A stretch of DNA of 64,000 bases. It comes from Elusimicrobiota bacterium. Its GTDB lineage: Bacteria > Elusimicrobiota > UBA8919. This document shows, one piece after another, positions 1 to 64,000 of this stretch. The notes below the pieces were generated by a model. The model worked only from the letters and a program-made list of their open reading frames with translations, was not told the origin of the DNA and searched no databases. Within the stretch, counting starts at the first letter, position 1. The number at the start of each line of letters is the position of its first letter. The stretch is from contig JAQUMH010000006.1 in assembly GCA_028718185.1 (NCBI GenBank), positions 62,001-126,000 of the forward strand, read 5' to 3'. Position numbers and translations under genes: made by a program.

Positions 1-992
1 AAGGTAATGATTCTCAGTCATATATGGGCGCTCTTTTACTTTTTATGTTACCGTTACTTGTCCTGCCAAAAAAGGTTGATTCAAAAATTAAATACTCGTT
101 AGTCTGTTTCATAGCAGCATATGTATTTTGGTTTTTAGGTGCTCCGGTATACAGGCATTTATTAGCTTCTTTAGTTTGTCTGGCAATCGTAGTGGGGTGG
201 GCAACAACAGCAGTATCAGCTTTTATTCCGTTTATAAAATGGATAGTTTCTGCTGTTTGTATAACGAATCTTTTGGCGCTATACAGCATAGCTTTTTCAA
301 TGACGAGGTTTTATAAACCCTTCGGGGGGAATGAAACAAAAGATGAATTCCTGTCAAAAACAAAACCAACTTACCCTAACCCGCCGTATAGTGTAATATT
401 ATGGCTGAATAAGAATATCCCGGCTGATTCCAAAGTGTTGTTTGTCGGAGAAAGCAAGTCTTATTATATGCAAAGAGATTTTATTTCTTATTCGGTAGAA
501 ACGAATTTGCAGCCGTTAATGGAATTTTTAAAAGCATCAAAGGATGCAAATGCTTTTAGAACGCTTTTACAGGAAAAAAGAGTAACCCACTTTTTAATAA
601 ATTATAGAGAAGCAGTCAGGGTCAATTCCTCGTATAAGACATTTTACTGGACTGAGAGTGAAAGAAAAATATTTGATGAATTTTGGAAAAAATATATTAA
701 ATTTGAATATTTTGATGAAGGGGTATATCTTTACAGCGTTTTGCCGGTCGGCAGTCAAAATAATCCCAAAGAAGCATGTTTAAATATCCTGGAAGAACTT
801 GAGAAAAAAAATTGGGCTAACAACAGTTTATTAATGGTGTTTACAGAGAATAAAATGTGGGATAGCGTAATAGATGAATATGAAACATATCTTTATTACG
901 GGTATGACGTTAAAAAGCAGCTCGAATATTTATATCAACTGAGAGGGCAGAAATCCACCGGTGTCCCAGGCTTAAGAAATGAAAATAAATAA
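1..992 (+). CDS. C-terminal part of a polytopic GT-C-type membrane glycosyltransferase (5'-truncated)
   Basis: The frame is open from base 3 with no stop before the first ATG at 24, so the gene runs in from the left and the true start is outside the window. The visible part begins with about three or four hydrophobic segments, including a stretch reading VYRHLLASL like the last membrane helices of ArnT/PMT-type (GT-C) enzymes. A soluble tail of about 200 residues follows, with the phrase KVLFVGESKSYY that is common in such tails. These enzymes usually transfer a sugar from a polyprenyl-phosphate donor on the periplasmic face, but the catalytic first loop is not in view, so function rests on the tail alone. 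Its last 14 bases overlap the next gene, which suggests co-translation. Confidence 0.6.
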   Translation, partial: GNDSQSYMGALLLFMLPLLVLPKKVDSKIKYSLVCFIAAYVFWFLGAPVYRHLLASLVCLAIVVGWATTAVSAFIPFIKWIVSAVCITNLLALYSIAFSMTRFYKPFGGNETKDEFLSKTKPTYPNPPYSVILWLNKNIPADSKVLFVGESKSYYMQRDFISYSVETNLQPLMEFLKASKDANAFRTLLQEKRVTHFLINYREAVRVNSSYKTFYWTESERKIFDEFWKKYIKFEYFDEGVYLYSVLPVGSQNNPKEACLNILEELEKKNWANNSLLMVFTENKMWDSVIDEYETYLYYGYDVKKQLEYLYQLRGQKSTGVPGLRNENK

Positions 993-2415
993 AATACTTC
1001 TTATACATACATCTTTCAGGGAAGGTTTTTATCTGAATAGTGTAGCTGTTCCGTTGGGTTTGTCTTATATTGGTGCAGTTTTAGAGAATAACGGTTTTAA
1101 GGTTAAAGGTATTAATTTAGAAGTAGAGGAATTGAGAAAAGATATTTTTAAAGAATTTGATTTAGTAGGCATTTATGCGACTTCAAAAACTTTCAATGAG
1201 ACTTTAAGTGTTGCTGAGATAGCTAAAAGGGAAAATCCGAATATATTTGTTGTTGTCGGCGGTCCTCATGCGACTGTATTCCCGGAAGATTTTTTTAATA
1301 CAAAAAAAGATGTAGTTGACGCTGTTGTTGTAGGTGAAGGTGAATATATCATGCAGGAATTGGTAAACGCCTGGAATAAAGGAAATGATATATCCAGAAT
1401 TCCGGGAGTAGTTTGCAGAAAAGACGGTAAAGTTATTTTAAACCCGCAAAAACCGACAAATAAAGATATTGATGAATTGCCTCTTCCTGCCAAACATATT
1501 TTTAATATGGATTGTTATCCTGATAGAGAAACAGCTTATAGCAGGATTATTGCCAGCCGCGGCTGCCCGTTTAGGTGCGCTAATTGCCAGCCTTGTCTGG
1601 ATAATATCGGGAAATACAGGCGCCGTTCACCGGAAAAAGTGGTGGATGAACTGGAATATTTGGTTAAAAAATATAAGGTTAGACATTTTGTTTTTTCTGA
1701 CTCCGAGTTGACAGGACCAAAATCGTGGACTTCCGAGTTCTGTGACCGGATAAAAAAGAAAAAACTTTCTATAACTTTTAATTGTAATGCACGGGTAGAT
1801 CAATTAGATAAAGCTTTGCTGAAAAAATTTTATTCTGCCGGGTGTATATACATAAGTTATGGGATAGAGTCCGGTTCGCAACGCGTAATTGATGAAGTCC
1901 TTCATAAAAATATTTCACTGAATAGTGCACGTGAAATTATAGCCGAAACCGTTAAAGCAGGAATCCATGTCGGGGTATGGTTTATGGTTGGTATGCCGGG
2001 TGAAAAACCGGAAGAAGTACTTCAAACTATTAATTATGCAAAAGATGTAGCTAAACTTGGCGTGTTGACAGTTGAGATGAATGTTCTAACTCCCTGGCCC
2101 GGAACAGAATTTTATAATATTGCCAAACAAAACAAATGGTTAGTTTCAGAGGATTGGAATGAATATAATGAAAAAAAAGGTTCTGTAATCCGTACGCCGT
2201 ATCTTACACCTGAGCAAATAAATGATTCTTATAATATTTTTAAGAAAGATTTTGCAAATTTAGGGTGGAAACAAAGTTCTGATGGCGCGAGGTTCTATCA
2301 TCCGCATTTTACTATAAAAATGATGAGTATGGGTTTGAGAAAATTATTTATCAGAGGTATCAGGTTAAATGATATAAAGCAAGTTTTTAATTTGGTGATG
2401 AAAAAATATGAATAG
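979..2415 (+). CDS. B12-binding-domain radical SAM protein
   Basis: The first 130 or so residues form a cobalamin-binding-type Rossmann domain (PLGLSYIGAVLE near the start, VVVGGPHAT around residue 92). The radical SAM core follows, with CxxxCxxC as C196, C200 and C203 inside SRGCPFRCANC, then GIESGSQ and VGMPGE as in the BchE/Elp3-like superfamily. The family uses a 4Fe-4S cluster and SAM, with or without cobalamin, for methylations, cyclisations or rearrangements of lipids and other unactivated substrates. A cobalamin-coordinating DxHxxG is not evident. It overlaps its upstream neighbour by 14 bases and its downstream radical SAM neighbour by 8, so three genes look translationally coupled. 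The substrate is unknown; GT-C neighbours suggest an envelope lipid or glycan. Confidence 0.85.
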   Translation: MKINKILLIHTSFREGFYLNSVAVPLGLSYIGAVLENNGFKVKGINLEVEELRKDIFKEFDLVGIYATSKTFNETLSVAEIAKRENPNIFVVVGGPHATVFPEDFFNTKKDVVDAVVVGEGEYIMQELVNAWNKGNDISRIPGVVCRKDGKVILNPQKPTNKDIDELPLPAKHIFNMDCYPDRETAYSRIIASRGCPFRCANCQPCLDNIGKYRRRSPEKVVDELEYLVKKYKVRHFVFSDSELTGPKSWTSEFCDRIKKKKLSITFNCNARVDQLDKALLKKFYSAGCIYISYGIESGSQRVIDEVLHKNISLNSAREIIAETVKAGIHVGVWFMVGMPGEKPEEVLQTINYAKDVAKLGVLTVEMNVLTPWPGTEFYNIAKQNKWLVSEDWNEYNEKKGSVIRTPYLTPEQINDSYNIFKKDFANLGWKQSSDGARFYHPHFTIKMMSMGLRKLFIRGIRLNDIKQVFNLVMKKYE

Positions 2416-3838
2416 TGAAAAAAATATTAGTGTATGTCTGCTCACGCCTTATAGCGGGGAAAGGGAATACGAGCTATGTGATCCTATTTTGGGATTAACT
2501 TATTTGTCATCATCGCTTAGTAAAAATAATATTAATAATTGCATAGTGGATACAAGAGCGGGTAAGTTAAATGTTTCAGAAGCTGTGAAAAGTGTTATAA
2601 AGTATAATCCTGAAATAGTTGGAATCAGCTGTACAACTAATCAATTTCCTAACGGTTTAATGATTGCAGAACAATTAAAATCAATCAGACCTGAAATTAT
2701 GATTGTTTTTGGCGGACCGCATGTTTCGGCATTACCGGATGAGTTAATAAAACATAAGTTTATAGATTATATTATACAGGGCGAGGGGGAATACTCGTTT
2801 ATCAATCTGGTAAAACATATACTGGCTGATGAAAAATTAAATGAAGGCGGAATTTACTTTAAAAAAGATAATATTCTTCAATCAACAGGTCCTGCTAAAT
2901 TGATTGAAAAGCTTGACAATATCCCGTTCCCTGATTTCAGTAAATTGGATATTAAGACATATTTCAAAAGACAAAAAATGTTTGCACATACCAAGCGGGT
3001 ACCATATTTAAGCATAATAACCAGCAGGGGATGTCCCGGTAAATGTGTTTTTTGTTCAAAGGCAGTATATAAACAGCGGTGTTGTATGAGAAGTCCGGAA
3101 AATATGATAGAAGAAATAGAAAGAGATATCAAAGATTATAAGGTAAAGGAAATAAGGATATATGATGATTGTTTCACGCTTTCAAAATCCAGAGTTATAG
3201 AATTTTGCAAATTGGCAGTTAAAAAAAAATTGGACGTGAGTTTTGCTCTTCCAAATGGTATAAGAATTGATCAGGTTGATAAGGAAATGCTTGAATATAT
3301 GCGTGCAGCCGGATTTTACATGCTTTTTTTTGGAGTAGAGTCGGGTGACCAGAAAGTACTTGACATAATCAATAAAGGCATTAAAATAGAAGAGATAAAG
3401 CAAGCAGTTAAATTATGCAAGAAAATGGGTTTTTATACCTGCATGTACCTGGTTGTCGGGTTACCCGGTTCTTCAAGCGAGTCGGAGAAAATGAGTTTGA
3501 AATTATTGAAAGAACTTAATCCTAATTTCATCGGTGTTTCAATGGTTACCCCATATCCCGGTTCTGAACTTTATAACGAGATGATGCGGAATAAAAAAAG
3601 TTTACAAAAATCATGGAATACTTATAAACACGATTATACTTCTAATAAAGGCGATTTGCTGTATATTCCTGCCGGTATGACTCAAGACGAAGTTATATAC
3701 TGGTATAAAAAGATGTATAGGGATTTTTATTTAAGGCCTGCATTCTGGTTTAATCAATTCCGGAATATTTCCTGGTTGCCTCGCCGGTTTTGTTTTTTTA
3801 CAAGTTCAGCGTATAGAAGATTTTTTAAAGGGTTTTAA
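2408..3838 (+). CDS. B12-binding-domain radical SAM protein (second, divergent copy)
   Basis: The plan matches the preceding gene: an N-terminal B12-type domain with FGGPHVSALPDE near residue 100, then a radical SAM core with C209, C213 and C216 in SRGCPGKCVFC, followed by FFGVESGDQKVL and VVGLPGSSSE. The start codon overlaps the end of the upstream gene by 8 bases, and the next gene begins 6 bases after its stop. The two radical SAM proteins are paralogous in layout but clearly different in sequence, so they probably act on different positions or successive intermediates. The C-terminal 60 residues, rich in Phe, Trp and Arg, may contact a membrane substrate. No specific substrate can be read from the sequence. 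Confidence 0.85.
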   Translation: MNSEKNISVCLLTPYSGEREYELCDPILGLTYLSSSLSKNNINNCIVDTRAGKLNVSEAVKSVIKYNPEIVGISCTTNQFPNGLMIAEQLKSIRPEIMIVFGGPHVSALPDELIKHKFIDYIIQGEGEYSFINLVKHILADEKLNEGGIYFKKDNILQSTGPAKLIEKLDNIPFPDFSKLDIKTYFKRQKMFAHTKRVPYLSIITSRGCPGKCVFCSKAVYKQRCCMRSPENMIEEIERDIKDYKVKEIRIYDDCFTLSKSRVIEFCKLAVKKKLDVSFALPNGIRIDQVDKEMLEYMRAAGFYMLFFGVESGDQKVLDIINKGIKIEEIKQAVKLCKKMGFYTCMYLVVGLPGSSSESEKMSLKLLKELNPNFIGVSMVTPYPGSELYNEMMRNKKSLQKSWNTYKHDYTSNKGDLLYIPAGMTQDEVIYWYKKMYRDFYLRPAFWFNQFRNISWLPRRFCFFTSSAYRRFFKGF

Positions 3839-3844
3839 TATATT

Positions 3845-5836
3845 ATGAGTAAACATAAAAAAAATAAAATAAATCACCAATTTAAAAACAATGTAAACCA
3901 ACCTGTATCTCGGGAAGATTGGACTGACTTCATTTTTTCAAGAAAGGAATTAATTGTTGCCTTTGCAATTTTCATATCTGTCTTTTGTGTTTATCTTCTG
4001 ACTTTCTGTAAAATGTTTTTTTTCGATGCTTTAATGTTTGCCTCGCTTATTGCAGAAAAAGAATCCGGGTGGAGTTCGCGGCTCGCGTGGGCTAATCATT
4101 TAAGTTTCAACTTCTATGGTAATTTATTTTGGAAATTTCTCAAATTTATCGGGTTACAAAAAATAGTTGAAACTGCACCGCCGGAGGGCTACAGCACCCT
4201 TCAGGTTATGAATTCGCTTTTTGGTTCTTTAACTTCCGCGCTTTTCTTTTTATGGTTAAAGAAATTAACAGGTAAAAACTGGATAGCAATCTGTTTTTCG
4301 CTGCTGCTCGCCTTCTCAAATACTTTTTGGTGGCGAAGTACCGATGCGCATGTTTACCCGCCTTCGGTTTTCCATACATTTATTTCGTTGTGGCTTGCAT
4401 GGTCATATATGCGATATCCAAACAGGAAGAAACTTTTAATCCTGGCATGTTCATTGGGACTAACGGTTCTGATGCATCAAGGTAATATTTTTCTTATTCC
4501 AGCAATTGCTGTTGCAGTATTATATGTAAAAAAGGAAAGGATTAAAAATTTTGCTATATTTTCCGCAGTTACCGGTTTTATAATTGTAATACCGTACTTA
4601 TGGGCGTTAACATATCAGGAACGGATATTATTATCAAGAGATGGAAATTTAGTTATTAATCAAAAATCCGTTTTGGCTTCCTATAAATGGCTTCTTGGCA
4701 ACGCCGATTATATCGGACCTGAAGGGAAGATGGATTTGAAACAGAACGGTTACTGGAAAATGTTTAATTTAAAAAATATGACAATAGTTAATACGAAGGT
4801 ATTAATGAATTGTATCTGGTTCAGGTCGGGTTTTGGTACTCCCGGGAACCAATTTTGGCCTATTGTCTCAAAAATAATATTTATCAGCTTATCACTTTTT
4901 TTCTTTTTTAAAGTGAAATTCTGGAAAAAACAACCGCATATATTTGCCCTTTTTGTAATCTGGATGGGAACTTATATTTTAATTGTAACAAATTTTAATC
5001 CGGGGAACGGGGATTACTGGTACCAGCATTTAATAACTATTTTTATTTTAATTGCCTATTCGTTTTCCGAGTTTTTAAACGATGAAAATGTAAGTTTGTT
5101 GTTGAGAAAGGCAGTAATGGGTTTATTTTTATGTTCAGTTGTTGTAATTCCGACAGTAAACTTTTTTGATTCAATTTATCCGATTTCCAGGGTTGAAAAT
5201 AATGAAAATTATTTAAAGGCGTTATTTATAAAAAAATATGTAGAAAAAGGCGGCGTAGTAATAATTTCCGGGATAGGGTGGAATCCCGGGAAGGTTTATA
5301 TACCTTCATTTGCAAATGTAGGGCGGATTTCTTTCGATTTAATTTTTTGTTATAATCCTAAAGCTGAAGGACTCCGGATTTTAAAAAATCAAGTCGAAAC
5401 GCTTATAAGCCAGGGTATGAATGTTTATGCGTTATCTGAAATATTTTCAGAAGTGACCGGGAAAGGACTTAAGGACTGGAATGTTTCGATGAACGAAATA
5501 AAGGATATTTTCAAATGGTATGATTTCAAAATACTTGGAACCTACCGCGACGGCATGAAAATTATGCAGTTATTTCCTAAAAAGGGTTCAGCCGCTTATT
5601 ATAGAGGTTCAGGGATAAGTTATTATAATGCGAAAGAATATAATAAGTCATTGGAAGATTTCTTAAATATTCCTGAAAGCAGCAAGACAGCTTTCGATTA
5701 CAAGCTTATAGGTAATTGTTATATTTTAACCAATAATATACAAACTGCACTTCCTTTCTGGAAAAGAGCATTGCAGTTGAGCCCATCAGATACCGAACTA
5801 AAAAGATTAATCGATCATTATTCCCATCCTCAATAA
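3845..5836 (+). CDS. GT-C-type (DUF2723/PMT-like) membrane protein with C-terminal TPR tail
   Basis: A 663-residue protein with a short charged N-terminus, about ten hydrophobic segments between residues 35 and 450, and a soluble C-terminal part. The first loop carries FFFDALMFASLIAEKE and a later segment WWRSTDAHVYPPSVF, which resemble the acidic first loop and following helices of DUF2723 and O-mannosyltransferase-like proteins. The last 80 residues (SYYNAKEYNKSLEDF, then LPFWKRALQLSPSD) read as two tetratricopeptide-like helix pairs. The family probably glycosylates exported proteins or lipids on the periplasmic face. It closes the four-gene cluster with two radical SAM proteins. A weak hairpin (ATAGA/TCTAT) lies just after the stop, without a clear T-run. 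Confidence 0.65.
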   Translation: MSKHKKNKINHQFKNNVNQPVSREDWTDFIFSRKELIVAFAIFISVFCVYLLTFCKMFFFDALMFASLIAEKESGWSSRLAWANHLSFNFYGNLFWKFLKFIGLQKIVETAPPEGYSTLQVMNSLFGSLTSALFFLWLKKLTGKNWIAICFSLLLAFSNTFWWRSTDAHVYPPSVFHTFISLWLAWSYMRYPNRKKLLILACSLGLTVLMHQGNIFLIPAIAVAVLYVKKERIKNFAIFSAVTGFIIVIPYLWALTYQERILLSRDGNLVINQKSVLASYKWLLGNADYIGPEGKMDLKQNGYWKMFNLKNMTIVNTKVLMNCIWFRSGFGTPGNQFWPIVSKIIFISLSLFFFFKVKFWKKQPHIFALFVIWMGTYILIVTNFNPGNGDYWYQHLITIFILIAYSFSEFLNDENVSLLLRKAVMGLFLCSVVVIPTVNFFDSIYPISRVENNENYLKALFIKKYVEKGGVVIISGIGWNPGKVYIPSFANVGRISFDLIFCYNPKAEGLRILKNQVETLISQGMNVYALSEIFSEVTGKGLKDWNVSMNEIKDIFKWYDFKILGTYRDGMKIMQLFPKKGSAAYYRGSGISYYNAKEYNKSLEDFLNIPESSKTAFDYKLIGNCYILTNNIQTALPFWKRALQLSPSDTELKRLIDHYSHPQ

Positions 5837-5881
5837 AACAGCATAGATTTTATCTATATGAGAAGGAATCAAAGAAAGTAC

Positions 5882-5910
5882 TTGACAAGTTTTAACATAT
5901 TTGTTATAGT
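5882..5910 (+). promoter_or_regulatory. Strong sigma70-type promoter of the efflux/export locus
   Basis: TTGACA at 5882-5887 and TATAGT at 5905-5910 are separated by exactly 17 bases. The expected start point, near 5917, falls inside the palindrome described next. The only downstream start is tolC1 at 5961, which has a good AGGAAGG ribosome binding site. Confidence 0.8.
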
Positions 5911-5911
5911 A

Positions 5912-5929
5912 TGACTGACCAGTCAGTCA
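5912..5929 (+). promoter_or_regulatory. TetR-type operator palindrome on the tolC1 promoter
   Basis: A perfect inverted repeat, TGACTGAC-CA-GTCAGTCA, starts two bases after the -10 box and covers the predicted transcription start. Its size, symmetry and placement are typical of AcrR/TetR-family operators, and a TetR gene lies in the same locus at 10720. That this TetR binds here is inference. Confidence 0.7.
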
Positions 5930-5960
5930 GTTTAAAATAGAACCAAAAGAGGAAGGTGTT

Positions 5961-7421
5961 ATGAAGAAAAAAACAACAATTTTATTGGTTATTTTTTTTA
6001 ATATATTATTTTATAATTATTGTGCTGCCCAGGAGATACTGACAATTGAAAAGTATTTATCTCAGGTAGAAGAAAACAATCCTGATATAAAATCCGTTGA
6101 GTTATCTATAAAAGCAATTGACCAGAAAATATTAGAAATGGATATGGCGTATTCACCTTATTTTTCCGGTAATTTCAATTATATGGATGATAAGAGCGGG
6201 CCTGGTTTTGGTTCAACGCTGCCCACACAGGAAATGTGGCTGACATCGTGGAATTTGGGATTAAACAAAAAATTCCCTTTTGGTTCGCTTGTATCTCTCG
6301 GTTATATAGATTCAACGGCAGAATTTGATTTGACGCAGCCGACTGTAATAATCGGACCGGACAAGGTTTCAAATTTTAAGGGATATGATATAAAACCATT
6401 TGTGCGAGTAAAACAGTCGCTATTAAAGGATTATAATTCGCGGTTAACCCAGTCAGGTATAAAAAAAGCAAAAAATGCGGCAAGAGCCGGTCAATATATG
6501 CAGATATTCAAGAAACAGCAAATTCTATTAAAAGCGCAATCGGCATATTTATCACTATCTTTTGACAGAGAAGTGGTTTATTTTAGGAAAAAATCTTTGG
6601 AGCGTGCAGAAAAAATATTTAAATGGAATGAGGATAAATACAATCTTAATTTGGCTGATAAAAGTGACCTGTTGCAATCTCAAGCCGGTTACAAATTAAG
6701 AGATTTTAACCTTACGATGGCAGTTGAAGATGAAGTAACTGCATGCCGTAATTTCAACGAAATTAGGGGTAAATCAAGTGAAGTTGTTGAAGAACAACTT
6801 CAGAAACTGGAAGAAATAAGTAAAGATTATGAAGGGACCGGTAGTTTGACTTATTCCGGTCAGCGGGCAGATGTCTTGTCTGCAAAAATGTTTTATGAAA
6901 GCAGTAAATTTGCAAATACCGAAGCACAGTACCGTTCCGGTCCGGAATTAAGTGTTTTCGGATTAGCATCTCTTCACGGACTTGATTTAAATTACTCCGA
7001 TGCCTGGAGTCAGGTTACAGGTGCAGATAAACCTACTTACACGGTTGGCGTTAATTTTATGACATCGCTGGATTTTGGACTTATAAAAAAAGTTCGTAAC
7101 GGATACACAATAGATGTAAAGTCATATGAAGAATCGTTAATTAAGACAGAGCTTTCCGCAAAAAATGACTGGGAACAGATTTTAAAAAACTGGAACAATG
7201 TAAAATCAAGATTGATTAATGCGGTTGAAATAAAAAATATACAAAGTGAAAGATTGGACAATGAGCAGCAGAGGTTTCAGCGTGGAAGAACGACAACATT
7301 TCAGCTTCTTGCCGCTCAAAATGATCTGGACGATGCAGAATTAAATGTGTATAGGTTAATATTGGAACAAATGATTACACACGCACAGACAAATCTTTAC
7401 AATACGAAACCGATAGAATAG
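5961..7421 (+). CDS. TolC-family outer-membrane efflux protein (first copy)
   Basis: A 486-residue protein with a clear Sec signal peptide (lysine-rich start, hydrophobic core, cleavage near CAAQE at residue 23). The rest is an alpha-helical barrel plan of two repeats: long helices (residues about 25-60, 160-260, 370-470) alternate with beta-rich parts carrying alternating aromatic residues (SGNFNYMDD, PFVRVKQSLL). The C-terminal helix has GRTTTFQLLAAQNDL, a typical TolC phrase. It would form the outer-membrane exit duct for the RND pump encoded next. It is the first gene after the TTGACA/TATAGT promoter and palindromic operator. It is unusual that no periplasmic adaptor gene lies between it and the pump. 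Confidence 0.9.
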   Translation: MKKKTTILLVIFFNILFYNYCAAQEILTIEKYLSQVEENNPDIKSVELSIKAIDQKILEMDMAYSPYFSGNFNYMDDKSGPGFGSTLPTQEMWLTSWNLGLNKKFPFGSLVSLGYIDSTAEFDLTQPTVIIGPDKVSNFKGYDIKPFVRVKQSLLKDYNSRLTQSGIKKAKNAARAGQYMQIFKKQQILLKAQSAYLSLSFDREVVYFRKKSLERAEKIFKWNEDKYNLNLADKSDLLQSQAGYKLRDFNLTMAVEDEVTACRNFNEIRGKSSEVVEEQLQKLEEISKDYEGTGSLTYSGQRADVLSAKMFYESSKFANTEAQYRSGPELSVFGLASLHGLDLNYSDAWSQVTGADKPTYTVGVNFMTSLDFGLIKKVRNGYTIDVKSYEESLIKTELSAKNDWEQILKNWNNVKSRLINAVEIKNIQSERLDNEQQRFQRGRTTTFQLLAAQNDLDDAELNVYRLILEQMITHAQTNLYNTKPIE

Positions 7422-7437
7422 GCAAGTTCATAGAAAT

Positions 7438-7503
7438 TAGTTCATAGTTCATAGCCGTACTTTAATATTTTAACTCCGAACCATGAACTATGAACTTCGA
7501 ACT
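7438..7503. repeat. Inverted GAACTATGAACTATGAACT-type repeat between tolC1 and the RND gene
   Basis: The left arm at 7438-7454 contains two TTCATAG units. The right arm at 7480-7503 contains ATGAACTATGAACT and an AACTA repeat. The arms pair at 15 of 16 bases around an AT-rich loop. The same unit recurs at 12081-12097 and inside tolC2 at 17788-17807. Confidence 0.7.
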
Positions 7504-7520
7504 ATAGAGGGGAATAAAAT

Positions 7521-10500
7521 ATGAATTTAGCAAGATTATCCATAAAAAGACCGACTTTTGTGACAGCGGTTATAGTTGTTATGCTTATAGTAGGTTTTAT
7601 TTTTATGAAACGTATGAGTGTGGATATGTTCCCGGATGTAACTTTCCCGTATGTAGGGGTTACAACAATATATCCCGGCGCCGGTCCGCAAGAAATGGAA
7701 ACCCTTGTATCAAAAGTGCTTGAAGAACAAATAAGTTCAATTGCAGGTTTAAAAAATGTAACTTCTACAAGTCAGGACGGGTTATCACTGGTTTTCGCAG
7801 AGTTTAATCTTGGAACTGATGCTAAATATGCAGAACAACAAGTCAAAGATAAAGTAGCTCAGGTACGAAATAATCTGCCTAATGATATCAAGGAACCCAT
7901 TATAAAAAGATTTGACCCTGCCGACAGACCAATCTTGTTTTTAAGTTTATCCGCAAACCTCAATCCTGCTGAACTTTACGATTTGGCAGATACTACTATA
8001 AAAAACGGACTCGAACAAATTGCGAATGTCAGCAGTGTTGAAATCATCGGAGGTACAAAAAGAGAGATACAGGTTAACTTGGATCTGAAAAAACTCAAGG
8101 AATATGAAACGAGCCTTTCTATGGTCGCCGGAAGGGTCGCTGCCAATAGCGAAAATATTCCTATAGGAAAAGTTTCTCAGGGTGTCAATGAACTGACTTT
8201 CAGAAGTATTGGTGAATATAAATCAGTTGATCAAATAAAAAATGTTGTGGTAAATTTTTTTGGTAGTGACGTACCTGTAACGATAGATAAGCTTGGTGAG
8301 GTTAACGATACGACAGAAGAAGTAAAAACGTTGGGTCTTTTAAACGGTAAATCGGCATTGCTGATAGATGTATATAAACAGTCAGGCTCAAACACCGTTG
8401 AGGTTTCAGATTCACTAATGAAGCGGATAAGCAAACTTAACGACATATTAAAAAATGTAAGAGGTACACCGAGTCTTGCTATCATTCAAGATGGAGCAAG
8501 ACCTATCAGGATGAATCTTGAAGACGTCAGGAATACTATTTTTGAAGGGATACTGCTGGCAATTATTGTAGTATTTCTTTTTCTGGGTAGTTTAAGGTCA
8601 ACCTTTATTACGGTTATAGCCCTTCCAAACAGTTTGGTAGGTGCTTTTATTTTTATGGGGCTGGCAGGATTTTCAATCAACATGCTTTCCTTAATGGCAC
8701 TTTCGCTTACTGTGGGATTGCTGATAGATGATGCAATAGTTGTCCGCGAGAACATTTTCAGACATATTGAGAACGGCGAAACCCCAATGGTAGCAGCCCA
8801 GAAAGGGACAGATGAAGTTATGCTTGCCGTAATAGCGACGACTCTGACTGTAATAGCGGTGTTTTTGCCGGTCGGATTTTTGCAGGGAATGGTAGGTCAG
8901 TTCTTCAAGGAATTTGGATTAACTGTTGTTTTTGCTATGACAATTTCGCTATTTGACGCTTTAACCACCGCACCGATGCTTTCGGCATATATGATTTCCA
9001 ATATTAAACCGGAAAAGAAAAAAGATTCAGTTTTAGTTTCAATACTCAATGCACCTGTAAGATGGTTCGGAATTGTGCAGGATTGGCTTGACAAGGTTTA
9101 TGAAAATACTATAAGATTCACGCTCAAGCATAAATTGACAATTATCTTTTTAGCGGTATTTATATTTTTATCAAGTTTAGGTTTAATAAAAAATATACCC
9201 AAAACATTCATGCCGAGTAACGAATTTGGTGAATTTTTTGTTTCTTTGGAAGCCGACCCAGGTTGTTCACTTAGCCAGATGGAAAAATATACAAATGAAG
9301 TGGATGTGATTTTAAGAAAAGAAAAAGATATAGAATATGTTTCCGCAACTATCGGAAATACCAATGGCGAAAGCAATGTAGCTTCCTTATATATAAAAAT
9401 GGTACCTTCAAATCAGAGAAAACGTTCTACGGCAGATATGAAAGAATATGTCAGAAATATTTTAAGCCCTTATGCTAAAATTCTCCATTTAAAAGTAAAC
9501 GATATGTCTATGGGAGGTGGCGATCAGCAGCCGTTTAATTTTATGCTTGTCGGTGACAATCTGGATGATCTGGCTAAGATATCAAACGGTTTAATCGATA
9601 AACTCAAAAAAATACCTGGTCTTGTGGATGTTGATACAAATTACAAGCCGGGTAAACCGGAATATCAGATAAAGATGAATCCTTCTAAGATGATTAAGCT
9701 TGGAGTTCAGTCAATTACCGCCGGATTGGAATTGCGAGGAATGGTTGAAGGTATTATTCCTGCAAAATACCGTGAAAACGGATTAGAATATGATATCAGA
9801 ATAAAATTGCAGAATGATCAGCGTGATTTAAGCAAGTTGTTTAGTTCACTATATGTACCGAATGTTAATATGCAGCTGGTCAAACTTAGTAACATTGCTG
9901 ACCCGGTCAAAACAACAGGTCCTTCCAAAATTTACCGAAGAAACAGATCCCGTTATGTTATGATAGTTGGAAATATGGGTAAGAATGGAGCCATTGGCGA
10001 TATAACAGCTCAGGCGAAAAAAATATTATCTAAAGAAAAATTGCCAGAAGGTGTAACATATGAGTTTATTGGAACATCGGAAGATATGATGGACTTATTT
10101 AAAAACATGATGATAGCTGCAGCTTTGTCAATAATATTTATATATCTTGCCCTCGCAAGTTTATACGAATCGTTGATAATACCGTTTACAATAATGCTTG
10201 CACTACCATTGGCAATTGTTGGCGGATTGATAGCTACTTTTGTTGCACACCAGACATTAAATATGTTCACAATGATTGGTTTTATAATGCTATTAGGGCT
10301 TGTTACTAAAAACTCGATACTGTTGGTTGACTATACCCAGCGACTCATACGAAAAGGAATTGATTGTAACGAAGCTATTGTAAAGGCGGGACTTACAAGA
10401 TTACGACCTATACTTATGACTACCTTTGCACTTATAGCAGGTATGATGCCGTTAGCCCTCGGACTAAGTGAAGTCGGTAAATCCCGAAGGGGTATGGGTA

Positions 10501-10649
10501 TTGCCATCATTGGCGGACTAGTAAGTTCAACAGTACTTACGCTGGTGGTTATTCCTGCCGTTTTTGGTTATATGGATACTCTTCGCAGGTGGACCAGAAA
10601 ATTAGTAGGAAGACCCGAACTAAGAGAAATTGATAAAGAAGAAGATTAA
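7521..10649 (+). CDS. RND-superfamily efflux transporter (HAE1/AcrB-like)
   Basis: At 1042 residues it has the usual length for an inner-membrane RND pump. The plan is complete: TM1 (residues 12-29), a periplasmic porter half with PGAGPQEMETLV, TM2-6 (about 340-490), TM7, the second porter half, and TM8-12 at the end. TM4 carries the paired acidic residues D403-D404 in LLIDDAIVVREN, the proton-relay site of AcrB-like pumps. It would export amphipathic or hydrophobic compounds by proton antiport. It sits 99 bases after tolC1 with a GAGGGG ribosome binding site, and tetR follows 70 bases later. No membrane-fusion adaptor, normally essential for HAE1 pumps, is encoded anywhere in the window. Confidence 0.93.
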   Translation: MNLARLSIKRPTFVTAVIVVMLIVGFIFMKRMSVDMFPDVTFPYVGVTTIYPGAGPQEMETLVSKVLEEQISSIAGLKNVTSTSQDGLSLVFAEFNLGTDAKYAEQQVKDKVAQVRNNLPNDIKEPIIKRFDPADRPILFLSLSANLNPAELYDLADTTIKNGLEQIANVSSVEIIGGTKREIQVNLDLKKLKEYETSLSMVAGRVAANSENIPIGKVSQGVNELTFRSIGEYKSVDQIKNVVVNFFGSDVPVTIDKLGEVNDTTEEVKTLGLLNGKSALLIDVYKQSGSNTVEVSDSLMKRISKLNDILKNVRGTPSLAIIQDGARPIRMNLEDVRNTIFEGILLAIIVVFLFLGSLRSTFITVIALPNSLVGAFIFMGLAGFSINMLSLMALSLTVGLLIDDAIVVRENIFRHIENGETPMVAAQKGTDEVMLAVIATTLTVIAVFLPVGFLQGMVGQFFKEFGLTVVFAMTISLFDALTTAPMLSAYMISNIKPEKKKDSVLVSILNAPVRWFGIVQDWLDKVYENTIRFTLKHKLTIIFLAVFIFLSSLGLIKNIPKTFMPSNEFGEFFVSLEADPGCSLSQMEKYTNEVDVILRKEKDIEYVSATIGNTNGESNVASLYIKMVPSNQRKRSTADMKEYVRNILSPYAKILHLKVNDMSMGGGDQQPFNFMLVGDNLDDLAKISNGLIDKLKKIPGLVDVDTNYKPGKPEYQIKMNPSKMIKLGVQSITAGLELRGMVEGIIPAKYRENGLEYDIRIKLQNDQRDLSKLFSSLYVPNVNMQLVKLSNIADPVKTTGPSKIYRRNRSRYVMIVGNMGKNGAIGDITAQAKKILSKEKLPEGVTYEFIGTSEDMMDLFKNMMIAAALSIIFIYLALASLYESLIIPFTIMLALPLAIVGGLIATFVAHQTLNMFTMIGFIMLLGLVTKNSILLVDYTQRLIRKGIDCNEAIVKAGLTRLRPILMTTFALIAGMMPLALGLSEVGKSRRGMGIAIIGGLVSSTVLTLVVIPAVFGYMDTLRRWTRKLVGRPELREIDKEED

Positions 10650-10719
10650 ACTCTAACCTGTTAAATATAATACTGGATAAGTTACACTATCTAATGATGC
10701 AATAGTTGGATAAAACAAT

Positions 10720-11316
10720 ATGCCAAAACCAAAAAGCTGGGATCCCGAAGTAAAAAGACAAAAAATTTTAAATGCTGCAATTAAAATTCTAAACAATAAG
10801 GAATATCATAAATGTCCTATTGACGAAATTGCAAAGAATGCAGGTGTTGCAAAAGGGACAGTATATCTGTATTTCAAAAGTAAAGAAGAACTTTATTTTT
10901 CAATACTTTTTATGTTAACGGATAAATTAAACGAAATGGCGGATGATATCTACAAAAGTAATCTATCGGCAAGTAAGAAACTATTACTGTTTTTGGAAAA
11001 ACAATTAGATTTTATGGGAAAATACCGAAATATTTTTATGGCTGTCAGACAGAATTTAAAATCACATAAAGAAAAATTTCATAATGCGCTTAATAAAAAG
11101 ATTAATGTACTTATGGATATAGTCTCCCAAATTATTGAAAAAGGTAAAAAAGATGGTGAATTTAAAAGTTTTCCGTCTTCATCGCTTGCGGCGTTATATC
11201 TTTCACTTATGTCTGTCAATATACACCAGAAAATAGGAATGCATAATAAGATGATAGAAATTAATATCACTCCACAGTTTATATGGGACGTTTTTTCAAA
11301 GGGAATAGAAAAATGA
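10720..11316 (+). CDS. TetR/AcrR-family transcriptional repressor
   Basis: A 198-residue protein with the N-terminal TetR helix-turn-helix at about residues 25-60 (IDEIAKNAGVAKGTVYLYFKSKEELY), followed by an all-helical ligand and dimer domain without strong similarity to a named regulator. TetR proteins bind palindromic operators as dimers and release them on binding the exported compound. The perfect palindrome on the promoter at 5882-5910 is the obvious candidate target, which would make the locus self-regulated, since tetR lies inside it between the RND pump and the ABC genes. The ligand cannot be predicted. Confidence 0.88.
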   Translation: MPKPKSWDPEVKRQKILNAAIKILNNKEYHKCPIDEIAKNAGVAKGTVYLYFKSKEELYFSILFMLTDKLNEMADDIYKSNLSASKKLLLFLEKQLDFMGKYRNIFMAVRQNLKSHKEKFHNALNKKINVLMDIVSQIIEKGKKDGEFKSFPSSSLAALYLSLMSVNIHQKIGMHNKMIEINITPQFIWDVFSKGIEK

Positions 11317-11353
11317 ATATAAAAAATATACCGATTATTTCAGGAGATTTAAA

Positions 11354-12034
11354 ATGAGCATTATCGAAATTAAAGGTTTACAAAAAGAGTATCCTCTCGG
11401 TACTACCACTGTACATGCACTTCGCGGAGTCGACCTCAATGTCAACGAGGGCGATTTTATGAGTATAATCGGACCGTCAGGCAGCGGAAAGACCACGCTT
11501 TTGAATGTCATCGGATGTATAGACTTTGCAACAACCGGAAGCGTGAAAGTCAGCGGCAGAGAGATAACTTTACTGAATGACAAAGAAATTACCGATATAA
11601 GACTTAATAAGATTGGATTTATATTTCAAACATTCAATCTTATACCTGTTCTTGACGTCATTGAAAATGTGGAGTTCCCCCTTCTTTTGATGAAGAAACA
11701 GCCGGCTGCAGAAATACGGAAACGGGCTGAAAAACTAATTGATGAAGTGGGACTGAAAGAATTTATGAAACACCGTCCGGCAGAGCTTTCCGGCGGACAG
11801 AGGCAGCGCGTAGCAATAGCGCGGGCGCTTGTTACTAATCCCGACATAGTACTTGCTGATGAACCGACAGCAAACCTCGATTCGGTAACAGGTGACCAGA
11901 TTCTGGAATTAATGAGGGAAATGAACCGGATAGAGAAAACGACATTTATTTTTTCAACCCATGACGCCAATGTCTTAAAATATGCAAATAATATAACAAA
12001 AATTAAAGACGGACTCATTGAAATAAATAGTTAG
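11354..12034 (+). CDS. ABC transporter ATPase (LolD/MacB type)
   Basis: A 226-residue nucleotide-binding subunit with Walker A GPSGSGKTT (about residue 40), Q-loop at FQTFNL, signature LSGGQRQRVAIA, Walker B VLADEPTANLD and H-loop STHD. The length, the LIPVLDVIENVEFP segment and the absence of any fused domain fit the LolD/FtsE/MacB-N group, which powers mechanotransmission rather than substrate channelling. A good AGGAG ribosome binding site precedes it. The two following genes encode FtsX/LolC-type permeases, so the probable complex is two ATPases with one of each permease. Confidence 0.92.
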   Translation: MSIIEIKGLQKEYPLGTTTVHALRGVDLNVNEGDFMSIIGPSGSGKTTLLNVIGCIDFATTGSVKVSGREITLLNDKEITDIRLNKIGFIFQTFNLIPVLDVIENVEFPLLLMKKQPAAEIRKRAEKLIDEVGLKEFMKHRPAELSGGQRQRVAIARALVTNPDIVLADEPTANLDSVTGDQILELMREMNRIEKTTFIFSTHDANVLKYANNITKIKDGLIEINS

Positions 12035-12080
12035 TTAATAGTTCTGAGTTTATAATTTAACAAAATCAATATGAACGATG

Positions 12081-12097
12081 ACTATAAACTATGAACT
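12081..12097. repeat. ACTATAAACTATGAACT copy of the GAACTATGAAC repeat family
   Basis: The copy lies in the 69-base gap between the ATPase and first permease genes and ends close to the ATG at 12104, which has no evident Shine-Dalgarno sequence. It is part of a longer AT-rich stretch that starts with AGTTAATAGTT, a string also found ahead of the copy in tolC2. Confidence 0.5.
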
Positions 12098-12103
12098 GAC
12101 TTT

Positions 12104-13633
12104 ATGCGATTAATGCTTAAAATTGCCTGGCGCAACATATTTCGTCACAAAGGAAAAAGCTTTGTTATCGGTATCATTTTATTCCTCGGGGCGCTGCTTA
12201 TGACGTTGGGTAATGGTATAATAACAGGCATGAATGACGGTATCAAGAAAAACATAGTGAACGCATTCATGGGTGACATAGTGTTGATATCCGATAAACA
12301 AAAGACCGATAACGTATTTTTTGATTTCATGGGAGCATCAGTAGAGCCTATAAGCACATATAAGCAGATAGATGCAATCCTTAAAACTCAGAATTATGTA
12401 GACCGATACCTACCTGTTGGGAAAAATCTTGCTATGATATTGCAAGAGGATGAAAACACACCAAGCCCCGCTTATCTTTTAGGTGTCAATATTGTACAAT
12501 ATCAAAAAATGTTTCCTAATAGTTTTAAGGTCATAGAAGGTCGGTTGCTTAAGCCGGGAGAAAGAGGAATTTTGATACCAACCCATGTCCGTAACGAACA
12601 TATATATACCGCTTTTAATACATGGATTATTCCGGAAAACGGCAAGCTTATAAAACAGAATATGACAAAGGAAGCCCTTGAAAATATTCAAAATATCACT
12701 ATTTCTTCAAGTATTGTTCTTATGGGAATGGCAAACGGTGTGAACTCTGCTACTGATGTCAGATTTGTAGTTAAAGGTATAGTGAAATATAATGCGCTTA
12801 AAACTATGTTTGGTCATTTCTGTATTACGGATATTGAATCATATCGTGAATGTCTTGGTTATTTTTCCACAGCAGATACTGCTGTTGATGTCCCAAAGGA
12901 AGAGAAGAAATTGTTAACCATGGGAAGTTCCGACCTTGACTCTATGTTCGGGTCAGAATCTCTTGTTATATCAAATACCCAGAATAAAGCACCGAAACTT
13001 AAAAAATCCGGTACATCAGCGCAAAAAGAACAAACAAATATAGAAAGCGGGATTTACAATATTGTTTTCGTCAAACTTAAAGATGGAGTCTCATACCAGG
13101 TAGCTATCGCAAAACTGAATCGCGTACTTTCGGAATCAAAAACCGGAGTAAGAGCGATTACATGGAATAAGGCATCGGGTCCTATTGGCAGCATGGCGAT
13201 AATTATTAAAGGGGCATTGTTTGTTTTCGTAACAATACTTTTTTGTGTAGCGGTTATAATTATCATTAATACGCTTACTATGGCGGCGCTGGAAAGAACT
13301 TCTGAAATAGGAATGATGCGTGCGGTCGGTGCAAGAAAGTCATTTATTGGGGGAATGTTCATTGGGGAAACTGGAATACTATCTGCAGTTTTCGGCGGTG
13401 CCGGTATCATCACAGGCATAATAATAGTCAAACTGATACCGCTGTTTAAAATAACTACTTCTAATGATATGGTTCAGCTGCTTTATGGCGGCGATATTTT
13501 TCATCCGGTGCTGATGGTGCCGGATATCAGCCTGACGGTACTGCAGTTAATATTTGTTACTATTATTGCGGCGCTATATCCGGTAGGTGTTGCCAGAGGC
13601 ATTACGCCGTTAGATGCGATTTCTAGGGACTGA
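12104..13633 (+). CDS. FtsX/LolC-type ABC permease, first subunit
   Basis: A 509-residue protein starting with LKIAWRNIFRHKGKSF, the amphipathic start typical of LolC/MacB permeases. TM1 follows at about residues 18-40, then a periplasmic domain of about 330 residues, then three C-terminal helices (about 375-400, 425-450, 480-500) forming the FtsX domain. The coupling-helix phrase ALERTSEIGMMRAVGA contacts the ATPase. Family members extract lipoproteins or other lipophilic cargo from the outer leaflet of the inner membrane, or drive TolC-linked export. It is paired with the larger permease that follows 38 bases later. The substrate is unknown. Confidence 0.88.
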   Translation: MRLMLKIAWRNIFRHKGKSFVIGIILFLGALLMTLGNGIITGMNDGIKKNIVNAFMGDIVLISDKQKTDNVFFDFMGASVEPISTYKQIDAILKTQNYVDRYLPVGKNLAMILQEDENTPSPAYLLGVNIVQYQKMFPNSFKVIEGRLLKPGERGILIPTHVRNEHIYTAFNTWIIPENGKLIKQNMTKEALENIQNITISSSIVLMGMANGVNSATDVRFVVKGIVKYNALKTMFGHFCITDIESYRECLGYFSTADTAVDVPKEEKKLLTMGSSDLDSMFGSESLVISNTQNKAPKLKKSGTSAQKEQTNIESGIYNIVFVKLKDGVSYQVAIAKLNRVLSESKTGVRAITWNKASGPIGSMAIIIKGALFVFVTILFCVAVIIIINTLTMAALERTSEIGMMRAVGARKSFIGGMFIGETGILSAVFGGAGIITGIIIVKLIPLFKITTSNDMVQLLYGGDIFHPVLMVPDISLTVLQLIFVTIIAALYPVGVARGITPLDAISRD

Positions 13634-13671
13634 TAAGACAAGGGGCGTTACTATTTAAAGGGAATTAAAAA

Positions 13672-15435
13672 ATGAAACTTATAATAATGTTAAGTCTGCG
13701 TAACCTTTTCCGTCAAAAACGGAGAAATATATTTTTGGGTATTGCTATGGCGATGGGTGTGACGATTCTAGTCATTGCTAACTCGTTTTCTCATGGCATT
13801 TCAGATATAATGTTCAATAAAATAATGCGCTGGGTGACAGGACAAGTGACGGTTCGCTTCAATGAAAGAGGCAGAGTATCCAGAGAATTGTTCCGTGATA
13901 AAGACCGCATTATGGCAATAATTAAAAGCGAGCCGGGTGTTGTTGAAGCGGATGCTGGCGTCGGGATGTTCATGCGTGCCATCGGGAATGGAAAGTCGGA
14001 CAACGTAATACTGGTTGGTGTGAACACTACTCAAAGCATAAGCGAAAAAACCAGAAAAGAAGTTGAAGAATCATTCAGGCTGATAGATGGGACATGGAAG
14101 GATTTGGAAAATTCAGCTATAGAAAATCCTGTGATAGTTTCGGAGGAAAAAGCGCGATATCTAAATGTAAAGAGAAACGATATTATCCGCGTACGTTTCC
14201 GGAATATGTTTAGTCAGGACCAGGCAGCCCGGCTTACAATTGTAGGAATTATGAAAAACGACAACATTTTCATGCAGCCGGTTATTTTTCTTGAACTTGA
14301 TAAAGCAAAAGAATTGCTGGCTTATCGTCCCTATGAGACAGGAAGCATAAGCATTATATTGAAAGACCCGCAAAAGAACGCGAGTGCACTTGCAGACAGA
14401 ATTCACGCACGGCTGAAACCTGGTCTTGCCGTTATTTATGCTTCGGTAAAAAACAAAAATAAAAAACAATATGTTACTATTTTGGGCTACAAAAGTGACG
14501 ATGAAACAAAGAAGAAACTTTCCGGAATGCTTAAGCTGACCGGCGGAACTATTGAAGCCGCTATGAAAAAGGACGGTGTTATTGTTGCCCGGTCGGTTGC
14601 ATCGGCACTGGGTGTTTCTGCGGGAGATATCATTAATGTTAGTTATGAAAGGAAATTTGAGAGCACAAATGCCGAATTGAATTATGATATAAGCGCTGTT
14701 TGCGAATCTATAGAAGGTTTGGACGGAAACATTATTCTCATGAATGATGAAAAATTTTATGATACCTATTACGAAAACTTACCGAAGGATTACACCCTAT
14801 ATTCTTCGGCAATAGTTCCGGAAGAAAACAATCCCTGTTATCAATTACTCGCACCTGAATGGATACTTCTGAAAAGGACATCAAATACTGACGAGGCAAT
14901 TGAAAAATATAGGGAATTAGGAAGAAAGAAATGGAAAGGAACGGTTGTAGATGTAGCAACAATGTATGAGACTGCAAGCGATATATTAAAACTTGAGGGC
15001 GTGCTTAAACTGATAACACTTTCAGCAGTTATGGTGCTGTTTTTCATTATAGTTCTTGGGGTTGTAAATACTTTGAGAATGACTATTCGCGAGCGCACTC
15101 GCGAGATAGGCACCATACGTGCTATCGGTATGCAGAGAAATGATGTCAGAAACACATTTATACTTGAAACTTTTTTTCTGACGCTGTTCGCTTCTATTAC
15201 CGGAACTTTGATCGGGTTCGGTGGAATCTGGTTCCTCACCCGTATTACAATAAATATGCAGGATAACCCGTTAGGTATGCTGCTCGTAAACGGCCACCTT
15301 TATTTTCTACCGACAGTCGCAGGTATAGCAGGCAACGTATTGCTGATAGTTGCAATTGCAGTTGTGACGGCTTATTTTCCTGCAAGACGTGCTGCAAATC
15401 TTTCGCCGGCAAAGGCTTTACGGCATTTTGAATAA
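13672..15435 (+). CDS. FtsX/LolE-type ABC permease, second subunit
   Basis: A 587-residue permease with the same architecture as its neighbour: SLRNLFRQKRRNIF at the start, TM1 at about residues 16-40, a long periplasmic domain of about 400 residues, and three C-terminal helices. The coupling phrase is RTREIGTIRAIGMQR. The periplasmic domain is about 70 residues longer than in the first permease. A C-terminal YFPARRAANLSPAKALR is characteristic of LolE/MacB-type proteins. The two non-identical permeases suggest a LolC-LolE-like heterodimer rather than a MacB homodimer. The following LolA-like gene supports a cargo-handover role. Confidence 0.88.
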   Translation: MKLIIMLSLRNLFRQKRRNIFLGIAMAMGVTILVIANSFSHGISDIMFNKIMRWVTGQVTVRFNERGRVSRELFRDKDRIMAIIKSEPGVVEADAGVGMFMRAIGNGKSDNVILVGVNTTQSISEKTRKEVEESFRLIDGTWKDLENSAIENPVIVSEEKARYLNVKRNDIIRVRFRNMFSQDQAARLTIVGIMKNDNIFMQPVIFLELDKAKELLAYRPYETGSISIILKDPQKNASALADRIHARLKPGLAVIYASVKNKNKKQYVTILGYKSDDETKKKLSGMLKLTGGTIEAAMKKDGVIVARSVASALGVSAGDIINVSYERKFESTNAELNYDISAVCESIEGLDGNIILMNDEKFYDTYYENLPKDYTLYSSAIVPEENNPCYQLLAPEWILLKRTSNTDEAIEKYRELGRKKWKGTVVDVATMYETASDILKLEGVLKLITLSAVMVLFFIIVLGVVNTLRMTIRERTREIGTIRAIGMQRNDVRNTFILETFFLTLFASITGTLIGFGGIWFLTRITINMQDNPLGMLLVNGHLYFLPTVAGIAGNVLLIVAIAVVTAYFPARRAANLSPAKALRHFE

Positions 15436-15440
15436 CGACG

Positions 15441-15478
15441 GATTACACAGATTAAAGTCAAGATTACACAGATGAAAA
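15441..15478. repeat. Direct repeat GATTACACAGAT
   Basis: Two near-identical units (GATTACACAGATTAAAG at 15441 and GATTACACAGATGAAAA at 15462) fill the gap before the LolA-like gene. They resemble the dispersed cAGATta-type repeats around accB. Confidence 0.55.
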
Positions 15479-15500
15479 TCGTAACAAGTTGGAGTAAAAA

Positions 15501-16265
15501 ATGAAACGTAATATTATTATCACATTTTTAGTTCTCATGCTTTCTACAATGGTTTCTGCGGAAAGTCGTATCATGCCAATACTTATAAGCATCGATAGTA
15601 ATTATAAAATCAAAACAGATGCAAGCGCAAACGTTGTAATGACACAGCAAAAAGCAGAGGAAGGCACTAAAATAATTGAGATGATATATTACCGCAGGGA
15701 TTCGGATGATGCGTTCCTGATAGTTATGAAATCGCCTGAAAATGAGAAAGGCAACGGTTACCTGCGTGTCGGAGATAATTTCTGGATGTACCGCATAAAC
15801 ACAAGGACATTCCAGCATATCAACCGCGACGAGAGCATCGGAGGAACGGATGCACACAGCGGAAATTTTGAGACCCGCAAACTAACTGAACTTTATGCAC
15901 CAGTGATTGATGCAAATGGTAATGAAAAAATTTCCAAGGAGATGCTTGGTCAAATTCCCATAAATAAATTTGAGGTGAAGGCAAAAGTTAACGATGTGGA
16001 TTATCCTAAAAAAATCTACTGGACGCGTCAAGATAACAATCTTGTGCTTAAAGAAGAATCTTATTCACTTTCAGGCACATTAATGCAAACGGCTTATTAC
16101 TTGAAATTTACAGTTATTGATGGAAGATTTGTACCGGTTAAACATATTTATATTGATGAATTTGAAAAAGGCAACAAGACAATAGTGGAAATATCTGACA
16201 TTTCAACTCAAAAAATAGACGACAAAATATTTACAAAGGCTTATTTGGAAAATTTAAGCAAGTGA
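15501..16265 (+). CDS. LolA-like periplasmic outer-membrane lipoprotein-sorting protein (COG2834 type)
   Basis: A 254-residue protein with a Sec signal peptide cleaved near SAES at about residue 21. The rest has the strand-rich layout of LolA/LolB-fold proteins of the COG2834 type: ending strands such as DDAFLIVMKSP, a GYLRVGDNFWMY segment that normally lines the lipid-binding cavity, and a late TAYYLKFTVIDGRFVPV. It probably carries a lipophilic cargo from the FtsX-type permeases to the outer membrane. It has a clear GGAG ribosome binding site and lies between permease and barrel genes. It is longer than canonical LolA (about 180 residues), so it may not handle lipoproteins specifically. Confidence 0.8.
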   Translation: MKRNIIITFLVLMLSTMVSAESRIMPILISIDSNYKIKTDASANVVMTQQKAEEGTKIIEMIYYRRDSDDAFLIVMKSPENEKGNGYLRVGDNFWMYRINTRTFQHINRDESIGGTDAHSGNFETRKLTELYAPVIDANGNEKISKEMLGQIPINKFEVKAKVNDVDYPKKIYWTRQDNNLVLKEESYSLSGTLMQTAYYLKFTVIDGRFVPVKHIYIDEFEKGNKTIVEISDISTQKIDDKIFTKAYLENLSK

Positions 16266-16290
16266 TGGAGGCAGAAGTCAGGAAGCGGTT

Positions 16291-17583
16291 ATGAAAAAGT
16301 TAAAAGAAACATTTAACCGAATTATTTTACCTGTTCTCTTTATTTCAGTTTTCCGTTCTCTTTCAATGGCTGCGGAAACTATCAATGAAAACGAAATGTT
16401 CTCTAGTTCCGAAGTTGTTATGCAGGCTGCTAACACTGTCCCGGCATCTGAAGGAAAAAAAACGATAGGGTTTTCCGGTTCAGTCACGAGTGTAGAAGAG
16501 GATATCGGAATCAGTACCTCAACGAAAGATTACCTGGATTCATACATCCTTAGTAATATATTTCTCGATGTCCGGATGAAAAATGACATAAAAGCGTTTG
16601 CCAATCTTGAAACAAACTATCATCCGCAGACAAGAGACACCACATTTGGCCTTCGTGAAATGTTCTTCGATTTTAACCTTAATCGCAGGGTGTACCTAAG
16701 AACAGGGAAACAGGTTCTCCAGTGGGGACGCTGTTATCTATGGAACCCGACCGATCTTATAAATATTGAAAAGAAAACTTTCATCACTAAAATCGGGTAT
16801 CGGGAGGGTGCTTACGGACTGAAAGTCCATGTGCCGTTCGGAACGAAATATAACATCTACGGATTTCTTGATACAGGGAATGCATTATCACCGGACAATT
16901 TAAGCGGTGCGCTAAAATACGAGTTCCTTGCAGGCAAAACCGAAATGGCGTTTTCCGGTTGGGCGAAGAAAACATATAACTCAGTTTATGGGTATGATTT
17001 TTCAAGCCGTATAGGAGATGTTGATATACTTGGCGAATTGGCCGTCTCTAAAGGCGACAATATAAAAAGAATCAGGGAGGACAACGGAATACTCAGCATT
17101 TACAGGAACAACGGAGACTTCACAACCAAAGCAAGCATTAATTTATCAAAAGGATTTCGACTAGGAAACTTCAATGACAGGCTTACGGTTTCAACCGAAT
17201 TTTTCTATAACCAGTCTGGGTATAAAGAGAACCTTTTCAATGACCGCAATATATACCAATTTGATTCATCTGTCTTTTCAGGAACAAAAAAAGATTTTTT
17301 ATTACTGAACGGCCTTTATGACCCGAATAATTTATCCCGTTATTATGGCGCTCTTTTTACTAGTGTCAGCAGGTTCGTTATAACCGATATGACATTGAAT
17401 ATGAATTATATCAGCAATTTCTGTGATAGTTCGGGAATTCTTTCAACAGGAGTCACCTACAAGAATATTAATGACTTTTCCGCGGGGCTTTTAGTCAATT
17501 CTACACTTGGAAAAGCAAACAGAGAATATACATTTTCTAAAGTCAAGTATGACATCCGAGTAACGCTCGGAGTCTCCTTTTAA
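16291..17583 (+). CDS. Outer-membrane beta-barrel protein of the transport locus
   Basis: A 430-residue exported protein: the signal peptide ends near SMAAET at about residue 27, followed by a short linker and then many alternating hydrophobic/polar strands. RTGKQVLQWGRCYLWNPTDL at about residues 130-150 is a phrase seen in DUF1302/porin-like barrels next to LolA-like genes. The protein ends in phenylalanine (GVSF), the usual C-terminal signal for insertion by BamA. It starts 25 bases after the LolA-like gene. The likely role is the outer-membrane acceptor or exit site for the cargo of the ABC/LolA-like system, inferred from position and topology only. Confidence 0.72.
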   Translation: MKKLKETFNRIILPVLFISVFRSLSMAAETINENEMFSSSEVVMQAANTVPASEGKKTIGFSGSVTSVEEDIGISTSTKDYLDSYILSNIFLDVRMKNDIKAFANLETNYHPQTRDTTFGLREMFFDFNLNRRVYLRTGKQVLQWGRCYLWNPTDLINIEKKTFITKIGYREGAYGLKVHVPFGTKYNIYGFLDTGNALSPDNLSGALKYEFLAGKTEMAFSGWAKKTYNSVYGYDFSSRIGDVDILGELAVSKGDNIKRIREDNGILSIYRNNGDFTTKASINLSKGFRLGNFNDRLTVSTEFFYNQSGYKENLFNDRNIYQFDSSVFSGTKKDFLLLNGLYDPNNLSRYYGALFTSVSRFVITDMTLNMNYISNFCDSSGILSTGVTYKNINDFSAGLLVNSTLGKANREYTFSKVKYDIRVTLGVSF

Positions 17584-17716
17584 CCGCTGGTGTGTCCCGA
17601 TAGAAATCTGTAACAGCATGATATAGTGAGTTGAAAGATGGGGATGCAGTATGTAAAGAAACAAATTTTACAGTATATAAAATGAAATATTGGATGTTTA
17701 AAAAGGTAACCGAGAA

Positions 17717-19060
17717 ATGAAAAAATCAGTTAATAGTTTAAAATTTGAAATCCGGAATAAGCGATTGATAGTATTTTTATTAGGTTTAACTATGAACTAT
17801 GAACTATCTACGATTAGCTGTCTTTACAGCCAATCGTTTGATTTAAACAGATGTTTAGAGATTGCTTTAAAAGAAAATCCGCAAATAAAAATAGCTGAAC
17901 AGAAACTTGAATCTGCAAAAGCAAAAAAAGGGGAAGCATTTGCAGGATATCTTCCTAATATTTCAGGGACTGTAAGCTATCTCGACAGGAAAGAAGTTAA
18001 CACATCGGCACTTTCGGCTATTACTTCCGTTTCTCCAACTTTTAGGTTTGCTTTTGCGAACGAAGTGTATGATAATAAATTGACATTATCTCAACCTGTA
18101 TTTATGTGGGGTAAAATCTACCAGTCAAATAGACAGGCATCACTGAATTACAAATATACTGATGAAGAATATCGTAGAACCAGGCAGGAGATTATTTATA
18201 AAGTTAAAGAGGGGTTTTATAAATACATATTATCAAAACAGTTAGTAGCCATTTCTAAAGAAGCATTTGATGTAACCGAAGCGCATCTAAAAGTTGTAGA
18301 AAAATTTTATAATGAAGGACGTTCTTCTTCCTACGATGTTTCCCGTGCAAAAGTTTCACTTGCTAATGAAAAAACAAATTTAATCCGGGTTGAAAATGGT
18401 TTTGACCTGGCAAGGCAATCTCTTATAAACATTTTAAATATTAAAGAAATAAATGTTGAATTTACGGGTGGGTTAGAGTATGTGCAGTTGGATTTAAATC
18501 TTGACAGTTTGTTAAACGAAGCAATGAATAACCGTCCTGAAATGAAGCAGGTTAAACTTCAGGAAGATATTTCAGAATCATTGGTTAGACTTACTGCTGC
18601 CGGCAACAAACCGAATATCATTATTACAGCATATACAGAATGGCAGAATACTGGTTGGGAAATGAAAAACTGGTATAATTCGTGGACAGCACTTGCTGTT
18701 TTAAATTTGCCGCTATTCGATGGTTTTTCTAATTATTATAAAACCAAACAAGTAATAACAAGTTTAGAGCAAATTAAATTAACACGGGAAGCGCTTGAAG
18801 AAGGAATAAAATATGAAGCCCGTGCAGCATACCTGAATTACAAACAGGCTAAAGATTCGATTGAAGCAAACAATGAAAACGTTGATGCCGCAAAGGAAAA
18901 TCTGGTTACAGCGCAGAAAAGATTTCAACTTGGTCTTATGACTGATATTGAAGTGAGAGATGCACAGTTAGCATTGACACAAGCAGAGACAAATTACATA
19001 CAGGCGTTATATGATTATAATGTCGCTATAGCGAGTTTGGAAAGAGCAGTTGGGAAATAA
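17717..19060 (+). CDS. TolC-family outer-membrane efflux protein (second copy)
   Basis: A 447-residue TolC homologue. Two OEP repeats are visible: FDLNRCLEIALKENPQIKIAEQKLE opens the first and LNEAMNNRPEMKQVKLQEDI opens the second, and the last helix has RFQLGLMTDIEVRDAQLALTQAETNY. It differs clearly from tolC1 and closes the locus, so it may serve the ABC system rather than the RND pump. The N-terminus is odd. The hydrophobic core RLIVFLLGLT is followed by MNYELSTIS, encoded by the AACTATGAACTATGAAC repeat also found in gaps at 7438 and 12081, so a repeat seems to have entered the signal-peptide region. The start chosen follows an AAGG-type site. Confidence 0.88.
   Translation: MKKSVNSLKFEIRNKRLIVFLLGLTMNYELSTISCLYSQSFDLNRCLEIALKENPQIKIAEQKLESAKAKKGEAFAGYLPNISGTVSYLDRKEVNTSALSAITSVSPTFRFAFANEVYDNKLTLSQPVFMWGKIYQSNRQASLNYKYTDEEYRRTRQEIIYKVKEGFYKYILSKQLVAISKEAFDVTEAHLKVVEKFYNEGRSSSYDVSRAKVSLANEKTNLIRVENGFDLARQSLINILNIKEINVEFTGGLEYVQLDLNLDSLLNEAMNNRPEMKQVKLQEDISESLVRLTAAGNKPNIIITAYTEWQNTGWEMKNWYNSWTALAVLNLPLFDGFSNYYKTKQVITSLEQIKLTREALEEGIKYEARAAYLNYKQAKDSIEANNENVDAAKENLVTAQKRFQLGLMTDIEVRDAQLALTQAETNYIQALYDYNVAIASLERAVGK
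17788..17807. repeat. GAACTATGAAC repeat copy inside the tolC2 coding sequence
   Basis: AACTATGAACTATGAACTAT sits in frame within codons 24-31 of tolC2 and encodes the TMNYEL stretch. An AGTTAATAGTTT string about 60 bases upstream matches the left part of the 12031-12097 copy, so the whole N-terminal coding region may derive from the element. Confidence 0.65.
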
Positions 19061-19066
19061 TAAAAG

Positions 19067-19121
19067 AGGGTTATAGAGTTCGTAGGGTTATAGGGTTATA
19101 GGGTTTGTAGAGTATTATAAA
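19067..19121. repeat. GGGTTATAG tandem repeat
   Basis: Imperfect 9-10 base units (GGGTTATAGAGTT, GTAGGGTTATAGGGTTATAG) fill the gap between tolC2 and the MFS gene. The complementary orientation, ATAACCCTATAACCC, occurs at 47200-47238 before the peptidase gene. Confidence 0.7.
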
Positions 19122-19132
19122 TATTCCACATT

Positions 19133-20329
19133 ATGGATAAAAGCATATTTAAATCGCTTCGGCATAGAAATTTCAGGTTGTTTTTTGTCGGACAAGGTAT
19201 ATCCGTAGCAGGAACATGGTTACAAATAACTGCTATGCCCTGGATGGTATACCGGCTTACCTCATCTACTATATTATTAGGTTTGATTGGATTTCTAAGC
19301 CAGATTCCTGTTTTCTTGCTTGCACCCCTTGCAGGTGTTGTCGCTGACCGCTATAACAAAAAGAAACTATTAATTATAACTCAAACTTTCGAAATGGTAC
19401 AGGCAGTTGTTCTCGGTGTTCTCGCAATTTCCGGAAAATTACAAATTTGGCACATAATAGTATTAGCAATATTACTCGGCATAGTAACTGCTTTTGATAT
19501 GCCTACCCGTCAGGCATTCTTATTTGAAATGGTTGGTAAGGATGATTTAATGAATGCAATTGCATTGAATTCTTTGATTTTCAATTCAGCACGTTTAATA
19601 GGTCCTGCAATTGCCGGGCTATTGATTGCTTCTTTTGGCGAAGGCTTATGTTTTCTACTTAATGGTTTAAGTTTTATTGCAGTGATTATTGCATTACTAT
19701 TAATTACACAATTAACGAGTCATTCTACTAAAGATGATTTACCGATTTTGCAAAGACTATCTTTGGGAGTCAAATATATCCGCAATTCTAAAATTATTTC
19801 AAATGTGCTTTTACTGATATCGGTTACGGGTGTGGTAAGCGCATTTCCTATGACTTTAATGCCGGTATTCGTTAAAGATATTTATAAATTAGATGCAAAG
19901 GGTCTCGGAATATTTATGTCAGCAGTGGGAATAGGTGCGCTTTTTGGAACAATGAAAATTGCAAATAAAAAAGATGTTATCGGTATAGAAAAAGCAATAG
20001 TTAAGTCATCATTTTTTTTAGGGTTATTTATAGCTGCATTTGCAGTTTCAAAAAATGTTTTTCTTGCTATTCCGTTTCTTGCTGTAATCGGTTATTTTTT
20101 AGTTTTACAAATGGCTTTGAGTAACACCCTTATACAATTGACAATTCCAAACGAAATGCGAGGAAGAATAATGGGATTTTTTGTAATGTCTTTTATGGGC
20201 TTAGCTCCTATTGGGAGTATAGTTGCAGGATTTCTGGCACATAAGATAACAGCACCGATAACTGTAGTCGCAGGTGGTTTTACATGTATGATTATTACTA
20301 TAATCTTGAAAAATAAATTTATCAATTAA
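19133..20329 (+). CDS. MFS transporter (MFS_3/EntS-like)
   Basis: A 398-residue protein with about 12 membrane segments. The opening FKSLRHRNFRLFFVGQGISV and the TWLQITAMPWMVYRLT segment are the hallmark of the MFS_3 group (enterobactin exporter EntS-like). The loop between TM2 and TM3 has GVVADRYNKKK, and TM5 onward shows RQAFLFEMVG as expected. These proteins export siderophores or drugs with protons. The gene begins 72 bases after tolC2 across a tandem repeat, so it may or may not share that transcript, and it ends one base before the next start. Confidence 0.88.
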   Translation: MDKSIFKSLRHRNFRLFFVGQGISVAGTWLQITAMPWMVYRLTSSTILLGLIGFLSQIPVFLLAPLAGVVADRYNKKKLLIITQTFEMVQAVVLGVLAISGKLQIWHIIVLAILLGIVTAFDMPTRQAFLFEMVGKDDLMNAIALNSLIFNSARLIGPAIAGLLIASFGEGLCFLLNGLSFIAVIIALLLITQLTSHSTKDDLPILQRLSLGVKYIRNSKIISNVLLLISVTGVVSAFPMTLMPVFVKDIYKLDAKGLGIFMSAVGIGALFGTMKIANKKDVIGIEKAIVKSSFFLGLFIAAFAVSKNVFLAIPFLAVIGYFLVLQMALSNTLIQLTIPNEMRGRIMGFFVMSFMGLAPIGSIVAGFLAHKITAPITVVAGGFTCMIITIILKNKFIN

Positions 20330-20330
20330 T

Positions 20331-21446
20331 ATGAATAAAATATATTTTGCATTATTTATCTCAATATTTTCTTTAATATATTTCGGAATTCACTATTATA
20401 CGTACAATAGAATTATTTATGGATTGATGGTTTCAGGACCGGTTAAGAATTATATTAAAATATTTTTTCTGATTTCTGCTTTATCGTTTGTAATTATTGA
20501 ATTTATTAGCAGAAAAGTAGTAATTTCGCCATGGATTAAAATAGCAGCTCAGTATAGTAGTGTCTGGATTGGTGCTATTTCAATTGCAGTAACAGTTTTT
20601 CTAGTTGCAGATATTTTGAGAATATTTTTCCACTCCCAGCCATTTAGATATTATTCCGTAATTTTCTCACTTATAGTGATAGCTGTGATATCGCTATATT
20701 CAATTTACAATGTTGCACGAGAACCGTTTCTTAAAGAAATAAAAATAAAAACCGGTAAATTACCTTCAAATCTTCCAAAATTTTCAATTATTCAACTTTC
20801 CGATGTCCATTTAAATTTTCTAAAATCAGAAGAATGGCTAAATAAAATTGTAGATAAAACAAATAGTCAAAATCCTGATTTAATTGTTATAACAGGCGAT
20901 TTAATAGATGCCGATGTAGAAGGTTTGAAGAATTTTTATGAGATATTAAAACGGTTGAAATCAAAGTATGGCGTTTTCGCAGTTACAGGTAACCATGAAT
21001 TTTATGCTGGGATTGATAAGTTCTTGGAAATAGCGAAAAATTCAAATATAGCTGTCTTAAGGAATGAAAAAAGGACAATAGCAAACTATGTTGAACTTAT
21101 AGGAATTGATGATAATACCGGTAAAAGGTTTTCAGAAACAGGTTCTGATTTAAAGGGAGCGTTAAAAAACTGTGATTTTAAAAAATTGGTGGTTCTTCTC
21201 TCACACCAACCTGATGTTTTTGATGAAGCAGTTAAGTCAGGAGTTGATTTACAGCTTTCCGGTCATACCCATGCAGGTCAAATCCCGCCAATGGATTTGA
21301 TAGTTGAGTTTTATTTTAAATATCCGTATGGATTATATCAAAAAAATACCTCGTATTTATACACAACCTCCGGTACTGGAATATGGGGACCCCCCATGCG
21401 GCTTTTCTCGCGCTCAGAAATCATAAAAATTGTTCTGGAAAAGTGA
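20331..21446 (+). CDS. Membrane-anchored metallophosphoesterase (YkuE/YaeI-like)
   Basis: A 371-residue protein with about four N-terminal hydrophobic segments (residues 1-130), then a calcineurin-like phosphoesterase domain. All metal-binding motifs are present: LSDVHLN (DxH), TGDLIDAD (GD), GNHEFYAG (GNHE) and SGHTHAGQ (GHxH) with the upstream LLSHQPD histidine. YkuE/YaeI relatives hydrolyse lipid-linked phosphoesters such as UDP-diacylglucosamine or similar envelope substrates, but the exact substrate cannot be read. Its start follows the MFS stop by a single base, so the two are surely co-translated. Confidence 0.87.
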   Translation: MNKIYFALFISIFSLIYFGIHYYTYNRIIYGLMVSGPVKNYIKIFFLISALSFVIIEFISRKVVISPWIKIAAQYSSVWIGAISIAVTVFLVADILRIFFHSQPFRYYSVIFSLIVIAVISLYSIYNVAREPFLKEIKIKTGKLPSNLPKFSIIQLSDVHLNFLKSEEWLNKIVDKTNSQNPDLIVITGDLIDADVEGLKNFYEILKRLKSKYGVFAVTGNHEFYAGIDKFLEIAKNSNIAVLRNEKRTIANYVELIGIDDNTGKRFSETGSDLKGALKNCDFKKLVVLLSHQPDVFDEAVKSGVDLQLSGHTHAGQIPPMDLIVEFYFKYPYGLYQKNTSYLYTTSGTGIWGPPMRLFSRSEIIKIVLEK

Positions 21447-21458
21447 GCAGAACTTTTC

Positions 21459-21488
21459 TTGACAAAAATTACTTCAATTTGCTATAAT
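21459..21488 (+). promoter_or_regulatory. Promoter of the cation diffusion facilitator gene
   Basis: TTGACA at 21459-21464 and TATAAT at 21483-21488 have an 18-base spacer. Only 10 bases separate the -10 box from the ATG at 21499, so the mRNA would have almost no leader and no Shine-Dalgarno sequence is visible. Confidence 0.75.
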
Positions 21489-21498
21489 AAACACAGTT

Positions 21499-22380
21499 AT
21501 GATAGACGAAAGACAAATAGCAAGTCATGAAAAAAAGAAAGTTGCTCTAATATCGGTATTTGCAGCTATTTTTATTACCTGCTTCAAACTTTTTATCGGT
21601 TTATTGACTCATAGTTTGGGAATACTTTCAGAAGCGTTGCATTCCGGTTTGGATTTAGCAGCAGCAATTATCACTTTTTTTTCAGTCCGTATATCGGATA
21701 AGCCAGCCGACAGTGATCATAATTTTGGACATGGTAAAATTGAAAATTTTTCTGCGTTCATTGAAACAATATTATTATTAATAACTTGTGTCTGGATTGT
21801 TCATGAAGCAGTGCATCGTTTAATAACAGGAAAAGTAAGAATTGAAGTAAATATTTGGAGTTATATAGTTGTTTTAACATCTATAATAATTGATTATTCA
21901 AGGTCAAGAGCATTGTCTAAAGCTGCAAAAACATACAATAGTCAGGCACTGGAAGCAGATGCTTTGCATTTTTCAACTGATATATGGAGTTCGACAGTTG
22001 TATTAATCGGGTTGATATTTGCAAATTTTGGTTATTATTTAGCAGATTCAATAGCTGCACTATTTGTTGCTTTCATTGTTATATTTGTTTCTTTTCGTCT
22101 TGGAAAAAGAGCGATGGATGCGCTATTAGACAGGACCCCTACGACAATTTTAACAAAAATTGATGCTGCACTCAAAGGAATTCCGGAAATAACAAATTAT
22201 CATGATATAAAAGTAAGAACAGCAGGGGCAGATACTTTCATTGAATTGAATATTCATGTCAAATCAAAATTAACTATAAAACAATCACACGAGATATCAC
22301 ACCGTGTTGAAAAAAAACTTCGTGATACTATAGAAAGATGTGATGTACATGTTCACACAGAACCAGAGATGCAGGAATAA
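21499..22380 (+). CDS. Cation diffusion facilitator family transporter
   Basis: A 293-residue CDF protein with six membrane helices (residues about 18-205) and a C-terminal cytoplasmic domain. TM2 carries HSGLDLAAA and the loop DSDHNFGHGKIENF holds the metal-site residues; TM5 has ALHFSTDIWSS, the HxxxD of the second half of the site. The C-terminal domain shows HDIKVRTAG and HVHTEPE. The family exports Zn2+, Fe2+, Mn2+ or Cd2+ by proton antiport. The motifs (D..H and H..D) are compatible with zinc or iron, but selectivity is not settled by sequence. It has its own near-leaderless promoter. Confidence 0.9.
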   Translation: MIDERQIASHEKKKVALISVFAAIFITCFKLFIGLLTHSLGILSEALHSGLDLAAAIITFFSVRISDKPADSDHNFGHGKIENFSAFIETILLLITCVWIVHEAVHRLITGKVRIEVNIWSYIVVLTSIIIDYSRSRALSKAAKTYNSQALEADALHFSTDIWSSTVVLIGLIFANFGYYLADSIAALFVAFIVIFVSFRLGKRAMDALLDRTPTTILTKIDAALKGIPEITNYHDIKVRTAGADTFIELNIHVKSKLTIKQSHEISHRVEKKLRDTIERCDVHVHTEPEMQE

Positions 22381-22430
22381 TGTGATTTAAGGTGAATATT
22401 TGGAAAATAAATTCATATAACTACAGAATA

Positions 22431-22459
22431 TTGATTTTTTTGGTTTTAATTGATATAAT
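22431..22459 (+). promoter_or_regulatory. Leaderless promoter of the HD-GYP gene
   Basis: TTGATT at 22431-22436, 17-base spacer, TATAAT at 22454-22459. The ATG at 22466 begins 6 bases after the -10 box, where transcription itself should start, so a leaderless mRNA is predicted. Confidence 0.7.
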
Positions 22460-22465
22460 AAAACT

Positions 22466-23131
22466 ATGATTAAATTTTTTAAGAAGATTTTCCATAGCAA
22501 GAACTGGCCGCTTTACAGGCAAAATGAAGAAATTTATTTGGAAGTACTTTCCGCAATGGCAGAAGCGATTGAAGCAAAAGACCATTCTACAAGAGGTCAC
22601 TCTGAAAGAATGGTCAAGTATGTAACTCATATCGGGAAGAATTTAGGGATGTCAAAACAGGAGTTGAAAGATTTGGAAATGGCTGCAATCCTTCACGATA
22701 TCGGTAAAATAGGTATTGACAAATCTGTTTTTTTGAAACCAGGGAAACTAACCCCTGAAGAATATGAAATAATTAAAAAACATTCTACAATTGGTGCAAA
22801 TATTATCAGTAGAGTAAGATTTCTTAAAGGTGCCGCAGAGTATGTAAAGCATCATCATGAACGGTATGATGGTAATGGTTATCCCGATAAGATTAAAGGA
22901 GATTTAATTCCTTTAGGCGCAAGGATACTTGCTGTTGTTGATTCCTTTGATGCTATGATGTCAGAACGTCCCTATAAAAAACCAATGACATTGGAAGAAT
23001 CATTTATAGAACTTAAAAGAAATAGCGGTACTCAGTTTGATTCAAAAATAGTTGAAGAATTTCTAAAATACGATTTCCAACCTGACCTGCCTGAACTTAA
23101 AGAGGCAGAAAAACCAAATCCCCAGGTCTAA
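22466..23131 (+). CDS. HD-GYP domain protein, putative c-di-GMP phosphodiesterase
   Basis: A compact 221-residue protein that is almost entirely HD-GYP domain. Visible motifs are HSTRGHSERM (first His), LHDIGKIGI (HD), HSTIGANI, HHHERYDGNGYPD (the GYP signature) and DSFDAMMSERPYK. The family cleaves c-di-GMP with a bi- or trinuclear metal centre. No sensor or receiver domain precedes it, only about 35 extra residues, so activity must be set by partners or expression. It can oppose the two GGDEF proteins at 31507 and 32685. The potassium-channel gene begins 2 bases after its stop, and the two are probably co-expressed. Confidence 0.9.
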   Translation: MIKFFKKIFHSKNWPLYRQNEEIYLEVLSAMAEAIEAKDHSTRGHSERMVKYVTHIGKNLGMSKQELKDLEMAAILHDIGKIGIDKSVFLKPGKLTPEEYEIIKKHSTIGANIISRVRFLKGAAEYVKHHHERYDGNGYPDKIKGDLIPLGARILAVVDSFDAMMSERPYKKPMTLEESFIELKRNSGTQFDSKIVEEFLKYDFQPDLPELKEAEKPNPQV

Positions 23132-23133
23132 CA

Positions 23134-23397
23134 ATGTACAAGAATCTTATCCGCACAATACTAATCCTTATAATTGTTTTATTATTTGGGACACTCGGTT
23201 ATGTGGTTATTGAAAAGTGGCAGTTTTTCGATGCACTCTACATGACCGTTATCACTCTTGCCACTGTCGGTTATAGTGAAACGCATCCGCTTTCTTTTCC
23301 GGGGCGTATTTTTACTATTTTTCTTATTTTGACAGGGATAAGTATCTTGCTTTATACTGTTTCATCAATTACATCATTTTTTATAGAAGGCGAATAA
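23134..23397 (+). CDS. Two-helix potassium-channel pore protein (no attached regulatory domain)
   Basis: Only 87 residues: TM1 (about 5-25), pore helix and filter LATVGYSETHPLS (about 42-55), and TM2 (about 60-82). This is the minimal Ion_trans_2 pore. The filter reads TVGYS instead of the usual TVGYG, so the last filter glycine is serine. Four copies should form a K+-type channel. In MthK-like channels an RCK domain follows on the same chain; here the reading frame stops in TAA and the RCK protein is a separate gene 24 bases on with its own AGGAGG site. A true split, not a frameshift, is the simplest reading. Confidence 0.85.
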   Translation: MYKNLIRTILILIIVLLFGTLGYVVIEKWQFFDALYMTVITLATVGYSETHPLSFPGRIFTIFLILTGISILLYTVSSITSFFIEGE

Positions 23398-23421
23398 AGT
23401 CAGATTTTCAGGAGGAAAAAA

Positions 23422-24099
23422 ATGTTAAAACAGATATCTCATCTAAAAAACCACTATATTATTTGCGGTGCAGGAAAGGTTGGGAGTCACATAATATCTG
23501 AATTAGCCAAAACAAAAAGAGATTTTGTGATAATTGATAATAATAAAGAATTGTTGAATAAATTTAGCGATTATCTATGTCTAAACGGTGATGCAAGTGA
23601 TGAAAATGTTCTTAAAGAAGGGGGAATTGAAAATGCGGCAGGTCTTTTTGCCTCGCTTTCTACCGATGAAGAAAACATTTTTTTAATCATAACCGCACGT
23701 GAAATAAACCCGAATATAAAAATAATCGCAAAATCAGTAAAGGATACATCGGCAAAGAAACTAATAACAGCCGGGGCGACATCCGTAGTCCAGCCAAGCC
23801 TTATTGGCGGGCTGCGTATGGCATCGGAGATGGTTAGACCGACAGCAGTGTCATTTCTTGACATAATGTTAAAAGAAGGCAAAGGAGATTTGCGGGTTGA
23901 AGAAATTGAAGTAAAAAATACTGCTGTAAAAGTATTATCTGAAATACAAACACAAAAGACAGGAGTATTACTTCTTGCTATTGTATCAAAGTCCGGATAT
24001 GTATTTAATCCGGCACAAAATACTGTTGTTCAGCAAGGTGATAAGCTTATAGTTATGGGGAATGCCGAACAGGTATCCGCACTAAAGAAGTTTTTATAA
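23422..24099 (+). CDS. TrkA-N/TrkA-C (RCK) potassium-channel regulatory protein
   Basis: A 225-residue cytoplasmic protein. The N-terminal Rossmann domain has IICGAGKVGSHI (GxGxxG, residues about 13-25), the acidic strand end VIIDNN, and LNGDASDENVL, as in NAD-binding RCK domains. The C-terminal 75 residues match TrkA-C, with GDKLIVMGNAEQV. A strong CAGGAGGA ribosome binding site precedes it. It almost certainly gates the pore protein encoded just upstream, since the pair together has the domain order of one MthK/Kch channel. Regulation by NAD(H), ATP or c-di-AMP cannot be told apart from sequence. Confidence 0.9.
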   Translation: MLKQISHLKNHYIICGAGKVGSHIISELAKTKRDFVIIDNNKELLNKFSDYLCLNGDASDENVLKEGGIENAAGLFASLSTDEENIFLIITAREINPNIKIIAKSVKDTSAKKLITAGATSVVQPSLIGGLRMASEMVRPTAVSFLDIMLKEGKGDLRVEEIEVKNTAVKVLSEIQTQKTGVLLLAIVSKSGYVFNPAQNTVVQQGDKLIVMGNAEQVSALKKFL

Positions 24100-24242
24100 A
24101 ATCAAGTTTTTTCACTTAACGATGTTTTTTAACGCTTAAAAAATCTAAAATTGCTAAACTCCTCGCTTTGCTCGTCAGACATAGCAATTTCTTAACGATT
24201 TTTTAAGCTAAAAACATCTAAATCGTTCAAAAACTGATTTTA
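24098..24242. repeat. Long imperfect inverted-repeat element after the RCK gene
   Basis: Both ends read AAAATCA-GTTTTT inward, followed by AACGAT, GATGTTTTT, GCTTAAAAAATC and AATTGCTA on each arm. The arms are about 60 bases each around a small GC-richer core (CTCCTCGCTTTGCTCGTC). The element fills the whole gap between the genes at 23422 and 24257. It could fold as one long hairpin in RNA and may act as a processing or termination element. Confidence 0.7.
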
Positions 24243-24256
24243 ACAAAAATATAGAA

Positions 24257-24718
24257 ATGAAAATACTTTTAACTGTGATTTTCGCGGTCGCGATGGGTTA
24301 TCTGGAATCGGCCGTTGTTGTTTATTTAAGGGAACTTTACTATCCTAACGGTTTCAAAATACTGGTAAAGGTTAAATTCCCGTTTATAAAATTCGGACAG
24401 GTTGAGGAACTAAAACCATTCGCTAAAAAATTAATATGGACAGAAATTGGCAGGGAATTCTCTACGATAGTAATGCTTCTTGTTTTTGCAATACTGCTCG
24501 GTAATTCGCTTATAACCTGTTTTGCATATTTTCTTTTAGCATTTGGTATTTGGGATATTTTCTATTATGTTTTTTTAAAGATAATATTGAACTGGCCGGA
24601 ATCATTTAATACAACTGATATTTTCTTTTTGATTCCAACAGCATGGATTGGTCCCGTCTGGCTACCTGTTTTGTGTTCTGTAGTAATAATACTTGTTGCA
24701 TTTTTAATACTTTTATGA
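24257..24718 (+). CDS. Small integral membrane protein, unknown function
   Basis: A 153-residue protein with about four hydrophobic segments (residues 1-20, 60-85, 90-112, 128-152) and a short polar loop after the first (VKFPFIKFGQVEELKPF). TEIGREFSTIVML between TM1 and TM2 has charged residues near the membrane. I do not recognise a named family. Its TGA stop overlaps the next ATG in an ATGA arrangement, so it is translationally coupled to the DUF116-like gene, which suggests the two act together, for example as a membrane anchor and a metal-binding cytosolic partner. That is inference from position only. Confidence 0.6.
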   Translation: MKILLTVIFAVAMGYLESAVVVYLRELYYPNGFKILVKVKFPFIKFGQVEELKPFAKKLIWTEIGREFSTIVMLLVFAILLGNSLITCFAYFLLAFGIWDIFYYVFLKIILNWPESFNTTDIFFLIPTAWIGPVWLPVLCSVVIILVAFLILL

Positions 24719-25182
24719 ACTATAAAAAATTTACGATTGAAAAGAACAAAAAATACTTTAAAATATTTTTTGGAAATAGTGTGGATAAAAAAATCATCTT
24801 TGTACCGCAATGTTTAAGAAATATTAAGAAATGCAAAGCTAAAGAATTTGGAAGTTACTATTTATGTGCTGAATGCGGCGGCTGTAAGATAGCCAAAATT
24901 GTAAAAGCAGCAAAAGATACCGGTTATTTGGGGGTAAGAATTTTAAAAGGCGGCAGCACTATCAGGAAAATGGTTAAAGAGCTGAATCCCAAAGGTATTT
25001 TAGGTGTTGCTTGCTATTTTGAAGGCACTCAAGGTATCAAGGAATGCGAAAAACATAAAATTCCTGTATATTTTTATCCTCTTTCCAAAGATGGATGCGA
25101 AGGCACTGACCTCAAATTAGACGGGCTTATAAAACTAATAGAGAAAAATAAAGAAATTGTCCAAAAATCTAAAAACATCTAA
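24715..25182 (+). CDS. DUF116-family cysteine-rich protein
   Basis: A 155-residue protein. An in-frame start exists 72 bases upstream, but the ATG at 24715 makes the 4-base ATGA overlap with the upstream stop and removes an unlikely cysteine-rich leader. The conserved DUF116 layout is present: IFVPQCLRN near residue 26, a C-x2-C-x2-C cluster in LCAECGGCK, KGGSTIRKMVKE, GILGVACYFE and PLSKDGCEGT. The clustered cysteines suggest an Fe-S cluster or zinc. The biochemical role of DUF116 is unknown. Pairing with a small membrane protein is the only local clue. Confidence 0.8.
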   Translation: MNYKKFTIEKNKKYFKIFFGNSVDKKIIFVPQCLRNIKKCKAKEFGSYYLCAECGGCKIAKIVKAAKDTGYLGVRILKGGSTIRKMVKELNPKGILGVACYFEGTQGIKECEKHKIPVYFYPLSKDGCEGTDLKLDGLIKLIEKNKEIVQKSKNI

Positions 25183-25264
25183 TGGCTCGAACTTACCGAT
25201 TTATAGCAGGTTTCCAATAAAGTATTGCACTAACACCTTGAACTTAAAACAACCCCTTTTTTAC

Positions 25265-25293
25265 TTGACAGAATTGTAAAATATTCATATAAT
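25265..25293 (+). promoter_or_regulatory. Consensus promoter of the coiled-coil/phosphorelay cluster
   Basis: TTGACA at 25265-25270 and TATAAT at 25288-25293 with a 17-base spacer match the sigma70 consensus exactly. A leader of roughly 60 bases and an AGGAGG ribosome binding site at 25351-25356 precede the first coiled-coil gene at 25363. Confidence 0.85.
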
Positions 25294-25362
25294 CAATAAT
25301 GTGTGTAAAATCAAATGAAAATTGATTAGTGGAGCGTTGTCGTTATTCACAGGAGGTTTTAA

Positions 25363-26448
25363 ATGACTGAATTAAAAACTGGCGGGAATCTGGGAGAGTT
25401 GAAAAAAACTATTGAGAAAAACAGATCAGAATGGAAGCAGATTGTTGCTACAAAACAGCAGGAATGGCAGAAAAAACTGAAAGAAAAAAGCGATGAAATG
25501 ATTGTGCTTAATTCTAAATCGACATCGAAAGAGACTGAATTATTGACGCAAGTTCATAAGATAGATGGGGATATTTCTGCTATGGATTTTGAGAAAAATA
25601 ATCTTATAACCAAGAAAAATAAATTAAAAGAAGATTTGATGTTTATACAAAATGAAAGAAAAAAACAAAAGGAAAAACTGCACGAATCGACCGTGATTAC
25701 TATGAGAGGTGAGGTAGTACGAAGACAAGAAGAAGTAAATAAAAAGTTTCGTGAAAATGAAATGAAATGTGAAATAAGTAAACTTCACATTCAGGAATTA
25801 GAATCACAGGTTACAGAATTAACCAATAGATTGGCTGATGACAAAAAACGATGGCAGGAAGTCGTAAGGATGAAGGGTGACGATTTCGTATCACTTAGGG
25901 ATGAACTTGTCAATAAAGTTAAGATGTCGCAAAGTGAATATAAAGAAGAAGAAAAAGAAGTGCAAACAATGAAAGGTATTCATCAGGATGTTGAAAACAA
26001 GGTGAAGGAGAAAGAAAGGCAATTTAGGGAAAGAGAGGCAAAATGGCGGGACCAATTGACGTCGATGGAGAATGAAATTAATAAACTAAAACGCGAATTT
26101 GAATCAAAAGTAAAAATACATCAAAAAGAAATTTTGACGAGAGAAAAAGATCTTGAGGCGCTTCAGAAAGAAATGGATAGGTTTATTGAAGAATTAGCAG
26201 GCGGGGTCGGGGTAAAGTTCGAAAGTAAATCAACAGAAATAAAAGAAGATAAAGTAAAAGAAAAAGTAGAGAAAAAAGTAGAGGAACAAGCAGTACAAAA
26301 AGAAATACCTGTACTGGAAGAGCCCAAATTTATTGCATCGGTGGTATCGGTTCCTGAAAAAACCAAATTGGTTGATGAAAATAGTGAAGTTAAGACAGAA
26401 GAAACGCCAATAAAAAGATCATTTTGGAGTAAATTGTTAGGAAAATAA
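25363..26448 (+). CDS. Tryptophan-punctuated coiled-coil protein A
   Basis: A 361-residue, highly charged protein predicted to be coiled coil over about residues 5-275, with no signal peptide or membrane helix. A unit of the form W-x-x-(I/V/L)-x-x-K-x-x-E-(W/F/I)-x-x-L recurs: RSEWKQIVATKQQEW at residue 21, KRWQEVVRMKGDDF near 164, AKWRDQLTSMENEI near 227. The first 35 residues and the 160-190 segment align by eye with protein B downstream, so they are paralogues. The last 80 residues are a low-complexity Lys/Glu/Val tail ending in KRSFWSKLLGK. It heads the cluster that continues into a hybrid kinase. A scaffold or filament role is possible, but no family is recognised. Confidence 0.7.
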   Translation: MTELKTGGNLGELKKTIEKNRSEWKQIVATKQQEWQKKLKEKSDEMIVLNSKSTSKETELLTQVHKIDGDISAMDFEKNNLITKKNKLKEDLMFIQNERKKQKEKLHESTVITMRGEVVRRQEEVNKKFRENEMKCEISKLHIQELESQVTELTNRLADDKKRWQEVVRMKGDDFVSLRDELVNKVKMSQSEYKEEEKEVQTMKGIHQDVENKVKEKERQFREREAKWRDQLTSMENEINKLKREFESKVKIHQKEILTREKDLEALQKEMDRFIEELAGGVGVKFESKSTEIKEDKVKEKVEKKVEEQAVQKEIPVLEEPKFIASVVSVPEKTKLVDENSEVKTEETPIKRSFWSKLLGK

Positions 26449-26453
26449 AGAAA

Positions 26454-26523
26454 ACGCGAATAAACGCTAATCAAACGCAGATATTCGCGAATAATTCGCG
26501 TTACATTCGCGATCATTCGCGTA
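26454..26523. repeat. ATTCGCG repeat cluster between coiled-coil genes A and B
   Basis: AACGCGAA at the left pairs with TTCGCGTT in the middle, and ATTCGCG recurs four times in about 45 bases. The block fills most of the 91-base gap, and protein B's GGGGG ribosome binding site follows it. Confidence 0.65.
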
Positions 26524-26539
26524 TCTTATAGGGGGAAAC

Positions 26540-27382
26540 ATGGCAGATTTGAAATTTGATGAAAAAATGGCGGAATTCAGGAAAACCATATCGGCTAACA
26601 AGGCAGCTTGGCAGTCAATTTTGGAGAAAAACGAGCAAAAACTGCAAAAGCAATTAGAAGAAAAAGACAAACAAATATCCGAGATTAAAACAAAATATGT
26701 GCAGATGGAAGTCGATTTAAATGCTGACATTCAACGGAAACAAAAAATTCTCGATGTCACTAAAGATGAAATAAAAAATTTCAACGCGGATATTAGTGTG
26801 TTAATTAGAAAAGTAAGCGAAGAAGAAAGGACCATGAAAGAAGAAGAAAAATCACGAGAGGAAGAAATAAAGAACATACAAAGAGAAATAGAACAGGTGG
26901 GAGTAGATGCCGGCAAAAGAAACCATGAACATGAAGAAGAATGGGAATTAGTAGATGCAAAAGAAAAAAACCTAGTAGACCAATCGAAGGTGTTGCTGAG
27001 TCGTTTGGGTGAAGAACAGATACACTGGGAAGAATTGTTAAAAATGAAAGAGCAGGATTTCATAGCTATAAAAAATGAACTTGAACAACGGCTTAAAGAG
27101 TGGCAATCTGAATATCATAAAAAGGAAGAGGAAGTTCTTTCATTTAGAAAAAACAGGGAAAAACTGGAAATTCATTTAACCGAGCTTGATGAAATATCAA
27201 GTTCCCAGGAGATAAAAGTCAGGGAGCAGATATTAATAAAACAAGATGAAATCAATACTTTGAAAAGAGATCTTGCTACAATGGAAGCGGCAAATATGGA
27301 AGAAATTAAAGACAAAGAATTAGCAGTTGAGGCGCTTAAACAAGAAATAGAAAAATTCTTAGGTGTTGTGCCGAATAATTAA
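26540..27382 (+). CDS. Tryptophan-punctuated coiled-coil protein B
   Basis: A 280-residue soluble protein, coiled coil over nearly its full length. It is a shorter paralogue of protein A. FRKTISANKAAWQSIL aligns with LKKTIEKNRSEWKQIV, and QIHWEELLKMKEQDFIAI aligns with KRWQEVVRMKGDDFVSL, with the following LxxEL...WQSEY region also shared. It lacks the long Lys/Glu tail of A and ends in KFLGVVPNN. The start follows a GGGGGA site. Function is unknown; the shared motifs and tandem order suggest A, B and C assemble together. Confidence 0.7.
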   Translation: MADLKFDEKMAEFRKTISANKAAWQSILEKNEQKLQKQLEEKDKQISEIKTKYVQMEVDLNADIQRKQKILDVTKDEIKNFNADISVLIRKVSEEERTMKEEEKSREEEIKNIQREIEQVGVDAGKRNHEHEEEWELVDAKEKNLVDQSKVLLSRLGEEQIHWEELLKMKEQDFIAIKNELEQRLKEWQSEYHKKEEEVLSFRKNREKLEIHLTELDEISSSQEIKVREQILIKQDEINTLKRDLATMEAANMEEIKDKELAVEALKQEIEKFLGVVPNN

Positions 27383-27461
27383 AGGCAGGTAAAGGGGTGA
27401 GCCAGATAAAGAAAGACAAAAATTCTCTACCTCTACCTACATTTTTTCTTTACCTGTCTTT
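27381..27461. repeat. Inverted repeat between coiled-coil genes B and C
   Basis: AAAGGCAGGTAAAG at 27381-27394 pairs with CTTTACCTGTCTTT at 27448-27461 (13 of 14 bases), enclosing a pyrimidine-rich TCTACCTCTACCTAC stretch. It overlaps the end of gene B and sits just before gene C's GAGGTGAT ribosome binding site. Confidence 0.65.
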
Positions 27462-27472
27462 GAGGTGATATT

Positions 27473-29014
27473 ATGGCTAATCAATCTGATCATAATAAAT
27501 GGGCAGATGAGATTTTTAATAATGCATTAAATCAAGCGCAGGCAAAAGGTTTTCGTATCCTTGATGACAATGTGAATGAATCAATTATTAAAAGCAAAGA
27601 AGAAGAAATTATTAATCTCAGGGATTCTTTAGAAGAAATCAAAAATACCCTTAAGCAGGAATTGCAGAATGTAAAGAAAAAACTTGTTGAACGTGAAGAT
27701 GAACAAAGACCAAAAGAATTTAGGGATTTGCAGGCGACTAAGGCACGTTTGGAAACTGCTTTAAAACATTTAAAAAATAAATTAGAAATAAAGCAGGTGG
27801 AAATTGAGGAAAAAGAAAAGAAATTTACTGAATTATTAAAAGAAAAGTTAGATGAAAAAACTAAAGATTTGAAGAAATGGCATGAAATGGAGAGTTTTAA
27901 TTTAACAGAAAAAATAAAAGCACAAAATGGAGAAATAGAAGATCTTAAATCGCATGTCAAACAATGGCAAATGGAGACAAAGAGGAGAGAAGGGGAACTT
28001 ATCCTGGCGAAGGAAACGTTAGAAAAAGAAAGGGAGCATTGGTTAGAATCGGTCAGGGTAAAAGAAAATGAAATTAGAGGTTTGAAAAGTTATATATCCC
28101 AGAGAGAAGAAGAGATAGAGAAGAAGAAAAGAGATATTTCAGATTTAGAGTTTCAGATGGCGCAGAGATTAGGTGAAGCAAAAGAAAAAGAACTAAAATT
28201 AGTTGCTGCAAAGGAACATTTAGAAAAGGAAATAGAATTATTGAATAACATAATGGAAGATGAAAAAAGCCCGATAATAAAAGCAGGGATGATAAAAAGA
28301 GAAGCTCGCATTAAAGCAGAGCAATATAAAAAAGAAGAAGAGCTCAAAGTGGTTAAACAACAGCTTGAGGATTTCCGAATAAAATCACAAAATGAAAAAC
28401 TTCTCTGGGAAGAAAAACTGAAAAATAGTGAAGGGGAGATAAAACGTCTGAATTCGGAAGTTGAGCAAAAAGAGAAAAGGCTTGGTTCTGTTGAAGCATC
28501 ACTTGATAAAGAAATAAAAACCAGAAGAAACGGGGAAGAAGAAAAAAATTTGATGAAGTCGCAAATAATACTTAATGAAGCAGAATTAAAAGCAAAGCAT
28601 GTTGCAGGTCAACAGGACTTAGTTGCAATTAAGGTTGCTTTGGAAAGAGAACGCGAGGAATTAAAAAAAAGAATGGCAGAAGAAAGAATATATTGGCAAG
28701 AGCGTGTTAAGCAGATTTCTTCAGGTGAAGCTGAAATGCAGAAGAATCTGAAATCACTGCAAAAAGAATACGACGGGATAGAACAAAAATTGCTCGCCTA
28801 TGAAAGAGAATTAGTTTTAGAAAAAGAGAAACATAAAACATGGGAAGAATTAAAAGAAGCCCAGTTGAAAACAGAATATCAAAAAAAGATTCAACAACTT
28901 GAAGAACAGGAAGCAAAGTGGAAAGAAGAAAAAATAGATGGACTATACCGTGAAATGGAATTGGAAAATAAAGAACTTGAAAAAGGAATTACTGAAGAAG
29001 AAACAGAAAAATAA
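27473..29014 (+). CDS. Tryptophan-punctuated coiled-coil protein C (long)
   Basis: A 513-residue acidic/basic protein, coiled coil from about residue 25 to the end, with no membrane helix. The tryptophan unit seen in A and B repeats at least four times: EHWLESVRVKENEI, LLWEEKLKNSEGEI, IYWQERVKQISSGE and AKWKEEKIDGLY. The N-terminus differs (DHNKWADEIFNNAL). The spacing between units is roughly 90-150 residues and irregular. The gene ends 27 bases before the hybrid kinase gene, so the coiled-coil trio and the kinase are likely one transcript. SMC-like heads are absent, so it is not an SMC protein. Cytoskeletal or scaffold function is only a guess. Confidence 0.7.
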   Translation: MANQSDHNKWADEIFNNALNQAQAKGFRILDDNVNESIIKSKEEEIINLRDSLEEIKNTLKQELQNVKKKLVEREDEQRPKEFRDLQATKARLETALKHLKNKLEIKQVEIEEKEKKFTELLKEKLDEKTKDLKKWHEMESFNLTEKIKAQNGEIEDLKSHVKQWQMETKRREGELILAKETLEKEREHWLESVRVKENEIRGLKSYISQREEEIEKKKRDISDLEFQMAQRLGEAKEKELKLVAAKEHLEKEIELLNNIMEDEKSPIIKAGMIKREARIKAEQYKKEEELKVVKQQLEDFRIKSQNEKLLWEEKLKNSEGEIKRLNSEVEQKEKRLGSVEASLDKEIKTRRNGEEEKNLMKSQIILNEAELKAKHVAGQQDLVAIKVALEREREELKKRMAEERIYWQERVKQISSGEAEMQKNLKSLQKEYDGIEQKLLAYERELVLEKEKHKTWEELKEAQLKTEYQKKIQQLEEQEAKWKEEKIDGLYREMELENKELEKGITEEETEK

Positions 29015-29041
29015 AACAAACTTAACCATAGCTGCATTGTT

Positions 29042-31018
29042 ATGAGAAGAATTTTAGTTGTCGATGATGAGCAGGAAGTAAGAGAATCGCTTCGTTTTGA
29101 GTTAGGGAACCGTGGTTTTGATGTTGTAACTGCAGAAAGTGGGAAAGAGTGTCTTGCAAAAGTAAATAATGAAAGATTCGATTTAATCCTTCTTGATTTA
29201 CAAATGCCAAGGCTTGGCGGATTACAAACACTTGCAGAGATAAAAAAAACTAAATATGATACAGACGTGATTATGATGACAGGGAATGCTACTGTAGAAA
29301 CTGCTTTGGAAAGTATTAAAATAGGTGCATTTGATTATGTTATCAAACCGTTTAATTTTGATGAGTTAACAGATAAAATAGATAAATGTCTGGTAAGAGA
29401 AATTGTAGAAAAACAAAAGATTTTGGTAGTTGATAATGATTCATCTTCAGCAGATTTTCTTGTAGATCTTTTGACATTAGAAAAATTTAAAGTTGTTGTA
29501 GCAAAAGACGGCAAAACAGCAATTGAAAAAGCGATAGAGTTACAGCCCGATTTAGTGATAATGGATATAATGCTTCCCAGTATGAACGGTTGGGAAGTGG
29601 CAAAAGTATTAAAGGATAATAATAAAACCGCGCATATACCCGTAGTTATTTTTACCGCTCAGAAAACAGGAATAAAAAACGAAATTGCCTCTCTTAAATT
29701 AGGTGTTGAAGATTATATCACTCGTCCTTGTGATACCGATGTTTTGCTTGGCAAAATAAGAAATACTTTGCACAAGACAGAGAAGATAAAAGACTTGAAA
29801 GAAACGGTTGCTTTATACGAGATTACACAAGCAGTTGGTTCTTTAATGGAGTTAGAGGAGCTATTGAATCTGGTTTTGAAGTTAGCAGTTGAAATAAGTG
29901 ATTCAGACGGGGGTTCTTTATTGCTTTATTATCCGGAGAGCAAGGAATATGAAATAAAGACAATATACGGAGAATTTAGCGAGAACATTATTGGAAGACG
30001 TATTAAAGTGGGTGAAAGAATTATTGGCAGTGGTGTTATAGAAAAAACCCCGATGGTTATACATGGTCACCTGAAAGAAGATCCGCGGTTCAAACATCTG
30101 GAGGAATATAAAGAAGTAAAATCTGCAATGATACTTCCAATGGTAGTCAGGGGAACATTAATCGGTTATATTAACTTGAAGAGAACGAAAAACGAAAAAA
30201 AATTTACAATCAGAGAAACCAATTTATTGTCTGTGTTTGCTTCACAATCAGGACTCTCTATTGAGAATACTTCTTTACACCAACAAATAAAAAAACATGT
30301 AGAGGAATTGGAGCAAAAGGTCCAGGAAAGGACGCGGCAGCTACTAATGACAGAAAAATTGCGTACAATGGGTCAGGTAGCAACAAATATTGCCCACGAG
30401 TTCAAAAACTATCTTGCTATTATTAAAATGAGTGTTGAATATTGCCTGCTGAAATTACCATTAGACGAAAAAGTAAGAGCCCAGTTAAAAACTATTCTTG
30501 AAAATGAAGAACTTGCGTATCAGTCAATAAAAAATTTGTCGACATTTTCCAAACCGGCAGAAATAGCTTTTCAGCCGCAGCAAGTCAGTGATATCTTGGA
30601 TGATGCTTGTCGATTTCTGGAAATTAGATTCAGACAACAAAAAGTAAAACTTAATAATAAATATAATGGTAATAATATGCCTCTTGTACTGGTTGATAAA
30701 ACCTATATTCAATCAGTGTTTATTAATTTGCTTATTAATTCCTTGCAAGCAATAAGTATTGGCGGTGAAATTAAAATTGAAACAAGCGGTATGCAGGATA
30801 AAAAGATGGTTGATGTTACAATTACCGATACCGGTTGTGGAATTCCAGATGACAAACTTAAGAATATATTTGAGCCGTTTTTTACAACAAAGATGGATGG
30901 GTCAGGGTTGGGACTGGCAATTGCAAAGCAGATAGTTGAACATCACAGCGGGAAAATTAATGTAAAAAGTGAACAAGGGAAAGGCACTGCAGTTATAGTA
31001 TCTTTGCCGATAGCATAA
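29042..31018 (+). CDS. Hybrid sensor histidine kinase: REC-REC-GAF-HisKA-HATPase
   Basis: A 658-residue cytosolic protein. REC1 (residues about 2-120) has VVDDE, phospho-acceptor D52 in LLDLQMP and K102 in YVIKPF. REC2 (about 124-245) has D175 in IMDIMLP but R228 in YITRPC where the conserved lysine belongs. A GAF domain (about 255-410) precedes a short coiled coil, the H-box with H452 in NIAHEFKN, and the HATPase motifs TDTGCGIPD, GSGLGLAIAKQ and KGTAVIVSLP. Having receivers at the N-terminus ahead of the kinase suggests it is itself a phosphorelay target. No ribosome binding site is obvious. Partners are probably the CheY-like protein downstream and the coiled-coil proteins upstream. Confidence 0.9.
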   Translation: MRRILVVDDEQEVRESLRFELGNRGFDVVTAESGKECLAKVNNERFDLILLDLQMPRLGGLQTLAEIKKTKYDTDVIMMTGNATVETALESIKIGAFDYVIKPFNFDELTDKIDKCLVREIVEKQKILVVDNDSSSADFLVDLLTLEKFKVVVAKDGKTAIEKAIELQPDLVIMDIMLPSMNGWEVAKVLKDNNKTAHIPVVIFTAQKTGIKNEIASLKLGVEDYITRPCDTDVLLGKIRNTLHKTEKIKDLKETVALYEITQAVGSLMELEELLNLVLKLAVEISDSDGGSLLLYYPESKEYEIKTIYGEFSENIIGRRIKVGERIIGSGVIEKTPMVIHGHLKEDPRFKHLEEYKEVKSAMILPMVVRGTLIGYINLKRTKNEKKFTIRETNLLSVFASQSGLSIENTSLHQQIKKHVEELEQKVQERTRQLLMTEKLRTMGQVATNIAHEFKNYLAIIKMSVEYCLLKLPLDEKVRAQLKTILENEELAYQSIKNLSTFSKPAEIAFQPQQVSDILDDACRFLEIRFRQQKVKLNNKYNGNNMPLVLVDKTYIQSVFINLLINSLQAISIGGEIKIETSGMQDKKMVDVTITDTGCGIPDDKLKNIFEPFFTTKMDGSGLGLAIAKQIVEHHSGKINVKSEQGKGTAVIVSLPIA

Positions 31019-31094
31019 TGAACATAGAACTAAAGCAGAACAAGACACGGAACTGGCACGGAAATAGTTCAGTGGTATTTAAAGGAGAAATATA

Positions 31095-31481
31095 ATGGGA
31101 CAAAAAATTTTAATTATTGATGATGAACCTGCAATTTTAGGAATTTTGAGTGATGTGTTGACCAGCGAAGGTTACACTGTTAACGCAGCAAGCGATGGAG
31201 AAACAGGTATTGAAAAAGTAAAAGAGTTTAATCCCGCTCTTATTATTTTAGATGTAGTTCTTCCCGGTATTAACGGTTTTGAAGTTTGTAAAATATTGAA
31301 AGAAGACCAGCAGACTAAAAATATTGCTATAATTATATTAACAGGCATATCAACACTTGCAGAACATAAACAGAAAGCGTTCCAATTGGGTGCTGATGAT
31401 TACTTAACAAAACCGTTTGGTATGAGTGATTTACTTGAACGGATAAAGAAACTTATTACCGGCCAAAACAACCAAAAATGA
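31095..31481 (+). CDS. CheY-like single-domain response regulator
   Basis: A 128-residue receiver with no output domain: IIDDEPA acidic pair near residues 8-9, phospho-acceptor D53 in ILDVVLPG, the switch threonine in ILTGIS and the lysine in YLTKPFG. It has an AAGGAG ribosome binding site and follows the hybrid kinase by 76 bases, so it is the likely phosphate acceptor or shuttle in that pathway. Single-domain receivers signal by protein contact, so the coiled-coil proteins or a diguanylate cyclase nearby are conceivable targets (inference). Confidence 0.9.
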   Translation: MGQKILIIDDEPAILGILSDVLTSEGYTVNAASDGETGIEKVKEFNPALIILDVVLPGINGFEVCKILKEDQQTKNIAIIILTGISTLAEHKQKAFQLGADDYLTKPFGMSDLLERIKKLITGQNNQK

Positions 31482-31506
31482 CAGCTAAAAGATGTTTTGT
31501 AAAGCT

Positions 31507-32697
31507 CTACTCTTCGAATTCTGTTACTTTGTTCCTGCCGGTTTCCTTGGATTTATAAAGTGACATATCCGCTTTGTGGAGGACTTCGTTTGCAGTTAAA
31601 GCATCTTTAGGGTAGTGTGCAATACCGAAAGATGAGGTAACTTTTAATTTTTCTAAACCTGCAAGAATTTCTGTTTCTTCAATTTTTTCACGAATCTTTT
31701 CAGCTTTAATTTTTATACCTGCCGGGTCTGTTTGCGGAAAAATTACCACAAATTCTTCACCGCCGTATCTTGCCGCAAAATCAGTCTCGTAAATAGAATT
31801 TTTTAAGATTCCGGTAACTGTTTTTAATACCAAATCTCCTGCCTGGTGACCGTACGTATCATTAACTTTCTTGAAATGGTCGATATCCATCATTAAAATT
31901 GAAAACCTTCCGTTCCATCTTTTTGCCCTGAATTCTTCTTCTTTTAACCTTTCATTAAAATATCCGCGGCGATATAATCCCGTAAGACCGTCCGTGCGTG
32001 ACATTGCCTCAACCTTTGAGTATAAAATAGCCCGTTGTACTGCTAAAATGAGCTCTTCCACAAACGCTGCTATTTCATCGAAAAATTCTTCGTCCTTTTC
32101 GTATAACGGAGGTATTTTTGTTGAAATAATTCCCAGCGATTGTTCACCTATAAATAGGGGTACATGGATTATACCATTAGAAATAGTCTGAGTTTTGATA
32201 TTTTCGTCAATGCGAACCGGGAGTCCTTTCTGAAAGTTTTTATTACCTTCAAATATTTTCAGGTTTACATCTTTTATATTGAATTGCTCATCTAATGATT
32301 TTGCAATCAGGCCAAACATTTTTTCTAAATCTACATACGCTGCTATGTTTTTTGATAATTCGTAGATATGTAAAATATTTTTAATTGTTTTTTCATTTCT
32401 AAGAAGTTCCAATTTTGTTTTGCCTGATTCTCCTTTTACAAGTGCAAGTTTTCCCGTAAGATTACTCAATTCTTTATTGAAATTTCTTCTGCTGGAAGCC
32501 AATTGTTTATAAAACTTTTCTATAACAAGTTCGACAAGGCATAAAGTCAGAATTACGGAAATAGTAGAAAGAGGTGACGGGTGGAAAAACACTGTAAATA
32601 TTATTGACAATATAGCTGCTAATCTTGATAATATTATTCCAAATTTATATCCTATAATAAATACTAATAATGGTAAAAAATATATTATTCTTTCCAT
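31507..32697 (-). CDS. Membrane-anchored GGDEF diguanylate cyclase (no I-site)
   Basis: A 396-residue protein with two or three N-terminal hydrophobic helices (residues 1-60), a coiled coil, a GAF-like middle (about 120-225) and a GGDEF domain. The domain has DGLTGLYRRGYF, MDIDHFKKVNDTYGH and the active-site RYGGEEF. The position for the inhibitory I-site reads YETD instead of RxxD, so product inhibition at that site is probably missing. It makes c-di-GMP from GTP. Its start overlaps the end of the upstream GGDEF gene by 13 bases, so the two cyclases are co-translated. The gene converges with the CheY-like gene. Confidence 0.9.
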   Translation of the reverse strand: MERIIYFLPLLVFIIGYKFGIILSRLAAILSIIFTVFFHPSPLSTISVILTLCLVELVIEKFYKQLASSRRNFNKELSNLTGKLALVKGESGKTKLELLRNEKTIKNILHIYELSKNIAAYVDLEKMFGLIAKSLDEQFNIKDVNLKIFEGNKNFQKGLPVRIDENIKTQTISNGIIHVPLFIGEQSLGIISTKIPPLYEKDEEFFDEIAAFVEELILAVQRAILYSKVEAMSRTDGLTGLYRRGYFNERLKEEEFRAKRWNGRFSILMMDIDHFKKVNDTYGHQAGDLVLKTVTGILKNSIYETDFAARYGGEEFVVIFPQTDPAGIKIKAEKIREKIEETEILAGLEKLKVTSSFGIAHYPKDALTANEVLHKADMSLYKSKETGRNKVTEFEE

Positions 32698-34016
32698 ATA
32701 GTTCTGTTTCTCCCTGACATTTTAGCTTTATAAAGTCTTTCATCTGCCCTGCGGATAAGCTGATGATGTTCGTTAGCATCATCAGGATAAGATGAAATTC
32801 CCAGAGAGACGGTAACGGGTTGTCCTTCTATTGTTTCCTTTTGAAATTCGGTTCTTATGGTTTCCGCAATTTTCACACAAACATCTTTTGATGTTTCCGG
32901 TAATATGACAGCAAATTCTTCACCGCCATAACGTGCAACAACATCCGTTTCCCGGCAAACCTGCTTCAAAACATGTGAAAATTGTTTTAAAACTTCATCT
33001 CCCTTTTGGTGTCCATAAGTGTCATTAAACTTCTTAAAATGGTCAATATCACAGAGAATTAAACAAAGAAGTGTTTTAAACCTTGAAGCTCTTGTCATTT
33101 CTTCTTGTAATCTTTCGTCAAAAAATTTGCGGACATATACGCCGGTTAAGCCGTCTATAATTGAAAGTTCTTTTGTTTTTTCTAGCAGTGTAAGATTTTC
33201 TACCGTCATTTCAGCGACATTCACCAATATTGAAATTATAGACATATCTTCTTGTGTAAATCTGTTTTCTTTATCAGAATCCAGCCGTACAATTCCGATA
33301 ATATTTTTGTCGCTTAATAAAGGGACTGCTATAACGGATTTTGTAGCTTTTGGAATTGCAGTATATTCAAAACGGTAATCTTTTATAGTATTTTGAATCA
33401 ACAGTGAAGATCTTTTCCTGACTACCCAGGCGTCAAACGTATCAGGCGGTCTATCGTCACTGGGAAGAAATGTCGTAAAGCGGGTGTCGTTGCAATTTAA
33501 TATTTTTTTTATAATTGTTAAAAGTTTTACTTTCAAATCAGGCAAATTTGTGACTTTTATTATTTCCTTAGTTGCAAGTGTAAGATTTTTGTATTGGGCA
33601 ATTCTTCCCGAAACTTTTTCTAAATTGCTTCTATTTGATAAAAGTTCTTTTCCCATATTTTCAATTGCGGAAGAAATATCTGCAAGTTCACGGTTGTTTG
33701 AAGATTGCTGATATTTTGCCCTGTCATTAAGAAGGTGAATAAGCCAGATGATAGCCCATATGGAAGCTATCTCACCTAAAAGGACAAGTCTTCCGGAAGC
33801 ATTGGTAAAATTCATTCCGAGGAGTCCCGTTACACTTGTTAAAAGTGCAACAAGGTCCGTTATAAGTGATTCAACAAAAAATGAAGAGGCGAATATTAAT
33901 AAAATAAAAAATGAAAATATATCAATCGTTTTGTTCTGGAATATTAACAAAAGTGAAGATATTCCAAGAAAAGCAGTAAGAATTATAACAGGTCCGGTTG
34001 TTTTTTTTGATATCAT
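32685..34016 (-). CDS. Membrane-anchored GAF-GGDEF diguanylate cyclase (with I-site)
   Basis: A 443-residue protein with three or four N-terminal hydrophobic helices (residues about 8-95), a coiled coil, a GAF domain (about 150-275, with SVIAVPLLSDKNIIGIVRLD) and a C-terminal GGDEF domain. The catalytic loop is RYGGEEF, preceded by RETD, a proper RxxD inhibitory I-site. Metal and GTP contacts LCDIDHFKKFNDTYGH are intact. It has the same plan as its downstream neighbour but differs at the I-site, so the pair may respond differently to c-di-GMP build-up. The HD-GYP protein at 22466 could remove the product. Confidence 0.9.
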   Translation of the reverse strand: MISKKTTGPVIILTAFLGISSLLLIFQNKTIDIFSFFILLIFASSFFVESLITDLVALLTSVTGLLGMNFTNASGRLVLLGEIASIWAIIWLIHLLNDRAKYQQSSNNRELADISSAIENMGKELLSNRSNLEKVSGRIAQYKNLTLATKEIIKVTNLPDLKVKLLTIIKKILNCNDTRFTTFLPSDDRPPDTFDAWVVRKRSSLLIQNTIKDYRFEYTAIPKATKSVIAVPLLSDKNIIGIVRLDSDKENRFTQEDMSIISILVNVAEMTVENLTLLEKTKELSIIDGLTGVYVRKFFDERLQEEMTRASRFKTLLCLILCDIDHFKKFNDTYGHQKGDEVLKQFSHVLKQVCRETDVVARYGGEEFAVILPETSKDVCVKIAETIRTEFQKETIEGQPVTVSLGISSYPDDANEHHQLIRRADERLYKAKMSGRNRTIWKE

Positions 34017-34033
34017 ATAATAGGTATTTACTT

Positions 34034-34126
34034 ACCCCTCATCTTTCATCTTCTCCCCACGGGGTAGAAGATACTTAATTTTCCATCCTCTCCCTTGCGG
34101 GGAGAGGAAAGAGGTGAGGGGTGATT
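34034..34126. repeat. CCCCTC...GAGGGG palindromic element
   Basis: ACCCCTCATC at the left pairs with GGTGAGGGGT at the right. Two inner hairpins lie between: CTTCTCCCC/GGGGTAGAAG and CCTCTCCC/CGGGGAGAGG. This is a widespread type of dispersed bacterial palindrome. It lies between recN and the GGDEF gene. Confidence 0.75.
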
Positions 34127-34153
34127 ATAAGACTTTTAACATGTAAGTCTTAT
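34127..34153 (-). terminator. Hairpin immediately after recN
   Basis: ATAAGACTT (34127-34135) pairs perfectly with AAGTCTTAT (34145-34153) around a 9-base loop. It abuts the recN stop codon. No T-run follows on the minus strand, so it is a stem-loop with possible termination or RNA-end function rather than a classic terminator. Confidence 0.4.
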
Positions 34154-35836
34154 TCACATTGTAGTTTCTTTTATCAATTCTTTTGCATGCTTTATAGAAA
34201 TATCGGTATTTTTTTCGCTACCAAGCATTCTTGAAATTTCGTTAACTTTTTCTGTTCCTTCGAGTTTTTGTACTGAAGTTACCGTTCGCTCACCGGATAC
34301 GTTTTTTGATATATGGAAATGTATTGCCGAAAACACTGCAAGTTGAGGAAGATGTGTAATACAGAATATCTGGTGATTTTTAGAAAGTAATTTTAACTTT
34401 TTGCCGACGACTTTACCCATATATCCTGAAAGGCCGGCATCTATTTCGTCAAAAATCAGCGTGGGTGTTTTATCAGCTTTGGCAAGAACTGTCTTTATGG
34501 CAAGCATAATTCTTGACATCTCTCCGCCGGACGCTACCATTTTCAGCGGTTTTAAATCTTCACCGACATTTACTGCAATCCGGTATTCGATTTTATCAAT
34601 TCCATTTGACTTGAATTTATAGGTACCGTCAGCATCTTTTTCATCTTCTACAGAAATTGAGAATTTTGATTTCGGCATACCGAGTTCAAAAAGTTCCTTC
34701 TCAACTTCTTTAGAGAGTTTTTTTCCGGCTACAGTTCTTTTTTCAGAGAGTTCAACAGATGATTTTTTAAGTTTTGTTTCAGAGGATTTGAGTTCCTTTT
34801 CCATTTCTAATATATTTTCATCTGCTTTTTCAAAAAATTCTATCTGCTTTTTTATATTGTTAGCGTAATCCAGGATTTCTTTAACTGTCGGGGCATATTT
34901 TTTCTTAAGTTTTTTAATCAATTCAAGTTTAACGATGATATCCTCAAGTCTTTTAGGGTTAAATTCAATATTATCCTTATATTGGCGAAATGTATCGGCA
35001 ATTGATTTTATTTCATCCAATGTTTTGTTAATAGTTTTCGTATTTTCATTTGTAGATGTATCTATTAGTGAGAGATTTTCTATTGCCTTTTTTGCAATAC
35101 CTAATTTTTCAATTGCCGAACCTTCTGAATCGTATAATAACGAATATATTTCCTGCGCGTAATTGAACAGTTTCTCGGCATTATTTAAACGGTTAAATTC
35201 GTTTTCCAGACCGGTTTCATCAGTTTCAGAAAGCTTTGCATCTTCAATTTCTTTCAGCTGATATTTATAAAGGTCAAGTTTTTGTAAACGGTCTTTTTCA
35301 GAATTTTTTAACTCATCTAAATTGCTTCTGAGTAACGTGAACTTTTCAAATATACTGCCGACAGCCGTTTTTAATGCTTCAAGGTTCCCGTAACTGTCAA
35401 GCAATTCTCTTTGACTATCGGTTTTTATAAGTGTTTGGTGTTCATGTTGACCGTGGACATCAACAAGTACGGTACCTATTGTTTGAAGCATTCCTACTGT
35501 TGCAGGAGCGCCGTTAACAAAACATTTTGTTTTGCTATCATTAGTGATTTCCCGCTTGATAATAAGCATATCTTCAGAAGATATGCCGATAGCAGATAAT
35601 AACTTTTTTACTTGCGGCAGATTTTCAATATTAAAACTTGCTGTCAATTCACAACTTGATGAATTTTTTCTGATTATCGATGAATTTGCCCGTTCGCCGA
35701 GTATAAGTCCTAATGCATCAATAATTATGGATTTTCCGGCACCGGTTTCACCGGTCAGAATATTGAGACCATTCCCGAAATTAATAGTCAAATCATCAAT
35801 AATCGCGTAGTTTTTTATTATAAATGTCTGTAACAT
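34154..35836 (-). CDS. recN: DNA repair protein RecN
   Basis: A 560-residue SMC-like ATPase at the usual RecN length. The N-terminal half has Walker A TGETGAGKSIIIDAL and the Q-loop region; two coiled-coil arms (about 160-200 and 290-370) follow; the C-terminal half has the signature VASGGEMSRIMLAIK, Walker B TLIFDEIDAGLSG and CITHLPQLA. RecN acts early in double-strand break repair by holding DNA ends. Its ATG directly abuts the nadK stop codon, the nadK-recN pairing often seen in bacteria. Confidence 0.95.
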   Translation of the reverse strand: MLQTFIIKNYAIIDDLTINFGNGLNILTGETGAGKSIIIDALGLILGERANSSIIRKNSSSCELTASFNIENLPQVKKLLSAIGISSEDMLIIKREITNDSKTKCFVNGAPATVGMLQTIGTVLVDVHGQHEHQTLIKTDSQRELLDSYGNLEALKTAVGSIFEKFTLLRSNLDELKNSEKDRLQKLDLYKYQLKEIEDAKLSETDETGLENEFNRLNNAEKLFNYAQEIYSLLYDSEGSAIEKLGIAKKAIENLSLIDTSTNENTKTINKTLDEIKSIADTFRQYKDNIEFNPKRLEDIIVKLELIKKLKKKYAPTVKEILDYANNIKKQIEFFEKADENILEMEKELKSSETKLKKSSVELSEKRTVAGKKLSKEVEKELFELGMPKSKFSISVEDEKDADGTYKFKSNGIDKIEYRIAVNVGEDLKPLKMVASGGEMSRIMLAIKTVLAKADKTPTLIFDEIDAGLSGYMGKVVGKKLKLLSKNHQIFCITHLPQLAVFSAIHFHISKNVSGERTVTSVQKLEGTEKVNEISRMLGSEKNTDISIKHAKELIKETTM

Positions 35837-36622
35837 TTACCGCTTGCCCCAATTAAATTTTTTTCTAAGGAGTTCAAAATAATCACTTTTGCCAAAAGTA
35901 ATTAGTTTTGCAGGTATTTTAGATTTTTGCACCTTAACAATATCCCCGATAGATAAGGTTAAATCAATTTGCCCGTCAACTGACAGCAACACATCGTTAT
36001 GGTTTGAATTTATTTCAGCAGAGATAAGGCAATCATCAGGGATAATTACCGGTCTTTGTGTTAATGTGTGAGGGGCAATCGGAGTAATAATAATATTTTT
36101 TGTATTTGGATGTACAATCGGTCCGCCTGCTGAAAGTGAATATGCTGTTGAACCGGTTGGGGTAGAAATAATAACACCGTCACCGATTATTTCGGTAACA
36201 AAATTTTGATTAATAATTAATTTCAGTTTTATAACCCGGGCAGTTTTACCGTTTTTTATAACGGCATCATTTAAGGCGACAGAACGTTTTATCATTTTTT
36301 GTTTACGAAAAACTTCAATTTGAAGCATATTTCTTTCTTCAATTTTATAATTTCCGGAAATAATATTTTTTAACGCTGAAAATACATTTTTTACATCTGT
36401 TTCATTAAGAAACCCCAGCTTGCCGAGATTGACTCCAAAAAGAGGAATATTCTTGGACGCAAACTCTCTTGCAGATTTTATCATCATTCCGTCACCGCCG
36501 AGAATTATAGCAAATTTCAATGTATCTGAGATTTTTTGCTTTTTAAGCCAATTTGCTATTTTCTTAGAAAATTCAACCGCTTTTGATTTTTCCTTATTTG
36601 CAAGAATTATAATGTTTTTCAT
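35837..36622 (-). CDS. nadK: NAD kinase
   Basis: A 261-residue protein with the complete NAD kinase signature: ILGGDGMMI (GGDG, catalytic Asp), NLGKLGFLNE, the LNDAVI segment, GDGVIISTPTGSTAYSLSAGGPI and the later TQRPVII and SVDGQ motifs. It phosphorylates NAD to NADP using ATP or polyphosphate. A GGGAGAG ribosome binding site precedes the start. It is followed with no gap by recN. Confidence 0.95.
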   Translation of the reverse strand: MKNIIILANKEKSKAVEFSKKIANWLKKQKISDTLKFAIILGGDGMMIKSAREFASKNIPLFGVNLGKLGFLNETDVKNVFSALKNIISGNYKIEERNMLQIEVFRKQKMIKRSVALNDAVIKNGKTARVIKLKLIINQNFVTEIIGDGVIISTPTGSTAYSLSAGGPIVHPNTKNIIITPIAPHTLTQRPVIIPDDCLISAEINSNHNDVLLSVDGQIDLTLSIGDIVKVQKSKIPAKLITFGKSDYFELLRKKFNWGKR

Positions 36623-36688
36623 AATCTCTCCCGAATATCAGTTAGTAATGTTGTTTTTATAATTTTTTACAACTTTGTTAAAAAATCA

Positions 36689-36733
36689 TCGCGAGAAGTC
36701 CCGTACAAAAAATGTGTGGGATAAACTTCGCGA
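36689..36733. repeat. Imperfect TCGCGA-ended hairpin
   Basis: TCGCGAGAAGTCCC at 36689 pairs with GGGATAAACTTCGCGA at 36718-36733, with small bulges and a 15-base loop. It lies upstream of nadK and downstream of the PsbP-like gene on the minus strand, so it could sit in the RNA between them. Confidence 0.55.
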
Positions 36734-36742
36734 CAAAGCAAT

Positions 36743-37384
36743 CTAATCTGTAAACTTAAAAGTAGCCAATATTTGCTCAAGAATTTTCCAAATTTTTTTC
36801 ACATTATATTCTTTAACTGTTCTTTCAACATAAACACCCATATTAGTCGAATGGGTAAATAATTGTATTTCATAACAATATTGCTTATGGATAGTTCGAT
36901 AAATATCTGTAGAAGAAATTTGACTCATTCCTCCTTCGGTCCAAGAGCCAGTGTGAAAAACAATACCATTAATTTTTTTCGCTTTTTTTAAAACTACATC
37001 CCAACCATCTTCATCATCTTCTTCTTCACCTTGTATTGACAATCCTGATGGATCTGTATACTTTAGACATTTTGTTAAATATTCAGTACTGATACAAACA
37101 GCAAAATAAGCTTCCCCTAAGTTAGTGCCTGTATATTCGGATCCTGGAAAACCAATAATAATTACAGGTGTTGCATTTATAAAAGAATTAAAACTGAAAT
37201 TGGCATCCCCATCTTGTAATATAAAATTTTTTGGATATTTAACTTCAAAACCATATTTTTCATTCCGATAAGTATTCCATTCATCTATTTTATCTTTGGA
37301 AATAGTATTTTTCGCTAAAGTTTTTCCTGTTAAAATACTAACAAAAAAGATTATCACCACTACTTTTTTAGAAATATCCTTCAT
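36743..37384 (-). CDS. Exported PsbP-like/unknown protein
   Basis: Translation most likely begins at the ATG whose first base is 37384, because GTGGAGA sits 5 bases ahead of it and a clean Sec signal peptide follows (DISKKVVVIIFFVSILTGKTLAKN). An in-frame ATG 24 bases upstream lacks these features. The mature part opens with WNTYRNEKYGFEVKYPKNF, the typical strand pair of PsbP-related and DUF1795-like exported proteins. No catalytic motif is visible. The specific role is unknown. It is encoded between comEC and nadK on the same strand. Confidence 0.65.
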   Translation of the reverse strand: MKDISKKVVVIIFFVSILTGKTLAKNTISKDKIDEWNTYRNEKYGFEVKYPKNFILQDGDANFSFNSFINATPVIIIGFPGSEYTGTNLGEAYFAVCISTEYLTKCLKYTDPSGLSIQGEEEDDEDGWDVVLKKAKKINGIVFHTGSWTEGGMSQISSTDIYRTIHKQYCYEIQLFTHSTNMGVYVERTVKEYNVKKIWKILEQILATFKFTD

Positions 37385-37420
37385 ATTTTTCTCCACATAC
37401 CAAAACATTCTATTAAAAAC

Positions 37421-39607
37421 TTAATCTAAAATTATCATTTCCATTGGTGCATCTATTAGTGTTTCTTTTAGATTACAGGTTTTACCGTTAGTGTCAATAA
37501 TTATAGTCCCGGAATTAGCTGTTGTAAACAATTTATATCGTTTTAATTGTTCAAGTACTTTCAGGGAAGCAGCATTTGTTGATATTATAGCAAATTCCGG
37601 TGAAATTTGTAATAGGAAATCATGGGAAAGTTTCTTTTTACCATGGTTTGGAACAAGTAAAATATTTGAAGCTGTGGGTTTTTTAACAAGTGTCTTTTGT
37701 GTTTTCATAGAAATATCGCTGCATAACAAAATTGAAAATTCGTTGTAAAGTAAACGTAATACCATGGAATTAGCATCGTTATTTTTAGAAATTATTTCAG
37801 GATTTAGTATATTTATGTTAACCTTCCCGATTTCAAGTATTTTTGGTTTCGAAATTCTTTCAAACGGTATTTTTTTACTATTTATTATTTCCATTAATTC
37901 TGAGTATTCACTTTCTTCCGATATTGCAATGATTGTTATAAATTTTTTGATTTTAAAATTTTTACAAACAGCAATTAACCCTTGGTAGTGATTTATGTGC
38001 GGATGGGTCAGTATTACTGTGTCAATTTTAGTAATTCCTTTATTCCATAAAAAGGGCGAGATAATTGTTTCGCCGATATCATATTTTTTTTCCCAGTTAC
38101 CGCCGCCGTCAATGAGCATGTTGGAGCCATCCGGAAATTCGCAGAAAACTGCATCCCCCAAGCCTACATCTAAAAATGTTACTGAAAGATTATTTTTATT
38201 TCGCAGGGAGTTATTAAAAAAAGAGGAGATTATTAAAACTGTAAGTGCAATAATTACAAGCCATTTCCATAAATAGTTCCTCATTTTTGGAATTCCTATA
38301 ATAACAAGGTAAAAAATAATAAGGAAAAAGATACTTGGTGTTGGTGTTCTTATTGTAGAATGGGGGATATTGGCAAAAAAATCAATCATATATATCATAA
38401 ATGATATTATTCCACCTGTAATTTTTGCAACAATAATTAATAACTGAGTTCCTATCAGACTTGTTAAATATAATATGAAACCCGCTGCAAGTAAAACTCC
38501 GATTAATGGCAATATAATAAGATTAGAAATTATTGCTATTAACGAAACTTTGTTGAAATAATATGCCAGTACCGGAGCGATTGCTATCTGGGCTGATAAA
38601 GATGCAAAAAAAATGCTTAAAAACCAGTTAAAAATACCTGGAAGCTTTTGCATTTGAAGTGCAGATTGAAATTTTGGATAGAGATAAACTATTCCAATTG
38701 TCGCCACAAAAGACATTTGGAAACCTGCTTCAAACAAAGTAAGAGGATTGTAAATAAGAATTATTAATGCTGCCAAAAAAAGGCCCTGGTAAACATCTGC
38801 ATTCCTTGATAAAAGCATAGCAAGGATTACAGTAAGTGTCATTATTGTTGCTCTTACAACAGGCGGATTTCCGCCGGTAATCATCGTGTAAAGCAGAATT
38901 ATAGGAATCAGCAGTCCAAAGGCAAATTTCTTTTTAAGTTTAAAAATATTTCTAAATATCCAGAAGAATATCACAGCAACAAAAGCGACATTGGAACCGC
39001 TTGCAACAAGAACATGCATGACGCCTGCATCAACAAATATTTTTTGGATATACGGGGTTAGCCCGGACCTTGCACCTATAGTTATTCCCGAAAGTACTGC
39101 CGCTTGCTGTGGCAGAAGATTTTTATAATAAGATGCCAGAATTTGCTTTCTTAATTTTAACGATAATTGCCATAGATATGACGGGTTTCTTCCTATAACA
39201 TTAACATTTTCTTCATTATTTACAGATAATGTTGCATAAATTTTTTTCCTGAACAAATATTTTTTGTAGTCGAAAGCACCTAAAACTGATGATGGATTTG
39301 GCTTGAAAAATTTACCTGTGATATCAATTATATCTCCATATGAAAGATCAATTTTATCAGTATAGATATTAACTAAAATTTCCCCTTTTGTAGCATTATC
39401 GTTTATTTTTTCTGTTTCTAAAATAAAAGATGTCCTATTATTGATTTTCTCAGGTTCAGTATTAATTTTGCCTGTAATTTTAACAGTATTTCCAACTGCT
39501 TGTCGTGCTATATTGTCAGATGGAATTTTGTTAAGAACTCCAAGTGTATCAAGCAGAACGATTATGATAATATACAAAACAGTTATTACAATTAAAGGTC
39601 TTTTCAT
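37421..39607 (-). CDS. comEC: ComEC/Rec2-family DNA uptake channel protein with altered nuclease motifs
   Basis: A 728-residue protein with all three ComEC parts: an N-terminal OB/DUF4131 region (residues about 1-150), the Competence membrane domain with about eight to ten helices (about 160-470, beginning KAVLSGITIGARSGL-like QAAVLSGITIGARSGLTP), and a C-terminal metallo-beta-lactamase-like domain with FLDVGLGDAVF and MLIDGGG. The metal motif reads LTHPHINHYQG where relatives have HxDxDH or HxHxDH, so the catalytic Asp is Asn. A later LVPNHGKKKLS replaces the usual PHHGS. The pore is probably intact, but strand-degrading activity may be lost. It imports single-stranded DNA in competent cells. 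Confidence 0.88.
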   Translation of the reverse strand: MKRPLIVITVLYIIIIVLLDTLGVLNKIPSDNIARQAVGNTVKITGKINTEPEKINNRTSFILETEKINDNATKGEILVNIYTDKIDLSYGDIIDITGKFFKPNPSSVLGAFDYKKYLFRKKIYATLSVNNEENVNVIGRNPSYLWQLSLKLRKQILASYYKNLLPQQAAVLSGITIGARSGLTPYIQKIFVDAGVMHVLVASGSNVAFVAVIFFWIFRNIFKLKKKFAFGLLIPIILLYTMITGGNPPVVRATIMTLTVILAMLLSRNADVYQGLFLAALIILIYNPLTLFEAGFQMSFVATIGIVYLYPKFQSALQMQKLPGIFNWFLSIFFASLSAQIAIAPVLAYYFNKVSLIAIISNLIILPLIGVLLAAGFILYLTSLIGTQLLIIVAKITGGIISFMIYMIDFFANIPHSTIRTPTPSIFFLIIFYLVIIGIPKMRNYLWKWLVIIALTVLIISSFFNNSLRNKNNLSVTFLDVGLGDAVFCEFPDGSNMLIDGGGNWEKKYDIGETIISPFLWNKGITKIDTVILTHPHINHYQGLIAVCKNFKIKKFITIIAISEESEYSELMEIINSKKIPFERISKPKILEIGKVNINILNPEIISKNNDANSMVLRLLYNEFSILLCSDISMKTQKTLVKKPTASNILLVPNHGKKKLSHDFLLQISPEFAIISTNAASLKVLEQLKRYKLFTTANSGTIIIDTNGKTCNLKETLIDAPMEMIILD

Positions 39608-39613
39608 GATTTT

Positions 39614-39629
39614 TACCTGCCATCAGGTA
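39614..39629. repeat. TACCTG-CCAT-CAGGTA hairpin upstream of comEC
   Basis: A perfect 6-base stem with a 4-base loop lies 6 bases upstream of the comEC start on the minus strand and covers the place expected for its ribosome binding site, so it could mask translation initiation. Confidence 0.45.
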
Positions 39630-39692
39630 GGAATGCGGACAATTTTACTATAAAAACTCATCTTTAGCAAATGATTCTATTGCTTTTATTGG

Positions 39693-39720
39693 TTGAAAAT
39701 TAACTAAAAATATGTAGAAT
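39693..39720 (+). promoter_or_regulatory. Probable promoter of the PAS kinase operon
   Basis: TTGAAA at 39693-39698 and TAGAAT at 39715-39720 have a 16-base spacer. They lie in the divergent gap between comEC and the kinase gene, which starts 60 bases further on. Confidence 0.5.
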
Positions 39721-39780
39721 ATGAACGGATTAACAGAATATAGCTTTTTGGTGAAAAGGAGTGGTTTTTAAGGTCGTCAA

Positions 39781-41394
39781 ATGAAAGACAAAGAAAAAAC
39801 AAAAAATCAACTTATAAATGAAATTGAACAACTGCGTCATCAGGTTTCTAAACTAAAAATGTCGAAATTTGGGAAAATAAAAACAGTATATAATTTAAAT
39901 AAGAATGAAAAAAAGTATATGCATCTTTTTGAAAGTGCAGTTGATACGATTTTAATAGCAGATGTAAAAACAGGAATAATATTGGATGCAAATAAAAATG
40001 TTAAATCGTTAACAGGTTATTCAAAAAAGGAAATTATAGGCAGTAATCGTTCTAAATTACATTCTCCGGATAAATTAAAGTATTATCATCAACATTTTTG
40101 CGAGCATATTAAAAAAGGCATGGTTTTCGATAATGAAGCAGAGATTGTTAGAAAAGACGGAACTACTGTTCCGGTAAGTATAAATGCACATGTAATAAAA
40201 ATTGGAGATAAAAAAGTAATTCAGGGGATATTTCGTGATATTACTGATCGTAAGAAAGCAGAGAAAAATATAAGGGAAAAAGAAGAGAAGTACCGGACAC
40301 TTTATGAAAGTTCTAAAGATGCAATAATGACTCTTGCTCCGCCGGATTGGAATTTTACAACCGGCAATAATTCTACAATATCTATGTTCAGAGCGAAAAA
40401 TGAAAAAGAGTTTACTTCAAGAAAACCATATGAACTTTCTCCGCGGTATCAACCGGACGGCAGGTTATCAATGGAAAAAGCACTTGAAATGATACAAATA
40501 GCAATGGAAAAAGGTTCTAATTATTTTGAGTGGATGCATAAAAGGATAAACGGCGAAGAATTTCCTGCAACTGTTTTACTTACAAGAGTAGAAATTGGTA
40601 ATAATAAATATTTACAAGCTACCGTAAGGGATGTTACTGAATACTATAAAATAGAAAAAGAAAAGGAATCATTAAATCAGCAACTTATCCAGTCTGAGAA
40701 AATGGCCGGGATTGGTATTCTGACAGCCGGAGTTGCACATGAATTCAATAATGTACTTCAAATAATCAATAGTAACATAGAATATGCAAAAAGAATAGAA
40801 AATATTAATAATATCAGGGAAATTATGGATAAAATATTAACTACTAGTGACAGAGGCAGTAAAATTATTAAAAATTTATTTACTTTTGCAAGACAAAAAT
40901 CACATCATGTAGAAATGAGTAATATTATTGAATCTATCGAAGCTGTATTATCAATAGTGGAAAGGCAACTATCCAGACAAAATATAAAGATAGTTAGAAA
41001 ATACGGCAAGATACCACACATTAGTTTTAATATATCAGAGATGCAACAGGTATTTTTGAATTTAATAATAAATGCCCGTGATGCTATGTCGTTTGAAGGT
41101 GGTAAGCTGGAAATAAGTATCAGGCAAGCTAATAAAACTATTGAAATAAAATTTAGTGATACCGGGCAAGGAATAAAAAAAGATAATATCAACAAAATAT
41201 TTGACCCGTTCTTCACTACTAAGGGTATACTTGGTGGTGGAAAAATGCCCGGACACGGTGAAGAAGGGACGGGACTTGGATTGCCGGTTTCACATGGTAT
41301 TATTAAAAGGCATGGCGGGAGCATTACAGTTGAAAGCGAAGAGGGAAAAGGGACCATCTTTACCATAAAATTACCTGTTAAAAATAGGAACTGA
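39781..41394 (+). CDS. Soluble PAS-PAS sensor histidine kinase
   Basis: A 537-residue protein without membrane helices: a short coiled coil (residues 1-35), PAS1 (about 45-165, with GYSKKEIIGSNRSKL), PAS2 (about 175-290), the HisKA box with H320 in AGVAHEFNN, and HATPase motifs (N-box NLIINARDAM, FSDTGQGIK, GTGLGLPVSHG, GTIFTIKLP). It phosphorylates the receiver encoded 5 bases after its stop. PAS pockets suggest a redox, light or small-ligand signal, but the sequence does not say which. It diverges from comEC with its own likely promoter. Confidence 0.92.
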   Translation: MKDKEKTKNQLINEIEQLRHQVSKLKMSKFGKIKTVYNLNKNEKKYMHLFESAVDTILIADVKTGIILDANKNVKSLTGYSKKEIIGSNRSKLHSPDKLKYYHQHFCEHIKKGMVFDNEAEIVRKDGTTVPVSINAHVIKIGDKKVIQGIFRDITDRKKAEKNIREKEEKYRTLYESSKDAIMTLAPPDWNFTTGNNSTISMFRAKNEKEFTSRKPYELSPRYQPDGRLSMEKALEMIQIAMEKGSNYFEWMHKRINGEEFPATVLLTRVEIGNNKYLQATVRDVTEYYKIEKEKESLNQQLIQSEKMAGIGILTAGVAHEFNNVLQIINSNIEYAKRIENINNIREIMDKILTTSDRGSKIIKNLFTFARQKSHHVEMSNIIESIEAVLSIVERQLSRQNIKIVRKYGKIPHISFNISEMQQVFLNLIINARDAMSFEGGKLEISIRQANKTIEIKFSDTGQGIKKDNINKIFDPFFTTKGILGGGKMPGHGEEGTGLGLPVSHGIIKRHGGSITVESEEGKGTIFTIKLPVKNRN

Positions 41395-41399
41395 ACTCG

Positions 41400-41765
41400 A
41401 TGGTTAAATTAAAAAAAATTCTTATAGTAGATGATGAAAAAGAATTCTGTGAATTATTAGTGGAATTATTACATATTGAAGGTTATCATTCAAAGTATGC
41501 ATTAAACGGGCAAAGTGCCATAAAACTATGTAAATCTGGAAGGTTTGATATTATATTTATGGATTTGCTTATGCCGGGCATTCATGGGGATGAGTTATTA
41601 GATAAAATAAAAAAAATATCGCCTAAAACAAAAGTTTTTATTATAACAGGGCGGTGGTTAGATGAAAACAATAAAAAGAAACTTGTACAAAAAGGGATAT
41701 CCGGGTATTTGGAAAAACCGTTTCAGATAGAAAAAATATTAAAAATACTCAAAAAGTTAAAATAA
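41400..41765 (+). CDS. Single-domain response regulator paired with the PAS kinase
   Basis: A 121-residue receiver with IVDDEKEF, phospho-acceptor D55 in IFMDLLMPG, switch threonine in FIITG and the lysine in YLEKPFQ. It lacks an output domain, so it passes the phosphate on or acts by protein contact. It begins 5 bases after the kinase gene, and the pair forms a clear two-component operon. Confidence 0.92.
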   Translation: MVKLKKILIVDDEKEFCELLVELLHIEGYHSKYALNGQSAIKLCKSGRFDIIFMDLLMPGIHGDELLDKIKKISPKTKVFIITGRWLDENNKKKLVQKGISGYLEKPFQIEKILKILKKLK

Positions 41766-41782
41766 TGATTCTTCGTATTATA

Positions 41783-41810
41783 TTGTTGAATCTGAAATAG
41801 GTTTTATAAT
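41783..41810 (+). promoter_or_regulatory. Possible promoter upstream of the AI-2E family gene
   Basis: TTGTTG at 41783-41788, 16-base spacer, TATAAT at 41805-41810. A leader of about 165 bases containing the 41911-41935 hairpin would follow before the ATG at 41980. Confidence 0.4.
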
Positions 41811-41910
41811 TTTTAAGGAATTAACTCAAAATTCTCATTCTCCTAAGGGGAGGGGATAAAAGGTTAGGAGGTATCTCAGGTTTAATGTTTTAACTATTCA
41901 TTACAATTTA

Positions 41911-41935
41911 CCACAAGCGTGTAAACCGCTTGTGG
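41911..41935. repeat. CCACAAGCG/CGCTTGTGG hairpin
   Basis: A perfect 9-base stem with loop TGTAAAC, followed by GCAAGC and TTTACACATTACACATTT. It is a dispersed-palindrome type. It is placed in the putative leader of the membrane permease gene. Confidence 0.65.
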
Positions 41936-41979
41936 CAAGCACTTTACACATTACACATTTAATTAAGGGAGGAGAATAA

Positions 41980-43074
41980 ATGGAAAAAAAACCAAGCATC
42001 TTAAAAGAGAAAAAGTTCAGCAAATATTTTTTACTGATAACGTTCATTTTGTCCTTTTTAGTTTTTTTAAGTATGATAAAAGTATTTATCCTGCCGATAA
42101 TTATTGCCGTAATAATTGCGACTTTAAGTTACCCTTTATATAAAATAACCCTAAAACTAACAAGAAACAGGCAGACCTTTGCATCCCTGTTAAGCTGCCT
42201 GATAATACTGATGGTGATAGTTGTGCCGCTAATTTTTATTTTTAACCTTGTGATAGTTCAGAGTATTGAGTTTTATAGTACTACAGGAAAAGATGTAGAC
42301 GGGTTGATTCAAAAAGGCAGTGTTGGAATAATCCAGGGAATTATGAATTCATCTATAGGCAAATATCTGTCAGCGTATAGTATAAAAATTGAGTGGAAAC
42401 CCCTTTTGGATAAATTTATATTTTTTTTAAACTCTGCAATAGTAAGAAATATAAGCAAATCTTCACGGGCAACAGTGGGTATAATATTTGATTTATTTAT
42501 CACAATGTTTTCACTGTTTTATTTCTTACGGGACGGGAAAAGCATGTTGTCTAAAATTAAAGATGTAATACCTCTCAGTGATGAGTATAAAGACAGGATA
42601 ATATCCAGGTTTTATGCTATGACAAATATTACAATTAAGGGAATACTTTTTATAGCTTTCCTGCAAAGCGTTTTTGCAACAATAACTTTATGGATTTTTG
42701 GAATAAAGGCATGGTTGTTATGGGGAATAGTGATACTCATACTTTCTCCCATCCCTTTTGTAGGTACCGGTGCAGTACTGATACCTGCCGGTATCATAAA
42801 GATAATTAACGGCAATCCCGGTCAGGGTATAGCGATAATAATTATAAGCGTACTCTTTATTTCTATGATAGATAATATTCTCAGACCCAGGATAATAGGG
42901 CAGAACGCCGGTATGCATGATTTATTAGTGTTTTTTTCTATGATTGGAGGGATTGTTACTTTCGGTCCTGCCGGGTTGATAATAGGACCTCTTATAGCTG
43001 CGATTTTCCTTACTATTCTTGAAATATATAAAATTGAGTTCTATTCACAAAGCGAGCAAGAAAAGGAAGAATAA
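41980..43074 (+). CDS. AI-2E/PerM family transporter
   Basis: A 364-residue protein of the PF01594 family with about eight hydrophobic segments. LPIIIAVIIATLSYPLY near residue 35 is the family's opening helix pair, MFSLFYFLRDGKSM at about residue 170 is its hallmark loop, and PFVGTGAVLIPAGI plus RPRIIGQNAGMHDLLVFFSMIGG come near the end. A strong GGGAGGAG ribosome binding site precedes it. Family members have been linked to export of autoinducer-2 and to Na+/H+ antiport, so the true substrate is open. The nucleoside phosphorylase follows after 44 bases and may share the transcript. Confidence 0.9.
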   Translation: MEKKPSILKEKKFSKYFLLITFILSFLVFLSMIKVFILPIIIAVIIATLSYPLYKITLKLTRNRQTFASLLSCLIILMVIVVPLIFIFNLVIVQSIEFYSTTGKDVDGLIQKGSVGIIQGIMNSSIGKYLSAYSIKIEWKPLLDKFIFFLNSAIVRNISKSSRATVGIIFDLFITMFSLFYFLRDGKSMLSKIKDVIPLSDEYKDRIISRFYAMTNITIKGILFIAFLQSVFATITLWIFGIKAWLLWGIVILILSPIPFVGTGAVLIPAGIIKIINGNPGQGIAIIIISVLFISMIDNILRPRIIGQNAGMHDLLVFFSMIGGIVTFGPAGLIIGPLIAAIFLTILEIYKIEFYSQSEQEKEE

Positions 43075-43118
43075 CCGGGTAATCCGGATAATTGTAATCG
43101 CGTAAGCAAAGGATTTTA

Positions 43119-43907
43119 ATGAAAAAAGGAAAAGAGTATCACATAACTTTAGGCAAGGGTGATGTTGGAAGGTATGTTTTGTTACCGGGGGACCCGGGAA
43201 GGGTACCTCTTATTGCAAAGTCTTTCGAGAATGCAAAAGAAATGGCTTTTAACCGTGAATACAGGACATTTACCGGAAATATTACAGGTTTTGACGGTAA
43301 AAAAATAAAAGTATCTGCAACTTCAACCGGTATCGGTTGTCCTTCAACAGCGATTGCAGTTGAGGAATTGATAAAAATCGGCGCAGATACATTTATAAGG
43401 GTTGGTACTGCCGGTTCTCTTCAAAAAAATGTTAAACTTGGCGATATTGTTATCTCAACAGCATCTGTTCGTGAAGAAGGTACTACTCGTCAGTATGTTC
43501 CGCTGTCATATCCGTCCGTTGCCGATTTAGAAGTTACGAATGCACTTATTGAAGCAGCAGCAAAATTAGGTTTTAAATGGCATGCCGGGATTAATCATTG
43601 TAAAGATGCTTTTTATACTGAAAATGCGAAAGATTTACCTTTATCAGATTATAACGAACAGATGTGGAAAACATGGTGCCGTTCAAATGTTCTGTCAACT
43701 TCTATGGAATCTTCTGCAATTTTTGTTATTTCGGCAATTAGAAAAGTTTATGCCGGTGAAGTACTTGCAATTATCGGTTTAACATATTCAGACAAGCCGA
43801 TTATAAGAAAAGTTGGAATAGAAGAAGCAATAAAAACAGCAATTGAAGCGATAAAGATTTTAGATAATAAAAGAAAAGCAGGTAAATGTTGCTGTTGTTG
43901 CGGGTAA
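43119..43907 (+). CDS. Uridine phosphorylase-like nucleoside phosphorylase with CCCCC tail
   Basis: A 262-residue protein of the PNP/UDP family. LLPGDPGRVPLIAKSF (phosphate loop), GIGCPSTAIAVEEL, RVGTAGSLQ and SMESSAIF (nucleoside-binding) match uridine phosphorylases, which split uridine or deoxyuridine with phosphate. Length fits the family (about 250). The last residues are odd: KAGKCCCCCG, five consecutive cysteines encoded by TGTTGCTGTTGTTGC. The stop is right after, so the tail is real unless the sequence has an error. Such a tail could bind a metal, or may be a by-product of a TGT/TGC microsatellite. Confidence 0.85.
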   Translation: MKKGKEYHITLGKGDVGRYVLLPGDPGRVPLIAKSFENAKEMAFNREYRTFTGNITGFDGKKIKVSATSTGIGCPSTAIAVEELIKIGADTFIRVGTAGSLQKNVKLGDIVISTASVREEGTTRQYVPLSYPSVADLEVTNALIEAAAKLGFKWHAGINHCKDAFYTENAKDLPLSDYNEQMWKTWCRSNVLSTSMESSAIFVISAIRKVYAGEVLAIIGLTYSDKPIIRKVGIEEAIKTAIEAIKILDNKRKAGKCCCCCG

Positions 43908-43952
43908 TGAAATGACTCCAAACCCGCCAACGGCTCCTTGCCCGCCAAAGAT

Positions 43953-44255
43953 TCAGTAGAGGGAGTGGTGGGAAACGATCTTGCGGTGAAGCCGCTTGGT
44001 TGGTTTCTTTCTCATTTTAACCGGTTTTTTTGTATTTTCAATGTTTTCAATTGTTTGTATTATGCGGTAGTGAAGTATCCTTGGAACTTGCTGCATTTCA
44101 ATCTGGTGACATAACTCTGCTGTTTTCCTGAATGTATTTAAAAAGTGACAGCAGAACTCATCTTCAAGATTTTCTTCAAAATCTTCAATCAAGTCAAAAT
44201 CCATTTCATCGTCCATGAAATCAGATAATAATAGTAAAAATCTTTCCAAATCCAT
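43953..44255 (-). CDS. Putative anti-sigma factor
   Basis: A 100-residue protein without membrane helices. The N-terminus (MDLERFLLLLSDFMDDEMD) has the LSDFxDxE pattern of zinc-type anti-sigma domains. The central FCCHFLNTFRKTAELCHQI has cysteines and histidines, but not the canonical HxxxCxxC, and the C-terminal third is strongly basic (KKPVKMRKKPTKRLHRK). Its ATG shares one base with the TAA stop of the sigma gene (TAATG), the usual tight coupling of a sigma and its anti-sigma. The assignment rests on this linkage plus the N-terminal pattern. Confidence 0.6.
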   Translation of the reverse strand: MDLERFLLLLSDFMDDEMDFDLIEDFEENLEDEFCCHFLNTFRKTAELCHQIEMQQVPRILHYRIIQTIENIENTKKPVKMRKKPTKRLHRKIVSHHSLY

Positions 44256-44836
44256 TAGTGTCCTCTAAAATACTTCGAAAGTTCAGCGACTAAAAACAAT
44301 CGTGCCCTGTGGAGCCGCGATTTTATTGACGGAAGCGAAATCCTTAATATCTTTTTAACTTCATCATTTGTCATTCCTTCAACATCTCTTAAAACAAGTA
44401 CATCCTTATATTTTTCCGGCAAAGTATTTATTGCTTTGTTTAGACGGTTTTTTAGTTCAGTGTTTTCTAAATTTGCCAACGGGTTTTTTGACCAGTCGTC
44501 TATAAATTCTCTTTTTATCTCTCCTTTTGAAGTAATGATAGGAGTATCAATAGAGACAGTATGAACGACTTTCTTCTTCCGCCGTTTCATTAGGACCAAA
44601 TTGACTGCAATACGGTAAAGCCATGTCGAAAACTCGGAATTTCCCTTGAAGTGACTTATCTTTTGCCATGCAGCTAAAAATGTTTCCTGTAAAAGATCTT
44701 CGGCAACAGTCCTTCTGCCTGTCATATTAAGTAATAAATTATAGATTTTTAGCTCATGCTTTTTAATTAGTTGCTCAAAAGCACGGGTATCGCCATTTTT
44801 TGACTTTGAAATTAGAAGTTTTTCGTTTAAGTCCAT
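44255..44836 (-). CDS. ECF-type RNA polymerase sigma factor (RpoE/SigW-like)
   Basis: Region 2 has YNLLLNMTGRRTVAEDLLQETFLAAWQKI and FSTWLYRIAVNLV; region 4 has LPEKYKDVLVLRDVEGMTNDEV, then LPSIKSRLHRARL. These are the classic ECF sigma signatures. The frame opens further upstream (a GTG at 44941), but the ATG at 44836 gives the usual ECF length (193 residues) and starts just before the conserved region; the extra 35 residues would be hydrophobic and overlap the aro promoter region. It is coupled to the anti-sigma gene through a one-base overlap. Target promoters cannot be identified within the window. Confidence 0.9.
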   Translation of the reverse strand: MDLNEKLLISKSKNGDTRAFEQLIKKHELKIYNLLLNMTGRRTVAEDLLQETFLAAWQKISHFKGNSEFSTWLYRIAVNLVLMKRRKKKVVHTVSIDTPIITSKGEIKREFIDDWSKNPLANLENTELKNRLNKAINTLPEKYKDVLVLRDVEGMTNDEVKKILRISLPSIKSRLHRARLFLVAELSKYFRGH

Positions 44837-44907
44837 TTGTTTAGATGCAGTTTTTATTATATAGATACAGAAATTATTTGGTTCTTCCTTAATTATATAT
44901 AAATACA

Positions 44908-44936
44908 TTGACAATTCAAGGTATTTTTTATAAAAT
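44908..44936 (+). promoter_or_regulatory. Promoter facing the aro operon
   Basis: TTGACA at 44908-44913, 17-base spacer, TAAAAT at 44931-44936. It lies within the 5' region of the divergent sigma gene and points to aroK at 45037. The predicted start falls in the palindrome 44937-44964. Confidence 0.65.
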
Positions 44937-44985
44937 GACACTGTTGAAAAATTTCAACAGTGTCACCCCGAACTTGTTTCGGGGT
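44937..44985. repeat. Two adjacent palindromes at the aro promoter
   Basis: GACACTGTTGAAA (44937-44949) pairs perfectly with TTTCAACAGTGTC (44952-44964) with only two unpaired bases. ACCCCGAA/TTCGGGGT (44965-44985) follows with a 5-base loop. The second resembles the widespread CCCCGAACTTG dispersed repeat. The first lies exactly at the predicted transcription start and could be an operator or just an insertion. Confidence 0.7.
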
Positions 44986-45036
44986 CTAGGTTATTATCGG
45001 TAAATGGTATTTTTTCAATGGGCTTAAAATTAAAAA

Positions 45037-45540
45037 ATGAATATTATTTTAACCGGCTTTATGGCGACTGGCAAAAGTGACGTAGGCCGTGAAATCGCCC
45101 GGCTTTTGAAGATGAAATTTGTTGATACGGATGTCCTTATTACAGAAAAAGCCGGCATGAAAATATCTGATATTTTTTCCGAAAAAGGGGAAAAATATTT
45201 CAGGGATATTGAATCCGAAATTGCCAAAGAAGTCGGCGGTTATGACAATTATGTAATTGCCACAGGCGGTGGTATTGTTCTAAGGCAGGAGAATATTGAT
45301 AATTTAAAGAGAAACGGTAAAATAATAAATCTAAAAGCATCAGTTGAAAAAATTTTAGAAAGGGTATCTAAAAATTCTGATAGACCGCTTCTTAATGTTG
45401 GAGATAAAAAATCCGAAACAGAGAAACTCCTGTATATAAGAACACCGCATTATGAAAAATGTGATTTTTCGTTCGATACAACAGATACGACACCTAAAGA
45501 AGCTGCAAAGAGAATTATAAAGAAGATGAGTAGTGTTTAA
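45037..45540 (+). CDS. aroK: Shikimate kinase
   Basis: A 167-residue P-loop kinase with Walker A GFMATGKSDVG (residues 6-16), the shikimate-binding DTDVLI and FSEKGEKYFRDIE (ExxxFR), the ATGGGIVLR glycine-rich loop and the adenine-lid region KNSDRPLL. It phosphorylates shikimate at the 3-hydroxyl in aromatic amino acid synthesis. It heads aroK-aroB-aroQ on the plus strand, with aroB starting one base after its stop. Confidence 0.93.
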   Translation: MNIILTGFMATGKSDVGREIARLLKMKFVDTDVLITEKAGMKISDIFSEKGEKYFRDIESEIAKEVGGYDNYVIATGGGIVLRQENIDNLKRNGKIINLKASVEKILERVSKNSDRPLLNVGDKKSETEKLLYIRTPHYEKCDFSFDTTDTTPKEAAKRIIKKMSSV

Positions 45541-45541
45541 T

Positions 45542-46627
45542 ATGAAAATAGTTGAAGTAAAACTTGGTGAGAGGACTTATCCGATACATGTCGGCGTATC
45601 TTTGACAAATCTTGGCGATTGTCTGAAAGAAAAAGACTTTTTCGGCAAAGTGCTTATAATAACAAATACAACCGTTAATAAGCTTTACGGGGATATGGTG
45701 ACTGATAGCGTGTCACGTGCAGGTTTTGAAACATTCATTACAAAGATTCCTGACGGTGAAAAATACAAAACGCTTGAAACAGTTAATAATCTTTATCAGG
45801 TGTGTATGGATAAACACCTCGAAAGGAGTTCGACTATAGTAGCGCTTGGCGGCGGGGTGGTGGGAGATATAGCCGGGTTTGTCGCTGCAACTTTTATGCG
45901 CGGGCTTCCTTTTGTCCAGGTGCCGACAACTTTACTTTCACAAGTAGATTCTTCTATCGGTGGGAAAGTCGGAGTTAATCACCCGAAATCAAAAAATATG
46001 ATAGGAGCATTTTACCAGCCGGCATTGGTTTATACTGATATTTCAACCTTAAAAACACTTCCGGAAAGAGAGTTTAACAGCGGGCTTGCAGAAGCTATTA
46101 AGTACGGGATTATAAGAGACAGGAAATATTTTACTGTTCTGGAAAGAGACCTTATAAAAATTAAGTCACTTAACCTTGAAAGGGTTGAATATACAGTATG
46201 GAGAAGCTGCCAGATAAAGAAATGGGTGGTTGAATTGGATGAAAAAGAAACGGGTTTACGCGCAATATTGAATTTCGGTCATACAATAGGTCATGCAATT
46301 GAGGCAGCGACTAATTATCAGGAATACCTGCATGGTGAAGCAGTTTCAATAGGAATGGTTTGTGCTGCCAAAATTGCAAAAGAAATAAGTTTACTCAATG
46401 ACATGTGGACTCACAGGATTGAAAAAATATTGACCAGGGCAGGGCTTCCGGTAACACATAGTTTAAATACTGATAAAATCATTGAAAAACTTATTTATGA
46501 CAAAAAAGTATTGGATAAAAAAGTCAGATTTGTGTTGCCCGATGGCCGTCCCGGCAGGACTGTCTTAAAAGACGATATCCCTGATGAAATAATAAAAAAA
46601 GTCTTAGAAGAACAAAAAGGAGAATAG
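45542..46627 (+). CDS. aroB: 3-dehydroquinate synthase
   Basis: A 361-residue protein matching AroB throughout. Motifs include [12 protein letters not shown] (NAD site), [43 protein letters not shown] and the zinc ligands in [19 protein letters not shown] and [11 protein letters not shown]. It converts DAHP to 3-dehydroquinate. A GTG three codons upstream overlaps aroK, but the ATG at 45542 starts right after the aroK stop and gives the conserved N-terminus KIVEVKLGE. Very short spacing to aroK and aroQ indicates one operon. Confidence 0.95.
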
Positions 46628-46634
46628 TTTTGTT

Positions 46635-47072
46635 ATGAAAAAGATACTTATAATTCATGGACCCAATTTAAATCTGCTTGGTAAAAGAGAGCCGGATGTT
46701 TATGGCAAGTTTTCGCTTGAAGATATAAATAAAAAAATAAAAAAGCTGGCAAAAGAAAAAAACGTTTCAGTTGAAGTATTTCAATCAAACCACGAAGGTG
46801 AAATTGTCGATATCATCGGAAAGTCGCCTAAAAAATATAGTGCAATTGTAATGAACCCTGCTGCATATACACATACATCAGTAGCGATTAGGGATGCTGT
46901 TGCTGCCATAGACATTCCTGTAGTGGAAGTTCACCTTTCTAATATCTATCACAGGGAAGAGTTCAGGCACAAATCACTGGTTGCAGGTGTTGCAACAGGT
47001 CAAATTTCAGGTTTTGGTACAAATTCCTATCTTTTAGGCCTACTTGCCGCAATTGAAATTGTTAAAAAGTAA
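46635..47072 (+). CDS. aroQ: Type II 3-dehydroquinate dehydratase
   Basis: A 145-residue protein with the complete type II signature: [18 protein letters not shown] (catalytic Tyr in the lid loop), [28 protein letters not shown] and [17 protein letters not shown]. It removes water from 3-dehydroquinate to give 3-dehydroshikimate. It starts 7 bases after the aroB stop. The gene order aroQ, M24 peptidase, efp, accB, accC is common in bacteria, which supports this as an ancestral block. Confidence 0.95.
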
Positions 47073-47077
47073 AAAGC

Positions 47078-47145
47078 GTTCTTATGTTCTCGAGTTCTCA
47101 GGTTCTGATGTTAATTGAAACCAAAGAACTTTAAAACTTTAGAAC
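47078..47145. repeat. GTTCT tandem and inverted repeat after aroQ
   Basis: GTTCT recurs four times between 47078 and 47107 (GTTCTTATGTTCTCGAGTTCTCAGGTTCT), and AAAGAACTTTAAAACTTTAGAAC at 47123-47145 carries the complementary AGAAC units. Together they form a loose long hairpin. Confidence 0.55.
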
Positions 47146-47169
47146 AAAGGGATAAAATAGTAATAAATG

Positions 47170-47238
47170 ATGTAGTTTCATAGACCCTTGGCGTGCCGAA
47201 ATAACCCTATAACCCTAAAACTCTATAACTCTATAACC
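47170..47238. repeat. Chimeric TGTAGT palindrome module plus CCCTATAAC tandem repeat
   Basis: TGTAGTTTCATAGACCCTTGGCGTGCC at 47171-47197 combines the left half of the GACCCTTGG module with the right half of the CCCTTGGCGTGC module seen near 50.9-51.0 kb. ATAACCCTATAACCC with ACTCTATAACTCTATAACC follows, the reverse of the 19067-19121 repeat. Confidence 0.6.
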
Positions 47239-47248
47239 ATAGGATACT

Positions 47249-48262
47249 ATGTTTTTGAGAATAAAAAATATTCAGAAAAAGATTGAATTAGAAAAGTTAG
47301 ACGGATTGATTTCATTTAATCCATCTAATATTTTTTATTTAACCGGATTCCGTGCGGAAAGTTCTTTTATTTTCGTTTCCCGCAAGGAAACGATATTGTT
47401 AGTTCCCGAACTTCTCTATTCATCAGCAAAAAAACTTGCAAGGTGCAAGGTGGAAATTATCAGAAGTTTCAAAGATTCTTTCCAAAAATACAAAAATAAA
47501 AAAATTGGTTTTGAGAGTAGCATTTCATATTGGTATTTGAAAGAACTTGAAAAAATTCCGAATATTAAATTGAAAATATGTATTGATTTTATAGAGAACA
47601 TGCGGCTCGTAAAAGACAACCCGGAAATATCAAAAATAAAAACTGCCTGCAAAATTTCAAAAAAGGCGTTTGAGTCGGTCAAAAAGAAAATAAACTGTGG
47701 TATGTCAGAGAAGGAACTTGCCGATGAATTGGAATATCATTTAAGAAAAAACGGTGCGGAAAAGTCATCTTTTGATATTATAGTTGCGTCAGGTCCAAAT
47801 TCTGTTAATTGTCATCATAAACCGACTAACAGGCGATTTCATAAAGATGAAATCGTTCTTATTGATTTTGGATGTATTTATGATGATTATAATTCTGACT
47901 TGACAAAGACAGTTTTTTTAGGTAAAATAAACAAATATCAACAAAAAGTATTTGAAATTGTAAAAGAAGCACAGCAAAAAGCGATAAATGTTATCGCAGA
48001 TGGCGTAAGTTGTAGAAAAGTAGATTTTGAAGCAAGAAATTTTATAGATAAAAACGGTTTCAATAAATATTTTATTCATTCAACAGGTCATGGTTTAGGT
48101 ATTGATGTTCACGAAAAACCTGCGCTTTCTTCAAAATCAGATATGATATTGAAAGCAGGTATGGTTGTTACAGTAGAGCCGGGCATTTATATTCCCGGTA
48201 AATTCGGTGTTCGCATAGAAGATATGGTTTTAGTGACAAAGAACGGCTGTGAGGTATTATAA
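47249..48262 (+). CDS. pepP: M24-family Xaa-Pro aminopeptidase
   Basis: A 337-residue protein with a creatinase-like N-terminal domain (residues 1-125, with FNPSNIFYLTGF) and a C-terminal pita-bread metallopeptidase. The five metal ligands are in place: LIDFGCIYDDYNSDLTKT (two Asp), HSTGHGLGIDVHE (His), TVEPGIYIPG (Glu) and VRIEDMVLV (Glu). It removes N-terminal residues before proline. The symbol is by family; PepQ-type dipeptidase activity cannot be excluded. It ends 2 bases before efp. Confidence 0.88.
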   Translation: MFLRIKNIQKKIELEKLDGLISFNPSNIFYLTGFRAESSFIFVSRKETILLVPELLYSSAKKLARCKVEIIRSFKDSFQKYKNKKIGFESSISYWYLKELEKIPNIKLKICIDFIENMRLVKDNPEISKIKTACKISKKAFESVKKKINCGMSEKELADELEYHLRKNGAEKSSFDIIVASGPNSVNCHHKPTNRRFHKDEIVLIDFGCIYDDYNSDLTKTVFLGKINKYQQKVFEIVKEAQQKAINVIADGVSCRKVDFEARNFIDKNGFNKYFIHSTGHGLGIDVHEKPALSSKSDMILKAGMVVTVEPGIYIPGKFGVRIEDMVLVTKNGCEVL

Positions 48263-48264
48263 AT

Positions 48265-48828
48265 ATGGTTTCAACTTCTGATTTTAAAAATGGATTAAAT
48301 ATTGTGGTAGATGGAGCACCGTGCCAGGTTATCTGGTTTCAGCATCACAAACCGGGTAAGGGCGGAGCAGTAATGCGTACAAAGTTAAGAAATCTTGAAA
48401 CAGGTTCAATTACAGAAACAACTTTTAAATCAGGAGAGAAATTTGAAGAAGTATCAGTTACAAAGAGAAAAAAACAGTTTTTATATTCAGCAGGTAATGA
48501 TTATATCTTTATGGATATGGAAAACTATGAACAGATAACCATGCAAAAGGATAAACTCGGAGATGTTGTAAAATATTTAAAACCTGATGCTGAAGTTGAA
48601 GCCCTTTATATTGACGAAAGATTTCTGACAATGGATTTACCTTCGAACGTGGAATTGAAAGTTGTATCGACAGTTCCCGGCATTCGCGGTGATTCTGTCT
48701 CAAATCTTGTTAAACCGGCCACTTTAGAAACCGGTATTGAAATTCAAGTTCCGCTTTTTATTAAAGAAGGCGATCTTATAAAAATCGACACCAGAACCGG
48801 AGAATATCTACTGCGCGTCGCGAAGTGA
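48265..48828 (+). CDS. efp: Elongation factor P
   Basis: A 187-residue protein with three OB-like domains at the standard EF-P length. The loop that enters the ribosomal peptidyl-transferase centre reads HHKPGKGGAVMR, with Lys32 at the tip, so the lysine-type modification route rather than the arginine-rhamnose route is expected. KRKKQFLYSAGNDYIFMD and the C-terminal GDLIKIDTRTGEYLLRV are classic. It rescues stalling at consecutive prolines. Its ATG follows the peptidase stop by 2 bases. Confidence 0.96.
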   Translation: MVSTSDFKNGLNIVVDGAPCQVIWFQHHKPGKGGAVMRTKLRNLETGSITETTFKSGEKFEEVSVTKRKKQFLYSAGNDYIFMDMENYEQITMQKDKLGDVVKYLKPDAEVEALYIDERFLTMDLPSNVELKVVSTVPGIRGDSVSNLVKPATLETGIEIQVPLFIKEGDLIKIDTRTGEYLLRVAK

Positions 48829-49000
48829 ACGCAGATAAATGAAGATAAAGGTACGGCAGATAAAGGCGGATAAGAATCTGAGATAATCTTGTCCAGTTGG
48901 TGTCAAATCAGCAGTAATCTGCGTTCAGTTGGTGTCAAAATCAGCGGTAATCAGCGATAATAAGTGTTAGTTAAGGTTTCAAATCAGCAGTAATCAGCGA
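48829..49000. repeat. CAGATAAA/ATCAGCGGTAATCAGCG repeat block
   Basis: Units of GCAGATAAA are followed by AATCAGCAGTAATCTGCG, TCAGTTGGTGTCAAA and ATCAGCGGTAATCAGCG repeats, with the left CGCAGAT units able to pair with right ATCTGCG units. The block fills the efp-accB gap; the same units recur at 49468-49535. Confidence 0.75.
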
Positions 49001-49002
49001 TT

Positions 49003-49467
49003 ATGGAAATAGATAAAATCAAATTAATATTAGAAGCAATAAAAGATACGGATATCGAAGAAATCTGGATGGAGAAAGACGGTGAGAAATCCGGATTTAA
49101 AAGAAAAGATATTTCTGCGGAACCGGTATTGGCAACTAAGAGTGTCAATTCCGTAGTGCAAAATAATTCACAAAGCAAATCAGTTCAACCGGTGCCATCA
49201 GAGATCAACAATATTATAAAATCTACAATGGTAGGAACATTTTTAAGAACATCTTCACCAGGTGGGAAACCTTTAGTAGATGAAGGTGATTTTGTAACAG
49301 TAGGTCAAAAAGTTTGCATTGTTGAAGCTATGAAATTAATGAAAGAAATAACTTCATCAATTGCCGGAAAAGTTGTGAAAATTTTAGTAGAAGACAATCA
49401 TCCGGTTGAATATGGTCAGCCTCTTTTTGAATTGGAACCGCAGATACCAGCAGATAAAAAAGAGTAG
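49003..49467 (+). CDS. accB: Biotin carboxyl carrier protein of acetyl-CoA carboxylase
   Basis: A 154-residue protein: an N-terminal helix domain (EIDKIKLILEAIKDTDIEEI), a Ser/Gln/Val-rich linker (about 50-70) and the C-terminal biotinyl domain with VGTFLRTSSPGGKP, the thumb region and the biotinylation site VEAMKLMKEI. It carries biotin-bound CO2 between AccC and carboxyltransferase for malonyl-CoA synthesis. Its last codons (PQIPADKKE) are encoded by CAGATAC/CAGATAAA units of the repeat block that surrounds the gene, so the C-terminus may have been extended by the repeat. accC follows after 83 bases. Confidence 0.94.
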   Translation: MEIDKIKLILEAIKDTDIEEIWMEKDGEKSGFKRKDISAEPVLATKSVNSVVQNNSQSKSVQPVPSEINNIIKSTMVGTFLRTSSPGGKPLVDEGDFVTVGQKVCIVEAMKLMKEITSSIAGKVVKILVEDNHPVEYGQPLFELEPQIPADKKE

Positions 49468-49535
49468 ATGTCCGCAGATAAAAATCAGCGATAATCCGCG
49501 TTCAGTTGGTGTCAAATCAGCGGTAATCAGCGTGT
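49468..49535. repeat. Second CAGATAAA/AATCAGCG repeat block
   Basis: CCGCAGATAAAAATCAGCG, TAATCCGCGTTCAGTTGG, TGTCAAATCAGCGGTAATCAGCG repeat the units of the block at 48829-49000. The block continues directly from the last codons of accB. Confidence 0.75.
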
Positions 49536-49550
49536 GAGCGAAGCGAACAA

Positions 49551-50900
49551 ATGTTTAATAAAATTTTGATAGCTAATCGTGGGGAAATAGCCGTAAGAGT
49601 CATTCGTGCCTGCCGGGAAATGGGGATAAGAACAGTTGCTGTTCATTCGGATATAGATAATGAATGTCTTCACGTAAAACTTGCAGACGAATCTGTTTGT
49701 ATCGGTCCTGCCAGTCCCCAGGAGAGTTATTTAAATGTTGCTAATATAATCTCTGCCGCTGAAGTTACCGGTGCTGATGCAATACATCCGGGTTACGGTT
49801 TTCTTTCGGAAAATACGTATTTTGCTGATGTATGTGAATCATGTAATATTAAATTTATAGGTCCGTCAAAAACTACAATTCAGACAATGGGCGATAAAAT
49901 AGCCGCTAAAGTGACAATGAGAAAAGCGGGTGTGCCGACTATTCCCGGAACAGACGAATGTATAACAGCTGACCATCCGAAACTTGCTAAGATTGTCAAA
50001 AGTATCGGTTATCCTCTTATAGTAAAGGCATCTGCCGGCGGCGGCGGAAAAGGTATGAGAGTTGTTCAATCGGAAGATGCGTTAAAAAATGCGATACTTA
50101 CTGCACAGTCTGAAGCAAAGGCAGCGTTTGGCAATGGGGATGTTTATCTTGAAAAATATTTTGAAGAACCCAGACATATTGAGTTTCAGATACTTGGTGA
50201 TATAAAAGGTGATGTAGTTTCATTCCCGGAAAGGGATTGTTCAATTCAGAGAAGGCATCAAAAACTTATTGAAGAATCTCCATCAATGATTTCTGAAAAA
50301 TTAAGAAAAAAAATGGGACATTATGCGCGGCTTGCCGCGAAAGCAGTTAAATACTTTACAGCAGGCACAATTGAGTTTTTAGTTGATAAAAAAGAGAATT
50401 TTTATTTTATGGAAATGAATACCCGTATACAAGTTGAACATCCGGTAACAGAAATGGTTTCCGGAATAGATTTATTAAAAGAACAAATTCGTCTTGCCGC
50501 GGGTGAACGGCTCGGTTATAGTTATGACGACATAAAAATTGTAGGGCACGTATTTGAATGCAGGATTAACGCCGAAGATTCCGAAAAGGATTTTATCCCG
50601 AGTCCCGGTAAGATTGAATCATTAATTTTTCCCGGTGGTCCCGGGGTCAGGGTTGACTCTCACATTTACGCCGGATATACCGTACCTTCAACTTATGACA
50701 GTTTAATTGCGAAATTACTTGTTACTGATTCTACAAGGGAAAAAGCAATAGCCAGGATGCAGCGTGCATTATCCGAATTCGAGATTTCAGGAATAAAAAC
50801 AACCATCCCTTTCCATAAAATTACAATGGCGAACGATTATTTCAAAAGAGGCGAAATTTATACAAATTTTGTCCAAAAAAGAATCTACGGCGAGAAATAG
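49551..50900 (+). CDS. accC: Biotin carboxylase subunit of acetyl-CoA carboxylase
   Basis: A 449-residue ATP-grasp enzyme at the expected AccC length. Motifs in order: NRGEIAVRVIRACREMG, HPGYGFLSEN, the glycine-rich ATP lid ASAGGGGKGMRVV (about residue 162), FPERDCSIQRRHQKLIEESPS, and EMNTRIQVEHPVTEM (catalytic Arg). It carboxylates biotin on AccB with ATP and bicarbonate. It is separated from accB by the repeat block; the ATG follows GTGAGCGAAGCGAACAA without a clear Shine-Dalgarno sequence. Confidence 0.96.
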   Translation: MFNKILIANRGEIAVRVIRACREMGIRTVAVHSDIDNECLHVKLADESVCIGPASPQESYLNVANIISAAEVTGADAIHPGYGFLSENTYFADVCESCNIKFIGPSKTTIQTMGDKIAAKVTMRKAGVPTIPGTDECITADHPKLAKIVKSIGYPLIVKASAGGGGKGMRVVQSEDALKNAILTAQSEAKAAFGNGDVYLEKYFEEPRHIEFQILGDIKGDVVSFPERDCSIQRRHQKLIEESPSMISEKLRKKMGHYARLAAKAVKYFTAGTIEFLVDKKENFYFMEMNTRIQVEHPVTEMVSGIDLLKEQIRLAAGERLGYSYDDIKIVGHVFECRINAEDSEKDFIPSPGKIESLIFPGGPGVRVDSHIYAGYTVPSTYDSLIAKLLVTDSTREKAIARMQRALSEFEISGIKTTIPFHKITMANDYFKRGEIYTNFVQKRIYGEK

Positions 50901-50924
50901 TTTTTCCCGTTTCTATTAATTTTT

Positions 50925-51058
50925 ATGTAATCTCAGACCCTTGGTCTGCTGATGTTATGTAGCGGTGGGATTGTATCCCACAGTAGTTATGTAGTAGCAC
51001 GCCCTTGGCGTGCTTATGTTACCATGTCGTAGTTGTAGTTGCCGAGCTTGCTCGGCTC
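50925..51058. repeat. Array of four TGTAGT-led short palindrome modules
   Basis: Four units each start with TGTA(A/G) and then a perfect small hairpin: CAGACC-CTT-GGTCTG (50934-50948), GTGGGAT-TGT-ATCCCAC (50965-50981), AGCACGCC-CTT-GGCGTGCT (50996-51014) and GCCGAGC-TT-GCTCGGC (51041-51056). Stem sequences differ, while the lead-in and the 2-3 base loop are kept. The last unit ends 11 bases before gmhA. Confidence 0.85.
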
Positions 51059-51067
51059 ATTATTTAT

Positions 51068-51628
51068 ATGAAAGAAACAATTTTACAAATTATTGATGAA
51101 AGCATAGCAGTAAAAGAAAAATCCAAATCACTTGCAGGAATAATTGAAAAAATAGCAAAAGCAATAATTGATGGTTACCGTAAAGGTAAAAAAGTAGTTA
51201 TTTTTGGTAACGGCGGTTCAGCCGCCGATGCGCAACACCTGGTCACGGAACTTGTTTGCCGCTTTGAAAAAGAAAGAAAATCTCTAAATGCCATTGCACT
51301 TACTACTAACACTTCCGAATTGACTGCTATAGCAAACGATTATAGTTTTGATAAAATATTTTCAAGACAAGTTGAATCAATTGTCCAAAAGGGCGACATA
51401 GTTATAGCGATTTCAACAAGCGGCAACTCAAAAAATGTCATTGAAGCGGTGAAACAAGCGAAAAAGCAGGGTGCAATAGTTGTCGGGTTTAGCGGTGATA
51501 GCGGTAAATTAAAGGATGTTTGTGATATAACGTTAAGTGTTCCTTCAAAAAACACAGCCCGTATCCAGGAAGTACACATTACTGTTGGACATATTATATG
51601 TAAACTAATTGAGGATGCTCAGCAGTAA
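51068..51628 (+). CDS. gmhA: Sedoheptulose-7-phosphate isomerase / SIS-domain protein
   Basis: A 186-residue SIS-domain protein. The frame is open 63 bases further upstream, but that part is made of the palindrome array, and the ATG at 51068 gives the normal GmhA start (KETILQIIDESIAV). FGNGGSAADAQHLVTELVCRF and AISTSGNSKNVIEAVKQAKKQG are the substrate- and sugar-phosphate-binding segments. ETILQI at the start and HITVGHIICKLIE at the end contain the expected metal residues. GmhA makes D-glycero-D-manno-heptose 7-phosphate for LPS core; DiaA-like proteins share the fold, but the neighbouring rfaE2 favours GmhA. Confidence 0.88.
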   Translation: MKETILQIIDESIAVKEKSKSLAGIIEKIAKAIIDGYRKGKKVVIFGNGGSAADAQHLVTELVCRFEKERKSLNAIALTTNTSELTAIANDYSFDKIFSRQVESIVQKGDIVIAISTSGNSKNVIEAVKQAKKQGAIVVGFSGDSGKLKDVCDITLSVPSKNTARIQEVHITVGHIICKLIEDAQQ

Positions 51629-51916
51629 AATATCGCTCGGAAACTAATTTCTTTGAAACGCTCGTTAGAACTCGCTCTGGCATTTGCTCCTGGAACAAAT
51701 AAGTCGCAAATTTAGGTTCTGCAGAAATTATTTCCTCGCTTTGCGATTAAAAAAAGCAAAATATTGCTTGCAATTGCGATTAAGGGCTGAAGAAATAAAT
51801 GACTTTAATGTAGTTGCAGACCCTTGGTCTGCTGATTTTATGTAGTTGTTTCTTCTTTGCTTTTGCAAGAAAGCAGAGCGGAGAAAGTTCTTCAAAAATA
51901 TTCCCCTCGTTAAAAA
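51629..51916. repeat. Intergenic repeat region with another TGTAGT palindrome module
   Basis: No gene is seen. TGTAGTTGCAGACC-CTT-GGTCTGC at 51809-51832 is the same module as that at 50934, and TATGTAGTTG at 51840 begins a further lead-in. The rest is AT-rich with repeated CTCGCTTTGCGATT, GCAATTGCGATTAAG and AGAAATTATTTC strings that could form weak hairpins. The sequence CTTTGCTTTTGCAAG at 51855-51869 is partly self-complementary. Confidence 0.6.
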
Positions 51917-52375
51917 ATGGAAAAAATCAAATCACTAGGTCAAATTATAAAAATTGTTCAAAAATTAAGGAAAGCGGGTAAAAAAATTGTTTTTACCAAT
52001 GGTTGTTTTGATATTTTGCATATAGGTCATATACGGCTTCTTGAAAAGGCAAAATCTTTCGGCGATATTCTGATTATAGGGGTTAATTCCGACTCTTCTG
52101 TAAAGATTATTAAAGGGAAAACCCGCCCTCTAATACCGGAAAATGAAAGGATGGAAGTTCTCGCTTCGCTTTCTATGGTTGATTTTGTAGTAAAGTTTTC
52201 CGAGTCGACTCCTTATCAGATTATAAAAAAAATTAAGCCGGACGTTTTAGTTAAAGGTTCTGATTGGAAAAATGGTGAGATAGTAGGCGCTGAATTTTCC
52301 AAAAAAGTTAAAAGATTCCCTGTCGTAAAAGGATATTCAACAACTAATATAATAAAAAAATTAAAAAGCCTTTAA
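51917..52375 (+). CDS. rfaE2: D-glycero-beta-D-manno-heptose 1-phosphate adenylyltransferase
   Basis: A 152-residue nucleotidyltransferase matching the C-terminal half of E. coli HldE. FTNGCFDILHIGHIRLLEKA contains the HxGH motif that binds ATP phosphates, followed by VNSDSSVKIIKGKTRPLIP, DFVVKFSESTP and DVLVKGSDW. It adenylylates heptose 1-phosphate to ADP-heptose for LPS core. The kinase partner (HldA/HldE-N) and GmhB are not in this window. Together with gmhA 288 bases upstream it is direct evidence for a heptose-containing LPS. Confidence 0.92.
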   Translation: MEKIKSLGQIIKIVQKLRKAGKKIVFTNGCFDILHIGHIRLLEKAKSFGDILIIGVNSDSSVKIIKGKTRPLIPENERMEVLASLSMVDFVVKFSESTPYQIIKKIKPDVLVKGSDWKNGEIVGAEFSKKVKRFPVVKGYSTTNIIKKLKSL

Positions 52376-52402
52376 GAAGATATAATTAAAATTACCAAAG
52401 GT

Positions 52403-52511
52403 GTCATTGCGAACACATTCACTACGTTCAGTGTAAACTCCGTGAAGCAATCTCGGTTTTAGTAATGGGATTGCCACGGTCGGTCACTAAGGTGACCTCC
52501 CTCGCAATGAC
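52403..52511. repeat. GTCATTGCGA-ended palindromic element
   Basis: Terminal arms GTCATTGCGA and TCGCAATGAC are perfect 10-base inverted repeats 109 bases apart. Inside are GCAATC/GATTGC and GGTCAC-TAAG-GTGACC hairpins. This matches a very widespread family of small non-coding bacterial elements bounded by CATTGCGA, presumably non-autonomous mobile repeats. Confidence 0.85.
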
Positions 52512-52536
52512 GGATAAAAAATAAAACAACCACAAA

Positions 52537-52929
52537 ATGAATAATATTTACAGAATTATTGATGTTAACTTAAACAGGTCAAAAGAGGGATTGCGGGTTG
52601 TTGAGGATTTTATAAGATTTGTAGTTGAAGATAAAAAATTATCATCAGAAATTAAAAAATTGAGACACCAAATAGATGAGACATCAAGGGTTATTTACCC
52701 TGAGTTAATTGCTTCACGCAACACGAAAGACGATGTTTTCCGTGAAACAAAAGAATCCGGCAAAAGTAACAATTATGCGGTTGTTGTCTCAAATATTAAA
52801 AGAGCGGAAGAATCATTAAGAGTTCTTGAGGAATTTTCAAAGACTATTTCAGCAACTGCCGGAGCGAAATTCAAAAAAATCAGGTTTAAGGTTTATAACA
52901 TAGAAAAGGAAATACTAAAATATTTATAA
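52537..52929 (+). CDS. ThiD2-type hydroxymethylpyrimidine phosphate kinase, standalone
   Basis: A 130-residue protein whose sequence matches the domain that in many bacteria is fused to the N-terminus of ThiE: IIDVNLNRSKEGLRVVEDFIRF at the start, LIASRNTKDDVF in the middle, and IKRAEESLRVLEEFSK near the end. This domain (ThiD2, PF17792) has been reported to be a monofunctional HMP-P kinase. No thiamin-phosphate synthase domain follows. It lies directly before thiC, whose product is HMP-P, so the pair would make HMP-PP. Naming rests on pattern recognition of the conserved motifs; biochemical activity is inferred. Confidence 0.8.
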   Translation: MNNIYRIIDVNLNRSKEGLRVVEDFIRFVVEDKKLSSEIKKLRHQIDETSRVIYPELIASRNTKDDVFRETKESGKSNNYAVVVSNIKRAEESLRVLEEFSKTISATAGAKFKKIRFKVYNIEKEILKYL

Positions 52930-52952
52930 TAGTATCTGTTTAAAAGTCTGTC

Positions 52953-52972
52953 ATTCCCGTGAAAACGGGAAT
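52953..52972. repeat. ATTCCCGT-GAAA-ACGGGAAT hairpin
   Basis: A perfect 8-base stem closed by a GAAA (GNRA) tetraloop, located between thiD2 and thiC. It is a known dispersed-repeat type; in RNA it would be a very stable hairpin in the leader before thiC, 24 bases ahead of the ATG. Confidence 0.8.
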
Positions 52973-52996
52973 CTGTATTCAAGACCATTTAAATAT

Positions 52997-54265
52997 ATGA
53001 CCCAGATAGAATCAGCCAGAAAAAATATTATTACCAAAGAAATGCAGGCAATTGCAAAAGCGGAAGGTGTTTCTGCTGAATTTGTCCGTAATGGCATTGC
53101 AAAAGGGACCATTGTCATTTGTAAAAACAAGTTAAGAAAATACAATCCTAAATTTCAGCCAAAAGGTATAGGCGGAGGACTTAAAATAAAAGTCAATGCC
53201 AACATCGGGACTTCGCCGATGAATTGTAACCTTTCGTATGAACGGCAAAAGCTTTTAACTTCAATAAAATATGGTGCAGACGCTGTTATGGATTTATCCA
53301 CAGGCGGCGATATTTCGAAAATAAGGAGAATGGTAATCAGCAATTCCACCATTCCTGTGGGGACGGTCCCTATTTATGGTTTAATTTGTGAGATATCCAG
53401 GAAAAAGAAAAAATTTATTGATGTAAATATTGAGCAGATATTTGCTGAAATAGAAAAACAGCTGGCAGACGGCATTGATTTTATAACAGTCCATTGCGGA
53501 CTGACGCTTAAAGCAATTGAAATCCTGAAGAAGAACAAGCGGCTTGTCGGTATTGTTTCACGCGGCGGTGCATTTCTTGCCGAGTGGATGTCTCATCACA
53601 AAAAAGAAAACCCGCTATACGAAAATTATGACGATTTGTTAAAATTAGCGAAGAAATATGACGCTGTTATTTCATTAGGTGACGGGCTCAGACCCGGTTG
53701 TATCGCTGATAATACAGATGCGGCACAAATTGAAGAATTAAAAACCCTCGGTAAACTGCAGGCGTATGCTCTTAAAAGAGATGTGCAGACAATAATTGAA
53801 GGTCCGGGGCACGTTCCGCTGAACCAGATTGAAAAAAATATAAAACTTCAAAAGAAATATTGCCATAATGCCCCTTTTTATGTTTTAGGACCGCTTACAA
53901 CCGATATCGCACCCGGTTATGACCATATTACGTCGGCTATCGGGGGCGCTCTTGCAGGATATTTTGGTGCTGATTTCCTGTGTTATGTAACTCCTGCCGA
54001 GCATTTGTCGCTTCCGGATATAGATGATGTTAAAAACGGAGTTATCGCCTCAAAAATTGCCGCTCATTCAGCCGAAATTGCAAGAGGATATAAATCTTCC
54101 CTTAAAATTGACTACGAACTTTCCAAAGCAAGAAAAAACTTTGACTGGAAAAAGCAAAAAGCGCTCTCCATAGACCCCTACGAATTTGAAAAACGACTTT
54201 CCGCAAAAGGCAAAGACGTCTGCTCAATGTGCGGCGAATTCTGCGCCATGAAAAGAAAAATTTAA
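52997..54265 (+). CDS. thiC: Phosphomethylpyrimidine synthase ThiC
   Basis: A 422-residue ThiC, the shorter form without the N-terminal extension of the E. coli enzyme. Conserved blocks include VNANIGTSPMNCN, GADAVMDLSTGGDI, FITVHCGLTLKA, VSRGGAFLAEWM, SLGDGLRPGCIADNTDAAQ, EGPGHVPLNQI and GPLTTDIAPGYDHITSAIG. The C-terminal cluster motif is CSMCGEFC (C-x2-C-x3-C), one residue shorter than the usual C-x2-C-x4-C. It turns AIR into HMP-P by radical SAM chemistry. No TPP riboswitch is evident in the 67-base gap before it. It is directly downstream of thiD2. Confidence 0.95.
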   Translation: MTQIESARKNIITKEMQAIAKAEGVSAEFVRNGIAKGTIVICKNKLRKYNPKFQPKGIGGGLKIKVNANIGTSPMNCNLSYERQKLLTSIKYGADAVMDLSTGGDISKIRRMVISNSTIPVGTVPIYGLICEISRKKKKFIDVNIEQIFAEIEKQLADGIDFITVHCGLTLKAIEILKKNKRLVGIVSRGGAFLAEWMSHHKKENPLYENYDDLLKLAKKYDAVISLGDGLRPGCIADNTDAAQIEELKTLGKLQAYALKRDVQTIIEGPGHVPLNQIEKNIKLQKKYCHNAPFYVLGPLTTDIAPGYDHITSAIGGALAGYFGADFLCYVTPAEHLSLPDIDDVKNGVIASKIAAHSAEIARGYKSSLKIDYELSKARKNFDWKKQKALSIDPYEFEKRLSAKGKDVCSMCGEFCAMKRKI

Positions 54266-54266
54266 T

Positions 54267-54314
54267 ATAGTCCGTAGGACTCTGCTGTAATTGTAGTCGC
54301 CGAGCTTGCTCGGC
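54267..54314. repeat. Two TGTAGT-type palindrome modules after thiC
   Basis: AGTCC-GTA-GGACT (54269 region) and GCCGAGC-TT-GCTCGGC (54299-54314) follow the thiC stop. The second is the same hairpin as at 51041 and has the lead-in TTGTAGTC. The remaining 180 bases before the next promoter hold no gene. Confidence 0.75.
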
Positions 54315-54461
54315 TTATTTGGTAGTATAAAGCATTACCATCAATAATCTCAAGTCTCACTGATTATATCTTCATATCTTAGTATGATTTTGGTAACAAT
54401 AACTGAATATCTTTTAGCCTAAAATGGTAGAGATATTTCTATCAATCAATATAAACTTTTC

Positions 54462-54490
54462 TTGTAGAACATTCCAAAATTTAATATAAT
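54462..54490 (+). promoter_or_regulatory. Leaderless promoter of the GT-C/TPR gene
   Basis: TTGTAG at 54462-54467, 17-base spacer, TATAAT at 54485-54490. The ATG at 54498 is 7 bases after the -10 box, so transcription should start at or within a base of the start codon. Confidence 0.65.
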
Positions 54491-54497
54491 CAAATAT

Positions 54498-56474
54498 ATG
54501 AAAAAATTTAGTGAAAATAAATGGTTTTCTAACATATTAGTAATTTTAATATTGATTATAAACTTTATTTTAATTATTTCATCAAGTTGGGAAAAATCGG
54601 CAATTTATGATGAAGCAGTGAATATATCAAGTGGGTATATTCACTGGAAAACCGGAAATTCTCATGTAAATAGAGAACATTTGACATCTTGGAAACTTTT
54701 TGTAACTGCACCGTTATTGTTTTTAAAGTTAAAAACACCAAATAATTTAGATATAAATCAATATGAAATAGGGGATAAGTTTCTTTACAATAATAATGTT
54801 TCTGCAGATACTATTTTACATGTTACAAGAATCACAAATGCAATAGGAGCAATTATTTTAGGATTTTTTATATATAAATGGGCATTTATTTTGTGGGGAT
54901 ATTATGGTGCGATATTGAGTTTGATATTGTATGTTTTAAGTCCCAATATGTCAGCATGGGCAGGTGTAGTAAACACAGATTTTGGTTTGACTGTTTTAGT
55001 TTTTTTGTCAGTTTTTATGTTTTGGTTATATCTGAGGAATCCCTCTACAAAAAAATTGTTTTTAACTGGCATACTATTTGGATTAGCACAATCTACAAAA
55101 GTATCCGCCCTTTTATTATATCCGCTTTTTTTATTTTTAGGAATATTTTGGATTAAATATAGAAAAGAAAAAACTTTCCCCATGATTTTAATATCTATTA
55201 TCAAAATATTTATTATTGGTTTTTTTGTCCTATCTATAACTTACATATTTTCCGGTTTGCCAAATTATTTTGCCGGTGTGAATCAAATCTTTAATTCCAT
55301 GAAAGAAGGGCGAGATGTGTTTATCAATGGAAATATATATCGTTACGGGGTATGGTATTATTATTTATTTGCACTCATGATAAAAAATCCTGTTCCATTT
55401 CTAATTTTACTTTTTTGGGTAGTAAGTTATGTTTATTCTTTAAAAAAAGATCCAAATTTAAAAATAGTTATTATCTTTTTAAGTGTAGTTCCAATTGTTT
55501 GGCTGATGATTGCTTCTTTGAGTAAATCTCAATTAGGAATAAGATATATTCTTCCGATTTATCCGTTTATTTTTGTGTTATTAGGAATTATATCAAAAAG
55601 TCTAAATAACCCAAAGAAGTATATTTTAGCTTTTCTTATTATTTGGATGGTTATAAATAATGTAAAAATTTACCCACATTATTTAACATTTTTTAATGAA
55701 TTTATTGGTGGTTCTAAAAACGGATACAAATATCTTACTAATGATTTAGATGCTGGGCAGGATTTAAAAAATCTTGCAAAATATTTAAAACCAGGAGATG
55801 AAATTATATTATCTTATTGTGGTTGTGCAAGACCGGAATATTATGGAGTTAATCCTCAATACAGAGGGATAATATCAGAAGTTCTATTTAAAACGGAAAA
55901 AATGAATTCATTAACACCTAAACGAGAACTTTTATGTGTAAGTGCTTTATTTTTACAAACGGCAACTACAAAAGAAGGATTAGTGTATGCATGGCTTAAA
56001 GAATATAAACCCATAGAAATAATTGGTAATAGTATTCTTGTTTATGATATAACTATTGATACAGATGCACATAAAAATTTAGCATATGCTTATGAAAAAG
56101 CCATTGATTACGATGCGGCAAAAAGAGAGTGGGATAGAATTTTAGTAATAGATAACAAAAATGAAGAATCATACATGGGTCTTGCAGGAATATATATAAC
56201 AAGAAAAGAATATGATAAAGCGATAAAAGAATGTAATTTAGCATTAAGAAATAGTCCCGATTCATATATGGCTAACAATATGTTGGGACAAATTTATGGG
56301 ATTAAGGGTGAATTGGAAAAATCTCGTTTTTATTTGGAAAGATCTGTACAAATCAATCCGAATTTTGCAGGAGGCCATTATGACCTTGCTGTGACTTATG
56401 AACGACTTAAAGAAAAAACTCTATTACAGAGAGAACTGGCAATTTTAACAAAATTAGGTTATTTTAATAAATAA
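54498..56474 (+). CDS. GT39/PMT-like membrane glycosyltransferase with C-terminal TPR domain
   Basis: A 658-residue protein with about ten to twelve membrane helices (residues 12-410). The first luminal loop carries the acidic pair IYDEAVNISSGYIHW and a NREHLTSWKL motif that stands for the DE...EHPP region of GT-C enzymes such as ArnT and PMT. A SQLGIRYILPIYPFIFVLLGI stretch is the typical arginine-containing last helices. The tail (about 520-655) has four TPR repeats, e.g. AYEKAIDYDAAKREW and KEYDKAIKECNLALRNSPDS. It shares the GT-C plus TPR layout with the gene at 3845. The acceptor is unknown. It has its own leaderless promoter. Confidence 0.75.
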   Translation: MKKFSENKWFSNILVILILIINFILIISSSWEKSAIYDEAVNISSGYIHWKTGNSHVNREHLTSWKLFVTAPLLFLKLKTPNNLDINQYEIGDKFLYNNNVSADTILHVTRITNAIGAIILGFFIYKWAFILWGYYGAILSLILYVLSPNMSAWAGVVNTDFGLTVLVFLSVFMFWLYLRNPSTKKLFLTGILFGLAQSTKVSALLLYPLFLFLGIFWIKYRKEKTFPMILISIIKIFIIGFFVLSITYIFSGLPNYFAGVNQIFNSMKEGRDVFINGNIYRYGVWYYYLFALMIKNPVPFLILLFWVVSYVYSLKKDPNLKIVIIFLSVVPIVWLMIASLSKSQLGIRYILPIYPFIFVLLGIISKSLNNPKKYILAFLIIWMVINNVKIYPHYLTFFNEFIGGSKNGYKYLTNDLDAGQDLKNLAKYLKPGDEIILSYCGCARPEYYGVNPQYRGIISEVLFKTEKMNSLTPKRELLCVSALFLQTATTKEGLVYAWLKEYKPIEIIGNSILVYDITIDTDAHKNLAYAYEKAIDYDAAKREWDRILVIDNKNEESYMGLAGIYITRKEYDKAIKECNLALRNSPDSYMANNMLGQIYGIKGELEKSRFYLERSVQINPNFAGGHYDLAVTYERLKEKTLLQRELAILTKLGYFNK

Positions 56475-56568
56475 TAATAATGTAATGGAGTAAAGGTGTC
56501 GCCTAATTTAGATGATTTCACAATACTCACTGGATATCGTTTAGTGTAAAATTTTAGGGATACAAGAT

Positions 56569-57717
56569 TTAAATCAAAAACAGAAGTAATACTGAGGAAA
56601 GAACACCAGTAAGACCACCCATGATAAAAGGGGCGGAAGCTCCTAATTTAGTCCATAAAATTCCTGCTACGAAAGATGCGGGGAATAAACCTATTCCTAT
56701 AATTGTTGCGTGAAGTCCTATCATAGTCGCTTTTTGGTCGGAAGGAGCAATATCGGAAATGAATGCTTTTTCAATTCCTTCTGTAAGCCCTATATAAAGA
56801 CCGTAGAGTGCAAATAATACCCACACGAAAAATTTTGTCGATACAAAAGCAAATCCAAAATATACAATACCATAAAACAGGTAACCTAGAACAAGTATTT
56901 TCTTTCTTCCTATTTTATCCGAAATAACACCTGCAGGATAGGATATGAAAGCATAAACAAGATTATAAACGAAATAAAGTAAAATTATTGTTGTCGCGGA
57001 AAAGCCCAAATCTTTAGACCGCAGAAACAGGAACTGGTTTGATGAGTTCCCAAGTGTAAACAATAGGGCAATGATTAAAAAGTATTGTAATTTTTTATCA
57101 AGGGTTTTAAAGGATGCAAAGTTGAATGCCAACGGTTTCTTGGCGGGTGCCCCGGTTTTAACAGCTGCCATTTTCTCCTTTACAAAAAACAAAGCAATAA
57201 CACCAAGAACTGCCGGGACAATTGACCATAAAAAAACCGTTTTATAATTGTTTGGTTTTACTGTCATAAAGAAATAAGCAAGTAAAACACCTGCTGCTGC
57301 CCCGATTGTATCCATTGTTCTGTGTAACCCGAACGCTTTTCCTTTTTTACCTTCAGCTGCACTTTCAGCAATAAGAGCATCTCTTGGAGCAGTTCGTATT
57401 CCTTTACCAAACCTGTCAAAAATTCTTGCAAAAAGCACATAATGCCAGCTGGTTGAAATATAAAGAAAGAATTTCCCAATAGTAGAAAAAGAATAACCAA
57501 AAACAGTAAAAGGTTTTCTCTTTTTTACTTTATCAGAAAAATAACCCGAAAAGACCTTCAAAAGAGATGCAGTTGATTCAGCAAGTCCTTCAATCAACCC
57601 GATAATTGCCGGTGTAGCTCCTAAAGAAGAAAGATAAACCGCAATCAAAGGATAAACCATCTCCGAAGAGACATCCGTTAACAAACTAGTAATTCCAAGA
57701 ATTATTATATTTAACAT
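56569..57717 (-). CDS. MFS transporter
   Basis: A 382-residue protein with about 12 helices. The first helix contains ITSLLTDVSSEMVYPLIAVYLSS and the TM2-3 loop has GYFSDKVKKRKPFT; RFGKGIRTAPRDALIAESA lies after TM4 and GVISDKIGRKKILVLGY in the second half, all typical of MFS proteins in the SLC-like or drug-efflux groups. No substrate motif is recognised. It is a lone minus-strand gene, convergent with the GT-C/TPR gene and divergent from clpB, with the 57732-57880 repeat element in the divergent gap. Confidence 0.87.
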   Translation of the reverse strand: MLNIIILGITSLLTDVSSEMVYPLIAVYLSSLGATPAIIGLIEGLAESTASLLKVFSGYFSDKVKKRKPFTVFGYSFSTIGKFFLYISTSWHYVLFARIFDRFGKGIRTAPRDALIAESAAEGKKGKAFGLHRTMDTIGAAAGVLLAYFFMTVKPNNYKTVFLWSIVPAVLGVIALFFVKEKMAAVKTGAPAKKPLAFNFASFKTLDKKLQYFLIIALLFTLGNSSNQFLFLRSKDLGFSATTIILLYFVYNLVYAFISYPAGVISDKIGRKKILVLGYLFYGIVYFGFAFVSTKFFVWVLFALYGLYIGLTEGIEKAFISDIAPSDQKATMIGLHATIIGIGLFPASFVAGILWTKLGASAPFIMGGLTGVLSSVLLLFLI

Positions 57718-57731
57718 AGTAAAATCCGAGA

Positions 57732-57880
57732 TTAGGAAAATGGAAGCTGATAGAAATTTGCTTCGCGAAACTTATTGTAATTTATGGAAATTTATTGTTT
57801 AATTTTTCTCGAATCCGCCAAGGACTCAGTGGCGGACTATCTAATTTCCATATATTTCTACTAATTTCAATATATTCCCT
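57732..57880. repeat. Composite inverted-repeat element between MFS and clpB
   Basis: A central hairpin TCCGCCA (57814-57820)/TGGCGGA (57830-57836) with a 9-base loop is flanked by TGGAAATT, TAGAAAT and TATGGAAATT units on the left and their complements on the right. Together they make an imperfect hairpin of about 150 bases. Confidence 0.65.
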
Positions 57881-57911
57881 TAATCTTGCTTAATCATATC
57901 AAAAATTCTGC

Positions 57912-57940
57912 TTGATTTCAACCCCCAATTCTTATAAAAT
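57912..57940 (+). promoter_or_regulatory. Leaderless promoter of clpB
   Basis: TTGATT at 57912-57917, 17-base spacer, TAAAAT at 57935-57940, and the ATG at 57947 six bases after the -10 box. No CIRCE or other heat-shock element was seen in the gap. Confidence 0.65.
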
Positions 57941-57946
57941 GAAAAT

Positions 57947-60529
57947 ATGGATTATGAAAAATGGACTATAAAGGCACAGGAAGCGTTGTCAGAGGCGCAT
58001 TCTCTTGCCACTAAAAACCATAACCAGCAGATTACAGATTTACATCTGCTTTTTGCTTTGGTTGAGCAAAGAGGCGGAATTGTTTCAACGATTCTTGAGA
58101 AACTTTCTGTCTCTATTTCGCATCTAAAGAAAGAGATAGATAAGGAACTTGGAAAGCTGTCCAGTGTTGAAGGTTCTGAACAGGTTTATCTGACGAATGA
58201 GCTTCAAAAAATTATCGAAGACGCCAAAGTTGAAGCAGATAATTTAAAAGACGAGTTTGTATCAACAGAGCATTTTATTTTAGCAATAGCATCATCTAAT
58301 ACTAAATCGAATGAGATACTGTCAAAAAATTCGATTAATAAAGAAAAAATATTAAAAGTTTTAGTTGAAGTGAGGGGTAATATGAAAGTTAACGACCAAA
58401 ATCCGGAAGATAAATATCAGGCGTTAGAAAAATATACACGGGATTTAACCGAACTTGCGAGAAAGGAAAAACTCGACCCTGTAATCGGCAGGGATGACGA
58501 AATCAGGCGCGTTATGCAGGTCTTATCGCGCCGTACAAAGAATAATCCTGTTTTAATAGGCGAGCCCGGCGTAGGTAAAACAGCAATTGCCGAGGGACTT
58601 GCAAGACGGATTAATTCCGGCGATGTCCCGGAAATGTTAAAAAACAAAAAAGTACTTTCGCTTGATATGGGCGCACTTATTGCGGGTGCAAAATTCCGTG
58701 GTGAGTTTGAAGACCGGCTTAAAGCTGTTTTAAAAGAAATTATTGCCCGTGAAGGCGAGATTATTCTTTTTATTGATGAAATTCATACGCTTGTCGGTGC
58801 CGGTGCCGCAGAAGGCGCTATAGATGCAGCAAACATTATGAAGCCCATGCTCGCCCGCGGTGAATTAAGATGTATTGGCGCAACAACCCTTGATGAATAT
58901 AGGAAGCATATTGAAAAAGATGCTGCGTTAGAACGAAGATTCCAGCCGATAATAGTAAATGCACCCACAGTTGACGATACAATAGCGATTTTAAGAGGAC
59001 TAAAAGAAAAATATGAAGTTCATCACGGAGTTAAAATAAAAGATTCTGCACTCATTTCCGCTGCGGTTTTATCAAACAGGTATATTTCAGACAGGTTTCT
59101 TCCGGACAAAGCGATTGACTTGATGGACGAGGCGGCTTCACGGCTCCGTATTGAAATTGAATCTATGCCTTCGGAACTTGATGATTTGGAAAGAAAAATA
59201 AGACAGCTTGAAATTGAAAAGCAGGGACTTCTGAAAGAGAAATCCAAAACTGAAGAAATTGACAAAAAACTGGAAGAACTTAAAAAGGAAAGAAAAATAT
59301 TGTCCGAGCACTGGCAAAAGGAAAAAGAAGTTATTACTAAAATCCGCAAGTTTAAACAACAGATAGAAGAAGTGAAAATAGAAGAACAGCAAGCTGAGCG
59401 GACAGGCGATTTGGGAAAAGTTGCAGAACTCCGTTATGGTAAGGCAAGAGAATTACAGAAAAAACTGGATGATGAAAATAAAAAGATTATAGAAATCCAA
59501 AAAGATACAAAAATGCTTAAAGAAGAAGTTGATGAAGAGGACATAGCGGAGGTTGTTTCTAAATGGACAGGCATTCCCGTATCAAAAATGCTTGAAACAG
59601 AAACACAAAAACTGCTTAAAATGGAAGATGTTTTAAAAAAACGGGTTGTAGGTCAGGACGAAGCAATAGTTGCAATTTCAAATGCTATCCGTCGTTCAAG
59701 GAGCGGGCTTTCTGACCCCAACAGACCTATCGGTTCCTTTATATTTTTAGGTCCGACCGGAGTAGGTAAAACCGAACTTGCCAGAGTTCTTGCAGAATTT
59801 CTTTTCAACAGCGAGAAAAATATGATTCGTATTGATATGTCTGAATATATGGAGAAACACACTGTTTCCCGTTTAGTAGGCGCTCCGCCCGGCTATGTCG
59901 GCTACGAGGAAGGCGGGCAACTTACTGAAGCAGTCCGCAGGAAACCATATTCAGTACTGCTTTTCGATGAAATTGAAAAAGCGCACCCGGACGTATTTAA
60001 TATGCTTTTACAGATTCTTGACGACGGCCGGCTTACTGACGGGCAAGGAAGGACTGTTGACTTCAAAAATACAGTAATTATCATGACATCCAATTTAGGA
60101 AGCGAGTTGTACCAGAATACTGCATCGCAAGTTCTTGAATTTATGGAAAAAGAAATAAAAGAAAAATTGATGGCGGTCCTGAAACGGTATTTCCGTCCCG
60201 AATTTTTGAACCGTATTGATGAAATTATCATATTCCATTATCTTGCAATGGAACATATCAAGAAAATTGTTGATTTACAGTTAGAACTGATAAATAAACA
60301 ACTTTTAGATAAGAAAATCACAATTAATCTTACCGATAAAGCAAAAGATTTTGTCGCGAGTATTGGTTTTGACCCTGTTTACGGTGCCAGACCATTAAAA
60401 AGAACAATCCAGCGTGAAGTAGTTGACGCACTAAGCCAAAAAATCCTATCCGGTGAAATAGAAACAGGAAAAACCATCACCGTAGACAAACCATCCAAAT
60501 CCGATAATCTTGAATTTAAAGTGAAGTAG
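57947..60529 (+). CDS. clpB: Chaperone protein ClpB (Hsp100 disaggregase)
   Basis: An 860-residue ClpB with all parts. The Clp_N repeats (residues 5-145) include [23 protein letters not shown]1 has Walker [15 protein letters not shown] near residue 206 and [20 protein letters not shown]. The coiled-coil middle domain (about 405-525) contains the [26 protein letters not shown] region. NBD2 has [16 protein letters not shown] and [32 protein letters not shown]. It works with DnaK to pull proteins out of aggregates. The usual ClpB length is 850-870, so it is complete. Its promoter has no leader. Confidence 0.97.
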
Positions 60530-60554
60530 TTCGTAGGTTTGAGATGAGAATAGG

Positions 60555-60836
60555 TTAATGGAATTTTTTAAGTGCTAATTCGAGTTCTTTGCGATTAATT
60601 ACCCTCAAGATTACAACCTCGGTTTTAGCAATGCGATAGATTACTCGCAGGTTTTTGATTCGTAATCGGTAAAGCGGTATTTTTATGCCTTTGAGTTTTT
60701 TGATAAGCGGTGGTTTCGGTAATGGGTTATCAGATAAAACAGAATTAATTTCTTTAAGTATTTCTGTCTGTTGAGGTATTGAATAGTTTTTCAGATCTTT
60801 TTCAGCAGAAGGATAAACGAAGATACTGAATTTCAA
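60555..60836 (-). CDS. RelE/ParE-superfamily toxin
   Basis: A 93-residue protein with the RelE fold signs: FVYPSAEKDLKNYSIPQQTEILKEI at the N-terminus, LIKKLKGIKIPLYRLRIKNLRVIYRI (strands 2-3 with positive residues) and ILRVINRKELEL at the end. RelE toxins cut mRNA at the ribosome; ParE-type members poison gyrase, and the sequence does not clearly decide. It overlaps the antitoxin gene by 4 bases (ATGA) and is read after it, the standard antitoxin-first order. Both are minus strand and convergent with clpB. Confidence 0.88.
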   Translation of the reverse strand: MKFSIFVYPSAEKDLKNYSIPQQTEILKEINSVLSDNPLPKPPLIKKLKGIKIPLYRLRIKNLRVIYRIAKTEVVILRVINRKELELALKKFH

Positions 60837-61096
60837 AGTTTGTTCTCCAAACTTTTAATAAGTTTCTCAATATTTTTACCCTTATGCTTAAAAGAATTTT
60901 TGTAAGCGTCTTCAATTGCATTTTTGAATTTTGGATGATGGGTAAGGATATAATCATCAATCTCATCTTCGGAAAGATGAGAAATAACGGCAACGGGTCT
61001 GCCGTGTTTTGTAAGAATGGTGTCCTTTCCCTTCTCTACTGCGGAAATGATTTTACACGCATTATTTTTAAGATTCGCGATACTCGTAAATTGCAT
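60833..61096 (-). CDS. Phd/YefM-family antitoxin
   Basis: An 87-residue protein with QFTSIANLKNNACKIISAVEKG and ILTKHGRPVAVI, the hallmark of Phd/YefM N-terminal DNA-binding domains, and a helical C-terminus (KNIEKLIKSLENKL) that wraps the toxin. The frame is open upstream, but the ATG at 61096 has a perfect GGAGG 5 bases ahead, so I take it as the start. A perfect 18-base palindrome lies just upstream and is the probable operator. Confidence 0.88.
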   Translation of the reverse strand: MQFTSIANLKNNACKIISAVEKGKDTILTKHGRPVAVISHLSEDEIDDYILTHHPKFKNAIEDAYKNSFKHKGKNIEKLIKSLENKL

Positions 61097-61113
61097 AATG
61101 ACCTCCATAAATA

Positions 61114-61131
61114 TGGCCATAATTATGGCCA
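61114..61131 (-). promoter_or_regulatory. Operator palindrome of the toxin-antitoxin operon
   Basis: TGGCCATAATTATGGCCA is a perfect 18-base palindrome directly downstream of the -10 box and over the expected transcription start. This fits auto-repression by the antitoxin-toxin complex. Confidence 0.8.
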
Positions 61132-61136
61132 CTATA

Positions 61137-61165
61137 AATATAACAGAAATTATGAAACTTGTCAA
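61137..61165 (-). promoter_or_regulatory. Promoter of the toxin-antitoxin operon
   Basis: On the minus strand, TTGACA (61165-61160) and TATATT (61142-61137) have a 17-base spacer. The operator palindrome starts 5 bases after the -10 box. Confidence 0.8.
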
Positions 61166-61227
61166 GTGAAAAATGGTTTACAATATATTTTTGAGATATA
61201 AGGGAACTATCGAGGAATGATAGAAAA

Positions 61228-61356
61228 ATCGGGGATGGTTCTGGTTTTGGTGGGATAAGTTTAATTTCTCAATATTTGAACAAAATTTTGTAAAGACAAA
61301 AATAATGAACAGTAGATAAAATTATAAAAATGTGTAAAACCAGAACCGTCCCCGAT
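61228..61356. repeat. Inverted-repeat element with GGGGACGGTTCTGG ends
   Basis: ATCGGGGATGGTTCTGGTTT (61228-61247) pairs with AAACCAGAACCGTCCCCGAT (61337-61356) with one mismatch, 89 bases apart. A third half-copy occurs at 63560-63578. The GGGACGGTTC core is known from dispersed REP-like palindromes in many bacteria. No transposase is inside. Confidence 0.8.
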
Positions 61357-61369
61357 ATGCGAGGTTAAT

Positions 61370-61717
61370 ATGTTTGAACGGAAACACGAAAAACTTGTTC
61401 CGATGTCGGTGTTTATCAGAAGGATGATAGTGTCTGTTCTGATAGCTGGCATGTTGATTGCAGCTGCTTTATTTATTGGTATCATGGGTTATCACTTGAT
61501 AGCGGGGTTTGGCTGGATTGATTCTCTTTTAGAAGCATCTATGATTCTCGGTGGAATGGGACCTGTCAATCAGCTTATTACTAATAAGTCAAAAATATTT
61601 GCTTCCGGATATGCGCTTTTTAGCGGATTGATGTTTATAGCAGTTATGGGTATCGTTCTTGCCCCAGCAGTTCACCGCATGCTTCACAAATTCCATATCG
61701 ATGAAAAAGATATGTAG
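61370..61717 (+). CDS. Two-helix membrane protein with degenerate potassium-channel-like pore
   Basis: A 115-residue protein: TM1 (about 22-45), a re-entrant-like segment (FGWIDSLLEASMILGGMGPVNQL, about 52-75) and TM2 (about 82-108), ending with VHRMLHKFHIDEKD. The layout matches a two-TM potassium channel with pore helix, but LGGMGPV stands where a TVGYG filter would be, so it is unlikely to select K+. Proteins of this plan occur in other bacteria without known function. It follows the repeat element and stands alone on the plus strand. Confidence 0.5.
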   Translation: MFERKHEKLVPMSVFIRRMIVSVLIAGMLIAAALFIGIMGYHLIAGFGWIDSLLEASMILGGMGPVNQLITNKSKIFASGYALFSGLMFIAVMGIVLAPAVHRMLHKFHIDEKDM

Positions 61718-61797
61718 TAGCGATTTCTATCAGGAGACAATTGTATTATATCAATAATTTAGTAATTTTAACAGATGTCATGCTGGGAATAAACGTT

Positions 61798-61872
61798 GTT
61801 AGATAAATAGATATTGACAAGAGATAGGAAAAATAATATCAAATTACAAAACATATAATCTAATTATCTAAC
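61798..61872. repeat. GTTAGATAAATAGAT inverted repeat
   Basis: GTTAGATAAATAGAT (61798-61812) pairs with ATCTAATTATCTAAC (61858-61872) at 14 of 15 bases around a 45-base AT-rich loop. It lies in a 267-base gap with no other gene. Confidence 0.65.
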
Positions 61873-61950
61873 TACTCCCCTAATGTCTTTGTAATAAGTA
61901 ATTATTTTTAGGTTTTGTTTTATTTATAAAGTTTTAAACAGAAATCAATA

Positions 61951-61979
61951 TTGTGGATTGTGTGATAATTTGGAATAAT
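61951..61979 (+). promoter_or_regulatory. Possible leaderless promoter of the gene at 61985
   Basis: TTGTGG at 61951-61956, 17-base spacer, AATAAT at 61974-61979, ATG 5 bases later. It is weaker than the other leaderless cases. Confidence 0.45.
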
Positions 61980-61984
61980 TTAAA

Positions 61985-62560
61985 ATGAAACGAAGTAAAT
62001 TATTTTTTCTATTAGTATTATTAAGTACAACATGTTTTATTAAAGGATGTTCTCTATACAATGCAAAGTTTTCCTGTGGTTTTGTTTTACCATATTTTGA
62101 TATTCTTGTAGAAGAAGGTGGTGGATTTTATTTTTCGCAACCATATAATATTTTTGTTTCATTAATTATTAATTTAATAGCCTTCTTTCCTATATTTTAC
62201 TACATACGCACTGTTCATTTAATAAAAAGTGAAATATTTTTACGTAAAATATATAAAGCTCTTTTGTTAAATATTGTTCTTTTTAATTTATCACTACTAA
62301 TATATTATGTGGAAATATACGGATGGATTGCTGCACCTTATATTATTTTACCTAATATGGGTTTATGTGGCATGCTTACTGGTCATAATCTCAATGATCC
62401 ATGTTATATTGTTATACCAAGATTATATTTCTTAATAACAACTGCAATTATTTTTTATATAATACCTTCTGGAACAATTTCACATAAGAAAACAACCCCT
62501 AAAATAATACAAGAAGGGCAACGGGAAGGCAACGGGACGGAGTTTAACTTGTTGAATTAG
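61985..62560 (+). CDS. Membrane protein of unknown function
   Basis: A 191-residue protein. A signal-like hydrophobic N-terminus ends near FIKGCS, which only weakly resembles a lipobox. Three further hydrophobic segments follow (about 50-75, 88-112, 145-165), with a Cys/Gly-rich loop GLCGMLTGHNLNDPCY between the last two. No named family is recognised. It ends 14 bases before the next gene, which has an AGGTGG ribosome binding site, so the two are probably one operon. Confidence 0.55.
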   Translation: MKRSKLFFLLVLLSTTCFIKGCSLYNAKFSCGFVLPYFDILVEEGGGFYFSQPYNIFVSLIINLIAFFPIFYYIRTVHLIKSEIFLRKIYKALLLNIVLFNLSLLIYYVEIYGWIAAPYIILPNMGLCGMLTGHNLNDPCYIVIPRLYFLITTAIIFYIIPSGTISHKKTTPKIIQEGQREGNGTEFNLLN

Positions 62561-62574
62561 GTGGAAAATATAAA

Positions 62575-63456
62575 ATGAAAAGGTTAATACTGTGGGTTTC
62601 TTTTTTTATGTTTATGAGTGCAAACAGCAAAGTATTTGCAGTAGAAAATAATGGCTCGCAAATTATAAAAGTGAAAAATGTGTTTCAGGATATTGGGTAT
62701 GAAGAAGGTTTTAAAGATATAGACAGGGTTTTGAAAATAAATTTAAAGAAACTTATTGAAAGTACATTTTTAAGCGACAAGTTTGGGTCTGAATTAAAAG
62801 AAATTGAAAAGATTGAATTTAAAATATGTAAAACGAACCTCTATAATGACGATAATTCTGATATTCTTATTAAAGTAAAAATAACAGCTACGGAGTGGAA
62901 ATCGAATACTTGCATTATATTCGGATTTATCTATAAAGACGGAAACTATGTTTTAACGTTTAAAGATATTGGCTGGAATAAAAGTTTTGATATTGAGCCC
63001 AAATTGATTGATATTGATTCTGATGGAAAATATGAAATTGTAATAGAAGCAGATAGTAGCGGCAATCAAAGTTCAGCTCTTTTTGTAACAATTTATAAGT
63101 TAGTAACCGATAAATATATTCCGGTATTTGAAGAAGGATTAGATGAGTGTTATGCCAGTTTTCCTTATTCATATACAAATAAATACTATTTCGTTAAAAA
63201 CAAAACTAAGTCTAAATCTAAATTAATTGATATTGTTTATAATATCAAGACTCATTTTGAAAGTTATAATCCAAAAACAGATAACGGAAAGGACATATCT
63301 TATTACAACAAAATATATGAAAAATATGGTAATGAGATTTTCAGACCATTTAAAGGAGAATATGTATTCACATTCGATGGTTCAAAATATGTTTGTAATA
63401 AAGAGATGTATGATTATAGAAAATATCTAATCCAATTTTTAAATACAAAACCATAG
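62575..63456 (+). CDS. Exported protein with Asp-rich metal-binding-like loop, unknown function
   Basis: A 293-residue protein with a Sec signal peptide (SMFMSANSKVFAV-type end near residue 22). The middle has LIDIDSDGKYEIVIEAD at about residues 142-160, an Asp-rich loop like those of FG-GAP/VCBS-type Ca-binding repeats, and a second, looser one (NDDNSDILIKV) near residue 95. The last third is polar with many Lys and Tyr. No enzyme motif is seen. It pairs with the membrane protein just upstream. Confidence 0.55.
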   Translation: MKRLILWVSFFMFMSANSKVFAVENNGSQIIKVKNVFQDIGYEEGFKDIDRVLKINLKKLIESTFLSDKFGSELKEIEKIEFKICKTNLYNDDNSDILIKVKITATEWKSNTCIIFGFIYKDGNYVLTFKDIGWNKSFDIEPKLIDIDSDGKYEIVIEADSSGNQSSALFVTIYKLVTDKYIPVFEEGLDECYASFPYSYTNKYYFVKNKTKSKSKLIDIVYNIKTHFESYNPKTDNGKDISYYNKIYEKYGNEIFRPFKGEYVFTFDGSKYVCNKEMYDYRKYLIQFLNTKP

Positions 63457-63505
63457 AATAGTTTATTTTCATCTCCTCTAATGGATTATCACCGTCTTTT
63501 CATAA

Positions 63506-63540
63506 AAGACATATTTGCAATGCCATAGCAAATATGTCTT
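63506..63540. terminator. Perfect 13-bp stem-loop after the exported-protein gene
   Basis: AAGACATATTTGC (63506-63518) pairs perfectly with GCAAATATGTCTT (63528-63540) around a 9-base loop. A run of T is lacking after it, so it may be a terminator-like or RNA-end structure for the 61985-63456 transcript. Confidence 0.45.
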
Positions 63541-63559
63541 GACATGGTTTGGTATAAAA

Positions 63560-63578
63560 ATCGGGGACGGTTCCGGTT
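63560..63578 (+). repeat. Single half-copy of the GGGGACGGTTC repeat
   Basis: ATCGGGGACGGTTCCGGTT matches the left arm of the 61228-61356 element with two changes. No partner arm is visible within the following 60 bases, so it is an isolated half or a degraded copy. Confidence 0.65.
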
Positions 63579-63620
63579 ATAGCGGCAAGACCGTTGATGG
63601 TTTTTCAACGGGTTAACAAT

Positions 63621-64000
63621 ATGATAAAAAAAACTAAACAGCCGTCAAGTGATGTGATTGTGGTTGGCGGGGGCGCTGCAGGCATGTTTGCTGCCGGGCG
63701 TTCTGCTGAAAACGGTGCTAGCGTTATATTGCTTGAAAAGAATGCGAAACTGGGAGTAAAATTTTGCATAACTGGAAACGGAAGGTGTAACATAACTAAT
63801 TCCGGTGAGCAAGAGTCGTTCATAGACAGTTACGGTCCAAACGGAAAATTTCTTTATAGGGCGTTGACTGAGTTTTCTAACGGTGATATAATTTTATTTC
63901 TGGAAAGATATGGTGTAAAGGTGATGACCGAAGATAGCGGGAAAGTGTTTCCCGAAGATGGCAGGTCGGAAAGCGTTGTTAATGCGTTTCAGAAATATAT
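63621..64000 (+). CDS. BaiN/HI0933-family FAD-dependent oxidoreductase (3'-truncated)
   Basis: The frame runs open from the ATG at 63621 to the end of the window, so the gene continues to the right. The first 127 residues show the dinucleotide-binding VVGGGAAGMFAAG, EKNAKLGVKF and TGNGRCNITNS, which together are the signature of the HI0933/BaiN flavoprotein family (YhiN-like). Family members bind FAD and reduce unknown substrates or, in BaiN, a bile-acid dehydroxylation intermediate; the local context gives no hint of substrate. No Shine-Dalgarno sequence is visible. Confidence 0.88.
   Translation, partial: MIKKTKQPSSDVIVVGGGAAGMFAAGRSAENGASVILLEKNAKLGVKFCITGNGRCNITNSGEQESFIDSYGPNGKFLYRALTEFSNGDIILFLERYGVKVMTEDSGKVFPEDGRSESVVNAFQKY

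Follow-up and report, generated by a model that had tools for sequence, protein, structure and literature searches.

How three tandem coiled-coil genes come to stand beside a histidine kinase gene, and which machine they might serve, is the question raised by this locus of the window (the whole 64,000-nucleotide stretch of Elusimicrobiota DNA that was analysed). An earlier note, based on the letters alone, took the three proteins, here A, B and C, for soluble coiled coils with a recurrent tryptophan unit, forming a phosphorelay-controlled filament or scaffold that perhaps positions cell-envelope or motility machinery.

The gene cluster and its rod proteins

The five ORFs for A, B, C, the kinase and the CheY-like receiver were all found in the proposed places on the plus strand, behind one sigma-70-type promoter (Table 1), and no second 12/12 promoter match occurs within 25100-31600 beyond the site starting at 25265. 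A single transcript for A-B-C-kinase-CheY is plausible at most, since inverted repeats occur in both the A-B and the B-C gap.

Table 1. Features of the coiled-coil and kinase locus (window coordinates).
Feature	Position	Strand	Remarks
Sigma-70-type promoter, TTGACA-17-TATAAT	25265-25293	+	12/12 consensus match
A, 361 aa coiled-coil rod	25363-26448	+	helix 10-279, disordered tail 279-349, C-terminal SFWSKLLGK
W core of A (residues 139-233)	25777-26061	+	core profile, 113.8 bits
Strict W unit of A, WQEVVRMKGDDF, residue 164	25852-25887	+	at heptad phase shift
C-terminal motif of A, SFWSKLLGK	26410-26445	+	conserved in A orthologues, three genera
Palindromic ATTCGCG repeats between A and B	26453-26524	.	
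B, 280 aa coiled-coil rod, paralogue of A	26540-27382	+	
W core of B (residues 138-232)	26951-27235	+	core profile match
Strict W unit of B, WEELLKMKEQDF, residue 163	27026-27061	+	
14-nt inverted repeat, hairpin between B and C	27381-27461	.	fold z-score -2.1
C, 513 aa long helical protein	27473-29014	+	orthologue only in G001 (59%), among 12 genomes searched
W unit of C, WLESVRVKENEI, residue 190	28040-28075	+	pattern match; no profile match
Soluble histidine kinase, REC-REC-GAF-HisKA-HATPase	29042-31018	+	Pfam, motif positions
Stand-alone CheY-like receiver	31095-31481	+	Pfam

The Pfam domains agree with the earlier description of a kinase with two N-terminal receivers and a separate CheY-like protein. 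HisKA, HATPase and receivers with key residues, the features by which two-component signalling was assigned, are present, including the conserved H, N and G motifs and the receiver Asp, with two deviations: HisKA scores 26.0 bits, slightly below the cut-off of 26.9, and in the second receiver of the kinase Arg replaces the conserved Lys, both in this genome (G000) and in a relative of another genus (G001). Because of this substitution, the second receiver may serve for docking instead of being phosphorylated.

No family for A, B or C was found in Pfam and NCBIfam, A giving a weak SMC-type coiled-coil similarity, and a PDB search with the W core (see below) returned generic coiled coils alone; hence these searches, too, name no described family. 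The likeness of A and B, noticed by eye at first, extends over the whole rods (26% identity over 284 aa, E=3e-19), so the two are paralogues, and each is the other's sole relative within the genome. The orthologue of A in G001 is 56% identical.

In the AlphaFold model, A is predicted to form one helix (residues 10-279, approximately 40 nm at 1.5 A per residue), followed by a disordered segment (279-349) and a short C-terminal helix. The model of C, of lower confidence, comprises long helices with breaks near residues 24-32, 72-76, 263-267 and 379-385. None of the three proteins has an evident membrane helix or signal peptide, in keeping with their description as soluble coiled coils. The C-terminal ending SFW-x-(K/R) is kept in the A orthologues of three genera and is carried by no other protein of the compared loci; the SFWSKLLGK of A is a candidate membrane or partner docking motif. 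The model of A, with its single rod, disordered tail and conserved SFW motif, would suit a linker or tether as well as a filament.

The W core and the coiled-coil register

One copy of the strict unit, W-x-E-x-[VL]-x-x-K-x-x-[ED]-[IF], is present in each of A, B and C, and the remaining proteins of the window lack it. Thus, it is indeed common to the three proteins, but does not recur within any of them. The pattern was defined after being seen, and the absence of its joint occurrence in all three proteins from 20,000 mono or heptad-preserving shuffles (0/20,000) is to be read as a post hoc result.

From A and B of three genera we built a profile of the approximately 95 residues around the W unit. 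By this profile, A and B define a family without a Pfam or NCBIfam match. It retrieved S, a single-copy homologue present in two further genera (82 and 72 bits), and the paralogues E and D in a third genus (68 and 61 bits), while reversed sequences reached at most 16.8 bits and the RecN coiled coil of the window 1.3 bits. The other above-threshold matches in the same protein set were two giant coiled coils of genome G011 and one coiled coil of G001. In a ten-row core alignment L19, K33, F37, E43 and E59 are invariant, and the Trp of the W unit is lost in D and E.

The heptad phase across the W unit shifts by exactly one residue (from 3 to 4) in all members tested (n = 9), with identities down to about 20%. 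Thus, a conserved interruption of the coiled-coil register lies at the W unit. A profile score above the controls, the W/K/F positions and the register shift are found together in A, B, S, D and E, D and E being without the Trp. Neither the profile score nor the shift is seen in C: its phase changes differently (from 3 to 0), and its 2.4 bits against the A/B profile fall inside the range of its own shuffles (maximum 6.0). Hence C, which the earlier note had grouped with A and B, is not a demonstrated homologue of them, and the homology was rejected at this sensitivity.

Among the 295 Elusimicrobiota genomes, strong core matches are confined to the window's own family, f1 (six of eight genomes). 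A contig search across genomes with the core alignment yielded five loci, all in Elusimicrobia, and the same search with A alone gave no match; since a single peptide pattern was used, a lack of matches elsewhere weighs little. Two weak core hits, G040:C69 (a short ORF that is not coiled-coil-like) and G281:C33, look like chance and were not relied on. Giant proteins were scored by their best domain, since their full-sequence HMM scores with filters off are negative through bias correction and hence misleading.

Neighbourhoods of the core family and of FliG

CheY-like and kinase genes accompany the core family in every f1 genome with a strong match (n = 6, the present genome included). Relatives without kinase neighbours, which according to the earlier note would make the cluster coincidental, were therefore not encountered among these six. 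In G001 (genus g2) the order is A-B-receiver protein-C-kinase-CheY, and the cluster follows Wza-/Wzz-type polysaccharide export genes and precedes an O-antigen ligase-like gene. G002 and G005 (g3) have CheY, kinase, double receiver, CheY, TPR/HEAT and four coiled coils including A. The loci of G004 and G006 (g5 and g4) contain PorV-like proteins, kinase, FlgD-Ig-like, CheY, TPR/HEAT and S; immediately downstream of S come a FliF-FliG fusion, MotA and two MotB genes.

In the present genome and in G001 the rods are not adjacent to FliG or MotAB, the motor genes of the former being located on other contigs; its contig C1 carries CheY-TPR/HEAT-small coiled coil, with orthologues of the g3 CheY and TPR/HEAT genes. 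These gene orders show that the signalling/rod module and the motor module are joined in g4/g5 and split in g1-g3. Thus, the earlier suggestion of a motility or envelope machine gains backing from gene neighbourhoods in other genera, where FliF-FliG, MotA and MotB adjoin the homologues. Two further f1 genomes (G003 and G007) have FliG and no core match; hence, unless the drafts miss them, the rods are not essential to the motor.

The present genome has three FliG_C loci, two of them with MotA and MotB: FliFG-MotA-MotB-MotB on contig C9, a second such set on C12, and PorV-FliG-long proline-rich protein on C3. FliG_C was found in 20 of the 60 nearest genomes and in 120 of 295 throughout Elusimicrobiota, and FlhA, the type III export gate, in one and three genomes, respectively; FlhA is absent from the present genome and from all f1 relatives. 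Both searches were positive in the same four flagellated controls. The switch protein FliM was found in none of six f1 genomes, with positive controls. The FliG part matches the T. maritima FliG structure 1lkv (E=3e-32), and the FliF C-terminal domain is above the Pfam cut-off in the C12 paralogue; the N-terminal part of the C9 protein resembles FliF by eye only. Judging from the structure match, the FliF C-terminal match and the absence of FlhA, FliG is here fused to a FliF-like membrane part and occurs without flagellar export.

FliG is directly followed, in other families, by the gene of either a giant coiled coil (1600-2100 aa) or a coiled-coil protein rich in proline. Homologues of the pair of such proteins in G077 follow FliG in G036, G271, G042, G053, G034, G040, G029, G044, G056, G027 and G121, and weaker homologues do the same in G000 and G011. 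Against the core, the giants of G036, G077, G227 and G271 reach 16-23 bits, compared with at most 6.0 in 100 heptad shuffles each; these are weak scores, and spurious homology is easily obtained with coiled coils. FliG immediately precedes the giants of G036, G077 and G271, and the G227 giant follows a PorV-like gene, with FliG on another contig. The PorV-FliFG-MotA-MotB-MotB operon of G149 (family f23, locus L119) has a W-unit coiled coil as its last gene.

All core-positive genomes have FliG (15/15 vs 120/295 overall; Fisher 8e-7, uncorrected for relatedness), and the same holds when the two doubtful core hits are left out (13/13, 6e-6, likewise uncorrected). In six genomes (G004, G006, G036, G077, G149 and G271) FliG is no more than a few kb away from the core, a count again uncorrected for relatedness.

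Possible roles and comparison with known systems

In the flagellum, FliG is the rotor protein that receives the torque. As the core family adjoins flagellum-type motor genes in relatives without flagellar genes, the rods probably belong to a surface or gliding machine that has not been described. We lean, by somewhat more than an even chance, to the reading that A and B, probably with C as the third partner, are cytoplasmic rods of a non-flagellar FliF-FliG/MotAB motor, serving it as a scaffold, linker or adaptor under two-component control; the link to the motor is drawn from gene neighbourhoods in the relatives. The motor would consist of the FliF-FliG fusion, the MotA/MotB stator homologues and outer-membrane and periplasmic partners, and the rods would mediate between its FliG-bearing inner-membrane part and the regulators. 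This topology fits, since FliG and the MotA loop would face the cytoplasm and A-C have no evident membrane segment. The REC-REC-GAF kinase and the CheY-like protein would determine the place or time of motor activity, in a manner comparable to CheY or AglZ in other systems. If phosphotransfer takes place as the domains suggest, a phosphorylated CheY or receiver could bind the rods or FliG, and the W unit at the one-residue heptad break might be a hinge or a docking site.

AglZ comprises a receiver plus a coiled coil, whereas here these are separate proteins, and A, B and C lack a receiver domain. If the motor is active, its output would likely be gliding or surface movement, by analogy with the MotAB-driven Agl-Glt system (PMC3169522, PMC9389320); energised secretion or envelope work is a possible alternative. 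Agl-Glt of Myxococcus combines a MotAB-type motor with TPR and OmpA-type proteins and a regulator in the cytoplasm that co-localises with the motor (PMC3169522, PMC9389320). The S loci of the relatives contain proteins of similar kinds, but here a FliG-type rotor protein is also present, and FliG is not mentioned in PMC3169522.

There are three other ways to account for the locus. In the first, A-C would have nothing to do with the motor and form a generic scaffold, cytoskeletal or polar, for placing a two-component signalling hub, the FliG neighbourhoods in other genera being secondary. In its favour, the kinase and CheY are the constant neighbours in all six f1 genomes, FliG-MotAB adjoining the rods in only two. 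However, this would leave aside the W-unit coiled coil within the motor operon of another family (L119) and the giants located after FliG in several families, and we regard it as rather unlikely. An apparatus for polysaccharide secretion or envelope assembly, with export under kinase control, would agree with the flanks of the syntenic G001 cluster; no such flanking genes are seen in the window or in the other f1 loci examined, which makes this reading improbable.

To the same small degree we credit convergence, in which the likeness of A and B to S and the giants would be a mere coiled-coil similarity and the locus an ordinary kinase locus with lineage-specific coiled coils. The failure of C in the profile test, the weak scores of the giants and the dominance of Lys/Glu-rich sequence point in this direction. 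On the other hand, S exceeds 70 bits and the reversed and heptad-shuffled controls stay far lower, the W-K-F positions and the identical register shift are common to nine proteins, and the RecN coiled coil hardly matches.

The putative rod-bearing motor shares with the flagellar motor the middle and C-terminal domains of FliG, a domain like the FliF C-terminal one, and MotA and MotB/OmpA genes within a single operon, and its FliG would likewise face the cytoplasm. It differs in that the FliF-like and FliG parts are fused, in that FliM is lacking in six f1 genomes and FlhA in 292 of 295 Elusimicrobiota genomes, and in that PorV-like outer-membrane, TPR/HEAT and rod proteins are present instead. 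It is a variant of the known flagellum-type motor. Of the Zorya defence system, the MotB homologue scores with ZorB models, but the MotA/MotB genes here have a FliG partner, and neither MotA nor the rods matched ZorA, with no further Zorya match among the nine proteins scanned. The defence-system hits (Zorya, Lamassu, Jet) were set aside, as they reflect MotB or generic coiled coils.

Neither the rod family nor its connection with FliG appears to have been described: a literature search that left most subscription journals outside its reach gave nothing relevant on FliG in Elusimicrobia with gliding or on Elusimicrobiota motility. A recent survey, PMC12199754, reports rotor proteins from species that lack filaments and proposes another function for them, naming none; it makes no mention of Elusimicrobia.

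For Elusimicrobiota, FliG is common without the flagellar export gate and has recurrent coiled-coil, MotAB and signalling partners. Tentatively, and with clearly less confidence than for the rods of the present locus, one may suppose a distinct class of ion-driven surface motors in this phylum, in which a MotAB-driven FliF-FliG ring would act on or through W-core rods, from the 280 aa of A/B/S to giants of 1600-2100 aa, rather than on a filament, under the guidance of a dedicated kinase and CheY. Through the recurrent partners of FliG, the role of rotor proteins in filament-less species, left open in PMC12199754, is tied to named genes and becomes testable, and an unannotated coiled-coil family gains a hypothesis of its function.

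Other features of the window

The two GGDEF genes adjoin the CheY-like gene on its downstream side in convergent orientation and overlap each other by 13 bp. A further kinase-receiver pair is located 8 kb downstream in the window.

Features around the coiled-coil rod genes (A, B, C)
Feature	Window position	Strand	Remark
HD-domain (HD-GYP-like) gene	22466-23131		
Palindromic ATTCGCG repeats	26453-26524		A/B intergenic
14-nt inverted repeat	27381-27461		B/C intergenic
Two GGDEF proteins	31507-34016	-	one with a GAF match
Second kinase (PAS-HisKA-HATPase), then CheY-like receiver	39781-41765		

FliG-type loci

The window's own genome (G000) has three non-flagellar FliG-type loci, L044 (G000:C9), L045 (G000:C12) and L043 (G000:C3); two of the three also comprise MotA and two MotB genes each. 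FliF-like and FliG domains are combined in a single protein. In L054 (G011:C3) and L122 (G029:C2), loci of other Elusimicrobiota, a small protein, FlbD-like as judged by eye, is encoded with the FliG-coiled coil pair on one side and MotA-MotB on the other.

Coiled coils in other genomes

In L021 (G011:C25), three coiled-coil proteins, each 644-808 aa long, are encoded in tandem (6718-13757, minus strand), and two of them have multiple weak matches to the W-unit core profile; FliG was not found in the 17 kb examined. The coiled-coil proteins L105:4505-6589 (G077) and L015:12418-13695 (G001) are relatives (33%). The latter matches the core at 26.5 bits; it carries a membrane segment, and its C-terminus is propeller-like.
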